Below, piece by piece: positions 1 through 64,000 of a stretch of 64,000 bases of DNA (positions within the stretch are counted from its first letter, which is position 1; each line of letters starts with the position of its first letter). The stretch is from Enterococcus sp. 9D6_DIV0238. GTDB taxonomy: Bacteria > Bacillota > Bacilli > Lactobacillales > Enterococcaceae. A model generated the notes under the pieces. That model was not told where the DNA came from and searched no databases. It was given only the letters and a program-made list of their open reading frames with translations. Location: the NCBI RefSeq assembly GCF_002174455.2, contig NZ_CP147246.1:1453501-1517500 (forward strand), given 5' to 3'. Both the position numbers and the translations under genes were made by a program.

Positions 1-135
1 CATCGAACGGACTGGCCGTTTTGCAGTAGAAACCGTTTTGACCGTAAAGTTTTCCAATTGGTTGAGTACCGCTGCTAAAGATGCTGCTTCCCAATCTGCA
101 TATTCCTCTAGTAGTACGAATAAAATCTCTTTCAT
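1..135 (-). CDS. DJ-1/PfpI-type class I glutamine amidotransferase-like protein, 5' part only
   Basis: The first 45 codons of a minus-strand gene that runs off the left edge. The peptide begins MKEILFVLLEEYADWEAASL, the first beta strand and helix typical of DJ-1/PfpI-family proteins (type 1 glutamine amidotransferase-like fold). The ATG is preceded by AAAGGAGGAAT at good spacing. The nucleophile elbow with the expected Cys lies outside the window, so activity cannot be judged. Proteins of this family include chaperone, deglycase and hydrolase members; which applies here is unknown. A short dyad (TGACA-N6-TGTCA, 182-197) lies upstream in the probable promoter region. Confidence 0.7.
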   Translation of the reverse strand, partial: MKEILFVLLEEYADWEAASLAAVLNQLENFTVKTVSTAKRPVRSM

Positions 136-272
136 GTTCTATTCCTCCTTTACAAGCTAAGTTTATCCTACCTTAAAAGAATGACAGCAGTTTGTCAGCA
201 TTTATAAAAACATTCATCCGATAAAACATATCCTAAGAAATTGTTCATTCAAAATCTAAATACATTTGCTTA

Positions 273-305
273 TAAAAAAATATTGCAATCCTCACAACTG
301 CAATA
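273..305 (-). terminator. Rho-independent terminator of the PrfA-like regulator gene
   Basis: On the minus strand TATTGCA and TGCAATA pair around an 11-nt loop and are followed by a run of seven T. It lies 28 nt past the stop of the regulator gene. Confidence 0.75.
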
Positions 306-332
306 CCTTCTGAAAATTATCTCTTCTCACAC

Positions 333-989
333 TCACAAAATAATATGATCCTTCAAAATCTCCAAATCCGTGATCAAAATCTTCCGATCCTGTATCTTGA
401 TCGCTCCTAATTCTCTTAACTGCTGCATCATGCGATTCACACTGCTAGCGGATGTAATTCCACAAAAATGAGCGATTTCTTCATTTGTAACCACAAAATC
501 GATCAACAAGCCTTCAGCTGTTTCCACACCAAACGTATCATACAACTCATAAATCTGTGTACAGACTGCACCAAATTTTCCATTCATCAGCATCTGCTGC
601 ATTTTTTTCATCGAATACATCAAACGCACACGATAATAATCTTTCACGTACATCTGCAGGTCTTTACTTTTATTGATATCCTTCCAAAACTGTACCCGAT
701 CGATTTGGTACAACTCCGCCTGCTCTGATTCTACACGTATATTGAACGGCGCATCGATAAACTGTGAATATTCATCTCGTAACAGCGAAACGATTTCCAA
801 GCTATTAATGTATCTTAAATTAAACTCACGGCCGTCCGGTGAGATGACACTGGTTTTGATAATACCGCTTTTCAGCACGTAAGCATAGCGATCTTGCAAT
901 CCTTCGTATGTGAGGTAATTTTTCCGTTTTTTCACAACGATTCGAAATGCGTGATCATCTAAATATTCTTGTAACACATGACTGTCCAT
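333..989 (-). CDS. PrfA-like Crp/Fnr-family transcriptional regulator
   Basis: A cytoplasmic regulator of about 218 residues with an N-terminal cyclic-nucleotide-binding-type beta barrel and a C-terminal winged helix. The region NGKFGAVCTQIYELYDTFG, an ET-x-G motif after it, and the recognition-helix part SASSVNRMMQQLRELGAI resemble Listeria PrfA (NGKLGSICGQ..., SSAVSRIISKLKQEKVI) more than classical Crp or Fnr. No Fnr-type Cys cluster is visible. I chose the ATG at 989 because AGGGAG lies 10 nt upstream; an in-frame ATG 11 codons earlier lacks a ribosome site. The gene is divergent from an MFS transporter, and a PrfA-box-like palindrome lies between them, which suggests control of that transporter or of itself. 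The effector is unknown; PrfA itself responds to glutathione. Confidence 0.85.
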   Translation of the reverse strand: MDSHVLQEYLDDHAFRIVVKKRKNYLTYEGLQDRYAYVLKSGIIKTSVISPDGREFNLRYINSLEIVSLLRDEYSQFIDAPFNIRVESEQAELYQIDRVQFWKDINKSKDLQMYVKDYYRVRLMYSMKKMQQMLMNGKFGAVCTQIYELYDTFGVETAEGLLIDFVVTNEEIAHFCGITSASSVNRMMQQLRELGAIKIQDRKILITDLEILKDHIIL

Positions 990-1054
990 GAGTGTTGCGC
1001 TCCCTATCCATTTTATTGTCATACTTATTTAAAAGGATATCACATCAAAAAACA

Positions 1055-1068
1055 ATAACAAATGTTAA
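1055..1068. promoter_or_regulatory. PrfA-box-like palindrome in the divergent promoter region
   Basis: The site reads ATAACAAATGTTAA. It matches the established PrfA box TTAACANNTGTTAA at 11 of the 12 defined bases and contains the perfect palindrome TAACA-AA-TGTTA. It lies between the PrfA-like regulator and the MFS gene, so it is the natural operator candidate. A TATAGT -10-like hexamer for the MFS gene is at 1143-1148, too far for a centre at -41.5, so the target promoter is not settled. Confidence 0.6.
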
Positions 1069-1224
1069 TGATTTTTGTTGTATTTTTTTGTATTTAACCT
1101 TTTTAAACTACAAACCCGCATTTTTTTCTTTTATTTTTTTTGTATAGTATCACCTACAAAGGAATTTCAGAAAATCAATTGTAATTTCATTTTTATTTAT
1201 TGAAGAAAGAAGGAATAACGAAAA

Positions 1225-2445
1225 ATGTCGGAACAGGTAAAGGAAAAATTATTTAACAAAGGATTTATCAGTATCACCTTGATCAATTTCATCGTTTATT
1301 TAGTTTACTATTTATTGATGGTGATCATTGCAGTTATCGCACAAGATACTTTGCATGCTACATTGGGACAAGCAGGTCTCGCATCCGGGATTTATATTAT
1401 TGGAACGTTGATCGCTCGACTATTTATGGGGAAAACTTTAGAATTGATCGGTAGAAAAGCAGTATTACGCTATGGCGCTTTATTTTATCTTCTAACGACC
1501 ATCGCTTACTTATATATTCCAAATATAGGGATCCTTTATCTGGTTCGCCTACTCAATGGTTTTGGCTATGGCGCTGTTTCTACAGCGACGAACGCGATCG
1601 TTACGGCTTATATTCCTAAATCCAGACATGGAGAAGGCATCAATTATTACGGTTTAAGCACAAGTTTAGCCGCTGCTATCGGGCCATTTATCGGGATGGT
1701 TTTGCTAAATACGATGAACTTCTATTCCATCATTCTATTTTCAATCATTCTGATTTTACTGACTACGATCGCCTGTTTTATTTTCCCAGTAAAAAATATT
1801 CAGTTGACGCCAGAGCATCGGGCAAGTTTATCACGTTGGAACTTAGATAGTTTTATTGAAAAAAAGGTACTGTTTATTTCATCTATTGCTTTTCTGATGG
1901 GCTTATCCTACTCCAGTGTCCTTTCTTTTCTTTCCTCTTATGCAAAAGCGATCGATCTTGTGAGTGCCAGTTCTTTCTTTTTCGTTGTCTATGCCTTAGT
2001 GATTACTGCCACCCGCCCCTTATCCGGACGAATCTTTGATGCTCGTGGAGAAAATGCTGTAATGTATCCTAGCTTTATTTTCTTAACAGCAGGTCTACTC
2101 TTTTTGAGTATTACTACCAGCAGCTGGATGCTTTTTGTTGCTGGAGGATTGATCGGTCTAGGTTACGGGACATTCATGTCTAATGGTCAAGCGATTTGTT
2201 TAAAAGCCAGCCCAAATAGCCATCGAATCGGCATTGCTTTATCAACTTATTTTATTGGCTTGGATCTAGGGTTGGGTGTTGGTCCTTATATTTTGGGAGA
2301 ATTACGAAGCTTTTTAACATTTCAGGAAATGTATTTTGCAGCAGCGATGATTCCAGTTGCCTGTACGATCCTTTACGCACTTTTTTATCGCTCAAAGGCA
2401 GTTGACTACACGATGAACCCGATTGAAAAACTAGAAGAACAATAA
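1225..2445 (+). CDS. Major facilitator superfamily transporter (drug/metabolite efflux type)
   Basis: A 406-residue integral membrane protein with about 12 hydrophobic segments. The loop between helices 2 and 3 has MGKTLELIGRKAVLRYG, a variant of the MFS motif A (G-x-L-x-D-R-x-G-R-R/K), and the second half has the matching GRIFDARGENAVMYPS. The N-terminal half is rich in Gly at helix 5 (AAAIGPFIGMVLL), like drug:H+ antiporters. The substrate cannot be read from the sequence. It is transcribed away from the PrfA-like regulator and is followed by a small ORF 18 nt downstream, probably in one transcript. The ATG has AAGAAGGAAT upstream. Confidence 0.85.
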   Translation: MSEQVKEKLFNKGFISITLINFIVYLVYYLLMVIIAVIAQDTLHATLGQAGLASGIYIIGTLIARLFMGKTLELIGRKAVLRYGALFYLLTTIAYLYIPNIGILYLVRLLNGFGYGAVSTATNAIVTAYIPKSRHGEGINYYGLSTSLAAAIGPFIGMVLLNTMNFYSIILFSIILILLTTIACFIFPVKNIQLTPEHRASLSRWNLDSFIEKKVLFISSIAFLMGLSYSSVLSFLSSYAKAIDLVSASSFFFVVYALVITATRPLSGRIFDARGENAVMYPSFIFLTAGLLFLSITTSSWMLFVAGGLIGLGYGTFMSNGQAICLKASPNSHRIGIALSTYFIGLDLGLGVGPYILGELRSFLTFQEMYFAAAMIPVACTILYALFYRSKAVDYTMNPIEKLEEQ

Positions 2446-2463
2446 TATTTTGGAGGAATGATC

Positions 2464-2646
2464 ATGAGTACTGATGAACGCATGCTTGAGGTTTTAGAAC
2501 AAACACTAATAAAAATCAATGAGTTAAACACTCGATTGAGTCACATTGAACACGATTTAACATCTATGGACAATTATCAAACGAACATGAGCTATTATGC
2601 AAAAGAAATCGAATTAGCGGCAGAAAACAATAACATCATGGGATAA
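2464..2646 (+). CDS. Small hypothetical coiled-coil protein
   Basis: A 60-residue acidic protein, MSTDERMLEVLEQTLIKINE onward, with heptad-like Leu/Ile spacing and no membrane segment. I do not recognise it. The start at 2464 is chosen because GGAGG (2452-2456) lies 7 nt upstream; the in-frame ATG at 2458 is too close to that site. It is probably co-transcribed with the MFS gene and ends directly before a strong terminator. Confidence 0.6.
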   Translation: MSTDERMLEVLEQTLIKINELNTRLSHIEHDLTSMDNYQTNMSYYAKEIELAAENNNIMG

Positions 2647-2648
2647 AA

Positions 2649-2691
2649 AATAGGTTGTAGCATCGCTCAAAGAGTGATATTACAACCTATT
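2649..2691. terminator. Bidirectional terminator between the MFS and MetQ-like genes
   Basis: AATAGGTTGTA (2649-2659) pairs with TACAACCTATT (2681-2691), with an inner ATCGCTC/AGTGAT extension. It separates convergent genes; the A/T flanks fit termination on both strands. Confidence 0.8.
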
Positions 2692-2696
2692 TTCTT

Positions 2697-3515
2697 CTAA
2701 AATGCCGGTGTCAATGTCTCACTATATTTAGTTTCTAACAACTCTTTGACTTCGTCACTTGTCATTGCCTTTTTCAACGCTTTGATTTTATCTGATTCTT
2801 GATTATCTGTACGTGCAACTAAACTGATCGCAAAACGCTCGTCGACTTTTTCCTCTAACAAAATCGCATCTTTTGGTGTTAAACCGACCTTAGCAATATA
2901 TGTTGGGTAATTATAAACCATGGCGATATCTTTTTCATTATAGGCTTCTGCTAAATTCAATAAATCAACTGAAACCCATTCAAACTTTTTAGGATTTTCT
3001 ACGACATCTTTGATCGTTCCATTGAACCCAACACCATCCTTCAATTTGATCAAACCGGCATCATCCAAAATTGCTAATGCGCGACCTTCGTTGGACACAT
3101 CACTTGGTAAAGCAACTTTAGCTCCTTCCGGCAAATCAGCAACATCTTGATATTCTTTAGAGTAAAAACCAACTTTCGCATTATAGATTTTTTGAACAAC
3201 TACTAGATTTCCGTCTTTTTCTTCATTAAATTTCTGCATAAATGGTTCATGCTGGGCAAAATTGGCATCGATTTCTTTGGCATTCAATAGCTCATTATAT
3301 TGAATATTGTCATTTACTTGCACCAATTCTACCTTATAACCATCTTCAATATTTTTCCCTGCTAATTCAACCACTTCAACAGTAGAAGGGATGTGTGATG
3401 CTACTTTGATGATTTTATCTTCTTTTTCTGTATCCGCTTTTTCCTTCTGTCCACTACATCCAACCATTGCTATTCCTGCAACAACTAACAAACTGAACCA
3501 TAACTTTTTCTTCAT
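2697..3515 (-). CDS. MetQ/NlpA-family substrate-binding lipoprotein
   Basis: A 272-residue lipoprotein with signal peptide and lipobox GIAMVGC, so the mature protein would be lipid-anchored outside the membrane. The body has the NlpA/MetQ family layout: a strand with VVELAGKNIEDGYKVELVQV, then NDNIQYNELLNAKEIDANF and QHEPFMQKFN. MetQ proteins bind L- or D-methionine for MetNI. It is the last gene of a four-gene unit after lipoate ligase, ATPase and permease. That context makes a ligand linked to lipoate conceivable, but the family alone predicts methionine or another amino acid. Confidence 0.9.
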   Translation of the reverse strand: MKKKLWFSLLVVAGIAMVGCSGQKEKADTEKEDKIIKVASHIPSTVEVVELAGKNIEDGYKVELVQVNDNIQYNELLNAKEIDANFAQHEPFMQKFNEEKDGNLVVVQKIYNAKVGFYSKEYQDVADLPEGAKVALPSDVSNEGRALAILDDAGLIKLKDGVGFNGTIKDVVENPKKFEWVSVDLLNLAEAYNEKDIAMVYNYPTYIAKVGLTPKDAILLEEKVDERFAISLVARTDNQESDKIKALKKAMTSDEVKELLETKYSETLTPAF

Positions 3516-3531
3516 GATTTTCTCCTAACAC

Positions 3532-4206
3532 TTATTTTTTATTTATTCTTTTCGCGACCCAACTGCCGCTAATTTGAATCAAGCTAACAAATACGATCAT
3601 TATAACGATCGCTGTATACATCACAGCGTATTCATAACGCTGATACCCATATCTCAAAGCGAAATCACCAATTCCGCCGCCGCCGATCACACCCATCACT
3701 GTAGAATAGGAAACCATGCTGATCACAACTGAGGTCAAAGCCAAAACTAAACCTGAGCGCGCTTCTACGTATAAAAAACGGAAAATCAACTGAAATCTGG
3801 TACTACCTAATGCCTGAGCTAGCTCTAAAATATCCCTAGGCACGTCCAGCAGCACTTGTTCCACTAATCTTGCATAAATCGCTACCGCTACAAAACTTAA
3901 AGGAAAAGCTGCCGCATAAGTTCCAAAAGCTGTTCCTAACACGAAGCGCGTCACAGGAATCAACGCTACAACAAATAATAAAAATGGAAATGAACGAACA
4001 ATATTGATATAACCATTTAAGAATGTCCCAACAACTCGATTCGAGCTCGTTGGCTGTTGTTTCACTAAATAAACAGACGTCCCTAATGGCAAACCTACAA
4101 TAATTGCTGCGGCAATGGAAATCACAAGCATGACTCCGCTCTCTGATAATGCTTTTGACAATTCAGGAAGATAGTAGCTGATTTTCTCTAAATATTCTGT
4201 CATCAT
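3532..4206 (-). CDS. MetI-type ABC transporter permease
   Basis: A 224-residue inner-membrane permease with about five transmembrane helices. It has the binding-protein-dependent transport signature around ALGSTRFQLIFRFLYVEARS (the EAA loop that contacts the ATPase). It overlaps the ATPase gene upstream by 4 nt (ATGA), a sign of translational coupling, and lies 16 nt before the binding-protein gene. Length fits the MetI family. It would form a homodimeric pore with the adjacent ATPase. Confidence 0.9.
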   Translation of the reverse strand: MMTEYLEKISYYLPELSKALSESGVMLVISIAAAIIVGLPLGTSVYLVKQQPTSSNRVVGTFLNGYINIVRSFPFLLFVVALIPVTRFVLGTAFGTYAAAFPLSFVAVAIYARLVEQVLLDVPRDILELAQALGSTRFQLIFRFLYVEARSGLVLALTSVVISMVSYSTVMGVIGGGGIGDFALRYGYQRYEYAVMYTAIVIMIVFVSLIQISGSWVAKRINKK

Positions 4207-4934
4207 ATCAAACTCTCCCGAATACGTTCATAATAGTTTTCAAAGGTTAGCTGCTGCTCTTTTTTTGGCAGAGTGATTATCTCCTGCATTTGCCCTTTAT
4301 CCAATATAGCCACTCGGTCACATAGATACTTGATCAAATTTAATTCATGACTGACAACGACCATCGTTGTCCCGAATGTTTGATTGATTTCTCTTAGCAG
4401 TTCCATAATGTCAGAAGCATTTTGACCATCTAAAGCAGAAGTCGGTTCATCACAAAGCAGAATCTCCGGATCAGTGATCAGCGCACGCGCGATACCAACA
4501 CGTTGCTTTTCACCACCACTTAGTTGTTTCGGATAATGGTTTATTTTATCTTCCAAACCAACAAATTCAAGAACTTTCTGAATTTTATGTGCGTCATACG
4601 TCTTATTTAATCGTAAAGGCAAGCTCACATTTTCCTTGACCGTTTGATTGTAGAGTAAATTGAACTGCTGAAAAATCATTCCAACTTTCTTACGGCTTTT
4701 TCGTTTTCCCGCTTCACTCAGTATCACGATATCTTGACCAGCGATCTTTATTTCCCCTTGATCAGGTAGTTCTAATGTGTTGATCATCCGCAGTAACGTT
4801 GATTTCCCCGAACCGCTTTCGCCAATTACACCGAATATTTCATGATCATTGATCTTTAGAGTAATATCTTTTAAAGCAGGTATCACCATATTTTTATGAT
4901 GATAATTTTTTGATACACGTTCAAATGTTATCAT
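4203..4934 (-). CDS. MetN-like ABC transporter ATPase lacking the C-terminal NIL domain
   Basis: A 243-residue ATPase with Walker A GESGSGKST, Q-loop FQQFNLL, signature LSGGEKQRVGIARAL, Walker B ILLCDEPTSALD and switch His in VVVSHE. Standard MetN is near 340 residues and ends in a NIL (C2) domain that binds methionine and inhibits transport. This protein stops soon after the ATPase core, so that feedback sensor is absent. It sits between lipoate ligase (16 nt upstream) and the permease (4-nt overlap). Confidence 0.9.
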   Translation of the reverse strand: MITFERVSKNYHHKNMVIPALKDITLKINDHEIFGVIGESGSGKSTLLRMINTLELPDQGEIKIAGQDIVILSEAGKRKSRKKVGMIFQQFNLLYNQTVKENVSLPLRLNKTYDAHKIQKVLEFVGLEDKINHYPKQLSGGEKQRVGIARALITDPEILLCDEPTSALDGQNASDIMELLREINQTFGTTMVVVSHELNLIKYLCDRVAILDKGQMQEIITLPKKEQQLTFENYYERIRESLI

Positions 4935-4949
4935 TTTACTTCCTCCGGT

Positions 4950-5963
4950 TTAATCTACCAAGAGCTGGATAAATTCCGCTTTCGTTATATTATTAAAATA
5001 CTCATTGATTGAAATCGGCTTTAGTCTTTGCTCGATTGCGCCACTCTTATATTCGCAACCAACCAACAGCACTTCTATATCCTTAGTATCCTTTTGGCTA
5101 AAATAATCACCATAAATTGTGATAGCTGCTATACGTCCTTTTTCTACAGAGATATTAGCTTCTATAAGGCCGCCCTTGAATTTTTCTTCTCGCTTGATCG
5201 TAAATTTAGGTTCCTCTCCAAAAATCCATTCGTCATTTGCATAAATCTCTGCAACAAGCTGATCAATTGCAGCTTCATCTTCTTGTGTCAATAAATACTC
5301 ATGCTCTTTGATTGCATCCAAGGTATCTACTTTGAATAGACGCACCAGTAATTGATCACGAAACTCTTCTGTAGTAAGTGTTTGATATTCCTTAGATAAA
5401 AATGGTTTGAGATTCGTCACACGGCTTCTTACAGATTTTGTCCCTTTTGATGCAAGCTTCTTTTCAGATACAGTCAATACACGACTAACTTCATCAAGAT
5501 TTACATCAAACATCAGCGTTCCATGAGAATACATCTTTTTATTTTTTGTGTACATCGCGTTCCCAGAAAACTTCTTACCATCGATCAACAAGTCATTGCG
5601 TCCACTGATTTCAGCTCCAACAGCTCCCATTTCGTGTAAAGCAGCAATCAAGGGCTCTGTAAACCGTTTAAATTCACCAAATGCTTCATGATCTGCATTT
5701 ACAACAAAGCTAAAACTAAGATTACCTAAATCGTCATACACAGCACCACCACCAGATAGTCTACGTGTGATCGTAATATTATTTGCTTCAGCGTATGATA
5801 AATCAACTTCTGCTCGAACATTTTGATTACGGCCGACAATCACACATGGTTTTTGAATATAAAATAAAATCACTGCTTCGTCAAAGTCTTCTTGGTTCAA
5901 TATGTATTGCTCTGTCGCTAGATTTCGACGAATATCATGTGAAGACATAACTACATAATACAT
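4950..5963 (-). CDS. lplA: Lipoate-protein ligase A
   Basis: A 337-residue cytoplasmic enzyme that activates lipoate with ATP and attaches it to lysine of E2 and GcvH proteins. The N-terminal catalytic domain has the family motif [20 protein letters not shown] (about residues 67-86), the [15 protein letters not shown] region, and a catalytic-lysine segment [19 protein letters not shown]. The C-terminal third is the small accessory domain of full-length LplA. It is the first gene of the unit with the MetNIQ-type transporter, so salvage and uptake may be coupled. Three CATATTTTATA motifs lie upstream. Confidence 0.93.
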
Positions 5964-6047
5964 TTTCTTCCCCTTTTCTATTTAAGTGCTTTCAAAAATA
6001 GTCTATCACTCTCAATCATAAAATTACATATTTTTGCTTATGAAACC

Positions 6048-6133
6048 CATATTTTATAGTGAGAAACCATATTTTATATAACAGAAAAATGAGTTTGAAA
6101 CAGTTTATAACACACAAAAAAACATATTTTATA
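6048..6133 (-). promoter_or_regulatory. Three direct CATATTTTATA motifs upstream of lplA
   Basis: CATATTTTATA occurs at 6048-6058, 6068-6078 and 6123-6133. The first two are preceded by GAAACC and lie exactly 20 bp apart, about two helical turns. This suggests a binding site for a regulator of the lplA operon; no regulator is identified. Confidence 0.4.
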
Positions 6134-6147
6134 CCTATTAAACTATA

Positions 6148-6191
6148 AAATGACACAACAACCAGAAATGAATCTAATTGCTGTGTCATTT
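6148..6191 (-). terminator. Probable terminator of the GA/ChW surface protein gene
   Basis: AAATGACACA (6148-6157) pairs with TGTGTCATTT (6182-6191) around a 24-nt loop. On the minus strand it is followed by TTATAGTTT, a weak T tract, about 60 nt after the stop. Confidence 0.5.
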
Positions 6192-6252
6192 ATTGTCTTA
6201 ACTATTGTATTTAAGCAAGGGCTTTAAAAGGTAGATTTTGGATTATTAAGGT

Positions 6253-9200
6253 CTATTTTTTCTCTACTAAACGGATTTGGACAGCTTCCATTCGTAGTGA
6301 TTTTCCTGTTGTTCCAGCTATTGTTCCATTTGAAACATATTTTTGCCAGCCGATATCTTTCACATGAGCACGATACTCAACATTATATTTCTCAGCTAAT
6401 TCGCCTGTTAATTTGATTTGGATAGCTTCCATTTGTAATGACTTTCCTGTTGTTCCAGCTATTGCTCCGTTTGAAACATATTTTTGCCAGCCGATATTAC
6501 GAACATGAGCACGGTATTCGATGCCACCTTCAAGCTTCTTCGCACCCTCAGGCATATCAACGTCTGCCAAGTTGATTTTTACTGCCTCAAGCGCAAGCTT
6601 TCTACCAGTTGTCCCAATGATTTCATTCATATCAACTGTCTTTTGCCAACCAATCTTGCTTACATGACCAGTCCCTTTGATAGTTGGTGCTACTTTTTGT
6701 GCATCTTCTAATTGCTTTTGTAGCTTAGCTTTTGTTTCCGCATCACGGATTCTTTCAATCGTTTTTGCCGCTGCTTCAAATTCCTTTGCTTTGATTTGAA
6801 GTGTAACAATATCGATCAAATCTTTGTCATGTGCAAGATTGTCTGCTTTGACTAGTTCAGCTACAGCTTTTTCTACTGCTGATTTTGTTGTCAGTTTAGA
6901 AACCTTTTCTTTAGCTGCAATCTTCTCTTCTGCACTTAAGTTTTCTAAAGCATCGATTTGCTTGTTTGCTTCAGCTTTCGCTGTTGCTAAGGCAATACTT
7001 TCGTCTAATTTTGCTTGATATTCTTTACGAATGCTGTCTGTTCTTAATTTGTTGATCTCTTTTTGTGCTTCCACAAAAGAACCAGACGCAATCAATTTGG
7101 TGATATTATTAACTGTTGCTTTATCAGCTACTCTATTATTTTCAGCTTTAGCTTCGTTGTAAACAGCAACCATATCTGCTTTTTTCTCAAGCGCATCTAC
7201 ACGGTTTTTATATGCTAACTTCTGAGCAGCAGACAATTCATCTAATAAATCGATCTGAGCTTTAATAGTTGCTTTAGCTGATGCCTCGTTAGCATTTTCT
7301 ACTGCACGATCAGCAATCAATTGCTTCACTTTTATTGTAAGATCAGCTACTTCAGCTTTTGTTTTACAGTCAATTGCTTCGGAGATCAAGGATTTTTTAT
7401 CTTCAGCTGTTAGTTCTGCTGAGTTATTGATTTGATCCACTAGCTCTTTTTTTGCATTTTCAAATTCTGTTTTTTCTGTTTCCAGATTAGTATTTTCAGT
7501 ATTTGCTCTATTCAATACCTCAGCAACAGCAGCTGCATCTTTAGCATTTGTTACTTCTGCTTTGTAGCCATTTTTCATTTCTTGTGTTAAATAAGTCAAC
7601 GCATCAATTTCTGCTTTTGCATCTGATTTTGTTTTTTCAAGAATTTTAGCCTCTTCGTTAGCATCTGCGTTCTCTTGGTCCATTGTTTTCGCTAAATCTA
7701 ATACATTTGTCACTGCATCTTTATTTGTTGCTTTAGCAATATCTTTAAGTGCAGCATCTCTTTGTGCTACTGTTAAGTTTTCCAATTTATTGATTGCCTC
7801 TTTAGCTATCGTTTTAGCTTCTTCTAATTCAACCTCTGCATTAGCAACGCCTGCTTTATAATCGTCGTAAATGGCTTTATTCAATAATGCTGTGATCGCT
7901 GCTGAATCTGTCGCTGCATCAATAGCTGTTTTGGCGCTAGCTTTAGCTGCGTCAGACAGATAACCTAACGTATTTACTTTTACTTTTGCAGCCTCTTTTT
8001 CTGCAGTCAATGCTTTAGCCGCGTCTGCTTCTTTAGCTGTTTTCACTAACTCAGCAATTTCTGCTTTGTCATCTGTTGCTTCTACAGCATCTGTCTTCGC
8101 CTTCTTCTCAACTTTTGTTAAGTTAGTAAGTGCATTGATTTCTTTGATAGCTTGATCTTTGATGGCTTTTAATTCAGCTGCATTCTTTTCTACAGCTTTA
8201 CGTTCTTCGGCTTGTGCTGAGGTAACGATAGCAGCAACTTCTTCCGATGTTTGAGCTAATTCTACATCTTTTAGATAGTTCGCTTTTAAAGTTGCATCGA
8301 TCGTCATTAGTCCTCCAATCAATGAAGTCGCTGCACTTTTAGCTTCTGCAAGCTCTTTTCCTTTGATTGAAGCTGCAGCAACAAATGATAGCCAGTCTGC
8401 TTTTACTACTGCAACAGCCTCAAGTGTTTTGGCAGAATCGATTCTGCTATTAAATGCACTTACATCTGCATCAGTAATTTGCTGATTTGTTTTTTTCTCA
8501 TTGGCAATTTCAGCTTTAAGTTCAGATTTTGCTGCATTTAATTTTGCTGATTGATCATTCGCTGTAGCATCTGCTATTGCTTTTTCGATCTCGCTAGTTA
8601 GAGCATTTAATTTTGCTAATGCTGCATCACCCGATTCTGCTGCTGCAGCATCGATTTTCGCATCAAGTTCTGTTTGTTTTGACGGATTCAACAAGGCTAA
8701 TTTCGCTGTTTCTACTTTTAATTCTGTAACCTTAGTTGTCACTGCAGTTGCTAATCTTGCTTCATTTTCAGCTTTTGCGCCAGTTACGATCCCATCGATC
8801 GCACCCTTATCTTCAGCCTTATCAATCTCTGTATAAAAATTTTGTTTTTCAATTTCTTGTAATTGGCTCAAGCTGCTGATCACATTCTTTTGCTCTGCTT
8901 TATATTTTGGAAGATCTGCAAGTGCAGCATTCAGCTCGACATTTTCTTTTACTAAAATATCAGCTGCTTCTTTATTTTTAGCTAGCTGTTTATCAAATGC
9001 TTCTTTAAAGGTACTATATGTTGTCGAATCAGCAATTGCATTGAAAGTACTTTTTAATGAGTCAAGTGCTAATGCTGTACTAATAGCATTTTTAGCAGCT
9101 TCTTTTTGAACTGTTGATAACGAGGTTAAACCATCGATTTTACTAACATACAGAGCATCTACGACTTTTACAGCTTCTGCAATATCTTCTCTATATGCCT

Positions 9201-9549
9201 TTAATAACTCTTCTTCAACTTTTTCTTTTGTATCTGATTTCTGCACATCTGCCACATATGTTGCTTTTGCTTCTGGTGTCAATGAAACTAATGCATTGAT
9301 ATTTGTCGTTGCTTGTTCAATCAGCTCTAAAAGCTCATTATCTACAGCTCTTGCTTGCGCTGCTATAGCATCTGTTTGTTCTGCATCAGACACAGCCAAA
9401 ACTGCAACTGGACTCAATGCATTAAGTAACAATCCTAATACGACTGGTGCTACTACCCATTGTTTTTTTCTCTTGTACATCTTGTAGATTTTTTTTGTGT
9501 TGCTTTCAGGACTTAAATCGTCTTTTCTGAAATTTTTGTTGCTCTTCAT
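6253..9549 (-). CDS. Large wall protein with GA-like three-helix repeats and three C-terminal ChW repeats
   Basis: A 1098-residue secreted protein. The N-terminus has a long signal peptide with KKIYKMYKRKKQWVVAPV, a KxYKxGKxW-like motif, then a hydrophobic core ending near AVLAVSDA. About residues 60-890 form many alanine/lysine-rich three-helix modules of the GA/FIVAR kind (repeating A-K-x-x-I-x-x-L-x-x-L-T). The last 150 residues hold three ChW repeats (hydrophobic, conserved Gly-Trp: GHVSKIGWQ, AHVRNIGWQ, AHVKDIGWQ) with AGTTGKSL cores. No LPXTG motif or terminal membrane helix exists, so retention would depend on ChW or other wall binding. The start at 9549 follows TTTTGGAGG; an earlier in-frame ATG lacks a ribosome site. 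The 5' end faces integrase cassette 1, which probably controls it. Confidence 0.85.
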   Translation of the reverse strand: MKSNKNFRKDDLSPESNTKKIYKMYKRKKQWVVAPVVLGLLLNALSPVAVLAVSDAEQTDAIAAQARAVDNELLELIEQATTNINALVSLTPEAKATYVADVQKSDTKEKVEEELLKAYREDIAEAVKVVDALYVSKIDGLTSLSTVQKEAAKNAISTALALDSLKSTFNAIADSTTYSTFKEAFDKQLAKNKEAADILVKENVELNAALADLPKYKAEQKNVISSLSQLQEIEKQNFYTEIDKAEDKGAIDGIVTGAKAENEARLATAVTTKVTELKVETAKLALLNPSKQTELDAKIDAAAAESGDAALAKLNALTSEIEKAIADATANDQSAKLNAAKSELKAEIANEKKTNQQITDADVSAFNSRIDSAKTLEAVAVVKADWLSFVAAASIKGKELAEAKSAATSLIGGLMTIDATLKANYLKDVELAQTSEEVAAIVTSAQAEERKAVEKNAAELKAIKDQAIKEINALTNLTKVEKKAKTDAVEATDDKAEIAELVKTAKEADAAKALTAEKEAAKVKVNTLGYLSDAAKASAKTAIDAATDSAAITALLNKAIYDDYKAGVANAEVELEEAKTIAKEAINKLENLTVAQRDAALKDIAKATNKDAVTNVLDLAKTMDQENADANEEAKILEKTKSDAKAEIDALTYLTQEMKNGYKAEVTNAKDAAAVAEVLNRANTENTNLETEKTEFENAKKELVDQINNSAELTAEDKKSLISEAIDCKTKAEVADLTIKVKQLIADRAVENANEASAKATIKAQIDLLDELSAAQKLAYKNRVDALEKKADMVAVYNEAKAENNRVADKATVNNITKLIASGSFVEAQKEINKLRTDSIRKEYQAKLDESIALATAKAEANKQIDALENLSAEEKIAAKEKVSKLTTKSAVEKAVAELVKADNLAHDKDLIDIVTLQIKAKEFEAAAKTIERIRDAETKAKLQKQLEDAQKVAPTIKGTGHVSKIGWQKTVDMNEIIGTTGRKLALEAVKINLADVDMPEGAKKLEGGIEYRAHVRNIGWQKYVSNGAIAGTTGKSLQMEAIQIKLTGELAEKYNVEYRAHVKDIGWQKYVSNGTIAGTTGKSLRMEAVQIRLVEKK

Positions 9550-9692
9550 TAACCAATACCTCCAAAATATTTTTTTAAATACCAAAATCAATTAGTATCC
9601 ATTCAAAGTAAAATAATGGACACGACCAAAAAAATCCATATAATAAAGTACAGAACATAAATAGATCAGGACGTATCCAGTTCGTTTTTCAT

Positions 9693-9717
9693 TTCTTCTT
9701 TTTTGTAGGAACAAGAA
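9693..9717. repeat. Cassette 1 left recombination core site (IR-L1)
   Basis: Inner arm GAACAAGAA (9709-9717), spacer TTTGTAG (9702-9708), outer arm TTCTTCTTT (9693-9701). Inner arm and spacer are the exact reverse complement of IR-R1; the outer arm differs from the expected TTCTTGTTC at two positions. It lies 144 bp upstream of the GA/ChW gene start. Confidence 0.8.
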
Positions 9718-9758
9718 AGAAGTTTTTTTAGCTTGTCCTTCAAGTTCTAAAAACTTTA

Positions 9759-9777
9759 TGACGGCTAAGCTGACGGG
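9759..9777. promoter_or_regulatory. Cassette 1 left arm-type motif pair (TGACGGC, 12-bp period)
   Basis: TGACGGC at 9759-9765 and TGACGGG at 9771-9777. The same spaced pair occurs at the other end of this cassette and at both ends of cassette 2. Phage and Tn916-type integrases bind such accessory sites through an N-terminal domain; this protein has a comparable N-terminus. Confidence 0.6.
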
Positions 9778-9799
9778 TATTAAATAACGTATAACATAA

Positions 9800-9844
9800 A
9801 AAAATGCTGAGCACACATCTAAATTAAAGATGTTCTCAACATTT
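9800..9844 (-). terminator. Terminator after integrase 1
   Basis: AAATGCTGAG (9802-9811) pairs with CTCAACATTT (9835-9844) with one mismatch, and ACATCT pairs with AGATGT inside; on the minus strand TTTTTTTAT follows. It would stop integrase transcription before the surface gene. Confidence 0.75.
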
Positions 9845-9852
9845 ATTATCTA

Positions 9853-10944
9853 TTAAATTGCTGCTATTTTTTCCATTGCTTTACGCTCATCTTGCATAAA
9901 TGAACTCGTATAAACATCTAAGGTCATTTTTGTAGAGGTATGCCCAAGTATTGAACTTATCGTAGCGATATTTACACCCAACTCTAAACAACGGGTAGCA
10001 AAAGTATGACGCAGAGAGTGGAAAGGCAATGGAGTGATTTTAAGCTCTTCTTGTAACTTTTTGAAGCGATAAGTAATCGTCCTTGGTTCAGTACATGAAT
10101 CTTTTATGCCAACAACATATGGACTATGTGATGTCTTTTTTACTTCTGTCAAATATTCTTTTAGTTGATTTGATAACGGTAAGACTCTTTCTGATTGAAA
10201 GGTTTTGGGTGTTCCTTCAATTAGAGCCGTTTTTCCTAAGCCAACTTGCAATCGTTGCAACGTTCGTTGAATATGAATGGTCTTTTCAGAGAAATCAATA
10301 TCAGTCCATCTCAATGCACTAATTTCGCCAATACGCATCCCTGTTTCTAGAGCAATAAGAATAGGTAAATATTTTTCTTCTTTGATAGTTGCTGCTTTAA
10401 TCATTTTCTGTTGTTGCTTTGAAAAAGCTTTGACTCTCTGCTTTTCTAATTTGGGTAACTCAATCATGAGTGTTGGATTTTTACTTATTAATTCCTGTTT
10501 CAATGCTTGAGATAGAGCATTTTTTAATACTCTGTGAACTGCATGCACAGAACTCGAAGAAAGCTGTTTATTTAATTGTAATAACCATTGATCAATATCA
10601 GTGGGTAATAATTCTTTTAAGAGAATCGTTCCTATATGAGGCAATATGTGTAATTGTACTTTGCTTTTATAGCCATTGTAAGTACTCAGCTTAACCCTAG
10701 GTTTTACAATAGTTTCTAGCCAAAGTTTTAACCAATCACCTAATGTACCATCGTACGCGATCTGTAAGTCATCGGATTTCAACGTTTGAGCTTTTACAAG
10801 CATTAACTTTTTTTTAACATCTACGTATTTTCTAGAATAAATATATCCATAGCGGATTTTCCCGTCGACCTTTCTTTCTTTAATATATCTTCCTTCCCAG
10901 CGTCCGTCTTTTCGTTTATATATATTTTCCCCTCTTTTAGCCAT
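9853..10944 (-). CDS. Tyrosine site-specific recombinase (integrase 1)
   Basis: A 363-residue recombinase. Residues 1-55 (MAKRGENIYKRKDGRWEGRY onward) form an arm-binding-type N-terminal domain, 60-160 a SAM-like core-binding domain, and 180-355 the catalytic domain. Catalytic residues visible are R204 (TGMRIGEISALRW), K near 247, H309 and R312 (FHSLRHTFATR), H335 (LGHTSTKM) and nucleophile Y345 (DVYTSS). All are intact. GAGGGA precedes the ATG at 8 nt. It has no excisionase or other phage or transposon genes beside it, and it is enclosed by inverted core sites. I infer that it inverts its own segment. It is a paralogue of the integrase at 45333-46433, which has the same domain layout and nearly the same first 20 residues. 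Confidence 0.92.
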   Translation of the reverse strand: MAKRGENIYKRKDGRWEGRYIKERKVDGKIRYGYIYSRKYVDVKKKLMLVKAQTLKSDDLQIAYDGTLGDWLKLWLETIVKPRVKLSTYNGYKSKVQLHILPHIGTILLKELLPTDIDQWLLQLNKQLSSSSVHAVHRVLKNALSQALKQELISKNPTLMIELPKLEKQRVKAFSKQQQKMIKAATIKEEKYLPILIALETGMRIGEISALRWTDIDFSEKTIHIQRTLQRLQVGLGKTALIEGTPKTFQSERVLPLSNQLKEYLTEVKKTSHSPYVVGIKDSCTEPRTITYRFKKLQEELKITPLPFHSLRHTFATRCLELGVNIATISSILGHTSTKMTLDVYTSSFMQDERKAMEKIAAI

Positions 10945-10974
10945 TATAAAATCCCTCTTTCATTTTCCAATTTG

Positions 10975-10993
10975 TGACGGCGTATTTGACGGC
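10975..10993. promoter_or_regulatory. Cassette 1 right arm-type motif pair (TGACGGC, 12-bp period)
   Basis: TGACGGC at 10975-10981 and 10987-10993, 31 bp upstream of the integrase 1 ATG. Its place suggests that integrase binding here could also affect its own transcription. Confidence 0.6.
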
Positions 10994-11217
10994 TTTGAAA
11001 AAAACATTAGCTAAACCTTGATTTAGCAGTATTCATAAAGCTATCTATACCCATTCCCAATTTTTCAGGGGAGAATTTTTCATTCATAAATCGTCAAAAT
11101 ACAAAATAGATGCATTTTTTCATTATTCTATACGAGTTGCAGAATAACATTATGAACGTTCTTTAATAACATAAAAGATCAAGACTATTTTTATAAAACC
11201 AATTGCAGCAATACCTA

Positions 11218-11247
11218 TTGACAGTATCCATACTTAAATAGTACAAT
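11218..11247 (+). promoter_or_regulatory. Strong outward promoter inside cassette 1
   Basis: TTGACA (11218-11223), 18-bp spacer, TACAAT (11242-11247), reading rightward toward IR-R1 about 70 bp away. No plus-strand gene follows in this orientation. After inversion it would read leftward across IR-L1 into the GA/ChW gene. Confidence 0.75.
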
Positions 11248-11316
11248 ACTAGGTGTTGAATGAATAAATATGTTTATAAAACCAACATTTTTTATTCATC
11301 AAAATTTAATTCTCAT

Positions 11317-11341
11317 TTCTTGTTCCTACAAAGAACAAGAA
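11317..11341. repeat. Cassette 1 right recombination core site (IR-R1)
   Basis: TTCTTGTTC (11317-11325), spacer CTACAAA (11326-11332), GAACAAGAA (11333-11341): two perfect inverted 9-bp arms around a 7-bp spacer, typical of a tyrosine-recombinase crossover site. It is the inverted partner of IR-L1. The 260 bp to its right are A/T-rich and I see no gene there. Confidence 0.85.
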
Positions 11342-11603
11342 ATTTTTTATATTAAAATTCTACCTACGTTAAACCATTTCTTCTTTTATGCATTTTTCAT
11401 TTCTTAGCAGATTAGTAAATTACTCCCCCTAATTAAATTTATTCCATCTTTCCATACCATACTCACAATATACCTTGTTTATTCAATTGATGTTTTACTA
11501 TCACTCTCCCTATTTTATAAATACGCAATTTTATTACTTTCCTATTTTTTGTGTATCATTTTTATGGTATCGCATTCTAAACCACTTTTCTATTTTATTT
11601 TTC

Positions 11604-11642
11604 ACAAAAAAACACTTCCACTGATCTACTCAGTAAAAGTGT
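11604..11642 (-). terminator. Terminator after the beta-glucoside operon
   Basis: On the minus strand ACACTTTTACTGA pairs with TCAGTGGAAGTGT and is followed by seven T. It lies just past the stop of the GH1 gene at 11661 and insulates cassette 1 from it. Confidence 0.8.
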
Positions 11643-11660
11643 CTTTCTTCATCCTCTATC

Positions 11661-13094
<1,434 letters not shown>

Positions 13095-13125
13095 TTATCT
13101 TCATTTCATCACTTTTATCTGGCTT

Positions 13126-14982
13126 CTATAGAACTACTGTCAAACAAGCAGCATCTTCTAATTCATTGTCCTCTGCTGCCGGAATCACATCTAAATAGTC
13201 TACTGTATTTGTGATGACTACAATCACAGTTGGATCATAACCTGCTTCTTTGATACCAGCAAAATCAACTGTCGCTATTTGTTGGCCTGCCTTTACTTTA
13301 TCACCTTGCTTCACGATCGTATCAAAAAATTGTCCGTCAAGTTCCACCGTATCGATCCCAATATGGATCAATACTTCGATCCCTTGCTCTGTTTTCAATC
13401 CGATCGCATGCTTTGTTGGGAAAACAACTGAAATTTCGCCATCACTTGGTGCTACGATTTGATCATTCGCGGGAATGATCCCTAATCCTTTACCTAAAGC
13501 TCCCGTAGAAAATGCTTGGTCATTGACCTCAGCTAAAGGAACGATTTTCCCCTCAACTACACTACCCAATGGCACTTTCTTTAAGCTGGTTCCATTCTCT
13601 ACAACATCGGTCATCTCTGAAACTTTCTCTGCTTCTTTGTCTTCTTGCGGAATTCCTAAAACAAACGCAGCGATCGCAGCACCCACAAAACCGATCACGA
13701 CACTAATGATCATAAAAACTAGGTTTGATATATCTTGATTATCCGCATATGAAGGCAGACCCATCAAGCCCCAAACGATCGAATATGTTTTTACTTTCAT
13801 CAATCCAGCAAACAGACCACCTAAACCACCACCGATCATCACAGCGATGAAAGGTCTTCTGAACTTGATGAAGGCCCCGTAAATTGCCGGTTCTGTAACA
13901 CCCATAAGAGCACTAAAACTAACTGTACCGAATAATTGTTTTTGTTTGGCATCTTTGGCTCTTAAGAAATAGCCTAACATAGCACCAGAAACAGCAATAT
14001 CAGAAATCGTAGCTGCTGCTAAGAAAATTGGATCATAGCCCATTTTATTTACAAAATTCAATGCAAGCGGCATCATGAAATTGCCTGCGCCCAGCATGAT
14101 CAAAAATGGTTGTAACGCAGCGTACAACATCACAACGATCCAACTGCCGAAAGTATTGTGCAATACTTCAAAGAACCAGCCGATACCATCACCGATCCAA
14201 ATCCCGATCGGCCCAAAAATCAACAGCGTTACAGGTAAACAGATCACCATGATCAATAACGGATTTAAAAAATATTGTAAAAATTTAGGTACATATTTAT
14301 TTAAAAGAACCGTCAATTGTCCCATAAACCAAACCGCTAAAATAATCGGGATGAACGAGTTCGCATAGACCATTTGCGGTAACTTGATTCCAAAAATACT
14401 CAACCCTGCCACATCATTGATCGAACTTGAAACAAGTACTGCAGCTAGTGCCACAGCTAAGTACGGACTTGCTTTTAAACGTTTTGCACAAGACATAGCG
14501 ATAAAAATCGGTAAAAAGAAAAATACTGAAGAACGGATCGAATCTAACAATTGATAGGTCGGGCTATCTGCTGAAATCAATCCCGTGATTGAAAACAATG
14601 ATAGAAAACCGGCTAATAGGCCCGATGCAATGATCGGCTCGATCACAGGAGTCATCGTTTCTGATAAAAGATCCATGATAGCTTTTAAAGGATTTTTCTT
14701 AGCATCGCTACCTTTTTCGTCATCTGTAACAGGAGATAAGCCCAGCATACTGATCAGTTCAGCGTGTACTTCGTTGACATGAGTCCCGATGATTATTTGA
14801 TAAGCGACATTGTTCGATACAACATCGATGACACCATCTAAGGCTTTTAGCTCCTCTGTTTGTGCTTTTGAACGGTCTTTCAATGTAAATCTTAGCCGAG
14901 TCATACAATGTACGACTGCTTGAATATTGTCTTTGCCACCTACAAGTCTGATAATGTCTTCATTAAATGTTTGATAGTTCAT
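13126..14982 (-). CDS. bglP: PTS beta-glucoside transporter subunit EIIBCA
   Basis: A 618-residue fused PTS permease. Domain order: EIIB (residues 1-90, phosphocysteine in AVVHCMTRLRFTLKD), membrane EIIC (about 100-455, with GVTEPAIYG), EIIA (about 480-618, phospho-His in VLIHIGIDTVELDG). It imports and phosphorylates aryl-beta-glucosides or cellobiose-like sugars. It starts only 1 nt after the LicT stop and precedes a GH1 enzyme, giving the classic antiterminator-permease-hydrolase order. All three domains look intact. Confidence 0.94.
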   Translation of the reverse strand: MNYQTFNEDIIRLVGGKDNIQAVVHCMTRLRFTLKDRSKAQTEELKALDGVIDVVSNNVAYQIIIGTHVNEVHAELISMLGLSPVTDDEKGSDAKKNPLKAIMDLLSETMTPVIEPIIASGLLAGFLSLFSITGLISADSPTYQLLDSIRSSVFFFLPIFIAMSCAKRLKASPYLAVALAAVLVSSSINDVAGLSIFGIKLPQMVYANSFIPIILAVWFMGQLTVLLNKYVPKFLQYFLNPLLIMVICLPVTLLIFGPIGIWIGDGIGWFFEVLHNTFGSWIVVMLYAALQPFLIMLGAGNFMMPLALNFVNKMGYDPIFLAAATISDIAVSGAMLGYFLRAKDAKQKQLFGTVSFSALMGVTEPAIYGAFIKFRRPFIAVMIGGGLGGLFAGLMKVKTYSIVWGLMGLPSYADNQDISNLVFMIISVVIGFVGAAIAAFVLGIPQEDKEAEKVSEMTDVVENGTSLKKVPLGSVVEGKIVPLAEVNDQAFSTGALGKGLGIIPANDQIVAPSDGEISVVFPTKHAIGLKTEQGIEVLIHIGIDTVELDGQFFDTIVKQGDKVKAGQQIATVDFAGIKEAGYDPTVIVVITNTVDYLDVIPAAEDNELEDAACLTVVL

Positions 14983-14983
14983 T

Positions 14984-15835
14984 TTATTCTTTCCTCTCTC
15001 TTTGACTCCGATGCGTTACGCGATGGATATGCAGCATGAGATAGGTTTCTTCATCGATCGTCAGATCACAGGCATATTTTTGTTGAACATAGACTCTGAT
15101 TTTTTGCACACATTCAAACGATTCTTTATATAATGATTTGATTTGTTCATTTAAAATCGTGTCACTTTCTTCATGATTGCTTTTCGTAAGAAGCCGTTGA
15201 ATAAAGTATTGCAAATGAGTCATTAGTCTCATATAGTTCAGCGAGCCTTCATCTAATTTGATCTGAAAATGATATTGAATGATCGATAGAATATCTCTTA
15301 AACTTTCCATCGAACGAATCGTTTCGTCCAAATTATTCTTATCCTCCTGCAGATTAACGAAATGAAGAGCGATCGATACGGCTTCATCTTCTGGAAATGC
15401 CACTTGAAATTGTTCATTGATCAAATCAAGAGCATACATTCCGATCTCAAAATGCTGCGGATAAAATTTCTTTACTTCCCAAGTCAATGGGCTGCGAATA
15501 AATTGTCCTTTTGCTGCACGCTTCAATGCAAATTCAATGTGATCCAGTAAGGTCAAACTTAGATAGTCATTTGATTTTTCATTTAATTTTTCTTCGCCAT
15601 AAGCAATGATTTGATTCACTAAGGTAATATGACTAGCGTCCGAATGAGCTAATAAATAGCTGAAATGCTCAAGCATATCATTAGAATCCAATACGTAGGT
15701 TTTTTCAATTTCGTTTTCATGAATGACTTGTCCGACTTTTTTTCGAAACGCTAATCCTTTAGCATAAACAATGACCTCATTATCTCCTCTGCTTACGATC
15801 GCAACATTGTTGTTTAGAATTTGACTTACTTTCAC
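14984..15835 (-). CDS. licT: LicT/BglG-family transcription antiterminator
   Basis: A 283-residue RNA-binding antiterminator. Residues 1-55 form the CAT domain (MKVSQILNNNVAIVSRGDNE, GLAFRKKVGQ), followed by two PRD domains with regulatory His residues in LLDHIEFALKR, ALHFVN, MTHLQYF and LMLHIHRV. It binds the RAT hairpin in nascent mRNA and prevents termination; the cognate EII and HPr phosphorylate its PRDs. Translation begins at GTG (15835), 7 nt after AGGAG. The RAT and terminator lie directly upstream, so the operon is autoregulated, and the permease follows 1 nt later. Confidence 0.94.
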   Translation of the reverse strand: MKVSQILNNNVAIVSRGDNEVIVYAKGLAFRKKVGQVIHENEIEKTYVLDSNDMLEHFSYLLAHSDASHITLVNQIIAYGEEKLNEKSNDYLSLTLLDHIEFALKRAAKGQFIRSPLTWEVKKFYPQHFEIGMYALDLINEQFQVAFPEDEAVSIALHFVNLQEDKNNLDETIRSMESLRDILSIIQYHFQIKLDEGSLNYMRLMTHLQYFIQRLLTKSNHEESDTILNEQIKSLYKESFECVQKIRVYVQQKYACDLTIDEETYLMLHIHRVTHRSQRERKE

Positions 15836-15851
15836 TTTCTTACTCCTTTCC

Positions 15852-15928
15852 AGAAAAAAAACTCAAATTACCCGGGAAAGGACATTCCTAGGTAATTTGA
15901 GTTCTGCCTGCATTATTCAGTAACATAC
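15852..15928 (-). promoter_or_regulatory. RAT antiterminator overlapping a leader terminator
   Basis: Reading the minus strand, TGTTACTGAATAATGCAGGC (within 15901-15928) matches the RAT form bound by LicT/BglG proteins. It overlaps a terminator formed by AACTCAAATTACC (15891-15903) and GGTAATTTGAGTT (15860-15872), then eight T. The two structures exclude each other, the standard LicT switch. Confidence 0.88.
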
Positions 15929-15975
15929 TCTATAAAATGACTGCCTCGTCATTATCAGTTTTTTTTCTTGCTTCT

Positions 15976-16012
15976 AGTATAATGCATCTTCATAGAATTT
16001 GCAACGCTTTCA
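15976..16012 (-). promoter_or_regulatory. licT operon promoter with candidate cre site
   Basis: Minus strand: TTGCAA (15999-16004), 17 bp, TATACT (15976-15981). TGAAAGCGTTGCAA (15999-16012) overlaps the -35 and fits the CcpA cre consensus TGWAANCGNTNWCA at 10 of 12 defined bases, so carbon repression is plausible. Transcription from here would enter the RAT leader. Confidence 0.65.
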
Positions 16013-16037
16013 TGGAATCAATTCGAGTCTAGTTTAA

Positions 16038-17486
<1,449 letters not shown>

Positions 17487-17603
17487 TCATTCCCATCCTC
17501 TCGGTCATTGATTTAGTGTATAATAGTTGTAACAAACTTATCTTAGCATGAGAACAGACATTATTATTTTTTTGTTGCACTGGCTATTTTCATTATTTCG
17601 ATT

Positions 17604-17625
17604 CATTTTCATGATCGTGAAAATG
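17604..17625. promoter_or_regulatory. Palindromic operator candidate for the RpiR regulator
   Basis: CATTTTCA, six bases with central GATC, then TGAAAATG: a 22-bp dyad with one mismatched pair. It lies 25 bp upstream of the RpiR start and 118 bp from the divergent GH1 start. Confidence 0.55.
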
Positions 17626-17650
17626 AGTTATAGAAAAGGAGTTTTCGTTG

Positions 17651-18442
17651 ATGCTCGATCTACTTGATTTCCTGCATTTTTTAAATACAAATAAACGTGA
17701 TACAACCTATGCCCGAATCATCATCTATCTACTGAACCATTCAAAAGAAATCCAAACATTGACGATCACTGAAATCGCTGAACGTTGCTTCGTTTCACCG
17801 GCAACACTGACACGGTTTTGCCGCCATTTTGGTATTACCAATTTTGCTGTATTACGTGACTCATTAGCCTCATTGAGCATGATGAAAAAGCATAACGGAC
17901 TAAGAATGAAAGAACAAGAGTTGATCGATCTAAAAAATGATCCTAAAGAGTATCTGATTTCTTATGGAAAAGAAATCAATACAGCAATAAATGACGTTCT
18001 TCAAACAATAGATATCGAGGAAGTCGATCACATTTTAGATGATATTCAACAGGCCGAAGAAGTTGTGCTGATCGGCTATAGCTCAACGCTAGAGTTAGCC
18101 AAAGAATTACAAACTTCGTTTTTACTTAGTCAGAAGCTGGTCTTTGTAGGCGAAACAGAAGAAACACAACAGTCACTTGTCGCGGACTTAAAAGAAACTT
18201 CTGTAGTGATCGTGATTTCTTCTTACGGCTCTTTGCTAAATAAAAGCAGTGATCTTATGAGAAGAATCAGTGACAGTCCAGCAAAATCGATTCTCTTAAC
18301 ACAACATACACAAAATACATTGACCTATTTATTTGATTTATCTGTCAATGTGACCACAACAAACTATGTTCGGATCGGAAACTACCCTTTGATGTTTTAT
18401 TTGGATTATCTGGTTCGGCGGTATGCTAGCTTATATCAGTGA
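17651..18442 (+). CDS. MurR/RpiR-family transcriptional regulator
   Basis: A 263-residue DNA-binding regulator. Residues about 1-80 form an RpiR-type helix-turn-helix (TITEIAERCFVSPATLTRFC, HFGITNFAVLRDSL); 110-260 form a SIS sugar-phosphate-binding domain (VVLIGYSSTLELAKELQTSF, VVIVISSYGSLLN). Family members sense phosphosugars. Divergence from a 6-phospho-beta-glucosidase and a dyad in between suggest that it controls that gene. The ATG at 17651 follows AAAGGAG; an adjacent TTG is less likely. Confidence 0.88.
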   Translation: MLDLLDFLHFLNTNKRDTTYARIIIYLLNHSKEIQTLTITEIAERCFVSPATLTRFCRHFGITNFAVLRDSLASLSMMKKHNGLRMKEQELIDLKNDPKEYLISYGKEINTAINDVLQTIDIEEVDHILDDIQQAEEVVLIGYSSTLELAKELQTSFLLSQKLVFVGETEETQQSLVADLKETSVVIVISSYGSLLNKSSDLMRRISDSPAKSILLTQHTQNTLTYLFDLSVNVTTTNYVRIGNYPLMFYLDYLVRRYASLYQ

Positions 18443-18446
18443 AAGA

Positions 18447-18822
18447 CAGTGAATAAAGTGAACTGATCTTGAACAGCACAAGACTTTCGTAAGAAAGTGT
18501 TGATCATTTATGTTATCAAGCTACACAGGCTAGCTCTTCGGAAAAAGATAAAAATAGAGTGAGACAAAAAGCGTCTCAATCGATTTTTCCTATTTTTCTG
18601 TCAGAGCTTGACGAGCCTGTTCCGCTTTTGCTGAGAAACACAGTGAATGAAATGAACTGATGTTGAACAGTACAAGACTTTCGTAAGAAAGTGTTGATCA
18701 TTTATGTTATCTAGCTGCACAAATCAATCCTTAGGAAAATAGACAAATTACCAGTGAGACAGAACGCGTCTCAATGGCAATTTCCTAATTTTCTACAGGA
18801 TTGAACGATTTGTTCCGCTTTT
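18447..18822. repeat. Tandem duplication of a ~182-bp non-coding element
   Basis: Unit A (18447-18629) and unit B (18641-18822) are alike across most of their length at a period of about 194 bp. Both contain GACTTTCGTAAGAAAGT, which can fold as ACTTTC-GTAA-GAAAGT, and a second hairpin GAGAC...GTCTC, and both end TGTTCCGCTTTT. No ORF fits. The stretch fills the gap between the RpiR gene and the next ORF. It may be a species-wide intergenic repeat or a structured RNA. Confidence 0.7.
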
Positions 18823-18838
18823 AAATTAAGGAGGATCT

Positions 18839-19441
18839 ATGGCTTTATTTGATTTTTTTAAACGTGAAACACCGAAAGAAACAATTGATTTAGACAAAGA
18901 AGCGACAAGAATCGCTGCAATTTATGAAACATATCCAGAATTTCCAGTAATGTCTGCAGATCGGGATGTGGATATTTGGTTACAGGCAATTGCAAATGGT
19001 TCCGTAACGATCGTTCCTAAAGAACATATGACCCGTAATGAAGATGGGTTGTTGCCTGGCGAGGTCTTATTACTGGATTGGGTCAATGAGAAGGATTCTA
19101 CGTTTACCGATTTTCCAGATTTTTTTGAAATGGAATTTGGGATCGATCCTGTAGAGGCAACCAATCAATTACTATTTTCGGACTATCTAGATATTTTGAA
19201 TGAGCCTTCTGTGCTTGAATTTTGGTCACTAACTCAACTAAATGATGTGCTGGAGGAAAATAGCTTAACAAGCTGTTCAGACAAAAAGCAAGCTATCATC
19301 AAAATAAAAAAAGAGTTTTCTAAAGATTATATTACAAATATGATCGATCCGGGAATCTATGTACTGATGGAAAAAGGACAAAAAATTGTAGAAAAATACG
19401 CCGATTTTATCCATGAGTATCTAGATACCCCACCTAAGTAA
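18839..19441 (+). CDS. Hypothetical protein, 200 residues
   Basis: An acidic soluble protein with no signal peptide or membrane segment. Residues 1-60 and 70-120 are mixed alpha/beta; a helical stretch LNDVLEENSLTSCSDKKQAI near residues 137-156 looks like a SAP-type helix-extension-helix, but I do not recognise a family with confidence. AAGGAGG lies 5 nt before the ATG. It directly follows the tandem non-coding repeat and ends before a strong terminator, so it is probably monocistronic. No function is proposed. Confidence 0.7.
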   Translation: MALFDFFKRETPKETIDLDKEATRIAAIYETYPEFPVMSADRDVDIWLQAIANGSVTIVPKEHMTRNEDGLLPGEVLLLDWVNEKDSTFTDFPDFFEMEFGIDPVEATNQLLFSDYLDILNEPSVLEFWSLTQLNDVLEENSLTSCSDKKQAIIKIKKEFSKDYITNMIDPGIYVLMEKGQKIVEKYADFIHEYLDTPPK

Positions 19442-19450
19442 ACAACCATA

Positions 19451-19493
19451 AAAAAGCATGCTAAAACTAGCAATCGGTTTTAGCATGCTTTTT
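19451..19493. terminator. Bidirectional terminator before the chitinase gene end
   Basis: AAAAAGCATGCTAAAAC (19451-19467) pairs with GTTTTAGCATGCTTTTT (19477-19493). It serves the convergent hypothetical gene and chitinase gene. Confidence 0.9.
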
Positions 19494-19496
19494 ATT

Positions 19497-21782
19497 TTAT
19501 CCAATCAATTCCCAAGGTCCCCATTCTTCTGTTCCTGGAACGTTTCCTTGTGTCCACCATTTTGCTTTGTAGGTCTTTCCTTGATACGTCACGATTTCTC
19601 CACCATTGTAGGCTTTTGATGCATCCCAGGCATTTGATACTGGAGGAGTCGTACTTTCTTTGGTTTTCACACTAACTGCATTACTATCTGCTGAAAGGTT
19701 TCCAGCAGCATCGTAAGCCTTCACTGTATATGAATAAGTTGTATTTGCTTTTAATGTTGTATCAGTATACGTTGTACCAGAAACTGTTCCGACTAATACA
19801 CCATCACGATAAATTTTATATCCTGCCAATTTCACATTATCTGTTGACGCTGTCCATGTCAATGTTGCGGCTGTCTCTGTGATCGTTCCAGCTGTAAGAT
19901 TTCCCGGAACAGTTGGCGGTGTCGTATCTGATGGATCTGGGATCACTGTACCGCCGCCATAGATTGTTTGACGACTTAATTCAGCACCATTTTTAGCAAT
20001 TCGTTGAGATAATTCAATACTGCTGATGCGATTTACATCAGTTGCTGCTGCACTTGATTTTAATCGGAATGTGTAGCTGGCACCTTGCGGTATTTGCTGC
20101 GCATCATAAACAGAAGATAGATCAACGACTACAAAACCATTAGTAGTTGTCACTGTACCAGCTTTATAGTCGCCAGCAGTCAACGTTTCTGCTGCATTGA
20201 CTGGAATATACAGTTTAGGTAATTTTACTGTTTCAAATGCCGCTTCCACAGCAGTTAACACATCTCCTGTTTCTCCTGCGCTTTCATTGTTTTTGATCGT
20301 TATTTCGTAACCAACACCATTTTCACTATATGGAGCAATCGTTGCTTTCACATTCAAATCAGCATAGACTGTTTTGTTTGCAGGTAACGCTGTTGCGCCA
20401 AATAATCCTGCCTTGATTGCTTTTGTCAGCTCATCACGTTTTGTTGTATCAGTTGTTTTATCTTGTGATTGCATCCATGAAATCACACCGCCCAGCTGGT
20501 TATTTTTAACATATTCAGCTTTATAGCCAATAGAACGAGTATTATCGTAAGTATAAAACTCTCCTGTTGTTTGGCTATACATATAAGGCGCTTTAGCGAC
20601 ATCATCCCAGTATTCTTTCAGGTCTGGAGATTTGACTTTCAAATCAGCAATATTTCGATATGGCCAAACACCACCAGCACGTCCACCGTCACCAGATTTT
20701 AATGGATTTTTGTTATTTGCCCCATAAGTCGGTGATAAATCGGCATCTTTATTATTTTTTTCTGCTGCTTGGAACAATCCAGGATGCTGTGTATCAGTTC
20801 CTGCTGCCACTTTATTCCAGCCGCGTGTATAAAAGGCTGCTCCGATGACGATTTTGCTTGAAGGAGCACCATTTGCCTGAAGATATTTTACTGTTTGGTC
20901 TACAGAAAAACCACTAGCATAATTAGGATCAGCCGGATTGCCGTATAAAGCAGTATGATGGGCACTATTTGGCGTCCAAGCACCATTCATATCATACGTC
21001 ATTACATTTGCAAAATCGACTACATTGAATAATTGCGCTACATCAACCCCATTTTTTAGCGTACTTTGAGCAGCTGGTAAAGCAACGGATAATTCATAGG
21101 TTTTTCCTAAGTCTTTTCCTTGTTTATCGATCGCTGTACGAATTTCTTGTAGTAATGTGATGAAGTTTTGCTTGTCTGCCGGTTTCGCATGAGGTGTTCC
21201 CTCATCGTTTGTGTTATCTACTTTATCTGGTTCACGAACTGAAGCAGGATATTCCCAGTCCAAATCAACAAAGTCCATATTCGTATATTTGATAAATTTG
21301 GCAATATTATTTACAAAATTTGCACGAATCGTTGGATTTGCTGCTACATCAGAAAAGTCTCCTGATTTAGACCAACCGCCAATCGATACACCGATTTTTA
21401 AATTCGGATTTTTTGCACGAACATCTTGTATAGCATTCAAAATTCCCGAGCTTGCACTATTCCACTGCACGCCATCTTGTCCAACTGGCGCTCCAACAGC
21501 AGCATCTTTATCGGTAAATTTCAAATTCCCATTTCCATCAAAATCTAAAAACGCAAAGTTCAAATGAGTCAATTGATCTGCTGGAATGTCTTTAGGATAA
21601 AAATTCTCTTCGCCTCCCCAAATCGACCAATCACCATAATACATGACATTACGATATTTTGGAGATTCTGCCGCCTGTACGACCTTTGTTGAAGCAATTC
21701 CTGATAAAGATAATACCAAACTAGAAGCAATAAGAACAAGCAATGATAAAACGTTTACATTTTTTCTAAACACCTTTTTCAA
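19497..21782 (-). CDS. Secreted chitinase, GH18 with FnIII and chitin-binding domain
   Basis: A protein of about 761 residues. A signal peptide ends near VVQAAESP. The GH18 domain (about 45-460) begins RNVMYYGDWSIWGGEENFYP and has the catalytic DxDxE motif in FVDLDWEYP, plus YDMNGAWTPN and MQSQDK later. It is followed by a linker domain (about 465-620), an FnIII domain (about 625-715, TWTASTDNVKLAGYKIYRDG) and a C-terminal CBM5/12-type domain (AWDASKAYNGGEIVTYQGKT, WWTQGNVPG, WGPWELIG). It would cleave chitin outside the cell. The likely start is TTG at 21782 because GAGGTGG lies just upstream; GTG at 21791 overlaps that site. No LPMO gene is visible nearby. A Crp-type regulator is encoded upstream in the same direction. 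Confidence 0.93.
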   Translation of the reverse strand: MKKVFRKNVNVLSLLVLIASSLVLSLSGIASTKVVQAAESPKYRNVMYYGDWSIWGGEENFYPKDIPADQLTHLNFAFLDFDGNGNLKFTDKDAAVGAPVGQDGVQWNSASSGILNAIQDVRAKNPNLKIGVSIGGWSKSGDFSDVAANPTIRANFVNNIAKFIKYTNMDFVDLDWEYPASVREPDKVDNTNDEGTPHAKPADKQNFITLLQEIRTAIDKQGKDLGKTYELSVALPAAQSTLKNGVDVAQLFNVVDFANVMTYDMNGAWTPNSAHHTALYGNPADPNYASGFSVDQTVKYLQANGAPSSKIVIGAAFYTRGWNKVAAGTDTQHPGLFQAAEKNNKDADLSPTYGANNKNPLKSGDGGRAGGVWPYRNIADLKVKSPDLKEYWDDVAKAPYMYSQTTGEFYTYDNTRSIGYKAEYVKNNQLGGVISWMQSQDKTTDTTKRDELTKAIKAGLFGATALPANKTVYADLNVKATIAPYSENGVGYEITIKNNESAGETGDVLTAVEAAFETVKLPKLYIPVNAAETLTAGDYKAGTVTTTNGFVVVDLSSVYDAQQIPQGASYTFRLKSSAAATDVNRISSIELSQRIAKNGAELSRQTIYGGGTVIPDPSDTTPPTVPGNLTAGTITETAATLTWTASTDNVKLAGYKIYRDGVLVGTVSGTTYTDTTLKANTTYSYTVKAYDAAGNLSADSNAVSVKTKESTTPPVSNAWDASKAYNGGEIVTYQGKTYKAKWWTQGNVPGTEEWGPWELIG

Positions 21783-21976
21783 ACTTTCCACCTCTTTTAA
21801 TGTTTTTCATACCTGGTAATACTCTTTATGAAGTTCTCATCCCTGCGTCCATCCCGTAGCCAGCTATCCATCTCCTTTACTATTCAGTCACTAAAAGAAT
21901 AAATCAATTTGCAAATAAATGCGAATAATATACTTTCAAATCATATATTTTTATAATCTATATATTATCCAGTGGA

Positions 21977-22648
21977 TCAAATATGTAAATTCAGTGCTAA
22001 ATCTTTTAATCCAGCAATGTTTAACTCATATCTTTTTCCTTGTTTTTTTATCAAACCTAATTGTTGAAACTCATTGAAGGTATAGATTAAATGACGATAG
22101 CTGACCCCTAAAAATTCAGCCGTCTCTGTATGTTTTTCCTGATAAATCCCTGCCATTTCTGTTTGCAGCATGTACGCTGCCAAACGATGCTTCAATTCAT
22201 AGTTTTGATTATTCGAAAAATGTTCCACCCGTAATAAAACCTTTTTCCCCAAGTATTTAGCGATCGTTTTCAGAAAGTGATTATCAGCCAACAGCTCTTG
22301 TTTGACTCTACGATACGGTAACGCTAAACAAATACAGCGATCGATCGTTTGAACATCTTTGACTTGATCCTCCACTTCTAACAAAGACAACTCTCCAATA
22401 AAATCACCTGTTGTCAAAAATTGAAGTAATGAACGTTTCCCATTTTCGTGGATCTTGTAGATTTTTGCTCGCCCTTCGATCATAAAAAAAAGATGCTCAA
22501 CAGGTTTATCAAAACGAACGATATAGTCATTCTTCTCATAGACAAAAAGACTCGCTGCTTTTAAGCTTTGCTCTGGAAATTTTTCGAAGATGGTTTGAGA
22601 AGTTTCTTTGGTCAATTTTTTTAAGTCATGTAACGGATATATTTTCAT
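21977..22648 (-). CDS. Crp/Fnr-family transcriptional regulator
   Basis: A 223-residue regulator. The N-terminal cyclic-nucleotide-binding-type barrel includes VRFDKPVEHLFFMIEGRAKI and LQFLTTGDFIGELSLLE (the phosphate-cassette region), then a dimer helix, then a C-terminal winged helix with TAEFLGVSYRHLIYTFNEFQ. It differs in sequence from the PrfA-like protein at 333-989. AGGAGG lies 5 nt before the ATG at 22648; the longer in-frame start lacks a site. It is divergent from a YczE-like membrane protein and upstream of the chitinase by about 195 bp; either could be its target. Confidence 0.88.
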   Translation of the reverse strand: MKIYPLHDLKKLTKETSQTIFEKFPEQSLKAASLFVYEKNDYIVRFDKPVEHLFFMIEGRAKIYKIHENGKRSLLQFLTTGDFIGELSLLEVEDQVKDVQTIDRCICLALPYRRVKQELLADNHFLKTIAKYLGKKVLLRVEHFSNNQNYELKHRLAAYMLQTEMAGIYQEKHTETAEFLGVSYRHLIYTFNEFQQLGLIKKQGKRYELNIAGLKDLALNLHI

Positions 22649-22720
22649 AAGTCCTCCTAAAAATGTGAGATATCTCCTATTATTATGAAGCATTATCGAT
22701 TAAATTACTATTATAAAGTT

Positions 22721-22732
22721 CAATAATTATTG
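22721..22732. promoter_or_regulatory. 12-bp palindrome before the YczE-like gene
   Basis: CAATAATTATTG is a perfect palindrome directly before the GGAGG of the membrane protein gene. A second one, GAGATATCTC, lies at 22667-22676 next to the Crp-type regulator start. Either may be an operator; both are A/T-rich and could be chance. Confidence 0.3.
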
Positions 22733-22742
22733 GAGGCGTGTC

Positions 22743-23369
22743 ATGAAAAAAATTATAGCATCTATTTTATTTTATGCACTTAGCGGTGTTGGGATCAGCT
22801 TGACTTTAAAAGCAGATATTGGAGTCAGCAGTTTCAATTCACTTAATGTAGCTGTATCTTCTATCAGCGATATCAAAGTTGGAACGGTCACATTTTTATT
22901 CAACAGTCTATTTTTACTAGCGTATATTTTATTAGCTAAAAAGAAGGAACCCTTGAAATATGCTTTAATGTTTGTTTCCATTTTATGTTTGGGAAATATC
23001 ATCAATTTCTTTTCTTACACTGTTTTCGGAGGACTGCAGCTTGACAATTATTTCTTGAAGCTATTAGTCTTTGTCCTTGGAACTGTGATTGCTGGTTCCG
23101 CTACAGGAATGGTCATTTCTTTAAATATTCTGCCATTTCCGATCGAAAGTGTCTGTATTCGTCTATCTGAGATGTCAGGTGCCCCATTCTCTAGATTTAG
23201 ATATGGCGTCGATATTATATCCGTCTCCATCTCTCTAGCGATCTCTCTATTTTATCATTTACCGATTTTTGTTAGAGAAGGAACGATCATTAGCCTGTTC
23301 TTATTATCTGGGGTCATCTCATTCACCAAAAAAGCTTATGAAATGAACTTTACTAAACAGGAAGCCTAA
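22743..23369 (+). CDS. YczE/YitT-like integral membrane protein
   Basis: A 208-residue protein with about five hydrophobic helices. The start MKKIIASILFYALSGVGISL followed by LKADIGVSSFNSLNVAVS matches the YczE/YyaS group of small membrane proteins (a Gly-rich first helix, then an A-x-x-G-x-S/D loop). Its biochemical role is unknown. TTGGAGGCGTGTC precedes the ATG. It is divergent from a Crp-type regulator and probably controlled by it. Confidence 0.8.
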   Translation: MKKIIASILFYALSGVGISLTLKADIGVSSFNSLNVAVSSISDIKVGTVTFLFNSLFLLAYILLAKKKEPLKYALMFVSILCLGNIINFFSYTVFGGLQLDNYFLKLLVFVLGTVIAGSATGMVISLNILPFPIESVCIRLSEMSGAPFSRFRYGVDIISVSISLAISLFYHLPIFVREGTIISLFLLSGVISFTKKAYEMNFTKQEA

Positions 23370-23374
23370 AAAAC

Positions 23375-23423
23375 AGTGGTGATAGAAGTGGAACTTAGAA
23401 AAAAGTCCGCCTCTATCACCACT
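23375..23423. terminator. Bidirectional terminator between convergent genes
   Basis: AGTGGTGATAGA (23375-23387 region) pairs with TCTATCACCACT (23412-23423), overlapping the last codons of the LssY-type gene. Confidence 0.85.
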
Positions 23424-24210
23424 ATTTCATTTTGATAAAAGGTAATGCACCATCTGTGAATATTTCATCACCACCGCCATTTCTTCCATGATAGCTTGTG
23501 GTGAAATGTTCAACAAGTTCAATCGAAACAGGTTGTTTCGATTCTTCAAACGTCTCCAAGACAAAATCACGTTCCTTATCGACATCTGAGTTTATTTTAT
23601 GAGTGACCTGTCCAGTAAAAAAAGAAAAGCCCACTTTTTTATCATACGTTGCAGCACCTAACCAATCCGCTTGTCTACCTCCAGGTAAATACCAGTTTTC
23701 TGGTGTTTGCCAAAAACGTACATGATGCCTTCTACGCGGATTATTTTCGATTTGCTTTTCAAATGCAATATCCTGCCGTTTACCAAATAAAAATAAAGAA
23801 CTAACAGGTGCGCTTGGGTAAGACTTTGCTAACACACTTGCAATAATCATTTTTATGCTCGATCGTAATGATAATTTTTCGGCAATAGTCCAGCCGCTGT
23901 TCATAAATAATTGCTCTAATTCCGCTTTACTTCCAATAAAAGCAAGATTGATCGGATCCCCTAATAACCCATCACTCGTCTGCGAACGACCGATAAAGTA
24001 ATCTGGTAAGTAACGTCCTGTCATCAACTTATTGATAAAAGGCAAAATCAAATAGGAACTGAATAACCATAAAAGAATATACGCAAAAATATGGATCTTT
24101 TTTGTTAAAATTTCAGAAAACAATACTTGATAGATCAAACTACCGCTAATCACAATAAAAATGAAACGAATCAATCTAAATGCACTATTGAAAAGAGTTT
24201 GTTTTTTCAT
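23422..24210 (-). CDS. Membrane-anchored LssY C-terminal domain protein
   Basis: A 262-residue protein with two N-terminal transmembrane helices (residues about 10-30 and 40-60) and a soluble LssY_C-type domain. Features supporting that domain are GDPINLAFIGSKAELEQLFM, SGWTIAE, and the basic RRRHHVRFWQTPENWYLPGG followed by ADWLGAATYDKKVGFSF. The function of this domain is not established. AAAGGAGAGGAC precedes the ATG. It lies 29 nt before the coding end of a small ORF and may share its transcript. Confidence 0.8.
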   Translation of the reverse strand: MKKQTLFNSAFRLIRFIFIVISGSLIYQVLFSEILTKKIHIFAYILLWLFSSYLILPFINKLMTGRYLPDYFIGRSQTSDGLLGDPINLAFIGSKAELEQLFMNSGWTIAEKLSLRSSIKMIIASVLAKSYPSAPVSSLFLFGKRQDIAFEKQIENNPRRRHHVRFWQTPENWYLPGGRQADWLGAATYDKKVGFSFFTGQVTHKINSDVDKERDFVLETFEESKQPVSIELVEHFTTSYHGRNGGGDEIFTDGALPFIKMK

Positions 24211-24239
24211 AAGTCCTCTCCTTTCCCGATTTCAACTTT

Positions 24240-24452
24240 TTATTCCTTTTCTTCTTCTGGATCATAAGGAACATACTCACTATAATTATCCAATTCTCCT
24301 TCAAATATGTCATTCACAAAATTACTGTAAGAACCCATCCCCATTGTACCTAGATCTGAGCTGGTTTCAGTCATATTGGTCATGATCTTTTCTTGATATT
24401 CTTCCGCTGTGATCACAGCACCTGTCTTTACATTTTTATAAAATTTTGGCAT
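24240..24452 (-). CDS. Small hypothetical acidic protein
   Basis: A 70-residue protein beginning MPKFYKNVKTGAVITAEEYQ, with an acidic tail ending PYDPEEEKE. No signal peptide or membrane helix. The ATG at 24452 is chosen with GAGAGG about 10 nt upstream. It probably forms an operon with the LssY-type gene 29 nt downstream. I do not recognise a family. Confidence 0.6.
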   Translation of the reverse strand: MPKFYKNVKTGAVITAEEYQEKIMTNMTETSSDLGTMGMGSYSNFVNDIFEGELDNYSEYVPYDPEEEKE

Positions 24453-24571
24453 TTTACTACATCCTCTCATTCATAATCAAATGGCTTTTATCGGAAAAGG
24501 AGGAACTCAATCTAATTAAATTATACTGATAACTATAAAAAAAGTCGCTTATGAACTTCTCTGTACAAAAA

Positions 24572-24614
24572 AAGGGTAAAACAAAAGTATCTTTATACCT
24601 TCGTTTTACACCTT
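24572..24614 (-). terminator. Terminator after the LysM hydrolase gene
   Basis: On the minus strand AAGGTGTAAAAC and GTTTTACCCTT pair, with an inner GGTAT/GATAC part, followed by TTTTTTG. It is about 100 nt past the stop. Confidence 0.7.
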
Positions 24615-24710
24615 AAATCTTGATATATAGTTGGAATAGAAGTAAGCTTTGTTATTCTCGATGAATGAACTAATTCTGTTCCCTTTCTCTATACTTTACC
24701 TTTGATCCGC

Positions 24711-25286
24711 TTAATACCAGCCGTTAGCCATCCAGAAAGCCTGTGCTGCTTCCCATGAACCATAACGTCCAGCAACATAGCTGTCAGCAACTCGTTCTTG
24801 GTTTGCTTCGGAATAATCACCATTTAAATATGAAGCATCTAATTGATATCTACCGATATATCTACCGTTTGTCGCAGCATACGAACCACTTGATTCTTTT
24901 TGTGCGATCCATTCTTTCGCAGATGAAGTCGTTGCTGGTGCTGTCGCTGCTTCTTGAGCTGGTGCTGCTGGCTCAGCTTGCACAGCTGCTTCTTGTACTG
25001 GTGCTGCTTCTGCTTGAACTGGTATTGCATCTTTGCCAGCTTCTTCAGCTGTACGGATCACCAATTCTTCTCCTTCAAAAATCATATTTATGTTTGTAAT
25101 TTTATTATCTTTTGCAATCAAATCAATTAAGCTATTGTCACCACTGAATTGTTGAGAGATCGTAGATAATGTATCTCCTGTTTTTACTTTATATAAGCTA
25201 TCAGCGTGTGCGTCAGTCGTTCCCATAAAAAAGCCAAATCCTGCAGTCAAAGTTGTTGCTAATAAAATCGTTTTAAGTGATTTCAT
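24711..25286 (-). CDS. Secreted LysM protein with transglycosylase-like C-terminal domain
   Basis: A 191-residue secreted protein. Signal peptide MKSLKTILLATTLTAGFGFF to about HADS; one LysM domain (about 31-75, YKVKTGDTLSTISQQFSGDN); an Ala/Pro/Glu-rich linker (about 85-120); and a C-terminal lysozyme-like domain (KEWIAQKESSGSYAATNGRY, AAQAFWMANGWY) as in SceD/IsaA and Rpf-like proteins, with Glu in AQKESSGSY the probable catalytic residue. It would act on peptidoglycan at the cell surface. The ATG at 25286 follows AAAGGAG; longer in-frame starts add only a non-secretory extension. Confidence 0.88.
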   Translation of the reverse strand: MKSLKTILLATTLTAGFGFFMGTTDAHADSLYKVKTGDTLSTISQQFSGDNSLIDLIAKDNKITNINMIFEGEELVIRTAEEAGKDAIPVQAEAAPVQEAAVQAEPAAPAQEAATAPATTSSAKEWIAQKESSGSYAATNGRYIGRYQLDASYLNGDYSEANQERVADSYVAGRYGSWEAAQAFWMANGWY

Positions 25287-25640
25287 GTTGTTTCTCCTTT
25301 GTGAAAAATATTTTGTCGTTTGTTTATCGACTTTGCATACTTTAACATCTAAAAATATTTCATAGGTGAAAAAGCAATGACAATTCGTTACGAGTATTGG
25401 CTTTGCGTAACAGTTTGTAAAAAAAACGGAGAAAAACACCTGTTCGTACTGGGTTTTTGATTCAGTTTTATAATGAAAATGATCATGATTTTTTCTGAAA
25501 TTTTATCGTTTTTCTTTTCAAATTATTGGCTTATATTACAAAAATTTGGAAATATTACAAAATTTCCTCTTGAATTCCAGCTCTTTTTTGATGCTTTTTT
25601 CATTTTTTAATCGGGAGACGTGTTTATTTATCACTCAAAA
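25287..25640. other. Gene-free upstream region of the LysM gene
   Basis: An A/T-rich stretch of 354 bp. It should hold the LysM gene promoter. I could not assign a clear -35/-10 pair or a convincing regulator box. No ORF with a ribosome site. Confidence 0.5.
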
Positions 25641-25677
25641 AGACCTCGACAAAACTAAAAATAGTTTTGTCGAGGTC
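25641..25677 (-). terminator. Strong terminator of the envelope operon
   Basis: AGACCTCGACAAAACTA pairs with TAGTTTTGTCGAGGTCT around a 4-nt A/T loop; on the minus strand TTTTTGAG follows. It ends the operon 25716-30032. Confidence 0.92.
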
Positions 25678-25715
25678 TCTAATTCTTAATAATCGTTATT
25701 TAAAAGTTTGGTTAT

Positions 25716-26957
25716 TTATGCTTCGAATTCTTTTTGTTCAATGACAGATTCTAATAAACGGTTCTCAGTTTGGATAATATCAAAAAAAGCACTGATTTTT
25801 TCTAGTTGTTCATAATCAATTTGATATAATTTTACTCTTGGTTTAAAAAATAAAAATCCAGGTCTGATTTTTACTCGTTCGTTGATCAAGTGGCATTGCT
25901 CCATCATAGATTGTAAATCCATTTCAGAGACACTATTTTTGATCTTCTCGATTCGAGCACGCTCATAGATCCATTGGTCTTTCGTCACTGTCATTTTTTC
26001 GGTGATCGTTACTAATTGACGATTCAAACGCCAAGACTGCTCAATAAATTTCGCCTTTTTATAAAGGTCGTCGTATTGAATCAAATCGATACGAACCGGT
26101 TTATACCAGTCTTCTTCATCGATCGATGACTTTTGATGCTTTTTAAATCGTTTTAATCCACTAACGAGTAAACTGTTTTCTATGGCGAGCAGCTCGTACT
26201 CCAATTTTTCTTTTGCTACCCGCACGCGTTCCTTTGACGCTTTTTCTCGTTTCAGACTTTCTTTTAGATATAAAACTTCACTTTCATCTGAACGAACAGG
26301 AACCGACGAATCCGTTTCTTCCACAGAAGCTATATCAAAAAATGTTTCGCTGTCTTCAATACTTTCAAGTATTGGTTCTTCCTCAGATGATGAACGCTCC
26401 TCTTTTTCCTTTGTTGACTCAGTTATCGTCACCTCTACTGGAAAACTCAAGGGCTCTCCCGAAGTAGGTTCGCCTTCTTCTTCTTGAAAAATAGAAAGAA
26501 ACTTTGCCTCTAAAATACTGCTGACAGACTGACTTTTGGTAAAGCCCATCTGCTCTAAACTAGCTGATACACTGAATGATACAGGATCTTCCTCTTGCGT
26601 TTCTAAAGATACCGGAATAAATTCACAATAATATGTACTAAATGCACCCTCAACTTCTTCTACGAGTTTTGTCCAAACAAACTGTGGGAATAGTTCTTCC
26701 AGCTCTTCTAATAAAACATCCCAATTCAATTCTGCTTGAAAAAATTGGATCTCCACATGCTTTTTAAGTGGCAGAGAAAGAACTTTTCGAGAAATTTCGT
26801 CGTTTTCTCGAAAAGTAAATAATTCTCCTGTGCGGTCTTCATAAAACGCTTCACATGCATCAACTATTTCTTCCGTACTATCTTTTTGATAGAGAACGGT
26901 CCCAGTAGTGAATGGGATTGCCTGTTGATGGAAAAAAACATCAAAAAAATCATTCAT
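25716..26957 (-). CDS. Unrecognised acidic cytoplasmic protein, third gene of the envelope operon
   Basis: A 413-residue protein without signal peptide or membrane helix. Residues 1-125 appear folded (MNDFFDVFFHQQAIPFTTGT, WDVLLEELEELFPQFVWTKL); 150-250 are acidic and Ser/Glu-rich, likely disordered; 255-410 are helical and probably coiled coil (SLKREKASKERVRVAKEKLE). No known domain is evident to me. AAAGGAG lies 9 nt before the ATG. It follows a GH73 autolysin by 24 nt, so a role linked to wall turnover or division is possible but not shown. Confidence 0.75.
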   Translation of the reverse strand: MNDFFDVFFHQQAIPFTTGTVLYQKDSTEEIVDACEAFYEDRTGELFTFRENDEISRKVLSLPLKKHVEIQFFQAELNWDVLLEELEELFPQFVWTKLVEEVEGAFSTYYCEFIPVSLETQEEDPVSFSVSASLEQMGFTKSQSVSSILEAKFLSIFQEEEGEPTSGEPLSFPVEVTITESTKEKEERSSSEEEPILESIEDSETFFDIASVEETDSSVPVRSDESEVLYLKESLKREKASKERVRVAKEKLEYELLAIENSLLVSGLKRFKKHQKSSIDEEDWYKPVRIDLIQYDDLYKKAKFIEQSWRLNRQLVTITEKMTVTKDQWIYERARIEKIKNSVSEMDLQSMMEQCHLINERVKIRPGFLFFKPRVKLYQIDYEQLEKISAFFDIIQTENRLLESVIEQKEFEA

Positions 26958-26981
26958 TGAGCCATTCTCCTTTCTTAATTT

Positions 26982-28817
26982 TTACGATTGAAGATCATAG
27001 ATAGGGGTCAAAATAAGTTGTTGTCCTTCCGTCAAGAAGTATTGATCTAGGTCATTCCACTCTTTTAATGACCAGACAGAAACACCTGTTTTTTTAGAGA
27101 TGCTTGCTAATGTGTCTCCTTTTTTCACTTCATAGGTTTCTTTCGTCTTCTTACGTGTTGCACTTACTTGATAATCTTTCGCATCTTTTTTCGCTGAAGT
27201 ATCTGTTGTTTCTTTTGTTGCATTTTTTTCTTTTTTAGCAGTTTCTTTTGTTGTTGTCTCTTTAGTAGTCGTTGTTTTCGTTGATTTGGCTACTTGTTTC
27301 TCTGATGATTGTGTCGTCTCTTTACCTGCAAAAGCAGTAGATAACTTTTGTACCATATCTAATGAACGGTCTACAGCATCCTCTTTGACTACAACAGTTG
27401 TTTTTTCTTCTTGTTTTGGAATGCTTAACTTTTGGCCGATAAACAACATACGTCGATCCAATTGATTTTTATCAAGGATCGCTAAGGTAGAAATATTGTA
27501 AAGTTCACTGATTGACTTCAGAGACTCTCCTTTTTCTACGATATGCGTTATGTACTCGATATTTTGATCAGCTTTATCATTTTGTTTTTCCAATTTATCA
27601 AAAGAAGTATTTAATGAAATCTTCTTCGCTTTTTTCGTTTTCTTGTTCTCTTTTAATGTGTCGTATTGGGTCAGATTATACGCATCGATCAAACCATTTA
27701 GTTTTGCATTATAGCTTGTATCTGTTGCATAACGACCTGTCAGAAATTTCGTTGCGTCTTTATACGATTTCGTATTCGTTTTCCAAGTACCACTATAAAA
27801 AGAGTTATTAAAATCAGTGCCGCCTCTGATCAGCTTCACGTAGTCTTCTAATGATTCTTTGTACGATGGGTACTTTCTGAAGTCTGAACGAATCGTAAAC
27901 ATACTACCAGAACCGTCATCTTCACTTGTCAGAAAGTTTGCACTTTGCCCTTTATAACTACCTTTGATCCCAAATAAGTTATAATTCGGAGCTGAAGCCA
28001 ATGCACTGTTCCCAGATGCACTTTCCAAAATGGCCTGTGCGATCATGACTGAGGCATACACATTGTTTTCACCAGCAATCTGACGAGCATCCTCACCGAT
28101 CACTTCGACAAAACTCTTAGTTGTCAAATTAGGACTAATATGGAATACCTGATCTGATCCAGCTGGACTTGCACCTGACGTTGTACTGCCTATTGAAACA
28201 TTATTCGTTGGCGGCGTAGTAATTGGCTGCTGCGGTCCTTGGATCGGCTGCTGCGGCTGCACAGGTGTTGGTGCTGGTGTACTTGGTTTCGGAGCCGGTT
28301 TTGGTTTACTTGGCTGCGGTTTTGGTTTTGGCTTTGGTTTCGACGGAGTTGTAGTTGAGCTTGTTGTACCTGTGCTTGAACTAGTACTTGAAGTCGAACC
28401 TGTACTTGATGTTGAGCTATCGCTACTCGAAGTTGAATCACTTGTCGATGAATCTGTTGTACTTGTAGAGTCTGTTGTACTTGTAGAGTCTGTTGTCTCT
28501 TGTGTTGAACTCGACTCATCTGTTGTAGACGAGTCTGTTGTACTTTCTTCTACAGTTTCGTCCGTTGACTCACTGCTGCTTTCTTGCGTAGAAGAACTTG
28601 TTGCGATTCCTTCTACTGTACTTTCTGTTGGTTCATATTCACTCGTTGAAGATAAAATTGCTACGTCTTCTTGTTCTTCCGATCCTGCAGTTACATGATC
28701 TTCTGATTCTTTAGCAACAATTGGTTGAACATCATTAACAGAAAGGACAGCAGTTGAAGTAAGCAACCCAACACTTAATACGCGCATTTTTTTACTGTTT
28801 AGATTTCTTTTTTTCAT
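26982..28817 (-). CDS. Autolysin: GH73 glucosaminidase with two LysM domains
   Basis: A 611-residue secreted protein. Signal peptide about 1-35; a Ser/Thr-rich region (about 45-165); a Pro/Lys-rich stretch (about 165-205); the GH73 domain (about 235-395) with catalytic Glu in MIAQAILESASGNSALASAP and YNLFGIKGSYKGQS; LysM 1 (about 425-470, HIVEKGESLKSISELYN); a Thr/Lys-rich linker; LysM 2 (about 565-608, YEVKKGDTLASISKKTG). It would cleave the glycan strand after N-acetylglucosamine. Compared with E. faecalis AtlA, which carries several LysM copies in a row, only two separated copies are present. It is the middle gene of a three-gene operon. Confidence 0.9.
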   Translation of the reverse strand: MKKRNLNSKKMRVLSVGLLTSTAVLSVNDVQPIVAKESEDHVTAGSEEQEDVAILSSTSEYEPTESTVEGIATSSSTQESSSESTDETVEESTTDSSTTDESSSTQETTDSTSTTDSTSTTDSSTSDSTSSSDSSTSSTGSTSSTSSSTGTTSSTTTPSKPKPKPKPQPSKPKPAPKPSTPAPTPVQPQQPIQGPQQPITTPPTNNVSIGSTTSGASPAGSDQVFHISPNLTTKSFVEVIGEDARQIAGENNVYASVMIAQAILESASGNSALASAPNYNLFGIKGSYKGQSANFLTSEDDGSGSMFTIRSDFRKYPSYKESLEDYVKLIRGGTDFNNSFYSGTWKTNTKSYKDATKFLTGRYATDTSYNAKLNGLIDAYNLTQYDTLKENKKTKKAKKISLNTSFDKLEKQNDKADQNIEYITHIVEKGESLKSISELYNISTLAILDKNQLDRRMLFIGQKLSIPKQEEKTTVVVKEDAVDRSLDMVQKLSTAFAGKETTQSSEKQVAKSTKTTTTKETTTKETAKKEKNATKETTDTSAKKDAKDYQVSATRKKTKETYEVKKGDTLASISKKTGVSVWSLKEWNDLDQYFLTEGQQLILTPIYDLQS

Positions 28818-28835
28818 TTTGTGTCCTCTCTTTTC

Positions 28836-30032
28836 TTATTGGTATGGATCTTCTTTTACTAAATTGATGATTTGATTGAAGGCTTGCTCAGATTCTTCCT
28901 TCACATCTTTAATACGTTTGTAGTAGTTTTGGTATTCTTGCTCTGCACGTTCCAAACGTTTTAAAACTCCAGCTTTTCGCTTAGTTTCTTCATTGATCAT
29001 TTGTGCTCTTTGATTTGCCTGATTAATAATTTCTTTGGCTTGTTTTTTCGCTTCAAGTAACACTTCGCCAATGTCTTCTTTCGATAGTTGGTTATCAACA
29101 TCGATCGTTTTTTGAGCTAATTGACGTTTCGTCGCTTCCAGTTCCTGACGAACTTTCGCTAGCTCTTCATAGGTAGCTGAATCAGTTGGTGTATCAGAAG
29201 CCATGATCACGATCCGATCTTCTGAAAGCTTATCGATTTCTTCTTGTTTCGCTAATAATTCTTGCTCATACTGACGAACTTTATTTGCAAAACGCTCTGC
29301 CTTTTTACGATTTAGGTCATTCTCATCAATTTGGCGGTTGCTTTCACGTAACAAGCTGTTGTATTTACTTTTTACTTGCTCCAATTCAGCCATACGCGCA
29401 TCGTAATCTTTCGGCACAGCTTGAACCATTGATAATTCATTTTCTAATGACTCATTTACTTGCTGAGCAGATTCAACTTCACTTTGTAATTGCGTATTTT
29501 CTCTCTTACTCTTACGCAACTCAGCTTTCAATTCACGAAGTTCATTTTGAAGCTGCAGATTTTCTTCTTGAAGCTCTTCCAACTCTTCATCGTCGATCAC
29601 TTCATTAACAGGTGGTCTTTTTTTCGTTGGCTTAGCTTTTCTAGGCGCTGATGCCACTGGTGCTGCTTTTTTCTTTTTTAAAGAGAATAATGAACGTGGT
29701 TCATCTTCGTCATCATCATAATCTTCATCGTCATCGTAGTCGTCATAATCTTCGTCGTCATCGTAGTCGTCATCGTAGTCGTCATCATCATAATCTTCAT
29801 CATCATAATCTTCATCATCATAATCTTCATCATCATAATCTTCATCATCATCGTAGTCGTCGTCATCATCATCGTCATAATCTTCGTCGTCATCGTAGTC
29901 ATCATCATCGTAATCTTCGTCATCATCGTAGTCATCATCATCATAATCTTCGTCATCGTAATCTTCGTCGTCATATTCATCGTAATCTTCATATTTTTTT
30001 CTTTTTTTACCTTTACCAAAAATCTTTAGCAT
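28836..30032 (-). CDS. Asp/Tyr-rich coiled-coil protein, first gene of the envelope operon
   Basis: A 398-residue cytoplasmic protein. Residues 1-13 are basic (MLKIFGKGKKRKK); about 14-115 are almost only Asp, Tyr and Glu in DDEDYDDDDYDDD-like repeats; 120-145 are basic and Pro/Ala-rich; 150-395 form a long coiled coil (ELEELQEENLQLQNELRELK). The tail KKQAKEIINQANQRAQMINE resembles the C-terminal helix of DivIVA/GpsB-type and other division coiled-coil proteins, but the N-terminal DivIVA motif is absent. GGAGG lies 10 nt before the ATG. The acidic repeat is encoded by a GAT/GAC/TAT tract prone to length change. Confidence 0.75.
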   Translation of the reverse strand: MLKIFGKGKKRKKYEDYDEYDDEDYDDEDYDDDDYDDDEDYDDDDYDDDEDYDDDDDDDYDDDEDYDDEDYDDEDYDDEDYDDDDYDDDYDDDEDYDDYDDDEDYDDDEDEPRSLFSLKKKKAAPVASAPRKAKPTKKRPPVNEVIDDEELEELQEENLQLQNELRELKAELRKSKRENTQLQSEVESAQQVNESLENELSMVQAVPKDYDARMAELEQVKSKYNSLLRESNRQIDENDLNRKKAERFANKVRQYEQELLAKQEEIDKLSEDRIVIMASDTPTDSATYEELAKVRQELEATKRQLAQKTIDVDNQLSKEDIGEVLLEAKKQAKEIINQANQRAQMINEETKRKAGVLKRLERAEQEYQNYYKRIKDVKEESEQAFNQIINLVKEDPYQ

Positions 30033-30129
30033 ATGCTCACTTCCTCCTAAAAATTGGGACTATTCTTTTGATTATTTTTATTTTCTAAAGTCAAACGTCT
30101 AAGTAAATTATGTGGTTGTCTATATATGT

Positions 30130-30157
30130 AATATAACGACAGTACGGTAGTTTTCAA
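30130..30157 (-). promoter_or_regulatory. Probable promoter of the envelope operon
   Basis: Minus strand TTGAAA (30152-30157), 16-bp spacer, TATATT (30130-30135), about 100 bp upstream of the first gene. Confidence 0.5.
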
Positions 30158-30631
30158 TTTTATAAAAATAACCAAATTCACTTTTGATTCAAATCATATG
30201 TGCGCTCTTCACTTATTCTCCTCATAGCTCTACTAACTAAACATAATAATTGAATATTTCATTTCTATTCTCCTCTTATAAATAATTAGGCTATTCGCTA
30301 TTTTACCCATAAAAATTCTACCTACCTTTCTCTATTTTATCAGATAACTCCCAAACAAACAAACCGAATTGAGGCTTTATTCTTATTTTTCCATTACTAT
30401 TTTTCACAAATAATACCATTGAAAAAAACGAAATATAATAACAGGCTAAATTGTTGTTTTTTTATCATTTTCACATTCAATTAAATACTCACAAAAAAAA
30501 TAAATCAAATTATCAGGGATTATCAAAAAAGACAATCATTTTGTCTATTTGCAATTGTCTGAACAACTCTCAGCACATCAAAAATGTTTTATTTATCAAC
30601 GTTTTCACTCTTAAACAAAAGGATGATCAAA
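30158..30631. other. A/T-rich gene-free stretch
   Basis: Only short ORFs without ribosome sites are present, and base composition is strongly A/T. I see no further regulatory structure that I can support. Confidence 0.5.
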
Positions 30632-30673
30632 AAAAGGAATGGTCTCTCAGATAATAAAGAAACCATTCCTTTT
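30632..30673 (-). terminator. Terminator of the WxL operon
   Basis: AAAAGGAATGGT (30632-30643) pairs with ACCATTCCTTTT (30662-30673); on the minus strand the stem ends in a T run. It lies about 145 nt past the last lipoprotein gene. Confidence 0.85.
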
Positions 30674-30816
30674 GAGCGCTACTTTTTTTAACACATCTCA
30701 TGCATATAAAAAAGGAACATTTTTATTTGTTATTAATTTGAAATCCGACAGAAATATGAGGAATCGTAAAACAATATTTCTACTTTGTTTTTTCACAAAA
30801 AAATCATATTTACAGA

Positions 30817-31551
30817 CTACTTTTCAGTATAATCCTTCACAAAAACTCGAATCGCACTTAAGGTTCCATTGCTGTCAAAATCCATTCCGATATTTCTAGC
30901 CACAGTGTTATCTTCTTTTGCTTGTTTCAATGAATTTTCGACTTTCAATTTTTTACCAGCTATTTCTTCTGCCGGTTTGTCTATATTCTTATTGAAGGTA
31001 TCGATTTTTTCTTTAAGATCCTCTAACTTGGTCAATGCTGCCAATTTTTCAAGAGCTTCTTTAGGTTCATTAAGATAAACCTTGCCTTCGCCAGGATAAT
31101 TGAAAATCATGATATCTTGCGAACTCAACCATACCAATTTTTTTTCAGGATCAAACTCATAAATTATTTCAACAGTTGCATATGAATAGTATTTTCCATC
31201 TTGCTTATTCTTGTATGAGTACGTACCATGCATTGTCAACGTATTCCCTTTAGCTACTACAGAATAAACTGGTTTTTCTTTACTATTTTCTGTCGTTTGT
31301 AAGGTTTCTTCTAGGATCGGCAGTGCTGATGTGTATAATTCTGGAAGTGTTACTGCAAACTTTTCTTCCATTCGTTCTTGTGCTTCTTTTTCGCTTATAT
31401 CAAGATACTCGAATTTTCCAAAACCTTTTTCCTGTGTTTTTTGCCAAACAACTGCTCGATCTGCTTTATTCAACGTAGTTGTTTCTTTTTTACTACATCC
31501 AACGATCAAGAAGACACAGGCTAAAATCAGGAATGTTATTTTCTTATTCAC
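30817..31551 (-). CDS. Lipoprotein of unknown function (WxL locus, last gene)
   Basis: A 244-residue lipoprotein with signal peptide and lipobox FLIVGCSKK. The mature part is Lys/Glu-rich, mixed alpha/beta, with a strand-rich centre (GNTLTMHGTYSYKNKQDGKY). I do not recognise a family. It is 32 nt after another lipoprotein gene and ends the long minus-strand locus, 145 nt before the terminator. Location predicts an outer-membrane-leaflet position facing the wall. Confidence 0.75.
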   Translation of the reverse strand: MNKKITFLILACVFLIVGCSKKETTTLNKADRAVVWQKTQEKGFGKFEYLDISEKEAQERMEEKFAVTLPELYTSALPILEETLQTTENSKEKPVYSVVAKGNTLTMHGTYSYKNKQDGKYYSYATVEIIYEFDPEKKLVWLSSQDIMIFNYPGEGKVYLNEPKEALEKLAALTKLEDLKEKIDTFNKNIDKPAEEIAGKKLKVENSLKQAKEDNTVARNIGMDFDSNGTLSAIRVFVKDYTEK

Positions 31552-31583
31552 TTTCCTTTTTTCCTCCTATTTTAAATATTCAG

Positions 31584-32564
31584 TTATTTTAATAAATCGA
31601 GATCTAAAATAACTGGGTCTTGGTTAGGGAAATCCTCTGCATTGAACGTCAGAATCACGTCTCCAGTTGTTTGTTTTAACTTATAGACTAGTACAGTTTC
31701 TACAGATTCTTCTTTCTCTAACTGATCTTTTTGATGCTGTTCTAATAACCCCAACGCTGAATTTCTTTCGTTTTCAGGCAATATGGTCTCTGTTAGCAGT
31801 TGTTTTTTTTGTTTTACTGCAACAACCTCTTTTAATGAATCGGCAGAGATCTTTTCTTCAGCTAAGTTTGTCATTTCATAGCGAATAACTAATAGTGTTT
31901 CTTCATTTTGATCCGCTACTTTTCTAAAGCCTTTGATTTCAAATGCTACTTTATCATTTTTAACCGTTACACTGTCACTCTCTGAGATTGGCTCGGAACT
32001 TTCTTCCTTCTCTTGCTCTTCAAGCGTTTCATCTATTTTTATTTCTTTCAATGATCGTGTTGACTGATCGATAATTTTTGAACGCGCTTCATAATTACTG
32101 TCATCTGCTGAATAATATACTAACTGAACAAAACCATTTTTAGTTTCAACATAATAGATGTGCGCCCAGACATCTTTTTCCTTGAATCTTGTGAATACAG
32201 TGTATTTGTACGCTGGATGATCATTTAGCTTAAATTCTTTCATATAGACATCTTCAGGATCATCATAGCCATAGGTCTTAGCCACCTGTTTACGAGTCTT
32301 AGCTCCAAAGTCCTTCAAATCTAATACATCTTTTCTTGTTGTACTGATAAACATCACAGAATTGCTCTTTTTATCCTTGGCGGCAAACACTGCATTTTGA
32401 CCATATTTATCTTGAGGTTCTGATTCTTTTTCCCATGATGATGGTAATTGAAGTGAATAAGTAATTCCCCGATCAGAAAATGTTTGTTTTTCCTCTGATA
32501 ATTTAGTTGTACAGCCTGTGAAGACAAGCAGTAACCCAAGAAGCATCATGATTTTTCGTTTCAT
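31584..32564 (-). CDS. Lipoprotein with PsbP-like N-terminus and DUF5067-like C-terminus
   Basis: A 326-residue lipoprotein, lipobox LVFTGCTT. Residues about 25-165 look like a PsbP/Mog1-type fold (YSLQLPSSWEKESEPQDKYG, AHIYYVETKNGFVQLVYYSA); an acidic linker follows (EEQEKEESSEPISESDS); residues about 205-320 resemble the DUF5067 domain (VAFEIKGFRKVADQNEETLL, VIRYEMTNLAEEKISADSL). Function unknown. It begins 4 nt after the YfhO gene, so it is translationally close and part of the operon. Confidence 0.75.
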   Translation of the reverse strand: MKRKIMMLLGLLLVFTGCTTKLSEEKQTFSDRGITYSLQLPSSWEKESEPQDKYGQNAVFAAKDKKSNSVMFISTTRKDVLDLKDFGAKTRKQVAKTYGYDDPEDVYMKEFKLNDHPAYKYTVFTRFKEKDVWAHIYYVETKNGFVQLVYYSADDSNYEARSKIIDQSTRSLKEIKIDETLEEQEKEESSEPISESDSVTVKNDKVAFEIKGFRKVADQNEETLLVIRYEMTNLAEEKISADSLKEVVAVKQKKQLLTETILPENERNSALGLLEQHQKDQLEKEESVETVLVYKLKQTTGDVILTFNAEDFPNQDPVILDLDLLK

Positions 32565-32568
32565 ATTT

Positions 32569-35163
32569 TTATTCTCCTTTCGCTGCTTGTCTTTTCAACC
32601 AGAATAAATATAGTAAAAATGCAACTATACTAAACGCAAACAAGCTAATACCGACAGTAAAGCCTTGAGGTAAAAAGACAAATTCCACGGTGTGTTTCCC
32701 TTTTGAAACCGGTAATGTCAAAAACGCTTCTTTGAATGTTGGGATCTCAACTTTTTTTCCATCAATATATGCTCTCCAACCTTTATCATATGGAATAGTT
32801 GTCCAAATCACTTGGTCTTCTTTTAAATCGACACTCGCACTTGCTTTACGTCCACTAACATCAAAATCTACCCCATTCTTTTTGATTTTATCTAGCGAGG
32901 TTTCAAAACGGTCAACATTTAGCAGCGCAACATCAGGTTGATAGAGACTGATTTGGGCTTGGGAGGAATCGAAGCTAGCTTTAACTTTTATAGTCTCTGC
33001 CTCTTGATAGTATCCAAGATTATAGTATTGTCCAGATTCAATAATACTGTTTTTCCTTGAAGTACCATTCACTTCAAGAGTAATATCTGTTTTAGCCATC
33101 ATGCTTTGGTCTGCCGCTACTAAGCTTAAATAAGCTTGTGTTTTAGCAGGTATTTCAACCGTCCAAGTGATGGATGAAAGCTGAGCAATATTTTCTTTGC
33201 CATAAGTCAAACTATCATCATTTGATTCCAAAGTAAGATTTTCTAGCTTGTCCTCTTTAACATTCCCAAAACTAAATAAATCCTCTTCCATACCTGAAAG
33301 ATGTTTGATCAGTTCAGTCTGATTGTTTACAGCATTTGGTTCATAAATCTCTTTGTCTGTAAGTACTCCTAATGGAAGCGTATTTTTATTCTCATATAAA
33401 TTGTATTTTCCTTTAGTAGCAATTTTTTCAAACCCATATTTATTAATATCTTCTTGTTTAGAAAGATTGTATTTGATCCCTAAGAGCGAATCCATGATCA
33501 AAGTATTATTTACATAGGCAATGTTCAAGTTACTTCCTGTGGAACGAAACCCAAGATTATTAAGATAACTGGATGAATGGCGATTTCTAATTGAAGAAAA
33601 CATCGTGACACCGCTATATCCATAATTAAAGCTGTCATTTCGCGAAATAGAATCCATATTTTCCATTCGGTAAAAATCATCATTTTCACGCTTCGTCTTT
33701 TCCACTAATGTTTCGATGTCTTCATAATGACCATCATAAACGCTTCGTCCAGCATATCCCCAATCTTCTTTGATGCCCTCAAGCATAACTTTGGTATTGA
33801 AACCTGCTTCTGCCACCATGACTACTGCAAGAATAATAGGCAATACTTTTTTTAGTTTATTTCCCTTGTAGATAAGTAATAAAATCAAGTAGGAAACGAG
33901 CAAGAGAATCGTAATAATAAACGAGATTGGCTGAATATAATCATATCGTTGCCTATTCGCAAAAAAATAAGTCGCTAGAAACACTGCTAATAGTAAAAGA
34001 ATGATATTGATGATTTTTTCTACATCAGACTTCTCGATCTGTTCAATACTGTATCCAGCAAGCAGAATAACTAAAAAAGAAAAAAGGAAACTAAATCTGT
34101 ATAAAAACATGTTAGGCGCGTGAAATCCATGCCAAAATAGGTTTAAATTTGAAATGTAAACACTAGCAATCAAGAGAACAAACAAGCTTCCGTATAAAAG
34201 CTTATTGCGTAATGGAATTTTCTTATCAACAAAATAGTACAAACAAAAAATCAGAGGCAATAAACCAATATAAACGAAAGGAGCACTGCCAAACTTGCTC
34301 GTATCATAAATACCCGCCATTGATTTAGTCACTAAATCCCAAGCTCCAGTATCTGGTTGCCAAAAGCGACTAAAATCACTCAAGCTCTCTCCATTATTTT
34401 TCAAATCCAATACTGTTGGTAAGATCGTGACCATCGAAGCTCCTCCGGCTAAAAACGAAGGGACCAAATAATTGATGATACTTTTTCTATATCGTTTAAA
34501 ATCGGTCATTAAACGAACACAATAATACATGAAGCTAAAAACACCGATCATAAAGGCCATATAAAAATTAGAAAGAAACAGTAACAAGTAACTAATGAAT
34601 AACAGAACCGGTTTTCCTTTATCCATGATTCTATTGATGCCTAAGATGATCAGTGGTAAGTAGACAAATGCATCCAGCCACATGATCACTTCTGAATATG
34701 CTGTTGCGTAAGCCATCAATGCGTAAGCCGTACTAAACGATACGTGTAGCCATTTAGAAAATTTGAAGGTTTGAGTCGAAAAAAACCAAAAAGCAGCACC
34801 CATTGCGCCAAACTTGATCAAAGTAATAAAATACAATGCTTCCGGCATTGCCTGATTATCAAAAAAGAAAACAAGCGGCGTAAAAATCCCATTTAGATAA
34901 TAGGCCGAAAAAGCCCAATAGTTTAACCCTAGAGAGCCATACCATGTATAAAATATATTTTGTTTTCCATGTAAAACATTATTAAAACTCGCATGGAAGT
35001 TCGAATACTGACTAAAACTATCACTCGCCATGACTGTACGTTCACTGCCAGGATAAATACCAATCAGAAAATAGCTTAAAGTCATCAAGGCGATTGGAAT
35101 TATAATACTTAGCAAAAGGTATATGCCGTTTTCCCGTATCCATCTCGTTACTTTGTTCTTCAT
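32569..35163 (-). CDS. YfhO-family multi-pass membrane protein
   Basis: An 864-residue membrane protein. About 12-14 hydrophobic helices fill residues 1-480 (SYFLIGIYPGSERTVMASDS at the first extracellular loop, a feature of YfhO), followed by an extracellular region (about 490-835) and a last helix ending LYLFWLKRQAAKGE. YfhO-type proteins act in glycosylation of lipoteichoic or wall polymers by transferring sugars from lipid carriers outside the membrane. The start at 35163 follows AAGTGAGG. Its place in a WxL operon, directly after two signal peptidase genes, suggests a role in decorating or anchoring the exported proteins; that is inference. Confidence 0.88.
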   Translation of the reverse strand: MKNKVTRWIRENGIYLLLSIIIPIALMTLSYFLIGIYPGSERTVMASDSFSQYSNFHASFNNVLHGKQNIFYTWYGSLGLNYWAFSAYYLNGIFTPLVFFFDNQAMPEALYFITLIKFGAMGAAFWFFSTQTFKFSKWLHVSFSTAYALMAYATAYSEVIMWLDAFVYLPLIILGINRIMDKGKPVLLFISYLLLFLSNFYMAFMIGVFSFMYYCVRLMTDFKRYRKSIINYLVPSFLAGGASMVTILPTVLDLKNNGESLSDFSRFWQPDTGAWDLVTKSMAGIYDTSKFGSAPFVYIGLLPLIFCLYYFVDKKIPLRNKLLYGSLFVLLIASVYISNLNLFWHGFHAPNMFLYRFSFLFSFLVILLAGYSIEQIEKSDVEKIINIILLLLAVFLATYFFANRQRYDYIQPISFIITILLLVSYLILLLIYKGNKLKKVLPIILAVVMVAEAGFNTKVMLEGIKEDWGYAGRSVYDGHYEDIETLVEKTKRENDDFYRMENMDSISRNDSFNYGYSGVTMFSSIRNRHSSSYLNNLGFRSTGSNLNIAYVNNTLIMDSLLGIKYNLSKQEDINKYGFEKIATKGKYNLYENKNTLPLGVLTDKEIYEPNAVNNQTELIKHLSGMEEDLFSFGNVKEDKLENLTLESNDDSLTYGKENIAQLSSITWTVEIPAKTQAYLSLVAADQSMMAKTDITLEVNGTSRKNSIIESGQYYNLGYYQEAETIKVKASFDSSQAQISLYQPDVALLNVDRFETSLDKIKKNGVDFDVSGRKASASVDLKEDQVIWTTIPYDKGWRAYIDGKKVEIPTFKEAFLTLPVSKGKHTVEFVFLPQGFTVGISLFAFSIVAFLLYLFWLKRQAAKGE

Positions 35164-35188
35164 ATTTACCTCACTTAAATTGTTTATT

Positions 35189-35833
35189 TTATCGAACATA
35201 CCCAAATTTATTCAATGGATAATATCTAAATGAAACGACACCTTCGATCTGATCACTCTCTATCAGCCCCATCATTCGGCTGTCTGTCGAATGATTACGA
35301 TTATCTCCAAGTAAAAAATACTTATTTTTAGGGATTTTTGTTAAACCAGATAATTGCTTCATTACTTCAACTGAGACGTTGATTTTGATCGTACCATCTG
35401 GTAAATCTATCGCTCTTTTGTCAGTGTTACTGTCTGGCGATTTTACTCCCTCTTTCATTTGATGGTTAATAAACAGTTTGTTTTCTTCCAGCCAGATTGC
35501 ATCTCCCGGCATACCGACAACCCTTTTTACATAAGAGTCCTTCGGCTTTTCTTTTGGTGAAAAAGTTACGATATCTAATCGAGAAGGTTTTTCGGTTTTC
35601 CTCACAAAGATTCGGTCGTTATTCGCAAAAGTAGGAGCCATAGATACTCCGTCTACTCTGTGTGTCCTTACAAAAACAAAAAAGAGAACACAGCCAAGGA
35701 CTACACAAACCATAAGTATCCTCTTCACGATTGTGAATGTACGCATTAGCTTTTGATATTTTTCAACTATTTGTTGTGTTTCATTCGATTTTTTTTTGAG
35801 CATGGGTAGGTTATCTATATTTTTTTTGGTCAT
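35189..35833 (-). CDS. Signal peptidase I (catalytically intact)
   Basis: A 214-residue membrane-anchored protease. One transmembrane helix (about 37-56); catalytic Ser64 in DGVSMAPTF and general base Lys103 in YVKRVVGMPGD; box E GDNRNHSTDSR near residues 178-188. It would remove signal peptides outside the membrane. It lies next to a second, mutated homologue (35882-36688) and inside the WxL locus, suggesting it serves that locus rather than general secretion. Confidence 0.92.
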   Translation of the reverse strand: MTKKNIDNLPMLKKKSNETQQIVEKYQKLMRTFTIVKRILMVCVVLGCVLFFVFVRTHRVDGVSMAPTFANNDRIFVRKTEKPSRLDIVTFSPKEKPKDSYVKRVVGMPGDAIWLEENKLFINHQMKEGVKSPDSNTDKRAIDLPDGTIKINVSVEVMKQLSGLTKIPKNKYFLLGDNRNHSTDSRMMGLIESDQIEGVVSFRYYPLNKFGYVR

Positions 35834-35881
35834 CTTTTGGCTCTTTCCTTTATTATTTCTTGAAACTGCTATCTACATCGA

Positions 35882-36688
35882 TCAAAAATGGGCGGCTGCA
35901 TTTAATGGGAAAACTCTTAGCTCAACAACTCCAATAATATTTTTCTCATCGATCAGTCCATAATCACGGCTGTCAGAAGAAAATTGACGGTTATCTCCCA
36001 TCACGAAATACTTTCCTTCTGGAATGCGCTCTTCATTTGTCACTTGCTTTAAGCTAAAATCTTGAGTCAGTAAAAAACCAGACTGCTTTGCTTCAGCTGC
36101 AGATTTTTCGAGAAAACGTTCTGGCGTTAGTTTATTATTGATAAATAGTTGATCATTCTTATAATATAGTTCTTCTCCGGGCATTCCGATAATTCTTCTA
36201 ATCGTTTTTTCTTTCGTTTGTGGATGTTTGAAATAGACCATCTTGAAACGTTTTAATTCGCTCATTTTGCTGACTAAGACACGGTCATTATTAGTCAGTG
36301 TCGTAGTCATTGCATAGCCTTCCATTTTAGGCGTGCGAATAGTGAAGTAAATAATCGTAGAAAATAATGCAGCACTGATAGCAATAGTCAGAGCAAGTTG
36401 TTTTAACAATAGCTTTAGTTGCTTTTTTTTACCTTGTTTTTGATTATTTTTCTTTTTTCTCTGTTGCTGTTTTTTTGGCAAAGATTTTACTACTTTTTTT
36501 GCTTTTCCTCTATGTTGCTGCTTCTTTTTCGTTGCAATAGTATTATTGCTTTTTTTTCGTTTATTACGCTTTGTTGCGTTCTTCTCTTCTCTGTTTCTTT
36601 TTATGTATTCTTCTTTTTTCTTCACTTTAGATTGAGAGGAAGAGAGCTTTTTTCTCGGCTGTTTCGTAGCCTTTTTTGGACTAGTCAT
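35882..36688 (-). CDS. Signal peptidase I homologue lacking both catalytic residues (pseudo-enzyme)
   Basis: A 268-residue protein. Residues 1-90 are extremely rich in Lys/Arg and Gln and would lie in the cytoplasm; one helix (about 93-115); then a signal-peptidase fold with box E GDNRQFSSDSRDYG. The nucleophile position reads EGYAMTTTL, with Ala126 where the family has Ser; the general base position reads TIRRIIGMPGE, with Arg164 for Lys. Activity is therefore not expected. A catalytically dead signal peptidase homologue, SipA, is known to assist pilus assembly in group A streptococcus, so a chaperone-like role is plausible. The ATG at 36688 follows GAGGGGTGAG. Confidence 0.88.
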   Translation of the reverse strand: MTSPKKATKQPRKKLSSSQSKVKKKEEYIKRNREEKNATKRNKRKKSNNTIATKKKQQHRGKAKKVVKSLPKKQQQRKKKNNQKQGKKKQLKLLLKQLALTIAISAALFSTIIYFTIRTPKMEGYAMTTTLTNNDRVLVSKMSELKRFKMVYFKHPQTKEKTIRRIIGMPGEELYYKNDQLFINNKLTPERFLEKSAAEAKQSGFLLTQDFSLKQVTNEERIPEGKYFVMGDNRQFSSDSRDYGLIDEKNIIGVVELRVFPLNAAAHF

Positions 36689-36706
36689 ACTCTCACCCCT
36701 CAACAA

Positions 36707-37372
36707 TTATTTTTTCTGCTGTAAAGCTGATTCATTTACTTTGAAGTGTTTGAAAACCTTTTGTTCACTCTCGGTCACTTTTGCTATGTCTTTTAAATAA
36801 GTTTCTCTGATCGTAGCGTTTGCCAATGCATCCTGATTTTGATTACTGATGTTCACTGCCAACTGACGTGTTAATGATAAATGGCGATTGAGTAACTTTT
36901 GTCCTTCAACTGACATTCCTTGAGAAGCCGGTTTGACACTGGCACTCGCCAATTGAGCACTTAGATCACGCAAGTTTTTAACTGTTTTTTCCGGGCTTGC
37001 TCCATTCCCAACAGCAATAATTTGTTTTTTCATTTCATCTACTAAATAGTAGGTTTTCGCTACAGCTTCAGCATCTTCAGCTGTTAAATTTGTTAATTGA
37101 TAATATCTGGAATATCCTGCACCACCAGCTGTCATAAGAAACAGAACAAAACAAGTGATCGCCCAAACCAACTGACGCTTCTTTTTTTGTTCTAATTGTT
37201 TACGTATGCGCTGAAGTTTTTTCCGCTTCTTTTTATTTTTAACTCGGCGTACTTTTATTCTTTTCCACTGTTTATTGGTAGAAATTCTAAAGAAAAACAA
37301 CGCCACACCAAAAATGAAAAAGAGGATAGCGCTGGATAATAGGCCGATAAATGACATATCCAATATGCTCAT
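36707..37372 (-). CDS. Two-helix membrane protein of the WxL locus, unrecognised
   Basis: A 221-residue protein with a transmembrane helix at about 8-28, a very basic cytoplasmic loop (KQWKRIKVRRVKNKKKRKKL, about 34-66), a second helix at about 69-88, and an extracellular part (about 95-215) that is helical. I do not recognise the family. The basic loop resembles in composition the Lys/Arg-rich N-terminus of the neighbouring pseudo-signal peptidase, so both may bind the same acidic partner or the membrane; this is speculative. It precedes that gene by 18 nt. Confidence 0.7.
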   Translation of the reverse strand: MSILDMSFIGLLSSAILFFIFGVALFFFRISTNKQWKRIKVRRVKNKKKRKKLQRIRKQLEQKKKRQLVWAITCFVLFLMTAGGAGYSRYYQLTNLTAEDAEAVAKTYYLVDEMKKQIIAVGNGASPEKTVKNLRDLSAQLASASVKPASQGMSVEGQKLLNRHLSLTRQLAVNISNQNQDALANATIRETYLKDIAKVTESEQKVFKHFKVNESALQQKK

Positions 37373-37396
37373 AGGTTTCTATCCCCTTTCGTTACT

Positions 37397-38497
37397 TTAT
37401 CTTGCAGTTGTTTTCTTTCTATTTCCTTTTTTCTTCTTATTTTTCATTTTCTTTGTTTGAATAGAACGAACAATAATAAAGATAATTACAACAACAGCAA
37501 TGATTCCACCCACGATCATCGCAATCAATTTCCAATCGATCCCGCGTTCTTGTGTTAATGAAACATCCTGTCCATTAAATTTATCTGCTTCTTCATCGGT
37601 AATAGTAAAGTCTTCTGTCCATTCCCATTTTTTGTCATCCGCTGTTACTAAAATGTGTGCTTTATAATCGCCTGCTTCCATACGATCTCCATTCATTTCA
37701 ACGGGAAAATCGATCAAGTTATTAGGCCCCATGCGCATACCTGCTTTTTTAGTGTCGTACAAAACTTCTTCTGACCCTTTTTTCATGACTTGCACATCAA
37801 CAGTCATGTTTTCAAGGTAGGCAGGTTGAACATTAGAAAAATTAACAAATACAGCATTTCGATAATTTGCTAGACCAGCATATACTTTATTCAATTCAAG
37901 ATTTGGTTCAACAACGTTATCATTTTCGCTTAAAAGCATTCCTACTAAGTAAGCATATTCATTTGTGATCCCTGTTTTTTTCTTTGCTTCCTTATCTTCT
38001 TTTACCTGTTGTTTCAATTGAATACCACCTGAAATGAAACCATTAAAATCAGATGCCGGCATCGTTATATCCAACTTTAATGGAACCATTGTTTTTGGTG
38101 GAATAACAACTTCTTTAGGTCCTTTAACGATATCGACAAAATCATATTTCAAAGACTTATCTTTTTCGATCGCTGATGGACCGTATTCGATAACACCATT
38201 TCCGTTGGTCTTTGCACCATTTAGTGAGACACCGATCGTGATTTCCTCATCAGAGCCGTTTGCCAATTCAATTTCCACAGTCTGCTTTTGTCCAGCACTC
38301 ATTCGTAAGTCGAAGTAACCGACACTAGTGCGCTGATTCTCAGGTTTCACAACTTTATAGGTAAAACCTAAGCCAAGATCTGCTGCTTGTTGATCAGCGG
38401 TCTTATTGTTTTCATCGGCAAAAACATTAACAGAGAATCCAAGACCGAAAACTATGTATGTGAGTAGTGCTAAGTAAGTGATTAGTTTCTTTTTCAT
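37397..38497 (-). CDS. DUF916/DUF3324 cell-surface protein, WxL partner
   Basis: A 366-residue protein. Signal peptide about 1-30 (MKKKLITYLALLTYIVFGLG); DUF916 domain (about 40-160, LGFTYKVVKPENQRTSVGYF, FDLRMSAGQKQTVEIEL); DUF3324 domain (about 170-310, NEYAYLVGMLLSENDNVVEP, LENMTVDVQVMKKG); a C-terminal helix (about 328-350) and a basic tail. Proteins of this pair of domains occur with WxL proteins and are thought to hold them at the wall or membrane. The ATG at 38497 fits the signal peptide; the ribosome site GAGGAAGGG is somewhat far (about 12 nt). Confidence 0.9.
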   Translation of the reverse strand: MKKKLITYLALLTYIVFGLGFSVNVFADENNKTADQQAADLGLGFTYKVVKPENQRTSVGYFDLRMSAGQKQTVEIELANGSDEEITIGVSLNGAKTNGNGVIEYGPSAIEKDKSLKYDFVDIVKGPKEVVIPPKTMVPLKLDITMPASDFNGFISGGIQLKQQVKEDKEAKKKTGITNEYAYLVGMLLSENDNVVEPNLELNKVYAGLANYRNAVFVNFSNVQPAYLENMTVDVQVMKKGSEEVLYDTKKAGMRMGPNNLIDFPVEMNGDRMEAGDYKAHILVTADDKKWEWTEDFTITDEEADKFNGQDVSLTQERGIDWKLIAMIVGGIIAVVVIIFIIVRSIQTKKMKNKKKKGNRKKTTAR

Positions 38498-38535
38498 GAA
38501 TGTTGTAAATCCCTTCCTCTTGATGTTAAAACAAG

Positions 38536-38556
38536 TCACCGGCTTTACGCCGGTGA
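38536..38556 (-). promoter_or_regulatory. GC-rich intercistronic hairpin in the WxL operon
   Basis: TCACCGGC and GCCGGTGA pair around TTTAC. It is between a WxL gene and the DUF916 gene; on the minus strand CTTGTTTTAA follows, a weak T tract. It could be a leaky terminator or protect the upstream mRNA end, raising WxL protein over its partners. Confidence 0.6.
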
Positions 38557-38598
38557 GCCTGTTTCTACATATTTAATCACAGTTGTTCAAACTGCTTT

Positions 38599-39363
38599 TT
38601 ATAATGTGTCTGATAATGTCCAAGTTACTGTAGCATTATATGCTGCAGTACGAACGTCAACAGATGCTGGGATGTCGATTACTACAGAGTTTCCGTCTGT
38701 ACCTTTTTCATCGTCACCAAATGTTACTTCATAACGACCTTTACCGCCATTAGGATCAGTGTTTGTGTAAACTGGTAATGAACCGCTTGTTTCAGAGATT
38801 GTTTGTACGCCAGTTCCATCACCAAATACTTTTTTATCGTTAGCTGGTTGTAAGTCTGGGTTAAGAGTAGCTGCTACATCGATATTTTTGTATGTTAATG
38901 TTGCTCCAGCTAAAGTTACATCTGTTCCATCAACAGTTGCAGTAAATTGTTTAGTTAATGCTGCTGATAATTTGTATGTGTGATCAACAGTAGAACGAAC
39001 ATCTTTGATCGCTACATAGTTTTCTACGTTATACTCATCAGCATTTCCTTTGTTCGCTACGTGAGGTGCAGCTTCATATTGTTGCGCGCCTACTACTGCA
39101 GCGTGAGCTTTGAAGTCCAATGGAGTTACAGCAATGATCCCAAATTCGTCAACGTGAGTTGGATCGATGTCAGTACCAGTATCGACTGGACGAGTACCAG
39201 TTGGGTCAGTCATTGTTGTATCTTCAGAAGTATTTTTTGTGAACTCGATGTCAGCAGTTCCGTTTCTAGTTCCTTCTAAGGCTTGTGTTGCACTTGGAGC
39301 AGCTACTGCTACGCCTACTACTGCTAATAAAGCAGCTCCGCATAATTTGTGTGTTAATTTCAT
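38599..39363 (-). CDS. WxL-domain surface protein (254 residues, first Trp missing)
   Basis: A secreted protein with signal peptide (about 1-29, LAVVGVAVAAPSATQALEGT). The body has the WxL protein layout: an N-terminal Asp/Thr-rich part and a C-terminal WxL domain. The distal motif is complete (YNATVTWTLSDTL) but the proximal one reads HTYKLSAALTK, with Tyr where the domain is named for Trp. WxL domains attach non-covalently to peptidoglycan. A cluster of WxL genes with DUF916 next to it is typical of Enterococcus. AGGAGG precedes the ATG. Confidence 0.88.
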   Translation of the reverse strand: MKLTHKLCGAALLAVVGVAVAAPSATQALEGTRNGTADIEFTKNTSEDTTMTDPTGTRPVDTGTDIDPTHVDEFGIIAVTPLDFKAHAAVVGAQQYEAAPHVANKGNADEYNVENYVAIKDVRSTVDHTYKLSAALTKQFTATVDGTDVTLAGATLTYKNIDVAATLNPDLQPANDKKVFGDGTGVQTISETSGSLPVYTNTDPNGGKGRYEVTFGDDEKGTDGNSVVIDIPASVDVRTAAYNATVTWTLSDTL

Positions 39364-39397
39364 GTGTGTTTCCTCCTAGGTTTTGTTTGTGTTACAT

Positions 39398-40201
39398 CTA
39401 TGGTAACTCGGCTATAATCCAAGTTAACACCGTTGAATAGGGTACCGGATCACGTTTAGTCGCTCCCGGTATGCTTAATGTGACTGCACTGTTTTCATAC
39501 ACTTGCTGATTACCAAATGCTGCATCCAGTACAGGTTCGTCCTTTAATAAACGTGGACTTAACGTTGACGCAATGCTGTTTTTATTATCAGCGGATGCGC
39601 CGAATGAAATGCTCCAAGTTCCAAAACCGGTGCCTTGTTTAGCCTCTGCTAAATTATAGGTTTCTCCGATATTGCTTAGTCGAATGATCTCTTTAGAGAC
39701 GATCGGTGCTTCGCTTTGATCACGCGTCGAGTTGACCCATGATTTATCGAAAGAAATCACCGCACCGTTAAGTTCCGGATTTTTTGCTGTTTCATTTCTA
39801 AATTGTGATTCTTGACGTACCTGCAATGTCCAGCCTTGTTGACCGCCTCTATAATCAGAAACTTGAACAAAGTTTCCTCTAGGTTTCGTGCCGTCTTTAA
39901 ACAACTGTGCATTCACCGGGTATGTCATATCTTTGTTTGTGATTGCATACTTTCCAAAATTCAATTGTGGAACAAAGTCGATTCGTAGACGACCTTCTGT
40001 ACTTGGGCTAGGCCCAGGATCGACGATCGTTCCGGGATTTTCCGGATCATGAATCCCTTCTTCATCTGGAATTTCAGTTAATTCAATCGCTGCGTTTCCT
40101 TCTGTATTATCTTCTACCGCATATGAGCAATCTGGTAGTAATCCAGCTGTGAGTCCGATCGAAAGAAGTAGCAAGGTTGAATAGATTCTGTTCTTTTTCA
40201 T
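39398..40201 (-). CDS. WxL-domain surface protein (267 residues)
   Basis: A secreted protein: signal peptide about 1-29 (ending SYAVED), a Pro/Glu-rich stretch (about 40-70), then a WxL domain with both motifs: QGWTLQVRQ and STVLTWIIAELP at the C-terminus. It is between a short sortase-type protein (4 nt upstream) and the second WxL gene (34 nt downstream). Attachment to peptidoglycan through the WxL domain is expected from the family. Confidence 0.93.
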   Translation of the reverse strand: MKKNRIYSTLLLLSIGLTAGLLPDCSYAVEDNTEGNAAIELTEIPDEEGIHDPENPGTIVDPGPSPSTEGRLRIDFVPQLNFGKYAITNKDMTYPVNAQLFKDGTKPRGNFVQVSDYRGGQQGWTLQVRQESQFRNETAKNPELNGAVISFDKSWVNSTRDQSEAPIVSKEIIRLSNIGETYNLAEAKQGTGFGTWSISFGASADNKNSIASTLSPRLLKDEPVLDAAFGNQQVYENSAVTLSIPGATKRDPVPYSTVLTWIIAELP

Positions 40202-40204
40202 TCC

Positions 40205-40552
40205 TTAACTCCCTTCTTTCTGTTCATCGTTGTCTTTTTTCCGCTTCCAGAAAAAGACAATTGCTGCAATAATGACTAAAGCTGCACCACTGATCGATAA
40301 ACTTTTCTTTACTAACTCGCCAGTTGAAGGATACTTGCCGACTGGTTTTGTGATCTTAGGTGTTGAATCAGAAGTTTTCGGTTCGGTCGTCGGCTCTGTT
40401 GTTGGTTTAGTTTCTTCATAGAACCCGATTTCTCCGTTCGTCTGAATCCCACCGCCATTGCCTTCCCCTTCAGCTTGTGCACTGATTGGATGAATTGTAA
40501 AAAGTGATACACATGCAATGGAGAACAAGACCAAAGATTTTAAATTTTTCAT
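40205..40552 (-). CDS. Short sortase-substrate-like surface protein of the WxL locus
   Basis: A 115-residue protein: signal peptide (about 1-27, ending ISAQAEGE), a Thr/Pro/Glu linker (TKPTTEPTTEPKTSDSTPK), a sorting region KYPSTGE, a hydrophobic helix (SISGAALVIIAAIVFF) and a basic tail KRKKDNDEQKEGS. The motif is YPSTG rather than LPxTG, so sortase A use is uncertain. Small LPxTG-like proteins are common in WxL operons. An in-frame TTG one codon before the ATG has the better spacing to GGAGG (8 against 11 nt). Confidence 0.82.
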   Translation of the reverse strand: MKNLKSLVLFSIACVSLFTIHPISAQAEGEGNGGGIQTNGEIGFYEETKPTTEPTTEPKTSDSTPKITKPVGKYPSTGELVKKSLSISGAALVIIAAIVFFWKRKKDNDEQKEGS

Positions 40553-40572
40553 CAATTGTTATTCCTCCATTT

Positions 40573-43500
40573 TTATGGTGTATCTTCCAATGAGAATTGA
40601 ATCGTCGCTTGATATTTACCAAGTTTGTTGACTGCACCAGGTGCTAATTCAATCTTAAACCCATTGTCTTTTTTCACCCATTCTTCTTCACTGATATTGT
40701 ATTCACCAACATTTGCGTTTGTATGAACGAAAATTGGTTTTGCCAAGCCAGTGATGACTTCATCTGATTCACCGTTCACATAATGAAGCGCGTCAGGGAA
40801 AATAGCGTCACCATTTGACAAGGGTGAAAGCAGCGTTGCTGTCATTGTCCATTTTTGTAAATTTCCGCGATTATCAGAAACCACTAATTGATCTCCTACG
40901 ACATCTGGATTAACGGCAACTGTATTTCCATTAAGACTTTCAGTTTTAATCCCAAAGTCTAATGCTGTTGGTGCTGAGACAAAAGATAAGATACCAAAAG
41001 GTGGCCCTCCTGGTGTACCAACAGTATTTGAAGTGACATTGATTGGCACATGACTTGCATCCGGCTTAATAGGTCCTACTTCAAATGGATCTTCTTGTGG
41101 AGAATACCCTACTGCAGTTGCTGTATTTTGAATATCTTCATCTACAGCATTTTGTCCAACATTCACTTGGAATGTCACTCTAACTTCTTTCGGAACGATC
41201 GTCGGGTCAGATTCTGATTTTGGACCTGGTTTACTCAAGTCTCCTACTTTTATTGTCAATGTACGTGTCGTTTCATTGTAGTTGTACTTATCGGTACCAA
41301 CTTCAACATTATCGATCGTTACTTTGTGTTTAGCAGGATCAAATTCTAAGCCTTCAGCCAAGACATCAGATATTTCGACGTTAGTCCAATCATAAGAATC
41401 CACTTTAGTATTTGAAACAAGCAATGAATACGTCAAAGTATCACCAACAGAAGTTGTACTTCCACCACTAGATTCCACCCCTTTGACCAATTTAGGTGCA
41501 TCAGGGATAACATCAGCTACTGTATCCAAGGTTGCTGGATCAAAACGCTCATCTGTCGTTCCTTTGACAGCATCATGATATCCTGTATAACTATCATAAG
41601 TTGTCGCAACTTCATTCAAGTTGCCAGCAACGCCATCCGGCTCCACTGTATAGGTACGCGGAAGTACAAAAGATGGCAATGGTGTAATTTCTGTTGTGTC
41701 TTTTAGATAAACTTCCACTTGGGCCGTTTTATCGATATAGCTTGGTAAATCAATTGTCCAGTTACCGCCGGCTACAGTAGTTGTCACTGCATTTCCAGCT
41801 GAATCTTTCAACCATTCACCATTGACTTTTACAAAAACCTTCGCTCCATCTTCATCGCTGGTTCCTTTGATTTGTTTCGCTGCATTGTTGACAGCAGATG
41901 AAACAACTGCTTGAGTTGGCGGTGTAACATCAATAACTGTTAAAACAGTTGTTTGAATATCTTCTGGTAAACTTTCGTGCATTTTCCCAGATGCACTATT
42001 GGCACCTTGTCTTCTAGCTGCCGTTACTTCGATTGTTTGTCCTGTTTTCAAGAACTTCCCATCCGGCAACTCAATTTCAAACATCCCATTTCTTTCTGTT
42101 TCTCCCCAGATTTTTAATCCAGGAGCTCCCACAGTATCACCTGTCAATGTTTCATAAGCGACAGTACCATCAGCATTTTTCACCTTAACATCTACATCTA
42201 CTTCGTCTGTCCAAGCATCACGGATGCCTTCAACCCCTTCTGGAACTGAAACATGTCCGTAAATCTTCTTGTCAGCATTGGTCGGTTGTCTTAACTCATC
42301 TACGATTGGTCTGGCATTATTACCACTCATCCGCGAATAGTTGTTTGGGGCACCAAATAAAGATTTAAAGTCAGGATCACTTGCTGTTGATATAGTTGCC
42401 AAGTTGGATCCAGTCAAAGTGAAATCAATCAATGTCCAGTCATAGATCGGATCATCGACATATACACTTTTCCCTTTTTCCCACACACTGACATCAGTGT
42501 TGTTTGCTATAAAGGTTCCTCCTGAACCGCTCAGACTGAAAATGTTTGCTCCCCCTGAACGAGTATTTGCAAAGTCATAATAGATTGGATTATCAATCAC
42601 AACACTTGCGTTGGATCCCATGTTAAAAACACCGTAAGCAGCACCGCTCGTATTTCCTCGAGCGATAAATTCCGTTCCTGGCCCAGCATCGATTTTCGAT
42701 GTATTTGCACCACCATACACAGCTGGTCCAAAATCAGCGATCATGTTCACCTGACTATCCGCATCACGGATCGTAAATGTATTATTTGCACCAGGTAAAT
42801 TCAATGCTTCATTTGCTGTATTCGAAGCAGATCCTGAACCTTTATTGTAAAGATTCAATTTAGATTTGCCTGACACATTTGTAATGAAGCCATCACCATT
42901 TAAGCGTAATGCAGGTGCATCACCATCTAAATGTTGAATATCGATCACTGAGTTATTAGAGATTTGGAATTCATTATCCGGATTTGTTGTTGAAAAACGT
43001 ACAGTAGCAGCATCTCCAGTCGTTCTATCAGTTATAGCCACTAATTTAGAATTATTTGTAACGATAAACTTGTTCCCACCGTATCGTAAACGAACAGCAG
43101 AACTTCCTGTAGAATGAGCTTTTAATGTGGCATTATCCAAATTAATAGACCCGCCACCACGGTTACCGTCATTAACTGCAATCGCCCAAACCGTCAATGT
43201 ATTAGCTGACTGATTTGTATTGATGTCACTTACAGCACCATTACTTGAAAAAACATGCAGGATCGTAACTGTATTATTTTTTGCATACATAGTATTATTG
43301 CCAGCCAGTGTCAATGTACTATTGGTTGCATCAATCACACCTGATTCGTTATTTTCAGGAGTATTCACATTATTGAATGTGATATCCCATATGGCACTAT
43401 TTGATGATGAGTAGAAAATTGCGGTCGCACCAGCTTTTTTCACTGTTAAGTCGTTGACGACAAGTTTATTAGTAGAAGTTGCACCTAAAGTTAGGTACCC

Positions 43501-44211
43501 AGCATTGTTCCCAAAATCGATCGTATGCCCGTTCCCATTAATTGTTACATCTCTAGCCAGTGTACCTAGTCCAGAAGCAGTGGTTGTAGCTGTCCGAGCA
43601 AAATCTGCACCTACATCAATGACATCAACATCAGGATTTTCTAAAGCTGCCTTGAACTGATCCCAAGTTGTGACAACCGTTGCTGCCATAGGGCTGATCA
43701 TCTCACTTGCTCTAGCAATAGGAACTGGTTCTTTTTCTACTTCTTGATAAGTCAATTCAACACTAGACTCTGAAAGAATCTGCTCACCATTTAGCACTTT
43801 AAGCATATCGGAAATCTTTTTGTTGTTTTCTGTCACTTTTAAAGCAATTGGGATCACGAGTGTTCCTTCTTTGTCTTTAAATGTGATAGACACTTGATTT
43901 AGACCACTGTCTTTGATTTCCACTCTTTTTTCCAGTTCCCCGGAATTAAGATTTTCAAGAATATCTTCTGCATACAAGACTGGTTCTTTTGTATCACTCA
44001 ACTTAAGAGTTACTGTACCCTGTTGAGGATCCGTTACTTTTAGGTCAAATGTTACTTGGTTTTCTGTTTCTGTTTTCTTTTCCAAAACATAAGAACCTGA
44101 AAGTTCTTCTGACGCCTTTATTTTTGTTTGCTTGTTTGAGACAAAGAAACCTAAAAAACTAAAAACTACCAACATTGAAGCAATCAAGTAAAACTGTTTC
44201 CGTATTTTCAT
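40573..44211 (-). CDS. Large WxL surface protein with pectate-lyase-like beta-helix domain
   Basis: A 1212-residue secreted protein. Signal peptide about 1-32; a strand-rich N-terminal part (about 40-165); a right-handed beta-helix resembling the pectate-lyase-like adhesive domain (about 180-600, VTTWDQFKAALENPDVDVID, DVTINGNGHTIDF, many Asn turns); Ig-like and carboxypeptidase-regulatory-like domains (about 620-850); a DUF11-type repeat (about 900-1040, TTSVGDTLTYSLLVSN); and a C-terminal WxL domain. That last domain is imperfect: the first motif is KWTMTATL and the last reads YQATIQFSLEDTP, with Phe for the second Trp. It is probably the adhesin of the complex. The start at 44211 follows AAAGGAGG. 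Confidence 0.9.
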   Translation of the reverse strand: MKIRKQFYLIASMLVVFSFLGFFVSNKQTKIKASEELSGSYVLEKKTETENQVTFDLKVTDPQQGTVTLKLSDTKEPVLYAEDILENLNSGELEKRVEIKDSGLNQVSITFKDKEGTLVIPIALKVTENNKKISDMLKVLNGEQILSESSVELTYQEVEKEPVPIARASEMISPMAATVVTTWDQFKAALENPDVDVIDVGADFARTATTTASGLGTLARDVTINGNGHTIDFGNNAGYLTLGATSTNKLVVNDLTVKKAGATAIFYSSSNSAIWDITFNNVNTPENNESGVIDATNSTLTLAGNNTMYAKNNTVTILHVFSSNGAVSDINTNQSANTLTVWAIAVNDGNRGGGSINLDNATLKAHSTGSSAVRLRYGGNKFIVTNNSKLVAITDRTTGDAATVRFSTTNPDNEFQISNNSVIDIQHLDGDAPALRLNGDGFITNVSGKSKLNLYNKGSGSASNTANEALNLPGANNTFTIRDADSQVNMIADFGPAVYGGANTSKIDAGPGTEFIARGNTSGAAYGVFNMGSNASVVIDNPIYYDFANTRSGGANIFSLSGSGGTFIANNTDVSVWEKGKSVYVDDPIYDWTLIDFTLTGSNLATISTASDPDFKSLFGAPNNYSRMSGNNARPIVDELRQPTNADKKIYGHVSVPEGVEGIRDAWTDEVDVDVKVKNADGTVAYETLTGDTVGAPGLKIWGETERNGMFEIELPDGKFLKTGQTIEVTAARRQGANSASGKMHESLPEDIQTTVLTVIDVTPPTQAVVSSAVNNAAKQIKGTSDEDGAKVFVKVNGEWLKDSAGNAVTTTVAGGNWTIDLPSYIDKTAQVEVYLKDTTEITPLPSFVLPRTYTVEPDGVAGNLNEVATTYDSYTGYHDAVKGTTDERFDPATLDTVADVIPDAPKLVKGVESSGGSTTSVGDTLTYSLLVSNTKVDSYDWTNVEISDVLAEGLEFDPAKHKVTIDNVEVGTDKYNYNETTRTLTIKVGDLSKPGPKSESDPTIVPKEVRVTFQVNVGQNAVDEDIQNTATAVGYSPQEDPFEVGPIKPDASHVPINVTSNTVGTPGGPPFGILSFVSAPTALDFGIKTESLNGNTVAVNPDVVGDQLVVSDNRGNLQKWTMTATLLSPLSNGDAIFPDALHYVNGESDEVITGLAKPIFVHTNANVGEYNISEEEWVKKDNGFKIELAPGAVNKLGKYQATIQFSLEDTP

Positions 44212-44337
44212 TATTTTCCTCCTTTCCTCAAAAATCATTGTGCTAAAAAACGCACGAATATATTTCAATTTTCTGACCAAAAGCTACATTAAGCGTCTAG
44301 TCAAAAAAGAGAAAACTGATTTAATTGGGAAACTTAC

Positions 44338-45036
44338 TCACATAGATAACATGTATCCTCTTGAGCGAACTGTTCGAATATACTTTGGCTTAAATGGATC
44401 GTCCCCAAGTTTTTTTCTAAGGTGAAAGACCAAATTAGAAATGCGATATTTGCGATCTCCTTTTTCGTCTCCCCAAATTGCCTGATACATCTCTTCATAA
44501 GAAACGGCATCTCCTTTACGCCGAACCAAAATCTCCATCGCTTGAAATTCCAATTTTGTCAGACTAACTTCCCCTTTGGCTTCAACATTGACAGCAAAGT
44601 TATTAGGGATCAGTTCAATCGGAGCCAATTCTTCTTGATCTGTCTGTATCACGTCAGTTTTAGCCGGCTCACTCTTCTTAACTCTTCGCTCCAAAGTCGT
44701 CCCAACATAGATTCCAAATTCATCTGGATCAATCTGATCATCGAAAATACCATCCGACCCTAATTGTAGATAGACAATCCGATTGATCTTTGTTGATGCT
44801 TCAGAAAGCACCCAAATAAATCTGTCAGTCATGCTTCTAATCTTAATGATCAACTCACACGTTTCACCAATTTCTTCTAAAGAAGATTCCTTGATAATAA
44901 TTGCATCCATTGTACTGATCGTTTGATCTAACTCACTAGGTTCAAAATGATGTAGCTCATATTGCTTATCTTTTAATACTCCTATGTATCGCGAATTCTC
45001 AATCTTTTCATGATTGATTACTGCTATGTTAAACAT
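44338..45036 (-). CDS. OmpR/PhoB-type winged-helix regulator heading the WxL locus
   Basis: A 232-residue protein. Residues about 1-125 look like a degenerate receiver domain (no clear phospho-Asp pocket: VINHEKIENSRYIGVLKDKQ, MDAIIIKESSLEEIGETCEL); about 150-230 form a PhoB-type winged helix (VSLTKLEFQAMEILVRRKGD, YEEMYQAIWGDEKG, ISNLVFHLRKKLG, YIRTVRSRGYML). No histidine kinase gene is adjacent, so it is an orphan. It precedes the large WxL gene by 126 bp in the same direction. Its 5' side faces cassette 2, 190 bp away, making it the probable target of that switch. The ATG follows AAGGAGGAAG. Confidence 0.88.
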   Translation of the reverse strand: MFNIAVINHEKIENSRYIGVLKDKQYELHHFEPSELDQTISTMDAIIIKESSLEEIGETCELIIKIRSMTDRFIWVLSEASTKINRIVYLQLGSDGIFDDQIDPDEFGIYVGTTLERRVKKSEPAKTDVIQTDQEELAPIELIPNNFAVNVEAKGEVSLTKLEFQAMEILVRRKGDAVSYEEMYQAIWGDEKGDRKYRISNLVFHLRKKLGDDPFKPKYIRTVRSRGYMLSM

Positions 45037-45140
45037 TTTCTTCCTCCTTATTTTCTTATAGTTACATTCAACTAATTCAATTAGAATTTGCCTGAGTTCA
45101 ACTGCTTGATGTTACTGATTCTCTGCTTAAAATAAGTAAG

Positions 45141-45153
45141 CACTAAAATAGTG
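45141..45153. promoter_or_regulatory. Small palindrome between cassette 2 and the WxL regulator
   Basis: CACTA-AAA-TAGTG. It sits in the 190-bp region from which the regulator must be transcribed, whether from its own promoter or from the cassette. Possible operator; no protein assigned. Confidence 0.3.
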
Positions 45154-45227
45154 ATTCTTTATTTTTTATTGTAAAATTTGTATCAGAGCATTTTTTTATT
45201 TTTTTATTATTTAAGTTGATTTTTTCA

Positions 45228-45253
45228 TTCTCGTTCTATATAGGAACGGGAAA
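45228..45253. repeat. Cassette 2 left recombination core site (IR-L2)
   Basis: TTCTCGTTC (45228-45236), spacer TATATAG (45237-45243), GAACGGGAA (45244-45252) plus one A. It is the exact 26-bp reverse complement of IR-R2 (46679-46704). The arms resemble those of cassette 1 (TTCTTGTTC). Confidence 0.9.
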
Positions 45254-45295
45254 CTTCCAAATAAACCCTCATAAAATAGGATGTTACCCAATCTT

Positions 45296-45314
45296 TGACG
45301 GCTTACTTGACGGC
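45296..45314. promoter_or_regulatory. Cassette 2 left arm-type motif pair (TGACGGC, 12-bp period)
   Basis: TGACGGC at 45296-45302 and 45308-45314. The distance from the core spacer (53 bp) is close to that in cassette 1 (51 bp). Confidence 0.62.
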
Positions 45315-45332
45315 GAATTTGTAATTTAGAGA

Positions 45333-46433
45333 TTAGATACAGGTGATCGATTCCACTGCTAAACGCTCTTCATTTAGATTGGAATTCGTGTAGATATCTA
45401 ATGTCATTTTTGTAGAAGCATGTCCCATTAGTGAACTGATAACTGCAATATTGACTCCTTTTTCTAAACAGCGTGTTGCGAAGGAATGACGAAGTGCATG
45501 GAACGAACATCTTGGGAGATTTAAAGCCTTTAGTAACCGATTAAACTGATAACGAATCGTTCGAGGTTCTATGAATTTTGCACCTCTAGAGACAACATAG
45601 ATACTCTTACTTGTTTTTTTTGCTCTCATCAATCGTTTTACTAGGGCTGTCGATAAAGGTATTATCCGTTCTGATGTATCTGATTTTGGTTTTTCTTCTA
45701 TAATATGGGTTCTAAACTCACCATTGGAAAGAGTGCTTACTCTTTGTAATGTTCTTTGTACGGAAATCGTTTGATTTTCAAAATCTACATCGCTCCATTT
45801 TAATCCGGAAATTTCACCAATCCTCATTCCAGTTTCTAAAGAAAGTAATACTGGTAACCCGTCTGGAGATTTTTTTGCCGCTTTTACTAATCGCTTGTGT
45901 TCTGAACGATTGATCGTAATGATCTTCGTTTTTTTTATTTTAGGTAACTGAATGTTTTCATATAATGATCTACGAACAAAATTCAATTTTTCCGCATATT
46001 TCAAAGCTGTTTTTAGCACTCTGAATACAGCATGAAGTGAGCTAGTTGATATTTTCTCTTTTGTTTGATCAATAAAATTCTCGATTTTTGTTGATGTCAA
46101 TTCGGACAAAAATATTTCACCTATAGCAGGTCTGATATGACAGTCTATTTTGCTTTTGTAGCTGTCTAAAGTACTTGGTTTGACTTGTACAGCTGCTACT
46201 GATTCTAACCAATAATCCAGCCAATTATTTACTGTCCCGTAAAAACGTTCAGTTGTATTAAAATCTGAGAAAGTTGTTGCTTTTTTTATAACTAACTTCT
46301 TTCTCACTTCTTTATAGCTGGTCGAATAGACGTACCCATAATAAATAGAGCCATTTGCACGTCTTCCTTTTATATACCTCCCCTCCCAACGTCCATCTTT
46401 TCGTTTATAAATATTTTCTCCCTTTTTAGCCAT
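45333..46433 (-). CDS. Tyrosine site-specific recombinase (integrase 2)
   Basis: A 366-residue recombinase, paralogous to integrase 1. N-terminal arm-binding-type domain MAKKGENIYKRKDGRWEGRY (1-55), core-binding domain (60-160), catalytic domain (180-358) with R204 (TGMRIGEISGLKW), H312 and R315 (FHALRHSFATR), H338 (MGHASTKM) and Y348 (DIYTNS). All catalytic residues are present. The ATG at 46433 follows AGAGGAAG; a longer in-frame reading has no ribosome site and would cross the arm motifs. There is no phage or transposon gene beside it. Enclosure by inverted core sites suggests that it inverts its own segment and so switches transcription toward the WxL regulator. Confidence 0.92.
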   Translation of the reverse strand: MAKKGENIYKRKDGRWEGRYIKGRRANGSIYYGYVYSTSYKEVRKKLVIKKATTFSDFNTTERFYGTVNNWLDYWLESVAAVQVKPSTLDSYKSKIDCHIRPAIGEIFLSELTSTKIENFIDQTKEKISTSSLHAVFRVLKTALKYAEKLNFVRRSLYENIQLPKIKKTKIITINRSEHKRLVKAAKKSPDGLPVLLSLETGMRIGEISGLKWSDVDFENQTISVQRTLQRVSTLSNGEFRTHIIEEKPKSDTSERIIPLSTALVKRLMRAKKTSKSIYVVSRGAKFIEPRTIRYQFNRLLKALNLPRCSFHALRHSFATRCLEKGVNIAVISSLMGHASTKMTLDIYTNSNLNEERLAVESITCI

Positions 46434-46458
46434 AGGTGATCTTCCTCTCTTTAAAAAT

Positions 46459-46477
46459 TGACGGCTACTGTGACGGC
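46459..46477. promoter_or_regulatory. Cassette 2 right arm-type motif pair (TGACGGC, 12-bp period)
   Basis: TGACGGC at 46459-46465 and 46471-46477, 26 bp upstream of the integrase 2 ATG, matching the layout of cassette 1 (31 bp). Confidence 0.62.
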
Positions 46478-46553
46478 TAAAAATAAACAATTTTTTCTCA
46501 ATTTTTTTAAATATAATCAAAAAAATTGATAAGTTTTCCTTTTATAAATGAGT

Positions 46554-46559
46554 TATAAT
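46554..46559 (+). promoter_or_regulatory. Possible outward -10 element in cassette 2
   Basis: A perfect TATAAT reading rightward. TTGATA lies upstream (46526-46531) but at 22 bp, too far for an ordinary promoter. Weak candidate for the counterpart of the cassette 1 outward promoter. Confidence 0.3.
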
Positions 46560-46678
46560 GATTTTGCTACCAAGTTTTTATCTTTTTTGATATATTTCGC
46601 ATTAAAAACTCTAGATTGTTTTTTTTAATAAAAGAAATTCTTCTAAAAAAAATATTATTTTGATTTTAGCCAATAACA

Positions 46679-46704
46679 TTTCCCGTTCCTATATAGAACG
46701 AGAA
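46679..46704. repeat. Cassette 2 right recombination core site (IR-R2)
   Basis: T plus TTCCCGTTC (46680-46688), spacer CTATATA (46689-46695), GAACGAGAA (46696-46704). Exact inverted copy of IR-L2. Two 9-bp arms around a 7-bp spacer. Confidence 0.9.
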
Positions 46705-46760
46705 GTGTTTTTCATTTTCCTCAACTCAACCATCTTATATGATTCTCAACATATTTTGCG

Positions 46761-46787
46761 ATAAAAAAAAGGAGATATCATCTCCTT
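46761..46787 (-). terminator. Terminator after the Mga-like gene
   Basis: AAGGAGAT-ATC-ATCTCCTT (46769-46787); on the minus strand eight T follow. It lies just outside cassette 2 and insulates it from the Mga-like gene. Confidence 0.75.
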
Positions 46788-46873
46788 AAAAAAGTAAATT
46801 TAGATAAATAAAAAACAAAAACAACATATATATTGAATTTATCACACCCGTTATCCAATAATCAAATAGTTTT

Positions 46874-48397
46874 TCAGAGGCTTTCACCCTTTTTAGCATT
46901 CTCTAAAGATAGATGTAAGTAATCTGATATCATCTGGATGTCTCTTCTAGTTAGTACAGGATGCACTAAAAAGTATTGTGCTTGATCTGTATATTTTTTA
47001 AATGTTGGAGAAGCGCTTGTGGAGATGATAACATCAAATTTCCCTCGGTGTTTTTTCAGTGTCTTTAACTTTGTATAAATTTTTATGTTAAAAAATTGGT
47101 CAAAGTTCTTTTTTATTTGACTGACTAATTTTTGTTCAAGCATTTCTGACAAATCTGTTTCGACATAAATAACATGTTCCTTTTCATATTGAATCACTGG
47201 TTGAAAAAATGAGAAGATCAAAATATATTTATCTGCAAGGTATTGCTTGTTCAAAAATAAGTCTAGCATTGTTTCTTGATACAAATTTCTTAATAGCTTC
47301 TTCACTTTGCTTTTTAAATTAGGAAAATAGTTATTTGTTTGACTGTACATAAGATACCCCGCACTAGTATAGACAATATTTGTGAATAAATCTGCATAAA
47401 TATGGCAAGGGTAGGTATAGTCAAAAAACAATTGTCGCTTTTGTTCGGATAACTTTCCAAATACCTCTTCATATTTTTCTAATAACCGCTCAGAGGCCAT
47501 ATAAGCAGGTGTCTGATTCAAGTTCCTTTGATTGACTATCGTTCGTTCTTCTAAACTTCTATAAAGTTTACTTCTAGAAAGTATTTCTAATAAAAAAAAG
47601 ATTGTTTCTTCTCTAGATAATCCGTACCTGTCTGAAAAGACCTGATAAATATTCGTTTTGCGATTGATCTCTTCACACAAGAAGAGATATGCTTTCCACT
47701 TTGGTTTGATGCCGATTGCATATCCTTGACGCGCCCGAGTAAAATTGATAGCAAATGAATAGCCAATTTCATACAATGTCAAAGATTTAATAGGAAGATT
47801 CACCGTCTTACAAATTTCCTGAAGTATTTGAAATAGTTTTTTTTGATCGATAGTATCAAAAGTCCATTCTGATCCTCTATAAAGATGCCATAAAATAGTA
47901 TTCAATATGAATCTGATTTGTGCTTCTTCGCCTTGAAACTGATAGTGATTTTTACGACTTACAATTTTCACTTCATTTTTCTTTATCATTTGGTTCACAT
48001 TGTGAATCCTTTTTCTAATTAATGATTCACTAACAAAATGATTCACAGATAGTTGCCCTAATGTGGGACCATCATTTGTCGCAATTGCAAGAATGATTTG
48101 GAATGTAACGGAACTTTCTATGAGATGTTGCCGAAATCTTACATATTCTTTTGGATCATCTATTTGTAAGTAGCTCCCTCTTCCTTTTAAGATCGTTAAT
48201 TGAATTTGATCTGATCCAAAATCCATCAAATCTTGCAATAAACTACTTATAAGTGTGTGAACTCTCTTAGTAGGGACATTTAACTTTTCTCCTAACTCGT
48301 CGCCAATCAACCAAGTATCATTCTCTCTCATGATTGCTAGTAAGGTCAATTTCAACTCTGTATTTTCTTCCAACGAGATTATCAAATTCTGTTCCAT
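46874..48397 (-). CDS. Mga/AtxA-like stand-alone transcriptional regulator
   Basis: A 507-residue protein. N-terminal helix-turn-helix parts at about 15-60 (LTLLAIMRENDTWLIGDELG, LNVPTKRVHTLISSLLQDLM) and 90-140 (DGPTLGQLSVNHFVSESLIR: an Mga-type HTH), then a PRD-like helical middle (about 160-390) and a C-terminal EIIB-like domain (about 400-500, HRGKFDVIISTSASP). Members regulate surface and virulence genes in response to sugar status. Its 3' end faces cassette 2, and the WxL locus lies beyond, so it could act on that locus in trans. The start codon has a short GGAG spacing, so an internal start is possible. Confidence 0.82.
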   Translation of the reverse strand: MEQNLIISLEENTELKLTLLAIMRENDTWLIGDELGEKLNVPTKRVHTLISSLLQDLMDFGSDQIQLTILKGRGSYLQIDDPKEYVRFRQHLIESSVTFQIILAIATNDGPTLGQLSVNHFVSESLIRKRIHNVNQMIKKNEVKIVSRKNHYQFQGEEAQIRFILNTILWHLYRGSEWTFDTIDQKKLFQILQEICKTVNLPIKSLTLYEIGYSFAINFTRARQGYAIGIKPKWKAYLFLCEEINRKTNIYQVFSDRYGLSREETIFFLLEILSRSKLYRSLEERTIVNQRNLNQTPAYMASERLLEKYEEVFGKLSEQKRQLFFDYTYPCHIYADLFTNIVYTSAGYLMYSQTNNYFPNLKSKVKKLLRNLYQETMLDLFLNKQYLADKYILIFSFFQPVIQYEKEHVIYVETDLSEMLEQKLVSQIKKNFDQFFNIKIYTKLKTLKKHRGKFDVIISTSASPTFKKYTDQAQYFLVHPVLTRRDIQMISDYLHLSLENAKKGESL

Positions 48398-48491
48398 TCA
48401 CTCCGCCTCTTTTTACTATTTTTTTCTTTTATTATATAGACAGATTTCATTTTATTCTTCTATTATTGCTTTTTAAATGGTTGAATACAAA

Positions 48492-48532
48492 AAGTGATTG
48501 AATATAACTTCATGAGTCATATCCAATCACTT
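48492..48532 (-). terminator. Terminator after the metal P-type ATPase gene
   Basis: AAGTGATTG pairs with CAATCACTT, with a short inner ATAT part; on the minus strand TTTTTG follows. Confidence 0.75.
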
Positions 48533-48558
48533 CTTTGATCGTATAGATCGATTATTTT

Positions 48559-50490
48559 TTAAGATTTTGTCGGGATCAATAAACGTAACCCATTCAGTAT
48601 TACTAGTAATGTGCTCCCTTCATGGGCGATCACTCCGATCGTGATATCCATTTTTCCAAGTATATTCAACGTGATCAACAAAATGACAATGAACATAGAA
48701 AAGATGATATTCTGCCAAACGACACGATCTAAGCGTTTAGCTGTGGCATGAGCATAACTAAATTTTGTTAAGTCATTTTGCATCAATACAGCATCAGCAA
48801 CATCGATTGCAATATCCGTTCCATCTCCCATTGCAACACCAATATCTGCTGTCACTAAAGCAGGAGCATCATTTACACCATCTCCAAGCATCGCAACACT
48901 ACCGTAGCGTGCTTGTTGCTCTTGAACGATCGCTGCTTTATTTTCAGGTAAGACATTTCCCACAACTTCGTCGATCCCGATTTGGCGCCCAACTGCTTGT
49001 CCTGTCAGTTCTGCATCACCTGTAATCATTGTGGTATGGATTCCTTGTGATTTCAAATAGCTGATGACTGGTTTAGCATGTTCATTTGGGACATCCATCA
49101 TCGCAATCAAACCGATGACTTCTTGATTTTTCGCAAAATAGACAACTGTTTTTCCTTCTTTTGCGTATTGTTCATTGTGTTTCGTGATTTGTTTGTTCGT
49201 ATTTACAAAGATCTCGGGCTTTCCAAGCTGATAAGTTGCTCCGTCAAAGACAGTAATTAAGCCTTTTCCAAGTTCATTTTCAACTTGTAACTCTAATTTT
49301 TCAGCAGGAGTAAATTTAGCTAGTATTGCATTGGCTAAAGGATGATTGGCTGTTTTTTCCATGGCAATGATGATATCGATATAGTCTTGTTCATTTGTTT
49401 CAGTTAAAAAGTAAAAATCAGTCACAACAGGTTTTCCTTGTGTCAATGTTCCAGTTTTATCGAATGCGACAGATTTGATCGTTGCAAGGTTAGCTAGGTA
49501 TGAACCGCCTTTAAATAAAACGCCTCTTTTAGCTAAGTTTGAGATTCCTGACAAAGTTGCAGGTACTGCACTTGCTGCCAAAGCACATGGAGAAGCAGAA
49601 ATTAGAAAAACCATGCCGCGATAAAAGCTGTCATTCCATGACCAATTGAAAATAAATGGTCCAGCTGCAATAAAAAGTGGCACTAAAATCAATACGATCG
49701 TCACATAATACGGTTCCAACTGCTGGATCTTTGTTGCTGTTTTAGATAGGTTTGATTGAGATTGATTCACTAATTGAACGATTTTAGCAAAGACTGTGTC
49801 ACTGCTGTCTTTTGTGACTTCCATCGTAAAAGTTCCATTACCATTGATCGTGCTGCCGAACACTTCATCTCCAACTGATTTTTCTCTAGGGATACTTTCA
49901 CCATTGATCGATGATTCATCGATAGAGGTAGCTCCAGTTAAAATACGGCCATCTGTTGGGATTTGATCGCCATTTAAAACTTGAAGATTGTCACCGATTT
50001 TTAATTGAGAAACGTCCACTGTTTTGACACTGCCATCAGCTTGGATCAATCGGGCTTCTGTTGGATTCATTTTTAATAGATTAGTGATCTCTCTTTTACT
50101 ACGTCCTTCAGCATATTCTTCAAGAAAATGGGCAGCCGCAAAAATCAAAATCAACAGTGCTGCTTCTTCATAACTTCCGATGATGATCGCACCAAAAGCT
50201 GCTAAAGTCATCAAGATGTGGACATTTGGTGCAAATTTTCTTTTTGCTTTAGACTGTTCTATCGTCTCAACGATTCCTTCCAAAATAATGTGGTATCCAG
50301 ATAGGAATGTAGCACTGATAAAAAGAATATTTTGGATCAAAGAACCTTCATTTATAAAAAGAGCAACGATGAATAATGCCAAACCTGTAAAGAATAAAAT
50401 AACGGGTGATTTTCCATGGCTATGATTATGTCCATGATCATGTGTGTGTCCTTGTTCTCCTGAGCATTTTTGTGTATGAGTTGTTTCCAT
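48559..50490 (-). CDS. P1B-type heavy-metal-translocating ATPase (Zn/Cd/Co class)
   Basis: A 643-residue membrane ATPase with about eight helices. A His-rich N-terminus (HTHDHGHNHSHG) replaces the usual CxxC metal-binding domain. The transport motif is SPCALAAS in helix 6, phosphorylation motif DKTGTLTQG, HP motif ANHPLANAI, hinge AMLGDGVNDAPALVTADIGV, and helix 8 contains HEGSTLLVILNGLRLL. The SPC plus His-rich N-terminus fit Zn/Cd/Co export or a ZosA-type role rather than copper. The upstream promoter carries a dyad typical of ArsR-family metal sensors, but no sensor gene is adjacent. Confidence 0.92.
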   Translation of the reverse strand: METTHTQKCSGEQGHTHDHGHNHSHGKSPVILFFTGLALFIVALFINEGSLIQNILFISATFLSGYHIILEGIVETIEQSKAKRKFAPNVHILMTLAAFGAIIIGSYEEAALLILIFAAAHFLEEYAEGRSKREITNLLKMNPTEARLIQADGSVKTVDVSQLKIGDNLQVLNGDQIPTDGRILTGATSIDESSINGESIPREKSVGDEVFGSTINGNGTFTMEVTKDSSDTVFAKIVQLVNQSQSNLSKTATKIQQLEPYYVTIVLILVPLFIAAGPFIFNWSWNDSFYRGMVFLISASPCALAASAVPATLSGISNLAKRGVLFKGGSYLANLATIKSVAFDKTGTLTQGKPVVTDFYFLTETNEQDYIDIIIAMEKTANHPLANAILAKFTPAEKLELQVENELGKGLITVFDGATYQLGKPEIFVNTNKQITKHNEQYAKEGKTVVYFAKNQEVIGLIAMMDVPNEHAKPVISYLKSQGIHTTMITGDAELTGQAVGRQIGIDEVVGNVLPENKAAIVQEQQARYGSVAMLGDGVNDAPALVTADIGVAMGDGTDIAIDVADAVLMQNDLTKFSYAHATAKRLDRVVWQNIIFSMFIVILLITLNILGKMDITIGVIAHEGSTLLVILNGLRLLIPTKS

Positions 50491-50543
50491 TGTAACCAGC
50501 CTCCTTAATTGATTATTTTCTGAAAAAATTCACTTTAGTTTTC

Positions 50544-50604
50544 ATATGAATAATCGTTCATATATCATATACATATAATACATGAACGATTGATCATATG
50601 TCAA
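50544..50604 (-). promoter_or_regulatory. Metal-responsive-type promoter with two operator dyads
   Basis: Minus strand TTGACA (50599-50604), 18 bp, TATTAT (50575-50580). ATGAACGATTGATCAT lies between the -35 and -10, and a second dyad ATATGAA-N6-TTCATAT (50544-50563) lies just downstream. Both contain ATGAACGATT, like ArsR/SmtB-family operators (CzrA, ZiaR). Confidence 0.65.
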
Positions 50605-50616
50605 GAGAAAAATAAA

Positions 50617-50657
50617 AAATATAGAAGAAAACATGTTTCATGCTTTCTTCTATATTT
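50617..50657. terminator. Terminator after the OppA-like gene
   Basis: AAATATAGAAGAAA pairs with TTTCTTCTATATTT; T runs on both strands. Confidence 0.8.
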
Positions 50658-50668
50658 TTTCTAGTATA

Positions 50669-52309
50669 TTATTCTGCTTTATTGACGCGGATATATTTAA
50701 AACTATAGGGTGATCCAAAGCTATGTTTTACAACACCACTGATCGTTTTCTTTTGTAACAAAGCTGTTTGCTGCTGATAAATTGGTGCAACGACGTAATC
50801 TTTTCCTAATAATACATGCTCCGCTTCTAATAAATCAGACCATCTCTTTTCCTCATCTGCAGCATCGGTCGCTACCGCGGCTTCAATCAATCGATCATAT
50901 TCTGAACTCTTATAATTCACATGATTTAGACCGGACGTTGATGTAAACATATCTAAAAAAGTGATCGCATCTTTAAAATCTGGCATCCACTGGCCAAATG
51001 CGATATCATAATCACCAGATAAATAGCGCTCCTGCAAATTATTGCTTGGTAAAGTCGCAATTTCAAATTTGACTTCAGGTAAAACTTCAGCGACCTGACC
51101 TGCTAAATATTCTGCTGTTTTTTTCTCAATGTCAGTATCTTTGGCTAAATAAACTAGCGTAAATTCTGATTGGTTCAACTCTTTTTTAGCAAGATCAAGC
51201 GCCTCCCGTGCCGCTACTTTATCAAATGTCTGCTGTATGCCGCTTTCTTCACGGAAATCTTCACCTGTTGTAGGGTTTTGGACAAAATTTTGCGGAACAA
51301 ATCCAGTTGCTGCGATCGAGCCGTCTCCTAAAACATTCTCAACAAATGTTTTACGATCGATCGCTAATGAGATGGCTTTTCTCAGCTGAGCATTGTTAAG
51401 CGGCTTGTCTTTTCCTTGATTAAAACGAAGGTAGCCCATTTTTGTATCATTTTGATTTTGGAAGTCAGGATCATTCTTATATTGCTTTGAAAACTCCCCA
51501 TCTAAAACCACACGATCCAGTTCATCTGTTTGATATAAATTGACTGCTGTACTGGTTGACTTTACTACTGTTGTCTGGATTTCATCGACTTGAACATTCT
51601 TTTTATCCCAGTATTTCGGATTTTTGACGTACTGCCATGTATCAGAATTTTGCTCCCAGCCTTCTAAAGTAAATGGTCCATTATATAATGTCGTTTGACT
51701 AGATGTTCCATAATTACTCCCTTGTTTTTCAGCAAAGGCTTGATTGATCGGGAAAAATGTTTCAAAGGTCAATAACGAAGTAAAGTATGGTATCGGCTTG
51801 ATCAGATGAATAACTAATGTATAGGCATCTGGCGCTTCTACGCCTAATTCTTCGGGTTTTACTTTCCCTTGATAAATGTCATCAGCATTTTTGATCGTTG
51901 AAACAAACAAACTGGCATAGGATGGTGCCGTTTCGGGTGTCACTGCACGTCTCCATGCATATAAAAAATCTTGTGATGTTACTGTCTCGCCATTTGACCA
52001 TTTCGCATCTTTTCTTAATTTGATCGTATAGGTTTGTTTGTCTTCACTGATTTCTGGAAGCTTTTCAGCAACTGCTGGAATCACTTCATCTTTATCATTT
52101 AATTGATACAGCCCTTCCAATATCTGATTCTGTGCATTGAAGCTAGTGAAATCTTCTTCTTGTGTCGTATCAAGAGTCAAAAGCTCAGCTGGTTCAGTAA
52201 AACGAACGATTGCTTTCTCTTTTTCATTGTTTGCTGATTGATCGGTCGTTGAGCAGCCTGTCAAAAAAATTCCTGTGATGATCGAACTGATAATAAAAAA
52301 CTTTTTCAT
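50669..52309 (-). CDS. OppA-family peptide-binding lipoprotein
   Basis: A 546-residue lipoprotein, lipobox IFLTGCST. The family 5 solute-binding fold is shown by AEKLPEISEDKQTYTIKLRK, DAKWSNGETVTSQDFLYAWR and LRKAISLAIDRKTFVENVLG. It would capture peptides for an oligopeptide ABC transporter. No permease or ATPase genes are adjacent, so it probably feeds a transporter encoded elsewhere; enterococcal pheromone-binding proteins of this type work that way. It has its own terminator. Confidence 0.9.
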   Translation of the reverse strand: MKKFFIISSIITGIFLTGCSTTDQSANNEKEKAIVRFTEPAELLTLDTTQEEDFTSFNAQNQILEGLYQLNDKDEVIPAVAEKLPEISEDKQTYTIKLRKDAKWSNGETVTSQDFLYAWRRAVTPETAPSYASLFVSTIKNADDIYQGKVKPEELGVEAPDAYTLVIHLIKPIPYFTSLLTFETFFPINQAFAEKQGSNYGTSSQTTLYNGPFTLEGWEQNSDTWQYVKNPKYWDKKNVQVDEIQTTVVKSTSTAVNLYQTDELDRVVLDGEFSKQYKNDPDFQNQNDTKMGYLRFNQGKDKPLNNAQLRKAISLAIDRKTFVENVLGDGSIAATGFVPQNFVQNPTTGEDFREESGIQQTFDKVAAREALDLAKKELNQSEFTLVYLAKDTDIEKKTAEYLAGQVAEVLPEVKFEIATLPSNNLQERYLSGDYDIAFGQWMPDFKDAITFLDMFTSTSGLNHVNYKSSEYDRLIEAAVATDAADEEKRWSDLLEAEHVLLGKDYVVAPIYQQQTALLQKKTISGVVKHSFGSPYSFKYIRVNKAE

Positions 52310-52348
52310 TTGCTTCCTACTTTCTCTTTCTCAAAAAAGTTTATTTGA

Positions 52349-52726
52349 TTAAATGAATTGAACTTTCTCTATAACTTCGATTGCTGGATCTAGAGACTGC
52401 ATCACAGGACAGTTTTTCCCAATTAATTTTAACGCACGTTCAGCTTTTCCTTGTGCTTCTTCTGGTACTTGGATCATGAAGAGGATCGTTACTTGGCTCA
52501 ATGGCTTAGCAGGTTTATCTTCCGTACGTTCATAGGAAATATCTACTGACTTGATCGTAAAATCTATGGTAGAGTTTGTTAAAATTTTTTCGTAGACATA
52601 CGCACCGCATCCACCGATCGATGCAACCAACATTTCAACTGGTGAAAAACCAAGATCTTTTTTCATCAACCAGTTACCACTTTCATGTACTAGCTCAAAC
52701 CCTTTTTCTCCTGATACTAATTGCAT
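52349..52726 (-). CDS. OsmC/Ohr-family protein
   Basis: A 125-residue cytoplasmic protein. Two conserved Cys: in SIGGCGAYVYEKIL (helix start) and GKNCPVMQSL. These are the peroxidatic and resolving positions of OsmC/Ohr enzymes, which reduce organic hydroperoxides; closely related YhfA-type proteins share the pattern. It is separate from the OppA gene by about 40 nt but lies upstream of it in the same direction, so they may be cotranscribed. GGGAGCGGG precedes the ATG. Confidence 0.88.
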   Translation of the reverse strand: MQLVSGEKGFELVHESGNWLMKKDLGFSPVEMLVASIGGCGAYVYEKILTNSTIDFTIKSVDISYERTEDKPAKPLSQVTILFMIQVPEEAQGKAERALKLIGKNCPVMQSLDPAIEVIEKVQFI

Positions 52727-52872
52727 TTTTTCCCGCTCCCTTTCTTGTTCACTTACTTTTTACGCTTTATCTTACTATGATAGTACAAAAATGGAGAAAC
52801 TGATAATAGTTAATCTCGAGGTATGATAAGGAAAGGCTATCATGACTTTTTTAATTTTCTATACTTAAAAGA

Positions 52873-52906
52873 GTGCAAATAAAGCTAAAAATCAGCTTTT
52901 TTACAC
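52873..52906 (-). terminator. Probable terminator after the metallophosphoesterase gene
   Basis: GTGCAAATAAAGCT pairs with AGCTTTTTTACAC with one mismatch; on the minus strand TCTTTTAAG follows. Confidence 0.5.
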
Positions 52907-52984
52907 TTTAAACCCGAATAAACGAGGACAAAAAAGCTGTCCATTAGGAAATAAACACTTTTATCTCAGCTTCTCATAATAGAT

Positions 52985-54325
52985 TCATTTAGTATTCGTG
53001 TAATGGTTATCGTCTTGATTTTTATCTTGTATGATCGAATCAATATATTCTTTTAGAAATTTACTGTGCTTTTCGATGATTTGGTAGCCTGGTTCCTCTT
53101 TGATTTTTGCTGCTTCTTCATCTGTACAAAAATCATTACCCGAGAAAAAGCGGACATTCATACGCCCAATAAATTCTGCGGCCGTATCAAGTTCTTGATC
53201 ATCGGTCAATCCGGCATTCAATAATTGACTATAACCCAATTTTTTACCATCTTTCATAAAAAGCGTTTCAAGATACGCTGAGTAATTCTGAACTTCCGGG
53301 ATCTTATTTTTCGTTTCTTTTGCCCAAGCATCTACATCATTGCTGGCTTTTTGATAGTCTATATGATCTCCCTTTAGCTTCACAATACCATATCCTTGAG
53401 GGGTGATCGAAAATGAACTTGAGGCAATTTCTGTTAATTCATGATCATTGATTGTCTTTGTCATGATATCTTGTGCGTGAATATGACCTGAGAACACAAC
53501 AGGAACTTGATAGTCAGCTAATACTTGCTTAAATTCGTCTGCATTGTTGATCACAAAGCCGTTGGACAGCAATTCATTATGAGCATAGATATTATGATGC
53601 ATGAAAACGAACGTCTTTTTCTGTGCTTTTTTTGATTTTTCCAATTGTTCTTTAGTCCATGCCATTGTTGTTCCTTTGATCGTACCACCCGTTGCTGGTC
53701 TTGTTTGCGGTTCAGTGTCTTCTGGATAAATATTTGAATCTAGAAAAAGAAAATCATAATTTTGATTGACCGCAACAGAATAACTAAGTGACTGTTTATC
53801 ATGATCTGTCGCATTTTGATAGCCAAAATCGGCAAAGATTTCTTTAAAATCAGCCGTTGTGATCGATTTTGTTCTTTCTTGCTTTTCTCCAACAAATTTT
53901 CTAGCCCAGCCATCATTGATATCATGATTTCCCGGAATCACATACACATCGATTCCTGCAGCTTTTAATTGTGTTAGAAAATCGGCTAATTTTTCTGCGC
54001 TGATTTTTTCACCATTTAAGGTAAGATCCCCTGTAATAATGATCATATCTGGCTTTTTCTGGATGGCAGTTGCTACAAATGCCTGCCAACTTTCCTTTTG
54101 ATAATCCAGCTCTTTACCGGCAGCTGTTTGTTTGATTTTTTCAAAAGCTGAACCTGAATCTGTTAGGCTCTTATCTAAATAGTGTGGGTCACTCAACACC
54201 CAAAATTCGACTTCAGATTTGTTGTATAATGTCTCTTCTTGCTCTTTTTGTCCTGCATTTGAATAGATGACTGCTCCTACTATTACTAAAATGCATGCGA
54301 TTAGAGCAACCATTGTCTTTTTCAT
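52985..54325 (-). CDS. Membrane-anchored calcineurin-like metallophosphoesterase
   Basis: A 446-residue exported protein with an N-terminal hydrophobic segment (about 4-23). Metallophosphoesterase motifs in order: WVLSDPHYLD (D-x-H), MIIITGDLTLNGEK (GD), VIPGNHDIND (GNHD), VFMHHNIYA (H) and VVFSGHIHAQD (GHxH). All metal ligands are present. The substrate is unknown; family members act on phosphodiesters or phosphate esters outside the cell. It stands alone between terminators. Confidence 0.9.
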   Translation of the reverse strand: MKKTMVALIACILVIVGAVIYSNAGQKEQEETLYNKSEVEFWVLSDPHYLDKSLTDSGSAFEKIKQTAAGKELDYQKESWQAFVATAIQKKPDMIIITGDLTLNGEKISAEKLADFLTQLKAAGIDVYVIPGNHDINDGWARKFVGEKQERTKSITTADFKEIFADFGYQNATDHDKQSLSYSVAVNQNYDFLFLDSNIYPEDTEPQTRPATGGTIKGTTMAWTKEQLEKSKKAQKKTFVFMHHNIYAHNELLSNGFVINNADEFKQVLADYQVPVVFSGHIHAQDIMTKTINDHELTEIASSSFSITPQGYGIVKLKGDHIDYQKASNDVDAWAKETKNKIPEVQNYSAYLETLFMKDGKKLGYSQLLNAGLTDDQELDTAAEFIGRMNVRFFSGNDFCTDEEAAKIKEEPGYQIIEKHSKFLKEYIDSIIQDKNQDDNHYTNTK

Positions 54326-54378
54326 TCACTGCTTCTCCATTCTTTCAACTATGTTCTGTTCCATTTTATCCTTTTTTA

Positions 54379-54427
54379 TAAAAAAAAGCGCCTCTTGATC
54401 TCAGTTTGTTGAAATCAATTGAGCGCT
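54379..54427 (-). terminator. Terminator after the thioredoxin-like gene
   Basis: AGCGCCTCTTGAT pairs with ATCAATTGAGCGCT (one bulge); on the minus strand eight T follow. Confidence 0.8.
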
Positions 54428-54450
54428 AATACTCTATCTGTTGGTTCCGC

Positions 54451-54783
54451 TTAAAGTAAACTCTCTTCAAATGAATAAACTTTTTCTAATGCAGCTTCCA
54501 GTTTTTTAAACTGAACAAACCTGCCATCACGCAAGTATTCTTTGCCATCTACAAAAAAGAGCAACGCCGGTGCTGAAAAAACTAAATATTCAGCTGATAT
54601 TTCCTTTACTTTATCCGCTTCTACTTCATGTAATTTAATTGCAGGATAGTTCTTTAACAGCTCACTCAGTTTAGGTCTAAGTGCGTGACATACCGAACAA
54701 TTTTTTTGTGAAACGTATAAAAATGTGAGATGGTTTTCATTGATAAATGCGGTTACTTCTTGAATCGTTTGTAGTTTTTCCAT
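54451..54783 (-). CDS. Thioredoxin-family protein
   Basis: A 110-residue cytoplasmic thioredoxin fold with a CxxC motif in SQKNCSVCHALRPKL and the cis-Pro in VFSAPALLFFVDG. The active-site CSVC differs from the usual CGPC, so the redox potential and partner probably differ. No partner is evident from position; a MerR regulator is encoded upstream in the same direction. Confidence 0.88.
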   Translation of the reverse strand: MEKLQTIQEVTAFINENHLTFLYVSQKNCSVCHALRPKLSELLKNYPAIKLHEVEADKVKEISAEYLVFSAPALLFFVDGKEYLRDGRFVQFKKLEAALEKVYSFEESLL

Positions 54784-54861
54784 TTTTGTTTCATCCTTTT
54801 TTTATTTGGCTACATCTTAACACCTTGGCTTCTCTTTATCGACTTTTCTGCCTTAGCCTAC

Positions 54862-55626
54862 TTACATCACTTCGACCCAAGCTTTGTAATAATCCGTGTA
54901 AAAACCTTCTTCATCTTCTGCAGTCATGATATACCGTCCGATCACTCTGCCCGTTTGAAACCCTTGTTCGATCAATTTTTCTTTGATCGGGTAAAAATTA
55001 TTGACTGTCGGCTCTTCAGAACGGATGGTCAATAAAAACTGTTTATAAGTCTCCGTTTGTTTGGATTCGCTCTGCCAAATTTTCGGTTCATCCATAAATT
55101 CACCGTCATCAGCAGCAAAACCATAAATAATGTCTGCTTCATGTTGAGGATCGATATAAACAACTAAGCTTGAAGGGTTTTCGATATATGTTTGTAATTC
55201 ATTTGGATCTTTTAAATCAAATGCAATGATCCGCTTTACATCAAGTTCGCCATCACTTAATAATTCTTCCTTTAATTCAAACAATTGAACTAACTGATTT
55301 TTTCTACGTTTGATTCCTTGATACCTTTTCTCCAATTCAGCTAATTCAGAGGCTATTCGATGTTGCGTCTCATCCAAAATAGACCATAACTCCTCAGGCG
55401 ATTTACGATAAAGGTTGGTCATTTTGCTAATAGGGATATCCAATCTGCGATAAAAATCAATATCACTGATCGTCAATAAGTCTTCCATATCAAACATCCG
55501 ATACCCATTTTCTGTATTTCTGGAGGAGGTCAAAAGGTTCATATCGTCCCAATAACGGATCTTTGATTTAGGTATTTTCATGATTTCAGCGACTTGTCCA
55601 ACTGTCAGTAATTTTTCCTTATCCAT
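54862..55626 (-). CDS. MerR-family regulator with GyrI-like effector domain
   Basis: A 254-residue regulator. N-terminal MerR helix-turn-helix (LTVGQVAEIMKIPKSKIRYW, ENGYRMFDMEDLLTISDIDF), a coiled-coil dimer helix (about 80-120), and a C-terminal part (about 130-254) resembling the GyrI/BmrR-type ligand-binding fold. It is divergent from an EfrAB-like exporter whose promoter has the 19-bp spacer and central palindrome typical of MerR activation. I infer that it activates the exporter when it binds a drug-like ligand. GAAGGTG precedes the ATG. Confidence 0.9.
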   Translation of the reverse strand: MDKEKLLTVGQVAEIMKIPKSKIRYWDDMNLLTSSRNTENGYRMFDMEDLLTISDIDFYRRLDIPISKMTNLYRKSPEELWSILDETQHRIASELAELEKRYQGIKRRKNQLVQLFELKEELLSDGELDVKRIIAFDLKDPNELQTYIENPSSLVVYIDPQHEADIIYGFAADDGEFMDEPKIWQSESKQTETYKQFLLTIRSEEPTVNNFYPIKEKLIEQGFQTGRVIGRYIMTAEDEEGFYTDYYKAWVEVM

Positions 55627-55664
55627 TGCTTCACCTTCTTTCTTTTAATTATAACTAAAAAGCA

Positions 55665-55695
55665 TTGACATTCAAGTAACTTGAAGGTGTAGAAT
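55665..55695 (+). promoter_or_regulatory. MerR-type promoter of the EfrAB-like exporter
   Basis: TTGACA (55665-55670), 19-bp spacer, TAGAAT (55690-55695), with the perfect palindrome TTCAAGTAACTTGAA (55671-55685) inside the spacer. MerR activators act on such lengthened spacers. The divergent MerR gene starts 39 bp from the -35. Confidence 0.88.
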
Positions 55696-55727
55696 CGTTT
55701 AGGATTGATGAAAAGGAGGAAATTACA

Positions 55728-57452
55728 ATGAACATCATTCAATTTTTTATGAAGAAAAATGTCAAATTGATTGCTGCGACCGTATTTTTCTTGTGTCTGC
55801 AAATCATCGGGACATTAGGTGTACCGTTATTAGTCGCTCGTTTGATCGATGTCGGTATCGCCAGCGGAAGTGAACAAACCATCAAATCGATCGGTATCCA
55901 AATGCTGGTCACGGCTATTTTTGGTGCATTGGCTGCTATTTTAGGGAGTTACCTTTCCGCTAAAGTTGCAGCAAAGTTCGGCTTTGAAATTCGGACGTTA
56001 TTTTTTGATAAGGTTCAGGCTTTTTCAATAAAAGATGCAGACAAAGTGGGAACTGGCTCTTTACTGACAAGAATGACAAACGATATAGATAATATCCAGC
56101 AAATGATCGTATTGTTTTTACAATTGATCTTACCTGCACCGATCATTGCTGTCTTTTCTTTGTACATGACATTCACTTATTCAGAAACTTTAGCGCTTGT
56201 GCCGTTAGTCGCGATTTTGGTATTTGCTTTGATCGTCTACTTATTGATGAAAAAAGGAACGCCGCTTTCTTTAGCTATTCAGCCAAAGATGGACCAGGTG
56301 ATCGTTACTTTACGGGAATTTTTTACAGGTATCAACATGATTCGAGCGTTCAATAATCAAGACCATGAAGAAGAACGGACAAATAAACGTTTTTCAGAAT
56401 ATGCAGAGGGCATGATTCGAGTCAACCGGATTTTTTCTTTTATCACGCCGATCGCCTTTTTATTAATGGGCGTCGTTTTTTCTTCGATCCTTTGGTTCGG
56501 CGGACATTTAGTCGCAGTTGGAACACTTCAAATCGGAACGGTCTCAGCTGTCGTCGAATATGCTTTATTAACACTTGCTTACTTGATGATCGCTGCCATG
56601 GTTTTAGTCATGATGCCTCGTTCTTTTGCATCTGTCAAAAGAATTGAAGAAATCTTGAACACCAAAGAAGAGATTCGTGATTCAAAGCAACCACAAACCA
56701 TCGAAGAGAAAGAACACACAGGTACAGATCTAATCAAAGTGGAACATGTGACATTCAACTACGAGCAAGCAGATGAACCTGTTTTAGAAGATATCCATTT
56801 CACTATCCCTAGAGGAAAAACAACGGCGATCGTTGGTGGTACCGGCTCTGGGAAAAGTACTGTAGCTAAATTATTATTGAGGCTAAGTGATGTGACGCAG
56901 GGGAAAATTTTATTCGATGGGATCGATATTCGCTCATTAACTCAAGAAGAACTGCGCTCTAGAATCAGCTATGTTCCTCAAAAGGCTTTCTTATTCAGCG
57001 GAACGATCAAGAGTAATTTAGCGATGGGACACCCTGATGCAACCGTTCAGGAAATGGATCATGCGTCAAAAATAGCTCAACTTTACGATTACGTTTCAGG
57101 CCTAAAAGATGGCTATGATTCATTTGTTGCTCAAGGTGGGACGAACTTTTCTGGCGGACAACGGCAGCGTTTGTGCATTGCTCGGGCATTGATCAAACCT
57201 GCTGATATTTATATTTTTGACGACAGCTTTTCAGCATTGGACTACAAAACGGATGCTGCCTTAAGAAAAGCCTTAAAAGAAGAAATGTCAGATAAAACAT
57301 TACTGATCGTAGCGCAACGCTTAAGTACGATCCAACAGGCAGATACGATCATCGTTTTAGATGAAGGAAAAATCGTTGGTCAAGGAACACATACAGAATT
57401 ATTGAAAAACAATCAAACCTATCAAGAGTTCGCCCACTCACAGGGACTATAA
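55728..57452 (+). CDS. EfrA-like heterodimeric ABC exporter subunit (degenerate ATP site)
   Basis: A 574-residue half-transporter: six transmembrane helices (about 15-310) and an ATPase domain (about 335-570) with Walker A VGGTGSGKST, signature FSGGQRQRLC, and Walker B IYIFDDSFSALD. The residue after the Walker B Asp is Asp, where Glu is usual, so this subunit probably holds the non-catalytic site of the pair; this is normal for heterodimeric exporters such as BmrCD. GGAGG precedes the ATG. It is 18 nt before its partner gene. EfrAB exports drugs in E. faecalis. Confidence 0.92.
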   Translation: MNIIQFFMKKNVKLIAATVFFLCLQIIGTLGVPLLVARLIDVGIASGSEQTIKSIGIQMLVTAIFGALAAILGSYLSAKVAAKFGFEIRTLFFDKVQAFSIKDADKVGTGSLLTRMTNDIDNIQQMIVLFLQLILPAPIIAVFSLYMTFTYSETLALVPLVAILVFALIVYLLMKKGTPLSLAIQPKMDQVIVTLREFFTGINMIRAFNNQDHEEERTNKRFSEYAEGMIRVNRIFSFITPIAFLLMGVVFSSILWFGGHLVAVGTLQIGTVSAVVEYALLTLAYLMIAAMVLVMMPRSFASVKRIEEILNTKEEIRDSKQPQTIEEKEHTGTDLIKVEHVTFNYEQADEPVLEDIHFTIPRGKTTAIVGGTGSGKSTVAKLLLRLSDVTQGKILFDGIDIRSLTQEELRSRISYVPQKAFLFSGTIKSNLAMGHPDATVQEMDHASKIAQLYDYVSGLKDGYDSFVAQGGTNFSGGQRQRLCIARALIKPADIYIFDDSFSALDYKTDAALRKALKEEMSDKTLLIVAQRLSTIQQADTIIVLDEGKIVGQGTHTELLKNNQTYQEFAHSQGL

Positions 57453-57470
57453 AGGAAAGGAGTCCTTTTT

Positions 57471-59255
57471 ATGGAAACTATGGAAAAAGTAAATAAACAA
57501 ACATTTAAACGATTCTTTCAGTTGATCAGTAAAGAGCGCCCGATATTTTTTGGATTGATCATCTGCAGCTTGATCGGAAATGCTTTAGTGATCGCAATGC
57601 CTTTCATCATGGGGATCGCAATCGATGATTTACTCAAATTGATCGGCACATACGGAATCGGTCAAATCACCTTTGCTCAAGTAAAGGAAGCATTGCTGAT
57701 ACCCGTTTTGATCTTGATCGTCTTTTCGCTCTTCAGCAGTCTCACATCCTTTATCCAAGAACGTGTGATGGCTTCTTTAAGCGAAAAGATCACCTTGCGT
57801 GTGAGAAAAGAAGTCGCTAAGAAATTCAAAGCTTTACCGATGTCATTTTTTGATCAGCATCAGGTCGGTGATATTTTAAGCAGAACGACGACCAGCTTAA
57901 ATCAGCTTTCACAAGTATTGCTGACTGGGATCAACCAGTTTTTCACCTCAATTTCAACCATTGTTTTTGCTGGAGTCATGCTGTTTTATATTGATGTAAA
58001 ATTGACGTTGATCGTCGTTGCACTGATTGCGGGCAGTTCTTACTTGACCGGAAAAATTGCCAATAAAAACAAAGTTTTAGCGGAAAAAAGTCAAGCGGAA
58101 CTAGGGAACCTAAATAATAAAACCGAGGAATTTTTATCAGGGAATTTAGTGACCAAAACATTCAACCAGCAAAATCAGGCTAAACAGGTCATTTTTGAGA
58201 CAAATCAAAAGCACTATCAGGCGTTTTTAAATGCTCAATTTATGAATTTTGCGATTTATCCTGCGATTCGCTTGATCAATCAGCTGGCCTTCATCATCAG
58301 CGGGATTTTTGGAGCATTTTTAGTCTTACAAGGAACGATCACTATCGGTTTGCTTCAAGCTTACTTACAGTATATCAATCAAATATCCGAACCAATTTCA
58401 ACCGCTTCTTATGTGATCAATTCGATCCAGGCAGCCTTAGCCGCAGTCGATCGAATCTTTGAGATTCTAGATGAAAAAGAAGAGGTTCCCGAAAATCCAG
58501 TGCCAAAAAGGATCGAGCAGCCTCTTGGTAAGATCACTTTTGAACAGGTAAAATTTGGTTATACGAAAGAAAAAATCTTGATGAACCAAGTTGATTTTGC
58601 TGTCAAGCCAAAACAAATGGTCGCGATCGTCGGTCCGACTGGGGCAGGCAAAACAACTTTAGTGAATTTACTGATGCGTTTTTATGAGTTGAATAGCGGC
58701 CGCATTACATTTGATGGTGTGGATATCACAGACCTTTCAAGAAGTAATTTACGTGGGATGTTCGGGATGGTCCTGCAAAATACTTGGCTATTTGAAGGAA
58801 CGATCGCTGATAATATTGCCTATGGAAAAATGGATGCAACTCGAGAAGAAATCATCGAAGCTGCTAAAATTGCTCAATGTGATCATTTTATCCGTACTAT
58901 GCCTAATGGATACGACTCAATTATTTCTAGTGAAAATGGCTCTTTGTCACAAGGACAGCAACAACTATTGACGATTGCCAGAATCATTTTAGCGAATCCG
59001 CCAGTAGTTATTTTAGATGAGGCAACCTCCAGTGTAGATACACGAACTGAAGCTCATATCCAAAAAGCGATGGACGAAGTAACGAACAATAGAACTAGTT
59101 TTGTGATCGCACATCGCTTGTCCACAATCGAAAATGCAGATTTGATCTTAGTAATGAAAGACGGCGACATCGTGGAGAAAGGAACACATTTGGAATTACT
59201 TGCACAACCTTCACTTTACGCTTCTTTATATAATAGCCAATTTCAAGAAACTTAG
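57471..59255 (+). CDS. EfrB-like heterodimeric ABC exporter subunit
   Basis: A 594-residue half-transporter: six transmembrane helices (about 25-325) and an ATPase domain (about 350-590). Walker A VGPTGAGKTT, signature LSQGQQQLLT, Walker B VVILDEATSSVD with the catalytic Glu present, and switch His in VIAHRLS. Together with the upstream subunit it would form a multidrug exporter. The ATG follows AAGGAGTCC; a second ATG three codons later is also possible. A strong terminator follows. Confidence 0.92.
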   Translation: METMEKVNKQTFKRFFQLISKERPIFFGLIICSLIGNALVIAMPFIMGIAIDDLLKLIGTYGIGQITFAQVKEALLIPVLILIVFSLFSSLTSFIQERVMASLSEKITLRVRKEVAKKFKALPMSFFDQHQVGDILSRTTTSLNQLSQVLLTGINQFFTSISTIVFAGVMLFYIDVKLTLIVVALIAGSSYLTGKIANKNKVLAEKSQAELGNLNNKTEEFLSGNLVTKTFNQQNQAKQVIFETNQKHYQAFLNAQFMNFAIYPAIRLINQLAFIISGIFGAFLVLQGTITIGLLQAYLQYINQISEPISTASYVINSIQAALAAVDRIFEILDEKEEVPENPVPKRIEQPLGKITFEQVKFGYTKEKILMNQVDFAVKPKQMVAIVGPTGAGKTTLVNLLMRFYELNSGRITFDGVDITDLSRSNLRGMFGMVLQNTWLFEGTIADNIAYGKMDATREEIIEAAKIAQCDHFIRTMPNGYDSIISSENGSLSQGQQQLLTIARIILANPPVVILDEATSSVDTRTEAHIQKAMDEVTNNRTSFVIAHRLSTIENADLILVMKDGDIVEKGTHLELLAQPSLYASLYNSQFQET

Positions 59256-59266
59256 TACTCAAAAAA

Positions 59267-59319
59267 ACTGGAATAAAAGTCTAGCTCTTATGCATTGGAG
59301 CTAGACTTTTTATTCCAGT
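59267..59319. terminator. Bidirectional terminator after the exporter pair
   Basis: ACTGGAATAAAAGTCTAGCT pairs with AGCTAGACTTTTTATTCCAG around an A/T loop. It separates convergent genes. Confidence 0.9.
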
Positions 59320-59330
59320 CTTTTATTTTC

Positions 59331-59969
59331 TTAAAATCCTGCTTCTTCCAGAATCAAAAAAATATGAATACGATCAGTGAGTGCTGAACGACGAGTCAAC
59401 GAAATGATATTACAAATACATTCTTCTTTTAAGCAATCTCCACAATTTCCTGTTTTGACACAAGGCGTCGTCTGTAATTCTAAGCGAAATGAATTTAGTG
59501 GTGCTGTTCTTTTTCTCACCATTTCAATGGTCGTTTCTAAACTGCCGTAGACCTTATTGACCCCTACAAAAGCAATCACCTTATCAGGCCCATAAGTCAA
59601 TGCTGCCACCCGATTACCAATATTATCGATATTTACTAATACACCATCTTCACTGATTCCATTAACGCTTGTGAGATAATAGTCCGCTAAAAGAGACTGC
59701 TTCATCAATCGATGACGTTCTTCGAGATTCTCAGCTAAACCACGATCGATGATCAGCTGTTCTCTTTCGTAAAGGGCATCGATGATTCCAACTTCTCCTA
59801 AGGTTTGAGATCCTCCGAAAGCGACTGTTTTATCCCCTTCGATCAAGCTTAACGCTTGTTCTTTAGCCTCAGTTAAAGTACGACAAATCAACACATTGAA
59901 ATTTCTACGAGTTAATTTTTTGCTAATGGATTTTGCTCGTGTCTCTTGATATGTTTCTTGGTAGTTCAT
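59331..59969 (-). CDS. LUD-domain protein (LutC/YkgG family)
   Basis: A 212-residue cytoplasmic protein with the LUD fold: LIEGDKTVAFGGSQTLGEVG, IDALYEREQLI, LTSVNGISEDGVLVNIDNIG and KVIAFVGVNKV. The C-terminal part carries a Cys cluster (CVKTGNCGDCLKEECICN), which could bind a metal or Fe-S cluster. LUD proteins occur in lactate-use complexes with LutA and LutB, neither of which is adjacent here. It follows queG by 25 nt in the same direction, so the pair is likely one transcript; a shared pathway is not known. Confidence 0.85.
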   Translation of the reverse strand: MNYQETYQETRAKSISKKLTRRNFNVLICRTLTEAKEQALSLIEGDKTVAFGGSQTLGEVGIIDALYEREQLIIDRGLAENLEERHRLMKQSLLADYYLTSVNGISEDGVLVNIDNIGNRVAALTYGPDKVIAFVGVNKVYGSLETTIEMVRKRTAPLNSFRLELQTTPCVKTGNCGDCLKEECICNIISLTRRSALTDRIHIFLILEEAGF

Positions 59970-59994
59970 CTTACTCTCCTTCCTTATGTTCAGT

Positions 59995-61140
59995 TTATCG
60001 CTTCAAGTATCCGATCGCCTTGTTTATTTCACTGATGACGCTATCATCTGTCTCTTTTTCAAGCAACTCCTGTAGAACGGTCAACCATTTTTCGGCTTCT
60101 TTAATCCCTAATTTTCCGATAGCCCAAGCAGCAGTCCCTCGAATAACCGGCCGAACATCTTCTTTTGCACATAATAAAATTTCAGGTAAAGCACTACGAT
60201 CTCCCAAATTAGCTAAGGCGATCAATGCATTACGCTGTAGCGGTTTTTTCCCACGCCACGATCCAGAAAGATGTCCAAAGGTTTCTTTGAATTCTTTGTT
60301 TGATAGACTCAGCATAGGTTTTAACTTAGGATAAACAATGTCAACTTCTGGCTCCATCTCTTCATGAAAATGGAAGTTTTTCCCTCTATTATAAGGACAA
60401 ACCAACTGACAAATATCACAGCCGTAAATGACATTGTGCATCTTCTTACGATATTCTTCAGGCATCATATCCTTCGTTTGGGTCTGATAGGATAAACATT
60501 TTTTAGCGTTCATGCTGCCATTTCCTAAAAGAGCTTGTGTCGGACAAGCTGTGACACAGCGCGTACAATCACCACAACCAAACGGGACCGGCTCATCGAC
60601 TTCAAAATCAATATTCGTCACGATTTCGCCTAAATAAACAAAAGAACCAAATTCTTCTGTGATCAATAATCCATTTCGCCCAATAAAACCAAGTCCGGCT
60701 CTTTGTGCAACAGCTACATCAACTAATTCCCCTGTATCGACCTGAGGAGCAAAACGCCAATTTTCTGCTTCTTCCAGATCTTCAGCTTGAGACTGAATAA
60801 AATCAATCAATTTAGCTAAACGATCCTTCAATACCTCATGATAATCGATGCCCCACGAAGCTCTGGCAAACATCCCTCGTTTCTCATCACGAGGAACCTT
60901 TCCGCTGATTTTTGTGGGATAGGCTAAGGCAATTGAAATAATCGTTTTAGGATTCTCGAACGTTTTCTCAGGGTAGATTCGTTCTTCTATTACTTGATGC
61001 TCAAAGCCAGAATTAAACCCAAGAGCTCGCTGTTCGTTTAGCGAATCTTCCAACTCATAAAATGGCTCAGCAGAAGCAAAACCGATTTTATCGATACCTA
61101 AGCGCTGACTTTCCGCAATAATCTTCTGTTTTAGTGACAT
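59995..61140 (-). CDS. queG: Epoxyqueuosine reductase
   Basis: A 381-residue cytoplasmic enzyme that converts epoxyqueuosine to queuosine in tRNA, using cobalamin and two [4Fe-4S] clusters. The ferredoxin-type motifs are [16 protein letters not shown] and [11 protein letters not shown]. The N-terminal part has the QueG signature ([23 protein letters not shown]) and [20 protein letters not shown]; the C-terminal HEAT-like repeats (about 295-375) are typical of the full-length form. The start at 61140 is chosen because GAGGAG lies 5 nt upstream. It is the first gene of a pair with the LUD gene. Confidence 0.93.
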
Positions 61141-61417
61141 AGTTCTCCTCTTCCCTAACATACTTATTGAAAGAAATAACAAACTCTAAATAAAAATCCT
61201 CACCATTTTATTTTTTTAAATCAATAATTTTATCTTTTTTTAATGTTCTAAAAAACTTATAAAACAAGGATCAGAACGACTTCTAATTACATTAAAACAA
61301 AAAAATAATATATTTTATAAATAAAAAATGAATTTTTATATATAAATATGATAAAATGATTTAATGGCATTTTTGCCGTTCACACACACTTTATCATGAA
61401 TCATGGAGGAAATACAT

Positions 61418-63379
61418 ATGAAAAGAACAAATTTATCAGCAAAACATAAGCAAAAAGTAATACACAGCTTTTTGCTACTTTCACTTCTAGCCCCGATTCT
61501 CCTAACGCCGACTGTTGTTTTTGCGGAAGATTTTACCGTTGAATCTGATCAAGAGACAACTATGCAAACACAGGAAAGTGAAGAGACGATCGAATCTACT
61601 AGTGAAACCACGATTGATTCTACAGAAACTTCAAGTACTGAAGAACCCGTTGAGCCAACACCTGCTACGGAGGAAACAACTAGCTCTTCCACAGTAGAGT
61701 CAACTATTTCTTCAGATGAACTTATGCCTAAAGCGGCAGCATTTAGTGCCGACACGATAACGATTGCTGATCCATTTTTGAAACAAGATATCCTAAAATC
61801 TCTGGGATTGCCAGCTGACAGTGAGCTGACACAAACAGATATGGAAAAATTGACTTATCTTTCCTTAAGCTCTGCTCAAATCAGCAGTCTTTCTGGGTTA
61901 GAAACTGCTGTTAATCTAGCAACGATCTATATCAATACTAATAACGCGATCACAGATTTTAGTCCGCTAGAACAATTGACAGCATTAACTTATGTGACAC
62001 TTCAAACAACTAGCTTAAACAGTACAAATTTTCCGGATTTGCGTAATAGCCCAGGTATTACAAATCTTTCTTTAGGAAGTACAAGTATCGATAATGATGT
62101 CTTACCGAAGATCGCCCAAATGACGAATTTAAAACGAATCTATCTTGATTCAAATATGGCCATCACAACAATTGAACCATTAAAAGCTCTACCAAATTTA
62201 ACGTCCCTTTCCGTTCAGTTTTGTGGTATCACTGATTTTACAGTCATCAATGATTTCCCTGTACTTTCTGACCTAGCTGCTTTCGGTCAAAATACAGGAA
62301 GAAATGATCCGCCGACAACGATTGGTCGGTCAACACTAGATTATGATGCAGAAAATGAAATACTATTTATTCCTTTTTCAATGATGCCAAATCGAATGAC
62401 GAATTTCGATGGTATTGCTCCGCCATTTACTACATCAAACTCTGCAAGTAATACTTACTTTGATTTTAACGGCGAGCAACTACCAGCATCTCGGTTGCAA
62501 ATTACGGATCTGGGCATTACGATTTCAGGGGTAAGCACAGAAGAGTTTACTGGAATCCATAGTTTTGAATATAATGCTCGTTTGAATAATCCCGCAGGCT
62601 CTTATGCAAAACCAGATGGATACAGTTTTTATGCGATCTCCTCTGGAACATATCTTCACCAATTCAATGTAGTTGAAGACGGTAAGCCTGTCACTATCAA
62701 CTATCAAGACGACACTGGAAAAGAATTGTTGCCGAGTGAAACTTTGAACGGTTTGGTCAGTGAATCCTTTGATATTCCTAGCAAAGAAATTTCTGGATAT
62801 GAGTTGATCGATACGATTGGGAAGAAATCAGGTGTTTTTTCTGATCAAGAACAAGTCGTCACTTTCATTTATAAAAAAATACCTGATCCGATCATTGAAA
62901 AAACTGGGCGTGTCATCGTTCATTATGTCGATAATGATAATCAGACACTAAAAGATGATTTTATCTTATCGGGAACTGTAGGCGACAGCTTTTCTACAGA
63001 AAAAATAGCAATTGACGGCTACGTGTTTAAAGAGGTCAAAGGAAATGAAACGGGGCTATTTACTAAAGAAGATCAGGTCGTTACTTATGTTTACGCAATA
63101 AAAGATGGCAAACTTGAGCCCGTTGTTCCTACGACTCCTTCTGAGCCAAAGGAACCCGTCAGTCCAACTGAAAAAGCACCAACTAAATCGCCAACTAAAG
63201 AGGGAAATAATCCAGCAACACTTCAAAAAACAACTAAAGTACTAAATAATACTATAACTGGCAAAAAATTCCCGGCAACAGGAGAACAAAGCAACTCTGG
63301 CTGGTTATGGTTAGGTTTAACGCTGCTGGTTATTGTTAATACGCTAGCTATGTTAACAAAGGTACGACAAGAAAAATAA
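61418..63379 (+). CDS. Sortase-anchored surface protein with leucine-rich repeats and MucBP domains
   Basis: A 653-residue wall protein. Signal peptide about 1-37; a Thr/Ser/Glu-rich region (about 45-105); leucine-rich repeats of internalin-like type (about 140-290, LTYLSLSSAQISSLSGLETA, ITTIEPLKALPNLTSLSVQF); a strand domain (about 300-420); two MucBP-type domains (about 425-490, VTINYQDDTGKELLPSETLN, and 500-565, VIVHYVDNDNQTL); a Pro/Thr/Lys linker; and a sorting signal FPATGEQ, hydrophobic helix and KVRQEK tail. LRR plus MucBP suggests adhesion to host or mucin. The ATG at 61418 lies 8 nt after GGAGG; the earlier in-frame ATG overlaps that site. Confidence 0.93.
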   Translation: MKRTNLSAKHKQKVIHSFLLLSLLAPILLTPTVVFAEDFTVESDQETTMQTQESEETIESTSETTIDSTETSSTEEPVEPTPATEETTSSSTVESTISSDELMPKAAAFSADTITIADPFLKQDILKSLGLPADSELTQTDMEKLTYLSLSSAQISSLSGLETAVNLATIYINTNNAITDFSPLEQLTALTYVTLQTTSLNSTNFPDLRNSPGITNLSLGSTSIDNDVLPKIAQMTNLKRIYLDSNMAITTIEPLKALPNLTSLSVQFCGITDFTVINDFPVLSDLAAFGQNTGRNDPPTTIGRSTLDYDAENEILFIPFSMMPNRMTNFDGIAPPFTTSNSASNTYFDFNGEQLPASRLQITDLGITISGVSTEEFTGIHSFEYNARLNNPAGSYAKPDGYSFYAISSGTYLHQFNVVEDGKPVTINYQDDTGKELLPSETLNGLVSESFDIPSKEISGYELIDTIGKKSGVFSDQEQVVTFIYKKIPDPIIEKTGRVIVHYVDNDNQTLKDDFILSGTVGDSFSTEKIAIDGYVFKEVKGNETGLFTKEDQVVTYVYAIKDGKLEPVVPTTPSEPKEPVSPTEKAPTKSPTKEGNNPATLQKTTKVLNNTITGKKFPATGEQSNSGWLWLGLTLLVIVNTLAMLTKVRQEK

Positions 63380-63407
63380 TGTTTGTTTAGTCAAAAAGAG
63401 GATGGGA

Positions 63408-63503
63408 CAGAAGTGTTTAGCTCCGAGAAATAAGCTGAAGTTCACGAAAATTGCTCTTCAAATTTTTGTGAATTTCAGCTTATTTCCGAAGGAGTTACTT
63501 CTG
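63408..63503. repeat. 96-nt hairpin-forming intergenic element
   Basis: GAAATAAGCTGAA (63427-63439) pairs with TTCAGCTTATTTC (63474-63486), with further pairing inside (TTCAC/GTGAA), and CAGAAGT with ACTTCTG at the ends. No T tract follows, so it is not a simple terminator. Possibly a repeated element of the species. Confidence 0.6.
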
Positions 63504-63525
63504 CTTCCACCGTTTATTCGTTTTC

Positions 63526-63574
63526 AAAAAGGGACTGGGTTGTAACTCGTAGAGTTATGTCCCAGTCCCTTTTT
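63526..63574. terminator. Strong bidirectional terminator
   Basis: AAAAAGGGACTGGG pairs with CCCAGTCCCTTTTT, with an inner GTAACTC/GAGTTAT part. It separates the surface protein gene and the convergent LURP-one gene. Confidence 0.92.
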
Positions 63575-63581
63575 CTTTTTT

Positions 63582-64000
63582 TCAGGAGGAGCTGGAACTT
63601 GCTGCTTCTTCCTGTTTAACAAAATCGATTGCGATGACAACTAAAATAATCGTATGTTCAAGAGACTGCTCATAAATTTCAACTTCGTAGGTATCGCCCC
63701 ACGTAAACCACTTTTCATTGACCGCTGCGACCACCTCTCCATTTTGTGAAATTTCAAAATGCTTCCCCCACCAATCACCTTGAATCGCCAGACTTTCAGA
63801 CTCTATTCGATATTTTGCTTTGAAAAGCGTCAGCTGCTTTTCAATCACCATTTCTTCCTTTCCATCGACTGCTATAAAAAATTTAGGTAAGAAACTAAAG
63901 ACCTTTTTGGTAATCGTGCCAATCACCTGATTATTCAGATCCTTGATCGTAAACACTTTAGGGATCGACAGGAAACTTCCTTCGACCATATATCGATCTT
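63582..64000 (-). CDS. LURP-one-related (YxjI-like) protein, cut by the right edge
   Basis: The C-terminal 139 residues of a minus-strand gene. The frame stays open to the edge and reads DRYMVEGSFLSIPKVFTIKD, matching the LURP-one fold (a Tubby-like barrel: DRY-x-V-x-G-x-F, then SFLPKFFIAVDG). An internal ATG at 63989 is probably not the start, since the conserved DRY motif lies upstream of it. Function of these proteins is unknown; plant members bind membranes. It ends in a Ser-rich tail (EEAASSSSS). Confidence 0.82.
   Translation of the reverse strand, partial: DRYMVEGSFLSIPKVFTIKDLNNQVIGTITKKVFSFLPKFFIAVDGKEEMVIEKQLTLFKAKYRIESESLAIQGDWWGKHFEISQNGEVVAAVNEKWFTWGDTYEVEIYEQSLEHTIILVVIAIDFVKQEEAASSSSS

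What the first reader, a model, noticed from the sequence alone, without database searches (positions are those of the whole stretch)
9693..11341. Self-encoded invertible switch beside the GA/ChW surface gene, assembled in the OFF orientation
Seen: a tyrosine recombinase gene between inverted core sites (arms GAACAAGAA and TTCTTGTTC around a 7-bp spacer), and a near-consensus promoter (TTGACA, 18 bp, TACAAT at 11218-11247) near the right core site, pointing right into a gene-free region. The surface gene starts 144 bp left of the left core site and has no comparable promoter there. Inference: recombination between the inverted sites turns the promoter toward the surface gene. The recombinase gene travels inside the segment, so the switch carries its own inverting enzyme.
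Basis: partly seen in the sequence, partly recalled or inferred. Interest (0 to 1): 0.93.

Follow-up and report, generated by a model that had tools for sequence, protein, structure and literature searches.

The report
Self-flipping surface-gene switches in enterococci
This is a 1.65-kb piece of an Enterococcus genome that carries a recombinase gene and a predicted outward-facing promoter between two matching inverted sites; it is predicted to flip and so turn a neighbouring surface-protein gene on, and it belongs to a large family with several copies per genome, a few of whose loci are found in both orientations in related bacteria.

Summary
A 363-aa tyrosine recombinase (9853-10944, -) lies between inverted core sites (9691-9718 / 11316-11343, 26 of 28 paired, identical 7-bp spacer TTTGTAG). 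TTGACA-18-TACAAT near the right site points away from the surface gene. Across six species cores and promoter hexamers are nearly invariant, while most other DNA inside the segment drifts. Of 148 copies with inverted repeats, 125 have a good outward promoter on the same side. Relatives have inverted: three sets of orthologs hold the segment in opposite orientations, with breakpoints on the repeats in the closest pair. For this locus 6 of 6 orthologs share the predicted OFF orientation, so flipping here is inferred. Spacers differ between modules of a genome (45 of 45 examined), match within a module (119 of 122) and change together (54 of 54 pairs), which fits private, non-cross-reacting switches. 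Invertible promoters are known; this self-encoded, arm-site-bearing, multi-copy form in Bacilli is a new variant as far as my searches reach.

The parts
9691..9718 (+). left core site: mismatched outer arm, spacer TTTGTAG 9702-9708, inner arm GAACAAGAAA
   Evidence: 26 of 29 columns of 9691-9719 invariant in six species
11316..11343 (-). right core site, inverted copy with the same spacer (11326-11332) and perfect arms; followed on the + strand by a T run, so also terminator-like in this species
   Evidence: 26 of 28 columns invariant, 0 of 17 just outside
9853..10944 (-). tyrosine recombinase (363 aa), inside the segment
   Evidence: PF14659 + PF00589; R204, H309, R312, H335, Y345 invariant in A1
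9759..9777 (+). paired arm-type motif TGACGGC / TGACGGG, 12 bp apart
   Evidence: family-wide motif
10975..10993 (+). paired arm-type motif TGACGGC / TGACGGC, 12 bp apart, just upstream of the recombinase start
   Evidence: 18 of 20 columns of 10976-10995 invariant
11218..11247 (+). predicted invertible promoter TTGACA-18-TACAAT, facing out of the segment and now away from the surface gene
   Evidence: all 12 hexamer bases invariant in six species
11190..11203 (+). copy 1 of direct repeat TTTATAAAACCAAY flanking the promoter (possible operator)
11273..11286 (+). copy 2 of the same direct repeat
9617..9644 (+). promoter-like TGGACA-16-TATAAT in the surface-gene leader, reading into the segment; would read the recombinase in the flipped state
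   Evidence: 12 of 12 hexamer bases invariant; the leader around it is conserved too
6253..9549 (-). predicted target: surface protein with KxYKxGKxW signal, GA modules and three ChW repeats
11661..13082 (-). non-target neighbour, GH1 family glycosidase, its 3' end facing the module
45228..45253 (+). second module: left core site, spacer TATATAG
   Evidence: 26 of 26 paired
46679..46704 (-). second module: right core site
45333..46433 (-). second module: paralogous recombinase, 50% identical
45296..45314 (+). second module: paired arm-type motif TGACGGC x2
46459..46477 (+). second module: paired arm-type motif TGACGGC x2
44338..45036 (-). second module: predicted target, Trans_reg_C regulator at the head of a WxL surface cluster (37397-44280)

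Best explanation
The segment 9691-11343 carries its own tyrosine recombinase and a predicted outward promoter between inverted core sites, and is likely a DNA-inversion switch that would turn the neighbouring surface gene on when flipped. Shown by sequence: site geometry, recombinase, arm-type motifs, conserved promoter hexamers, no promoter match in front of the target, and opposite orientations of related modules between their repeats. Inferred: the recombinase binds the TGACGGC arm motifs with its N-terminal part and the cores with the rest, and swaps strands within the 7-bp spacer. The sequenced orientation would be OFF: transcription from 11218-11247 leaves to the right and meets the core hairpin with its T run. 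In the flipped state the same promoter would read through the left core into the surface gene, with a leader of roughly 230 nt. A private spacer per module would keep the many paralogous switches of a genome from recombining with one another. A promoter-like site in the target leader (9617-9644) would read the recombinase only in the flipped state and so may drive ON cells back to OFF; this is the least certain step.
For: Sites and recombinase. Footprint over six species: cores 26 of 29 and 26 of 28 columns, -35/-10 12 of 12, arm motifs 18 of 20 and 15 of 21, against 52 of 151, 6 of 38 and 5 of 72 in stretches between them and 0 of 17 just outside the right core. Family: inverted repeats of score 22 or more in 107 of 184 copies against direct repeats in 5 of 184. 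Opposite orientations in ortholog sets: L144/L156; L148 against six loci; L074/L080, at about 91% identity, with both flank alignments ending on the repeats. Outward promoter score of 9 or more in 125 of 148 modules, against 22 inward, and 8 outward and 21 inward on the other side. Promoter towards the target in the gap before it in only 6 of 101. Arm motif in one orientation upstream in 140 and downstream in 136 of 148, reverse orientation 3 and 3, chance 3.0 and 2.6. Spacers identical at both sites in 119 of 122 and in both members of 54 of 54 syntenic pairs whose spacers differ, this locus included (TTTGTAG to TTTGAAG at both sites in L117).
Against: No inverted form of this locus was found: 6 of 6 orthologs have the same orientation. 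Within E. raffinosus, 4 of 4 strains at one module (L217-L220) and 2 of 2 at another (L222, L043) also agree. Module 2 has no strong outward promoter (score 7.3, z -0.2), nor have L148 (8.2), L185, L180 and L136 in the group that contains the flipped L148. Not only cores and promoters are conserved: leader stretches are too (54 of 68, 35 of 46 and 24 of 46 columns). The sets were chosen by having repeats, which favours identical spacers. 40 of 188 copies have no or weak repeats. The reset promoter is enriched only modestly (31 of 101, mean z 1.03). The terminator idea is weak: T runs beyond the non-target core in 56 of 118, but also in 41 of 118 control stretches further out, and the T run at this locus is absent in L115-L117. 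No expression or read data were available.
Confidence: 0.84

Rival explanations
1. Decayed or locked switch: the module inverted in an ancestor but this copy no longer flips, so the surface gene is simply silent or is transcribed another way.
For: 6 of 6 orthologs in one orientation; two mismatches in the outer left arm in all six; related recombinases without repeats or arm motifs exist.
Against: The recombinase frame, both cores, arm motifs and promoter hexamers stay conserved while stretches between them drift, and L117 changed its spacer at both sites. Mismatched outer arms are common in the family: outer halves identical in only 55 of 122 modules.
Confidence: 0.1
2. Remnant of a mobile element: the recombinase is an integrase of a stripped element and the repeats are its ends, with no regulatory role.
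For: The recombinase is of the phage/transposon integrase kind (PF14659 + PF00589); the closest solved structures are listed as 'Int protein' (6emy, 6emz); arm-type sites also exist in integrative elements (recalled).
Against: Sites are inverted, not direct; no cargo; 21 syntenic groups over species; outward promoter in 125 of 148; a regulator on the same side in 91 of 93 modules with one; opposite orientations seen.
Confidence: 0.03
3. Polarity reversed: the sequenced orientation is ON, with the target read together with the recombinase, and flipping turns it off.
For: The recombinase points towards the regulator in 91 of 93 regulator modules, so the two could be co-transcribed.
Against: No inward promoter enrichment in front of the recombinase (22 of 148, mean z -0.09) against 125 of 148 outward; a promoter towards the target in its own gap in only 6 of 101.
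Confidence: 0.08

Closest known systems
Hin-type switch (Salmonella flagellin), recombinase gene within the invertible segment
   Same: Self-encoded invertase with a promoter in the segment; a passage of PMC5903667 cites Hin as a recombinase located within the segment.
   Different: Hin is a serine recombinase (recalled); here a tyrosine recombinase with arm-type motifs, in many copies with private spacers.
Clostridial inverton group 139 with invertase group 35 (PMC11892184; section 8 and search passages seen)
   Same: 33 invertons, 32 from Clostridia, with a tyrosine-type recombinase close by; my family also reaches Clostridia (26 of 148 modules).
   Different: Whether the recombinases are the same could not be tested (supplements not readable). 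That paper reports a median of 0 invertons per genome in Bacillus-like Firmicutes.
FimB/FimE (E. coli) and RecV (C. difficile) invertible promoters
   Same: Recombinases turning promoters of surface loci (passages of PMC11868660 and PMC5903667).
   Different: One enzyme, RecV, serves several switches (passage of PMC5903667) and the enzyme genes lie outside the segments (recalled); here one enzyme inside each segment.
Tn1549/Tn916-type integrases
   Same: Closest solved structures by profile: 6emy, 6en0, 6emz, E about 1e-25 (the listing says only 'Int protein', the Tn1549 label is recalled).
   Different: No conjugation genes or transposon inside; sites inverted rather than at element ends in direct orientation.
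L. plantarum msa promoter inversion (PMC8493755, passages seen)
   Same: Promoter inversion controlling a surface adhesin in Lactobacillales, mostly in one orientation in ordinary culture.
   Different: An inversion in the msa promoter region (234-bp upstream region analysed); the passages seen name no dedicated recombinase (RecT is only suggested).

Membership tests
Invertible-promoter (inverton) phase switch | Inverted repeats flanking a promoter next to a target gene | tested here: met
   (promoter by sequence and conservation only)
Invertible-promoter (inverton) phase switch | Both orientations occur at this locus | tested here: inconclusive
   6 of 6 orthologs, the window included, in one orientation, one assembly per species; no reads available to test a population. 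I claim that it works like, and is related to, modules found in both orientations, not that this copy has been seen to flip
Invertible-promoter (inverton) phase switch | Both orientations occur at other loci of the same recombinase family | tested here: met
   L144/L156, L148 group, L074/L080
Invertible-promoter (inverton) phase switch | Orientation-dependent expression | not testable with these tools
   no RNA data
Tyrosine recombinase | Integrase catalytic domain with R, H, R, H, Y | tested here: met
   PF00589; R204, H309, R312, H335, Y345 invariant in 24 sequences; roles of the residues recalled
Hin-type serine invertase switch | Serine recombinase | tested here: not met
   the Pfam domains found are those of tyrosine integrases
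Integrative mobile element | Direct att repeats and transferable cargo | tested here: not met
   repeats inverted, the recombinase the only sizeable gene inside
Clostridial inverton group 139 / invertase group 35 | Sequence membership of the published groups | not testable with these tools
   supplementary tables not readable

The most novel reading that the evidence does not exclude
These enterococci carry a bank of about 6-13 (in relatives 19 or more) independent self-contained switches. Each has its own recombinase and a private 7-bp spacer 'barcode', and most sit in front of a surface-locus regulator or adhesin. All but a few are OFF in sequenced isolates. Flipping to ON puts the recombinase under a promoter in the target leader, so ON is a self-limiting pulse. 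Together they would give a combinatorial surface code that surveys of cultured Bacilli have missed.
Probability: 0.33. Interest if true: 0.86.

Novelty: new variant of a known kind. Interest (0 to 1): 0.74.

Why it matters
Two published surveys found few invertible segments in Bacilli (a median of 0 per genome in Bacillus-like Firmicutes, PMC11892184; one signature among 22 Bacilli samples, PMC5903667; passages seen). Here one genus holds 192 related recombinase copies in 22 genomes, and of 184 unique copies tested over all taxa 107 have inverted repeats at a score that direct repeats reach in 5. If they flip only in a natural niche, surveys based on reads from culture would miss them. The set also gives a natural experiment on how many tyrosine recombinases share a genome without mixing their sites, and ready-made candidate modules for non-cross-reacting inversion.

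Tried and rejected
Core doubling as a terminator in the OFF state: T runs differ between the two sides (56 of 118 against 12 of 118), but control stretches further out on the same flank are almost as T-rich (41 of 118; A against its control p = 0.036), and core hairpin energies do not differ (p = 0.13, 119 modules). Kept only as a suggestion. Operator search: the promoter-flanking repeat TTTATAAAACCAAY has exact matches only at its two places in the window; at up to 2 mismatches 4 are found and 3.83 expected. Scan of viral contigs for the left core: 0 hits. Within-species flips in E. raffinosus: none, L217-L220 and L222/L043 agree. Rfam: no match at the gathering score. tRNA genes: none in the window. 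Near search of plasmids with the module's DNA: no match. Literature: the listings shown (each the top 3-20 papers of a larger or equal number) held no description that I could see of this enterococcal family; Jiang et al. 2019 is not held and was not read.

Rows dropped: of 219 recombinase hits in fetched loci 188 were unique and 184 had enough flank. At score 16 direct repeats reach 32 of 184, so some of the 148 are probably false (L149 looks so); the tandem arm motifs can themselves inflate that control. One search did not list all of its 192 matches, and I fetched 104 regions besides the loci. The regulator profile was built from up to 60 proteins on the OFF side, which leans towards that side. 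The gene-neighbour classes come from a simple ORF finder.

Full report
What is there. Between 9691 and 11343 two copies of a 28-nt site stand in inverted orientation (26 of 28 paired). The 7-bp spacer TTTGTAG and the inner arm GAACAAGAAA are identical in both; the outer arm of the left copy has two mismatches. The 17-mer of spacer plus inner arm occurs exactly twice in the 64-kb window. The only sizeable gene between the sites is a 363-aa tyrosine recombinase on the - strand. TTGACA-18-TACAAT (11218-11247) points right, out of the segment. The surface gene 6253-9549 starts 141 bp left of the left site, and the scan lists no - strand promoter there.

(1) A second module in the same window: recombinase 45333-46433 (50% identical) between perfect 26-nt inverted repeats 45228-45253 / 46679-46704 with another spacer, TATATAG, beside a Trans_reg_C regulator and a WxL surface cluster. 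(2) Paired TGACGGC motifs, 12 bp apart, on both sides of each recombinase, all on the same strand although the cores are inverted. They look like the arm-type sites of lambda- or Tn916-type integrases (recalled). (3) A promoter-like TGGACA-16-TATAAT at 9617-9644 that reads into the segment.

Conservation. Five orthologs (L113-L117; recombinases 94, 87, 78, 75 and 76% identical) have the same anatomy. In the six-way alignments invariant columns are 26 of 29 (left core), 26 of 28 (right core), 12 of 12 (-35 and -10 of the outward promoter, against 9 of 18 in its spacer), 18 of 20 and 15 of 21 (arm motifs) and 12 of 12 (hexamers at 9617-9644, with 13 of 16 between them). Leader stretches are also well kept: 54 of 68 from -10 to the right core, 35 of 46 and 24 of 46 on either side of 9617-9644. 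The rest drifts: 52 of 151 between right arm motifs and promoter block, 6 of 38 and 5 of 72 around the left arm motifs, and 0 of 17 directly outside the right core. All six loci have the same orientation. In L117 the spacer is TTTGAAG at both sites, 1.6 kb apart.

Family. In the genus of the window's relatives 22 of 22 genomes searched have 6-13 copies each, 192 in all at E up to 1e-70. In the family 37 of 105 genomes have copies, up to 19, which is also the number scored per genome; 68 have none at that threshold. I collected 188 unique copies. Of 184 with enough flank, inverted repeats across the recombinase reach score 20 in 125, 22 in 107 and 25 in 69; direct repeats, as a control, in 11, 5 and 0. 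The 148 copies with score 16 or more were used below; 122 are from Lactobacillales and 26 from Clostridia. Median module length is about 1,550 bp.

Opposite orientations. Comparing the outer flanks, 90 module pairs match on both sides in the same orientation and 8 in the opposite one. The 8 fall into three cases. L144 (OFF) and L156 (ON): segment in parallel, both flanks inverted; one flank alignment ends on the repeat, the other stops about 275 bp short. L148 (ON) against L136, L180, L185, L195, L205 and L212 (OFF): both flanks inverted; in the two of these pairs looked at in detail the flank alignments stop short of the repeats. L074 (ON) and L080 (OFF), from Clostridia assemblies about 91% identical: both flank alignments end on the repeats. 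L030/L031 agree on one flank only. So modules of this family have inverted in nature. For the window's module 1 no flipped copy was found. Module 2 shares one adjoining flank with the flipped L148.

Promoter and targets. Between the upstream core and the recombinase start, the best promoter facing out scores 9 or more in 125 of 148 (mean z 2.21 against dinucleotide shuffles; 83 of 148 at p up to 0.05). Facing in it is 22 (10), and on the other side of the recombinase 8 out (6) and 21 in (21). The median distance from -10 to core is 45 bp in those 125. Module 2 of the window is one of the 23 without it, and so are L148, L185, L180 and L136. A simple ORF survey finds 93 modules with the recombinase pointing at a neighbour that faces away (OFF), 8 in the reverse state (ON), 38 with neighbours facing away on both sides, 3 with both neighbours pointing at the module and 6 undetermined. 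A profile of the regulator next to many of them finds it on the OFF side in 91 and the ON side in 2 of the 122 Lactobacillales modules. Of the remaining 29 most begin, by eye, like secreted or surface proteins. The gap before the target has a promoter towards the target in 6 of 101 and one towards the module in 31 of 101 (mean z -0.13 and 1.03). In a flipped module the latter would read the recombinase.

Arm motifs and spacers. CCGTCA on the recombinase's strand occurs upstream in 140 and downstream in 136 of 148 modules, the reverse orientation in 3 and 3, chance 3.0 and 2.6. Of the 40 copies below the repeat cut-off, 21 have no arm motif on either side. Four of those (L007, L131, L120, L152) were looked at: they lie in a similar gene context, by eye at the end of a WxL-type operon, without flanking repeats - the same kind of enzyme without sites. 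The two spacers of a module are identical in 119 of 122, the inner 9-bp halves in 85, the outer in 55. In seven genomes and the window the examined modules of a genome all have different spacers (5, 8, 4, 7, 6, 5, 8 and 2; 45 of 45). The seven genomes hold 63 copies at E up to 1e-70, so 43 of 63 were examined there. In 97 syntenic pairs (21 groups) 54 differ in the spacer, and in 54 of 54 each locus keeps its own two spacers alike. Detection by repeats favours this result. The window's own ortholog group, found by recombinase identity, is free of that bias and agrees (6 of 6).

Mechanism. I conclude that 9691-11343 is a promoter-inversion switch with its own recombinase, sequenced in the OFF state. 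Steps shown: anatomy, conservation, family, opposite orientations in relatives. Steps inferred: flipping of this copy, use of the promoter, arm binding, strand exchange in the spacer, and return to OFF through the leader promoter. The strong OFF bias could come from selection in culture, from rare expression of the recombinase (no inward promoter found) or from the suggested reset. By the ORF survey the Clostridia loci, mostly uncultured assemblies, are 6 ON to 10 OFF against 2 to 83 in Lactobacillales, which hints at culture but rests on rough calls.

Comparison. Invertible promoters are a known kind, and a recombinase within its segment is known for Hin (passage of PMC5903667). Clostridial invertons with a nearby tyrosine-type recombinase have been reported (PMC11892184, group 139 / invertase group 35; section 8 read), and those may be this family. 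Passages of the same paper give a median of 0 invertons in Bacillus-like Firmicutes, and PMC5903667 one signature among 22 Bacilli samples. The listings of my searches (an open-licence library only) showed no account of an enterococcal set. I rate it a new variant of a known kind.

Noticed in passing
window 45228-46704: Second self-encoded module beside a Trans_reg_C regulator and WxL cluster; its outward promoter is not obvious.
   Followed up: yes
L007, L131, L120, L152 around 6001-7101: Site-less paralog of the recombinase, by eye at the end of a WxL-type operon: no flanking inverted repeats, no arm motif. Perhaps a domesticated or decayed form, and a natural negative control.
   Followed up: partly
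L217 against L218-L220, about 4490-11000: In E. raffinosus plasmids the DNA up to about 250 bp before the upstream core is 98.6-99.1% identical, but module and downstream accessory Sec locus only 78-87%: an allele swap beginning near the switch.
   Followed up: no
L221 (LR962555.1 plasmid labelled E. faecalis): A copy of the module with arm motifs and inverted repeats on a plasmid typed as mobilizable.
   Followed up: no
window 11190-11203 and 11273-11286: Conserved direct repeats on either side of the invertible promoter, suggesting a regulator that acts on top of inversion.
   Followed up: partly
L041: Clostridia module whose two flanks carry similar 624-aa open frames facing away on both sides; the switch may choose between two genes.
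   Followed up: no
window 28836-30032: 398-aa protein with a very acidic Asp/Glu/Tyr-rich repeat; by eye, similar acidic proteins are the first gene beside modules L164, L015 and L048.
   Followed up: no
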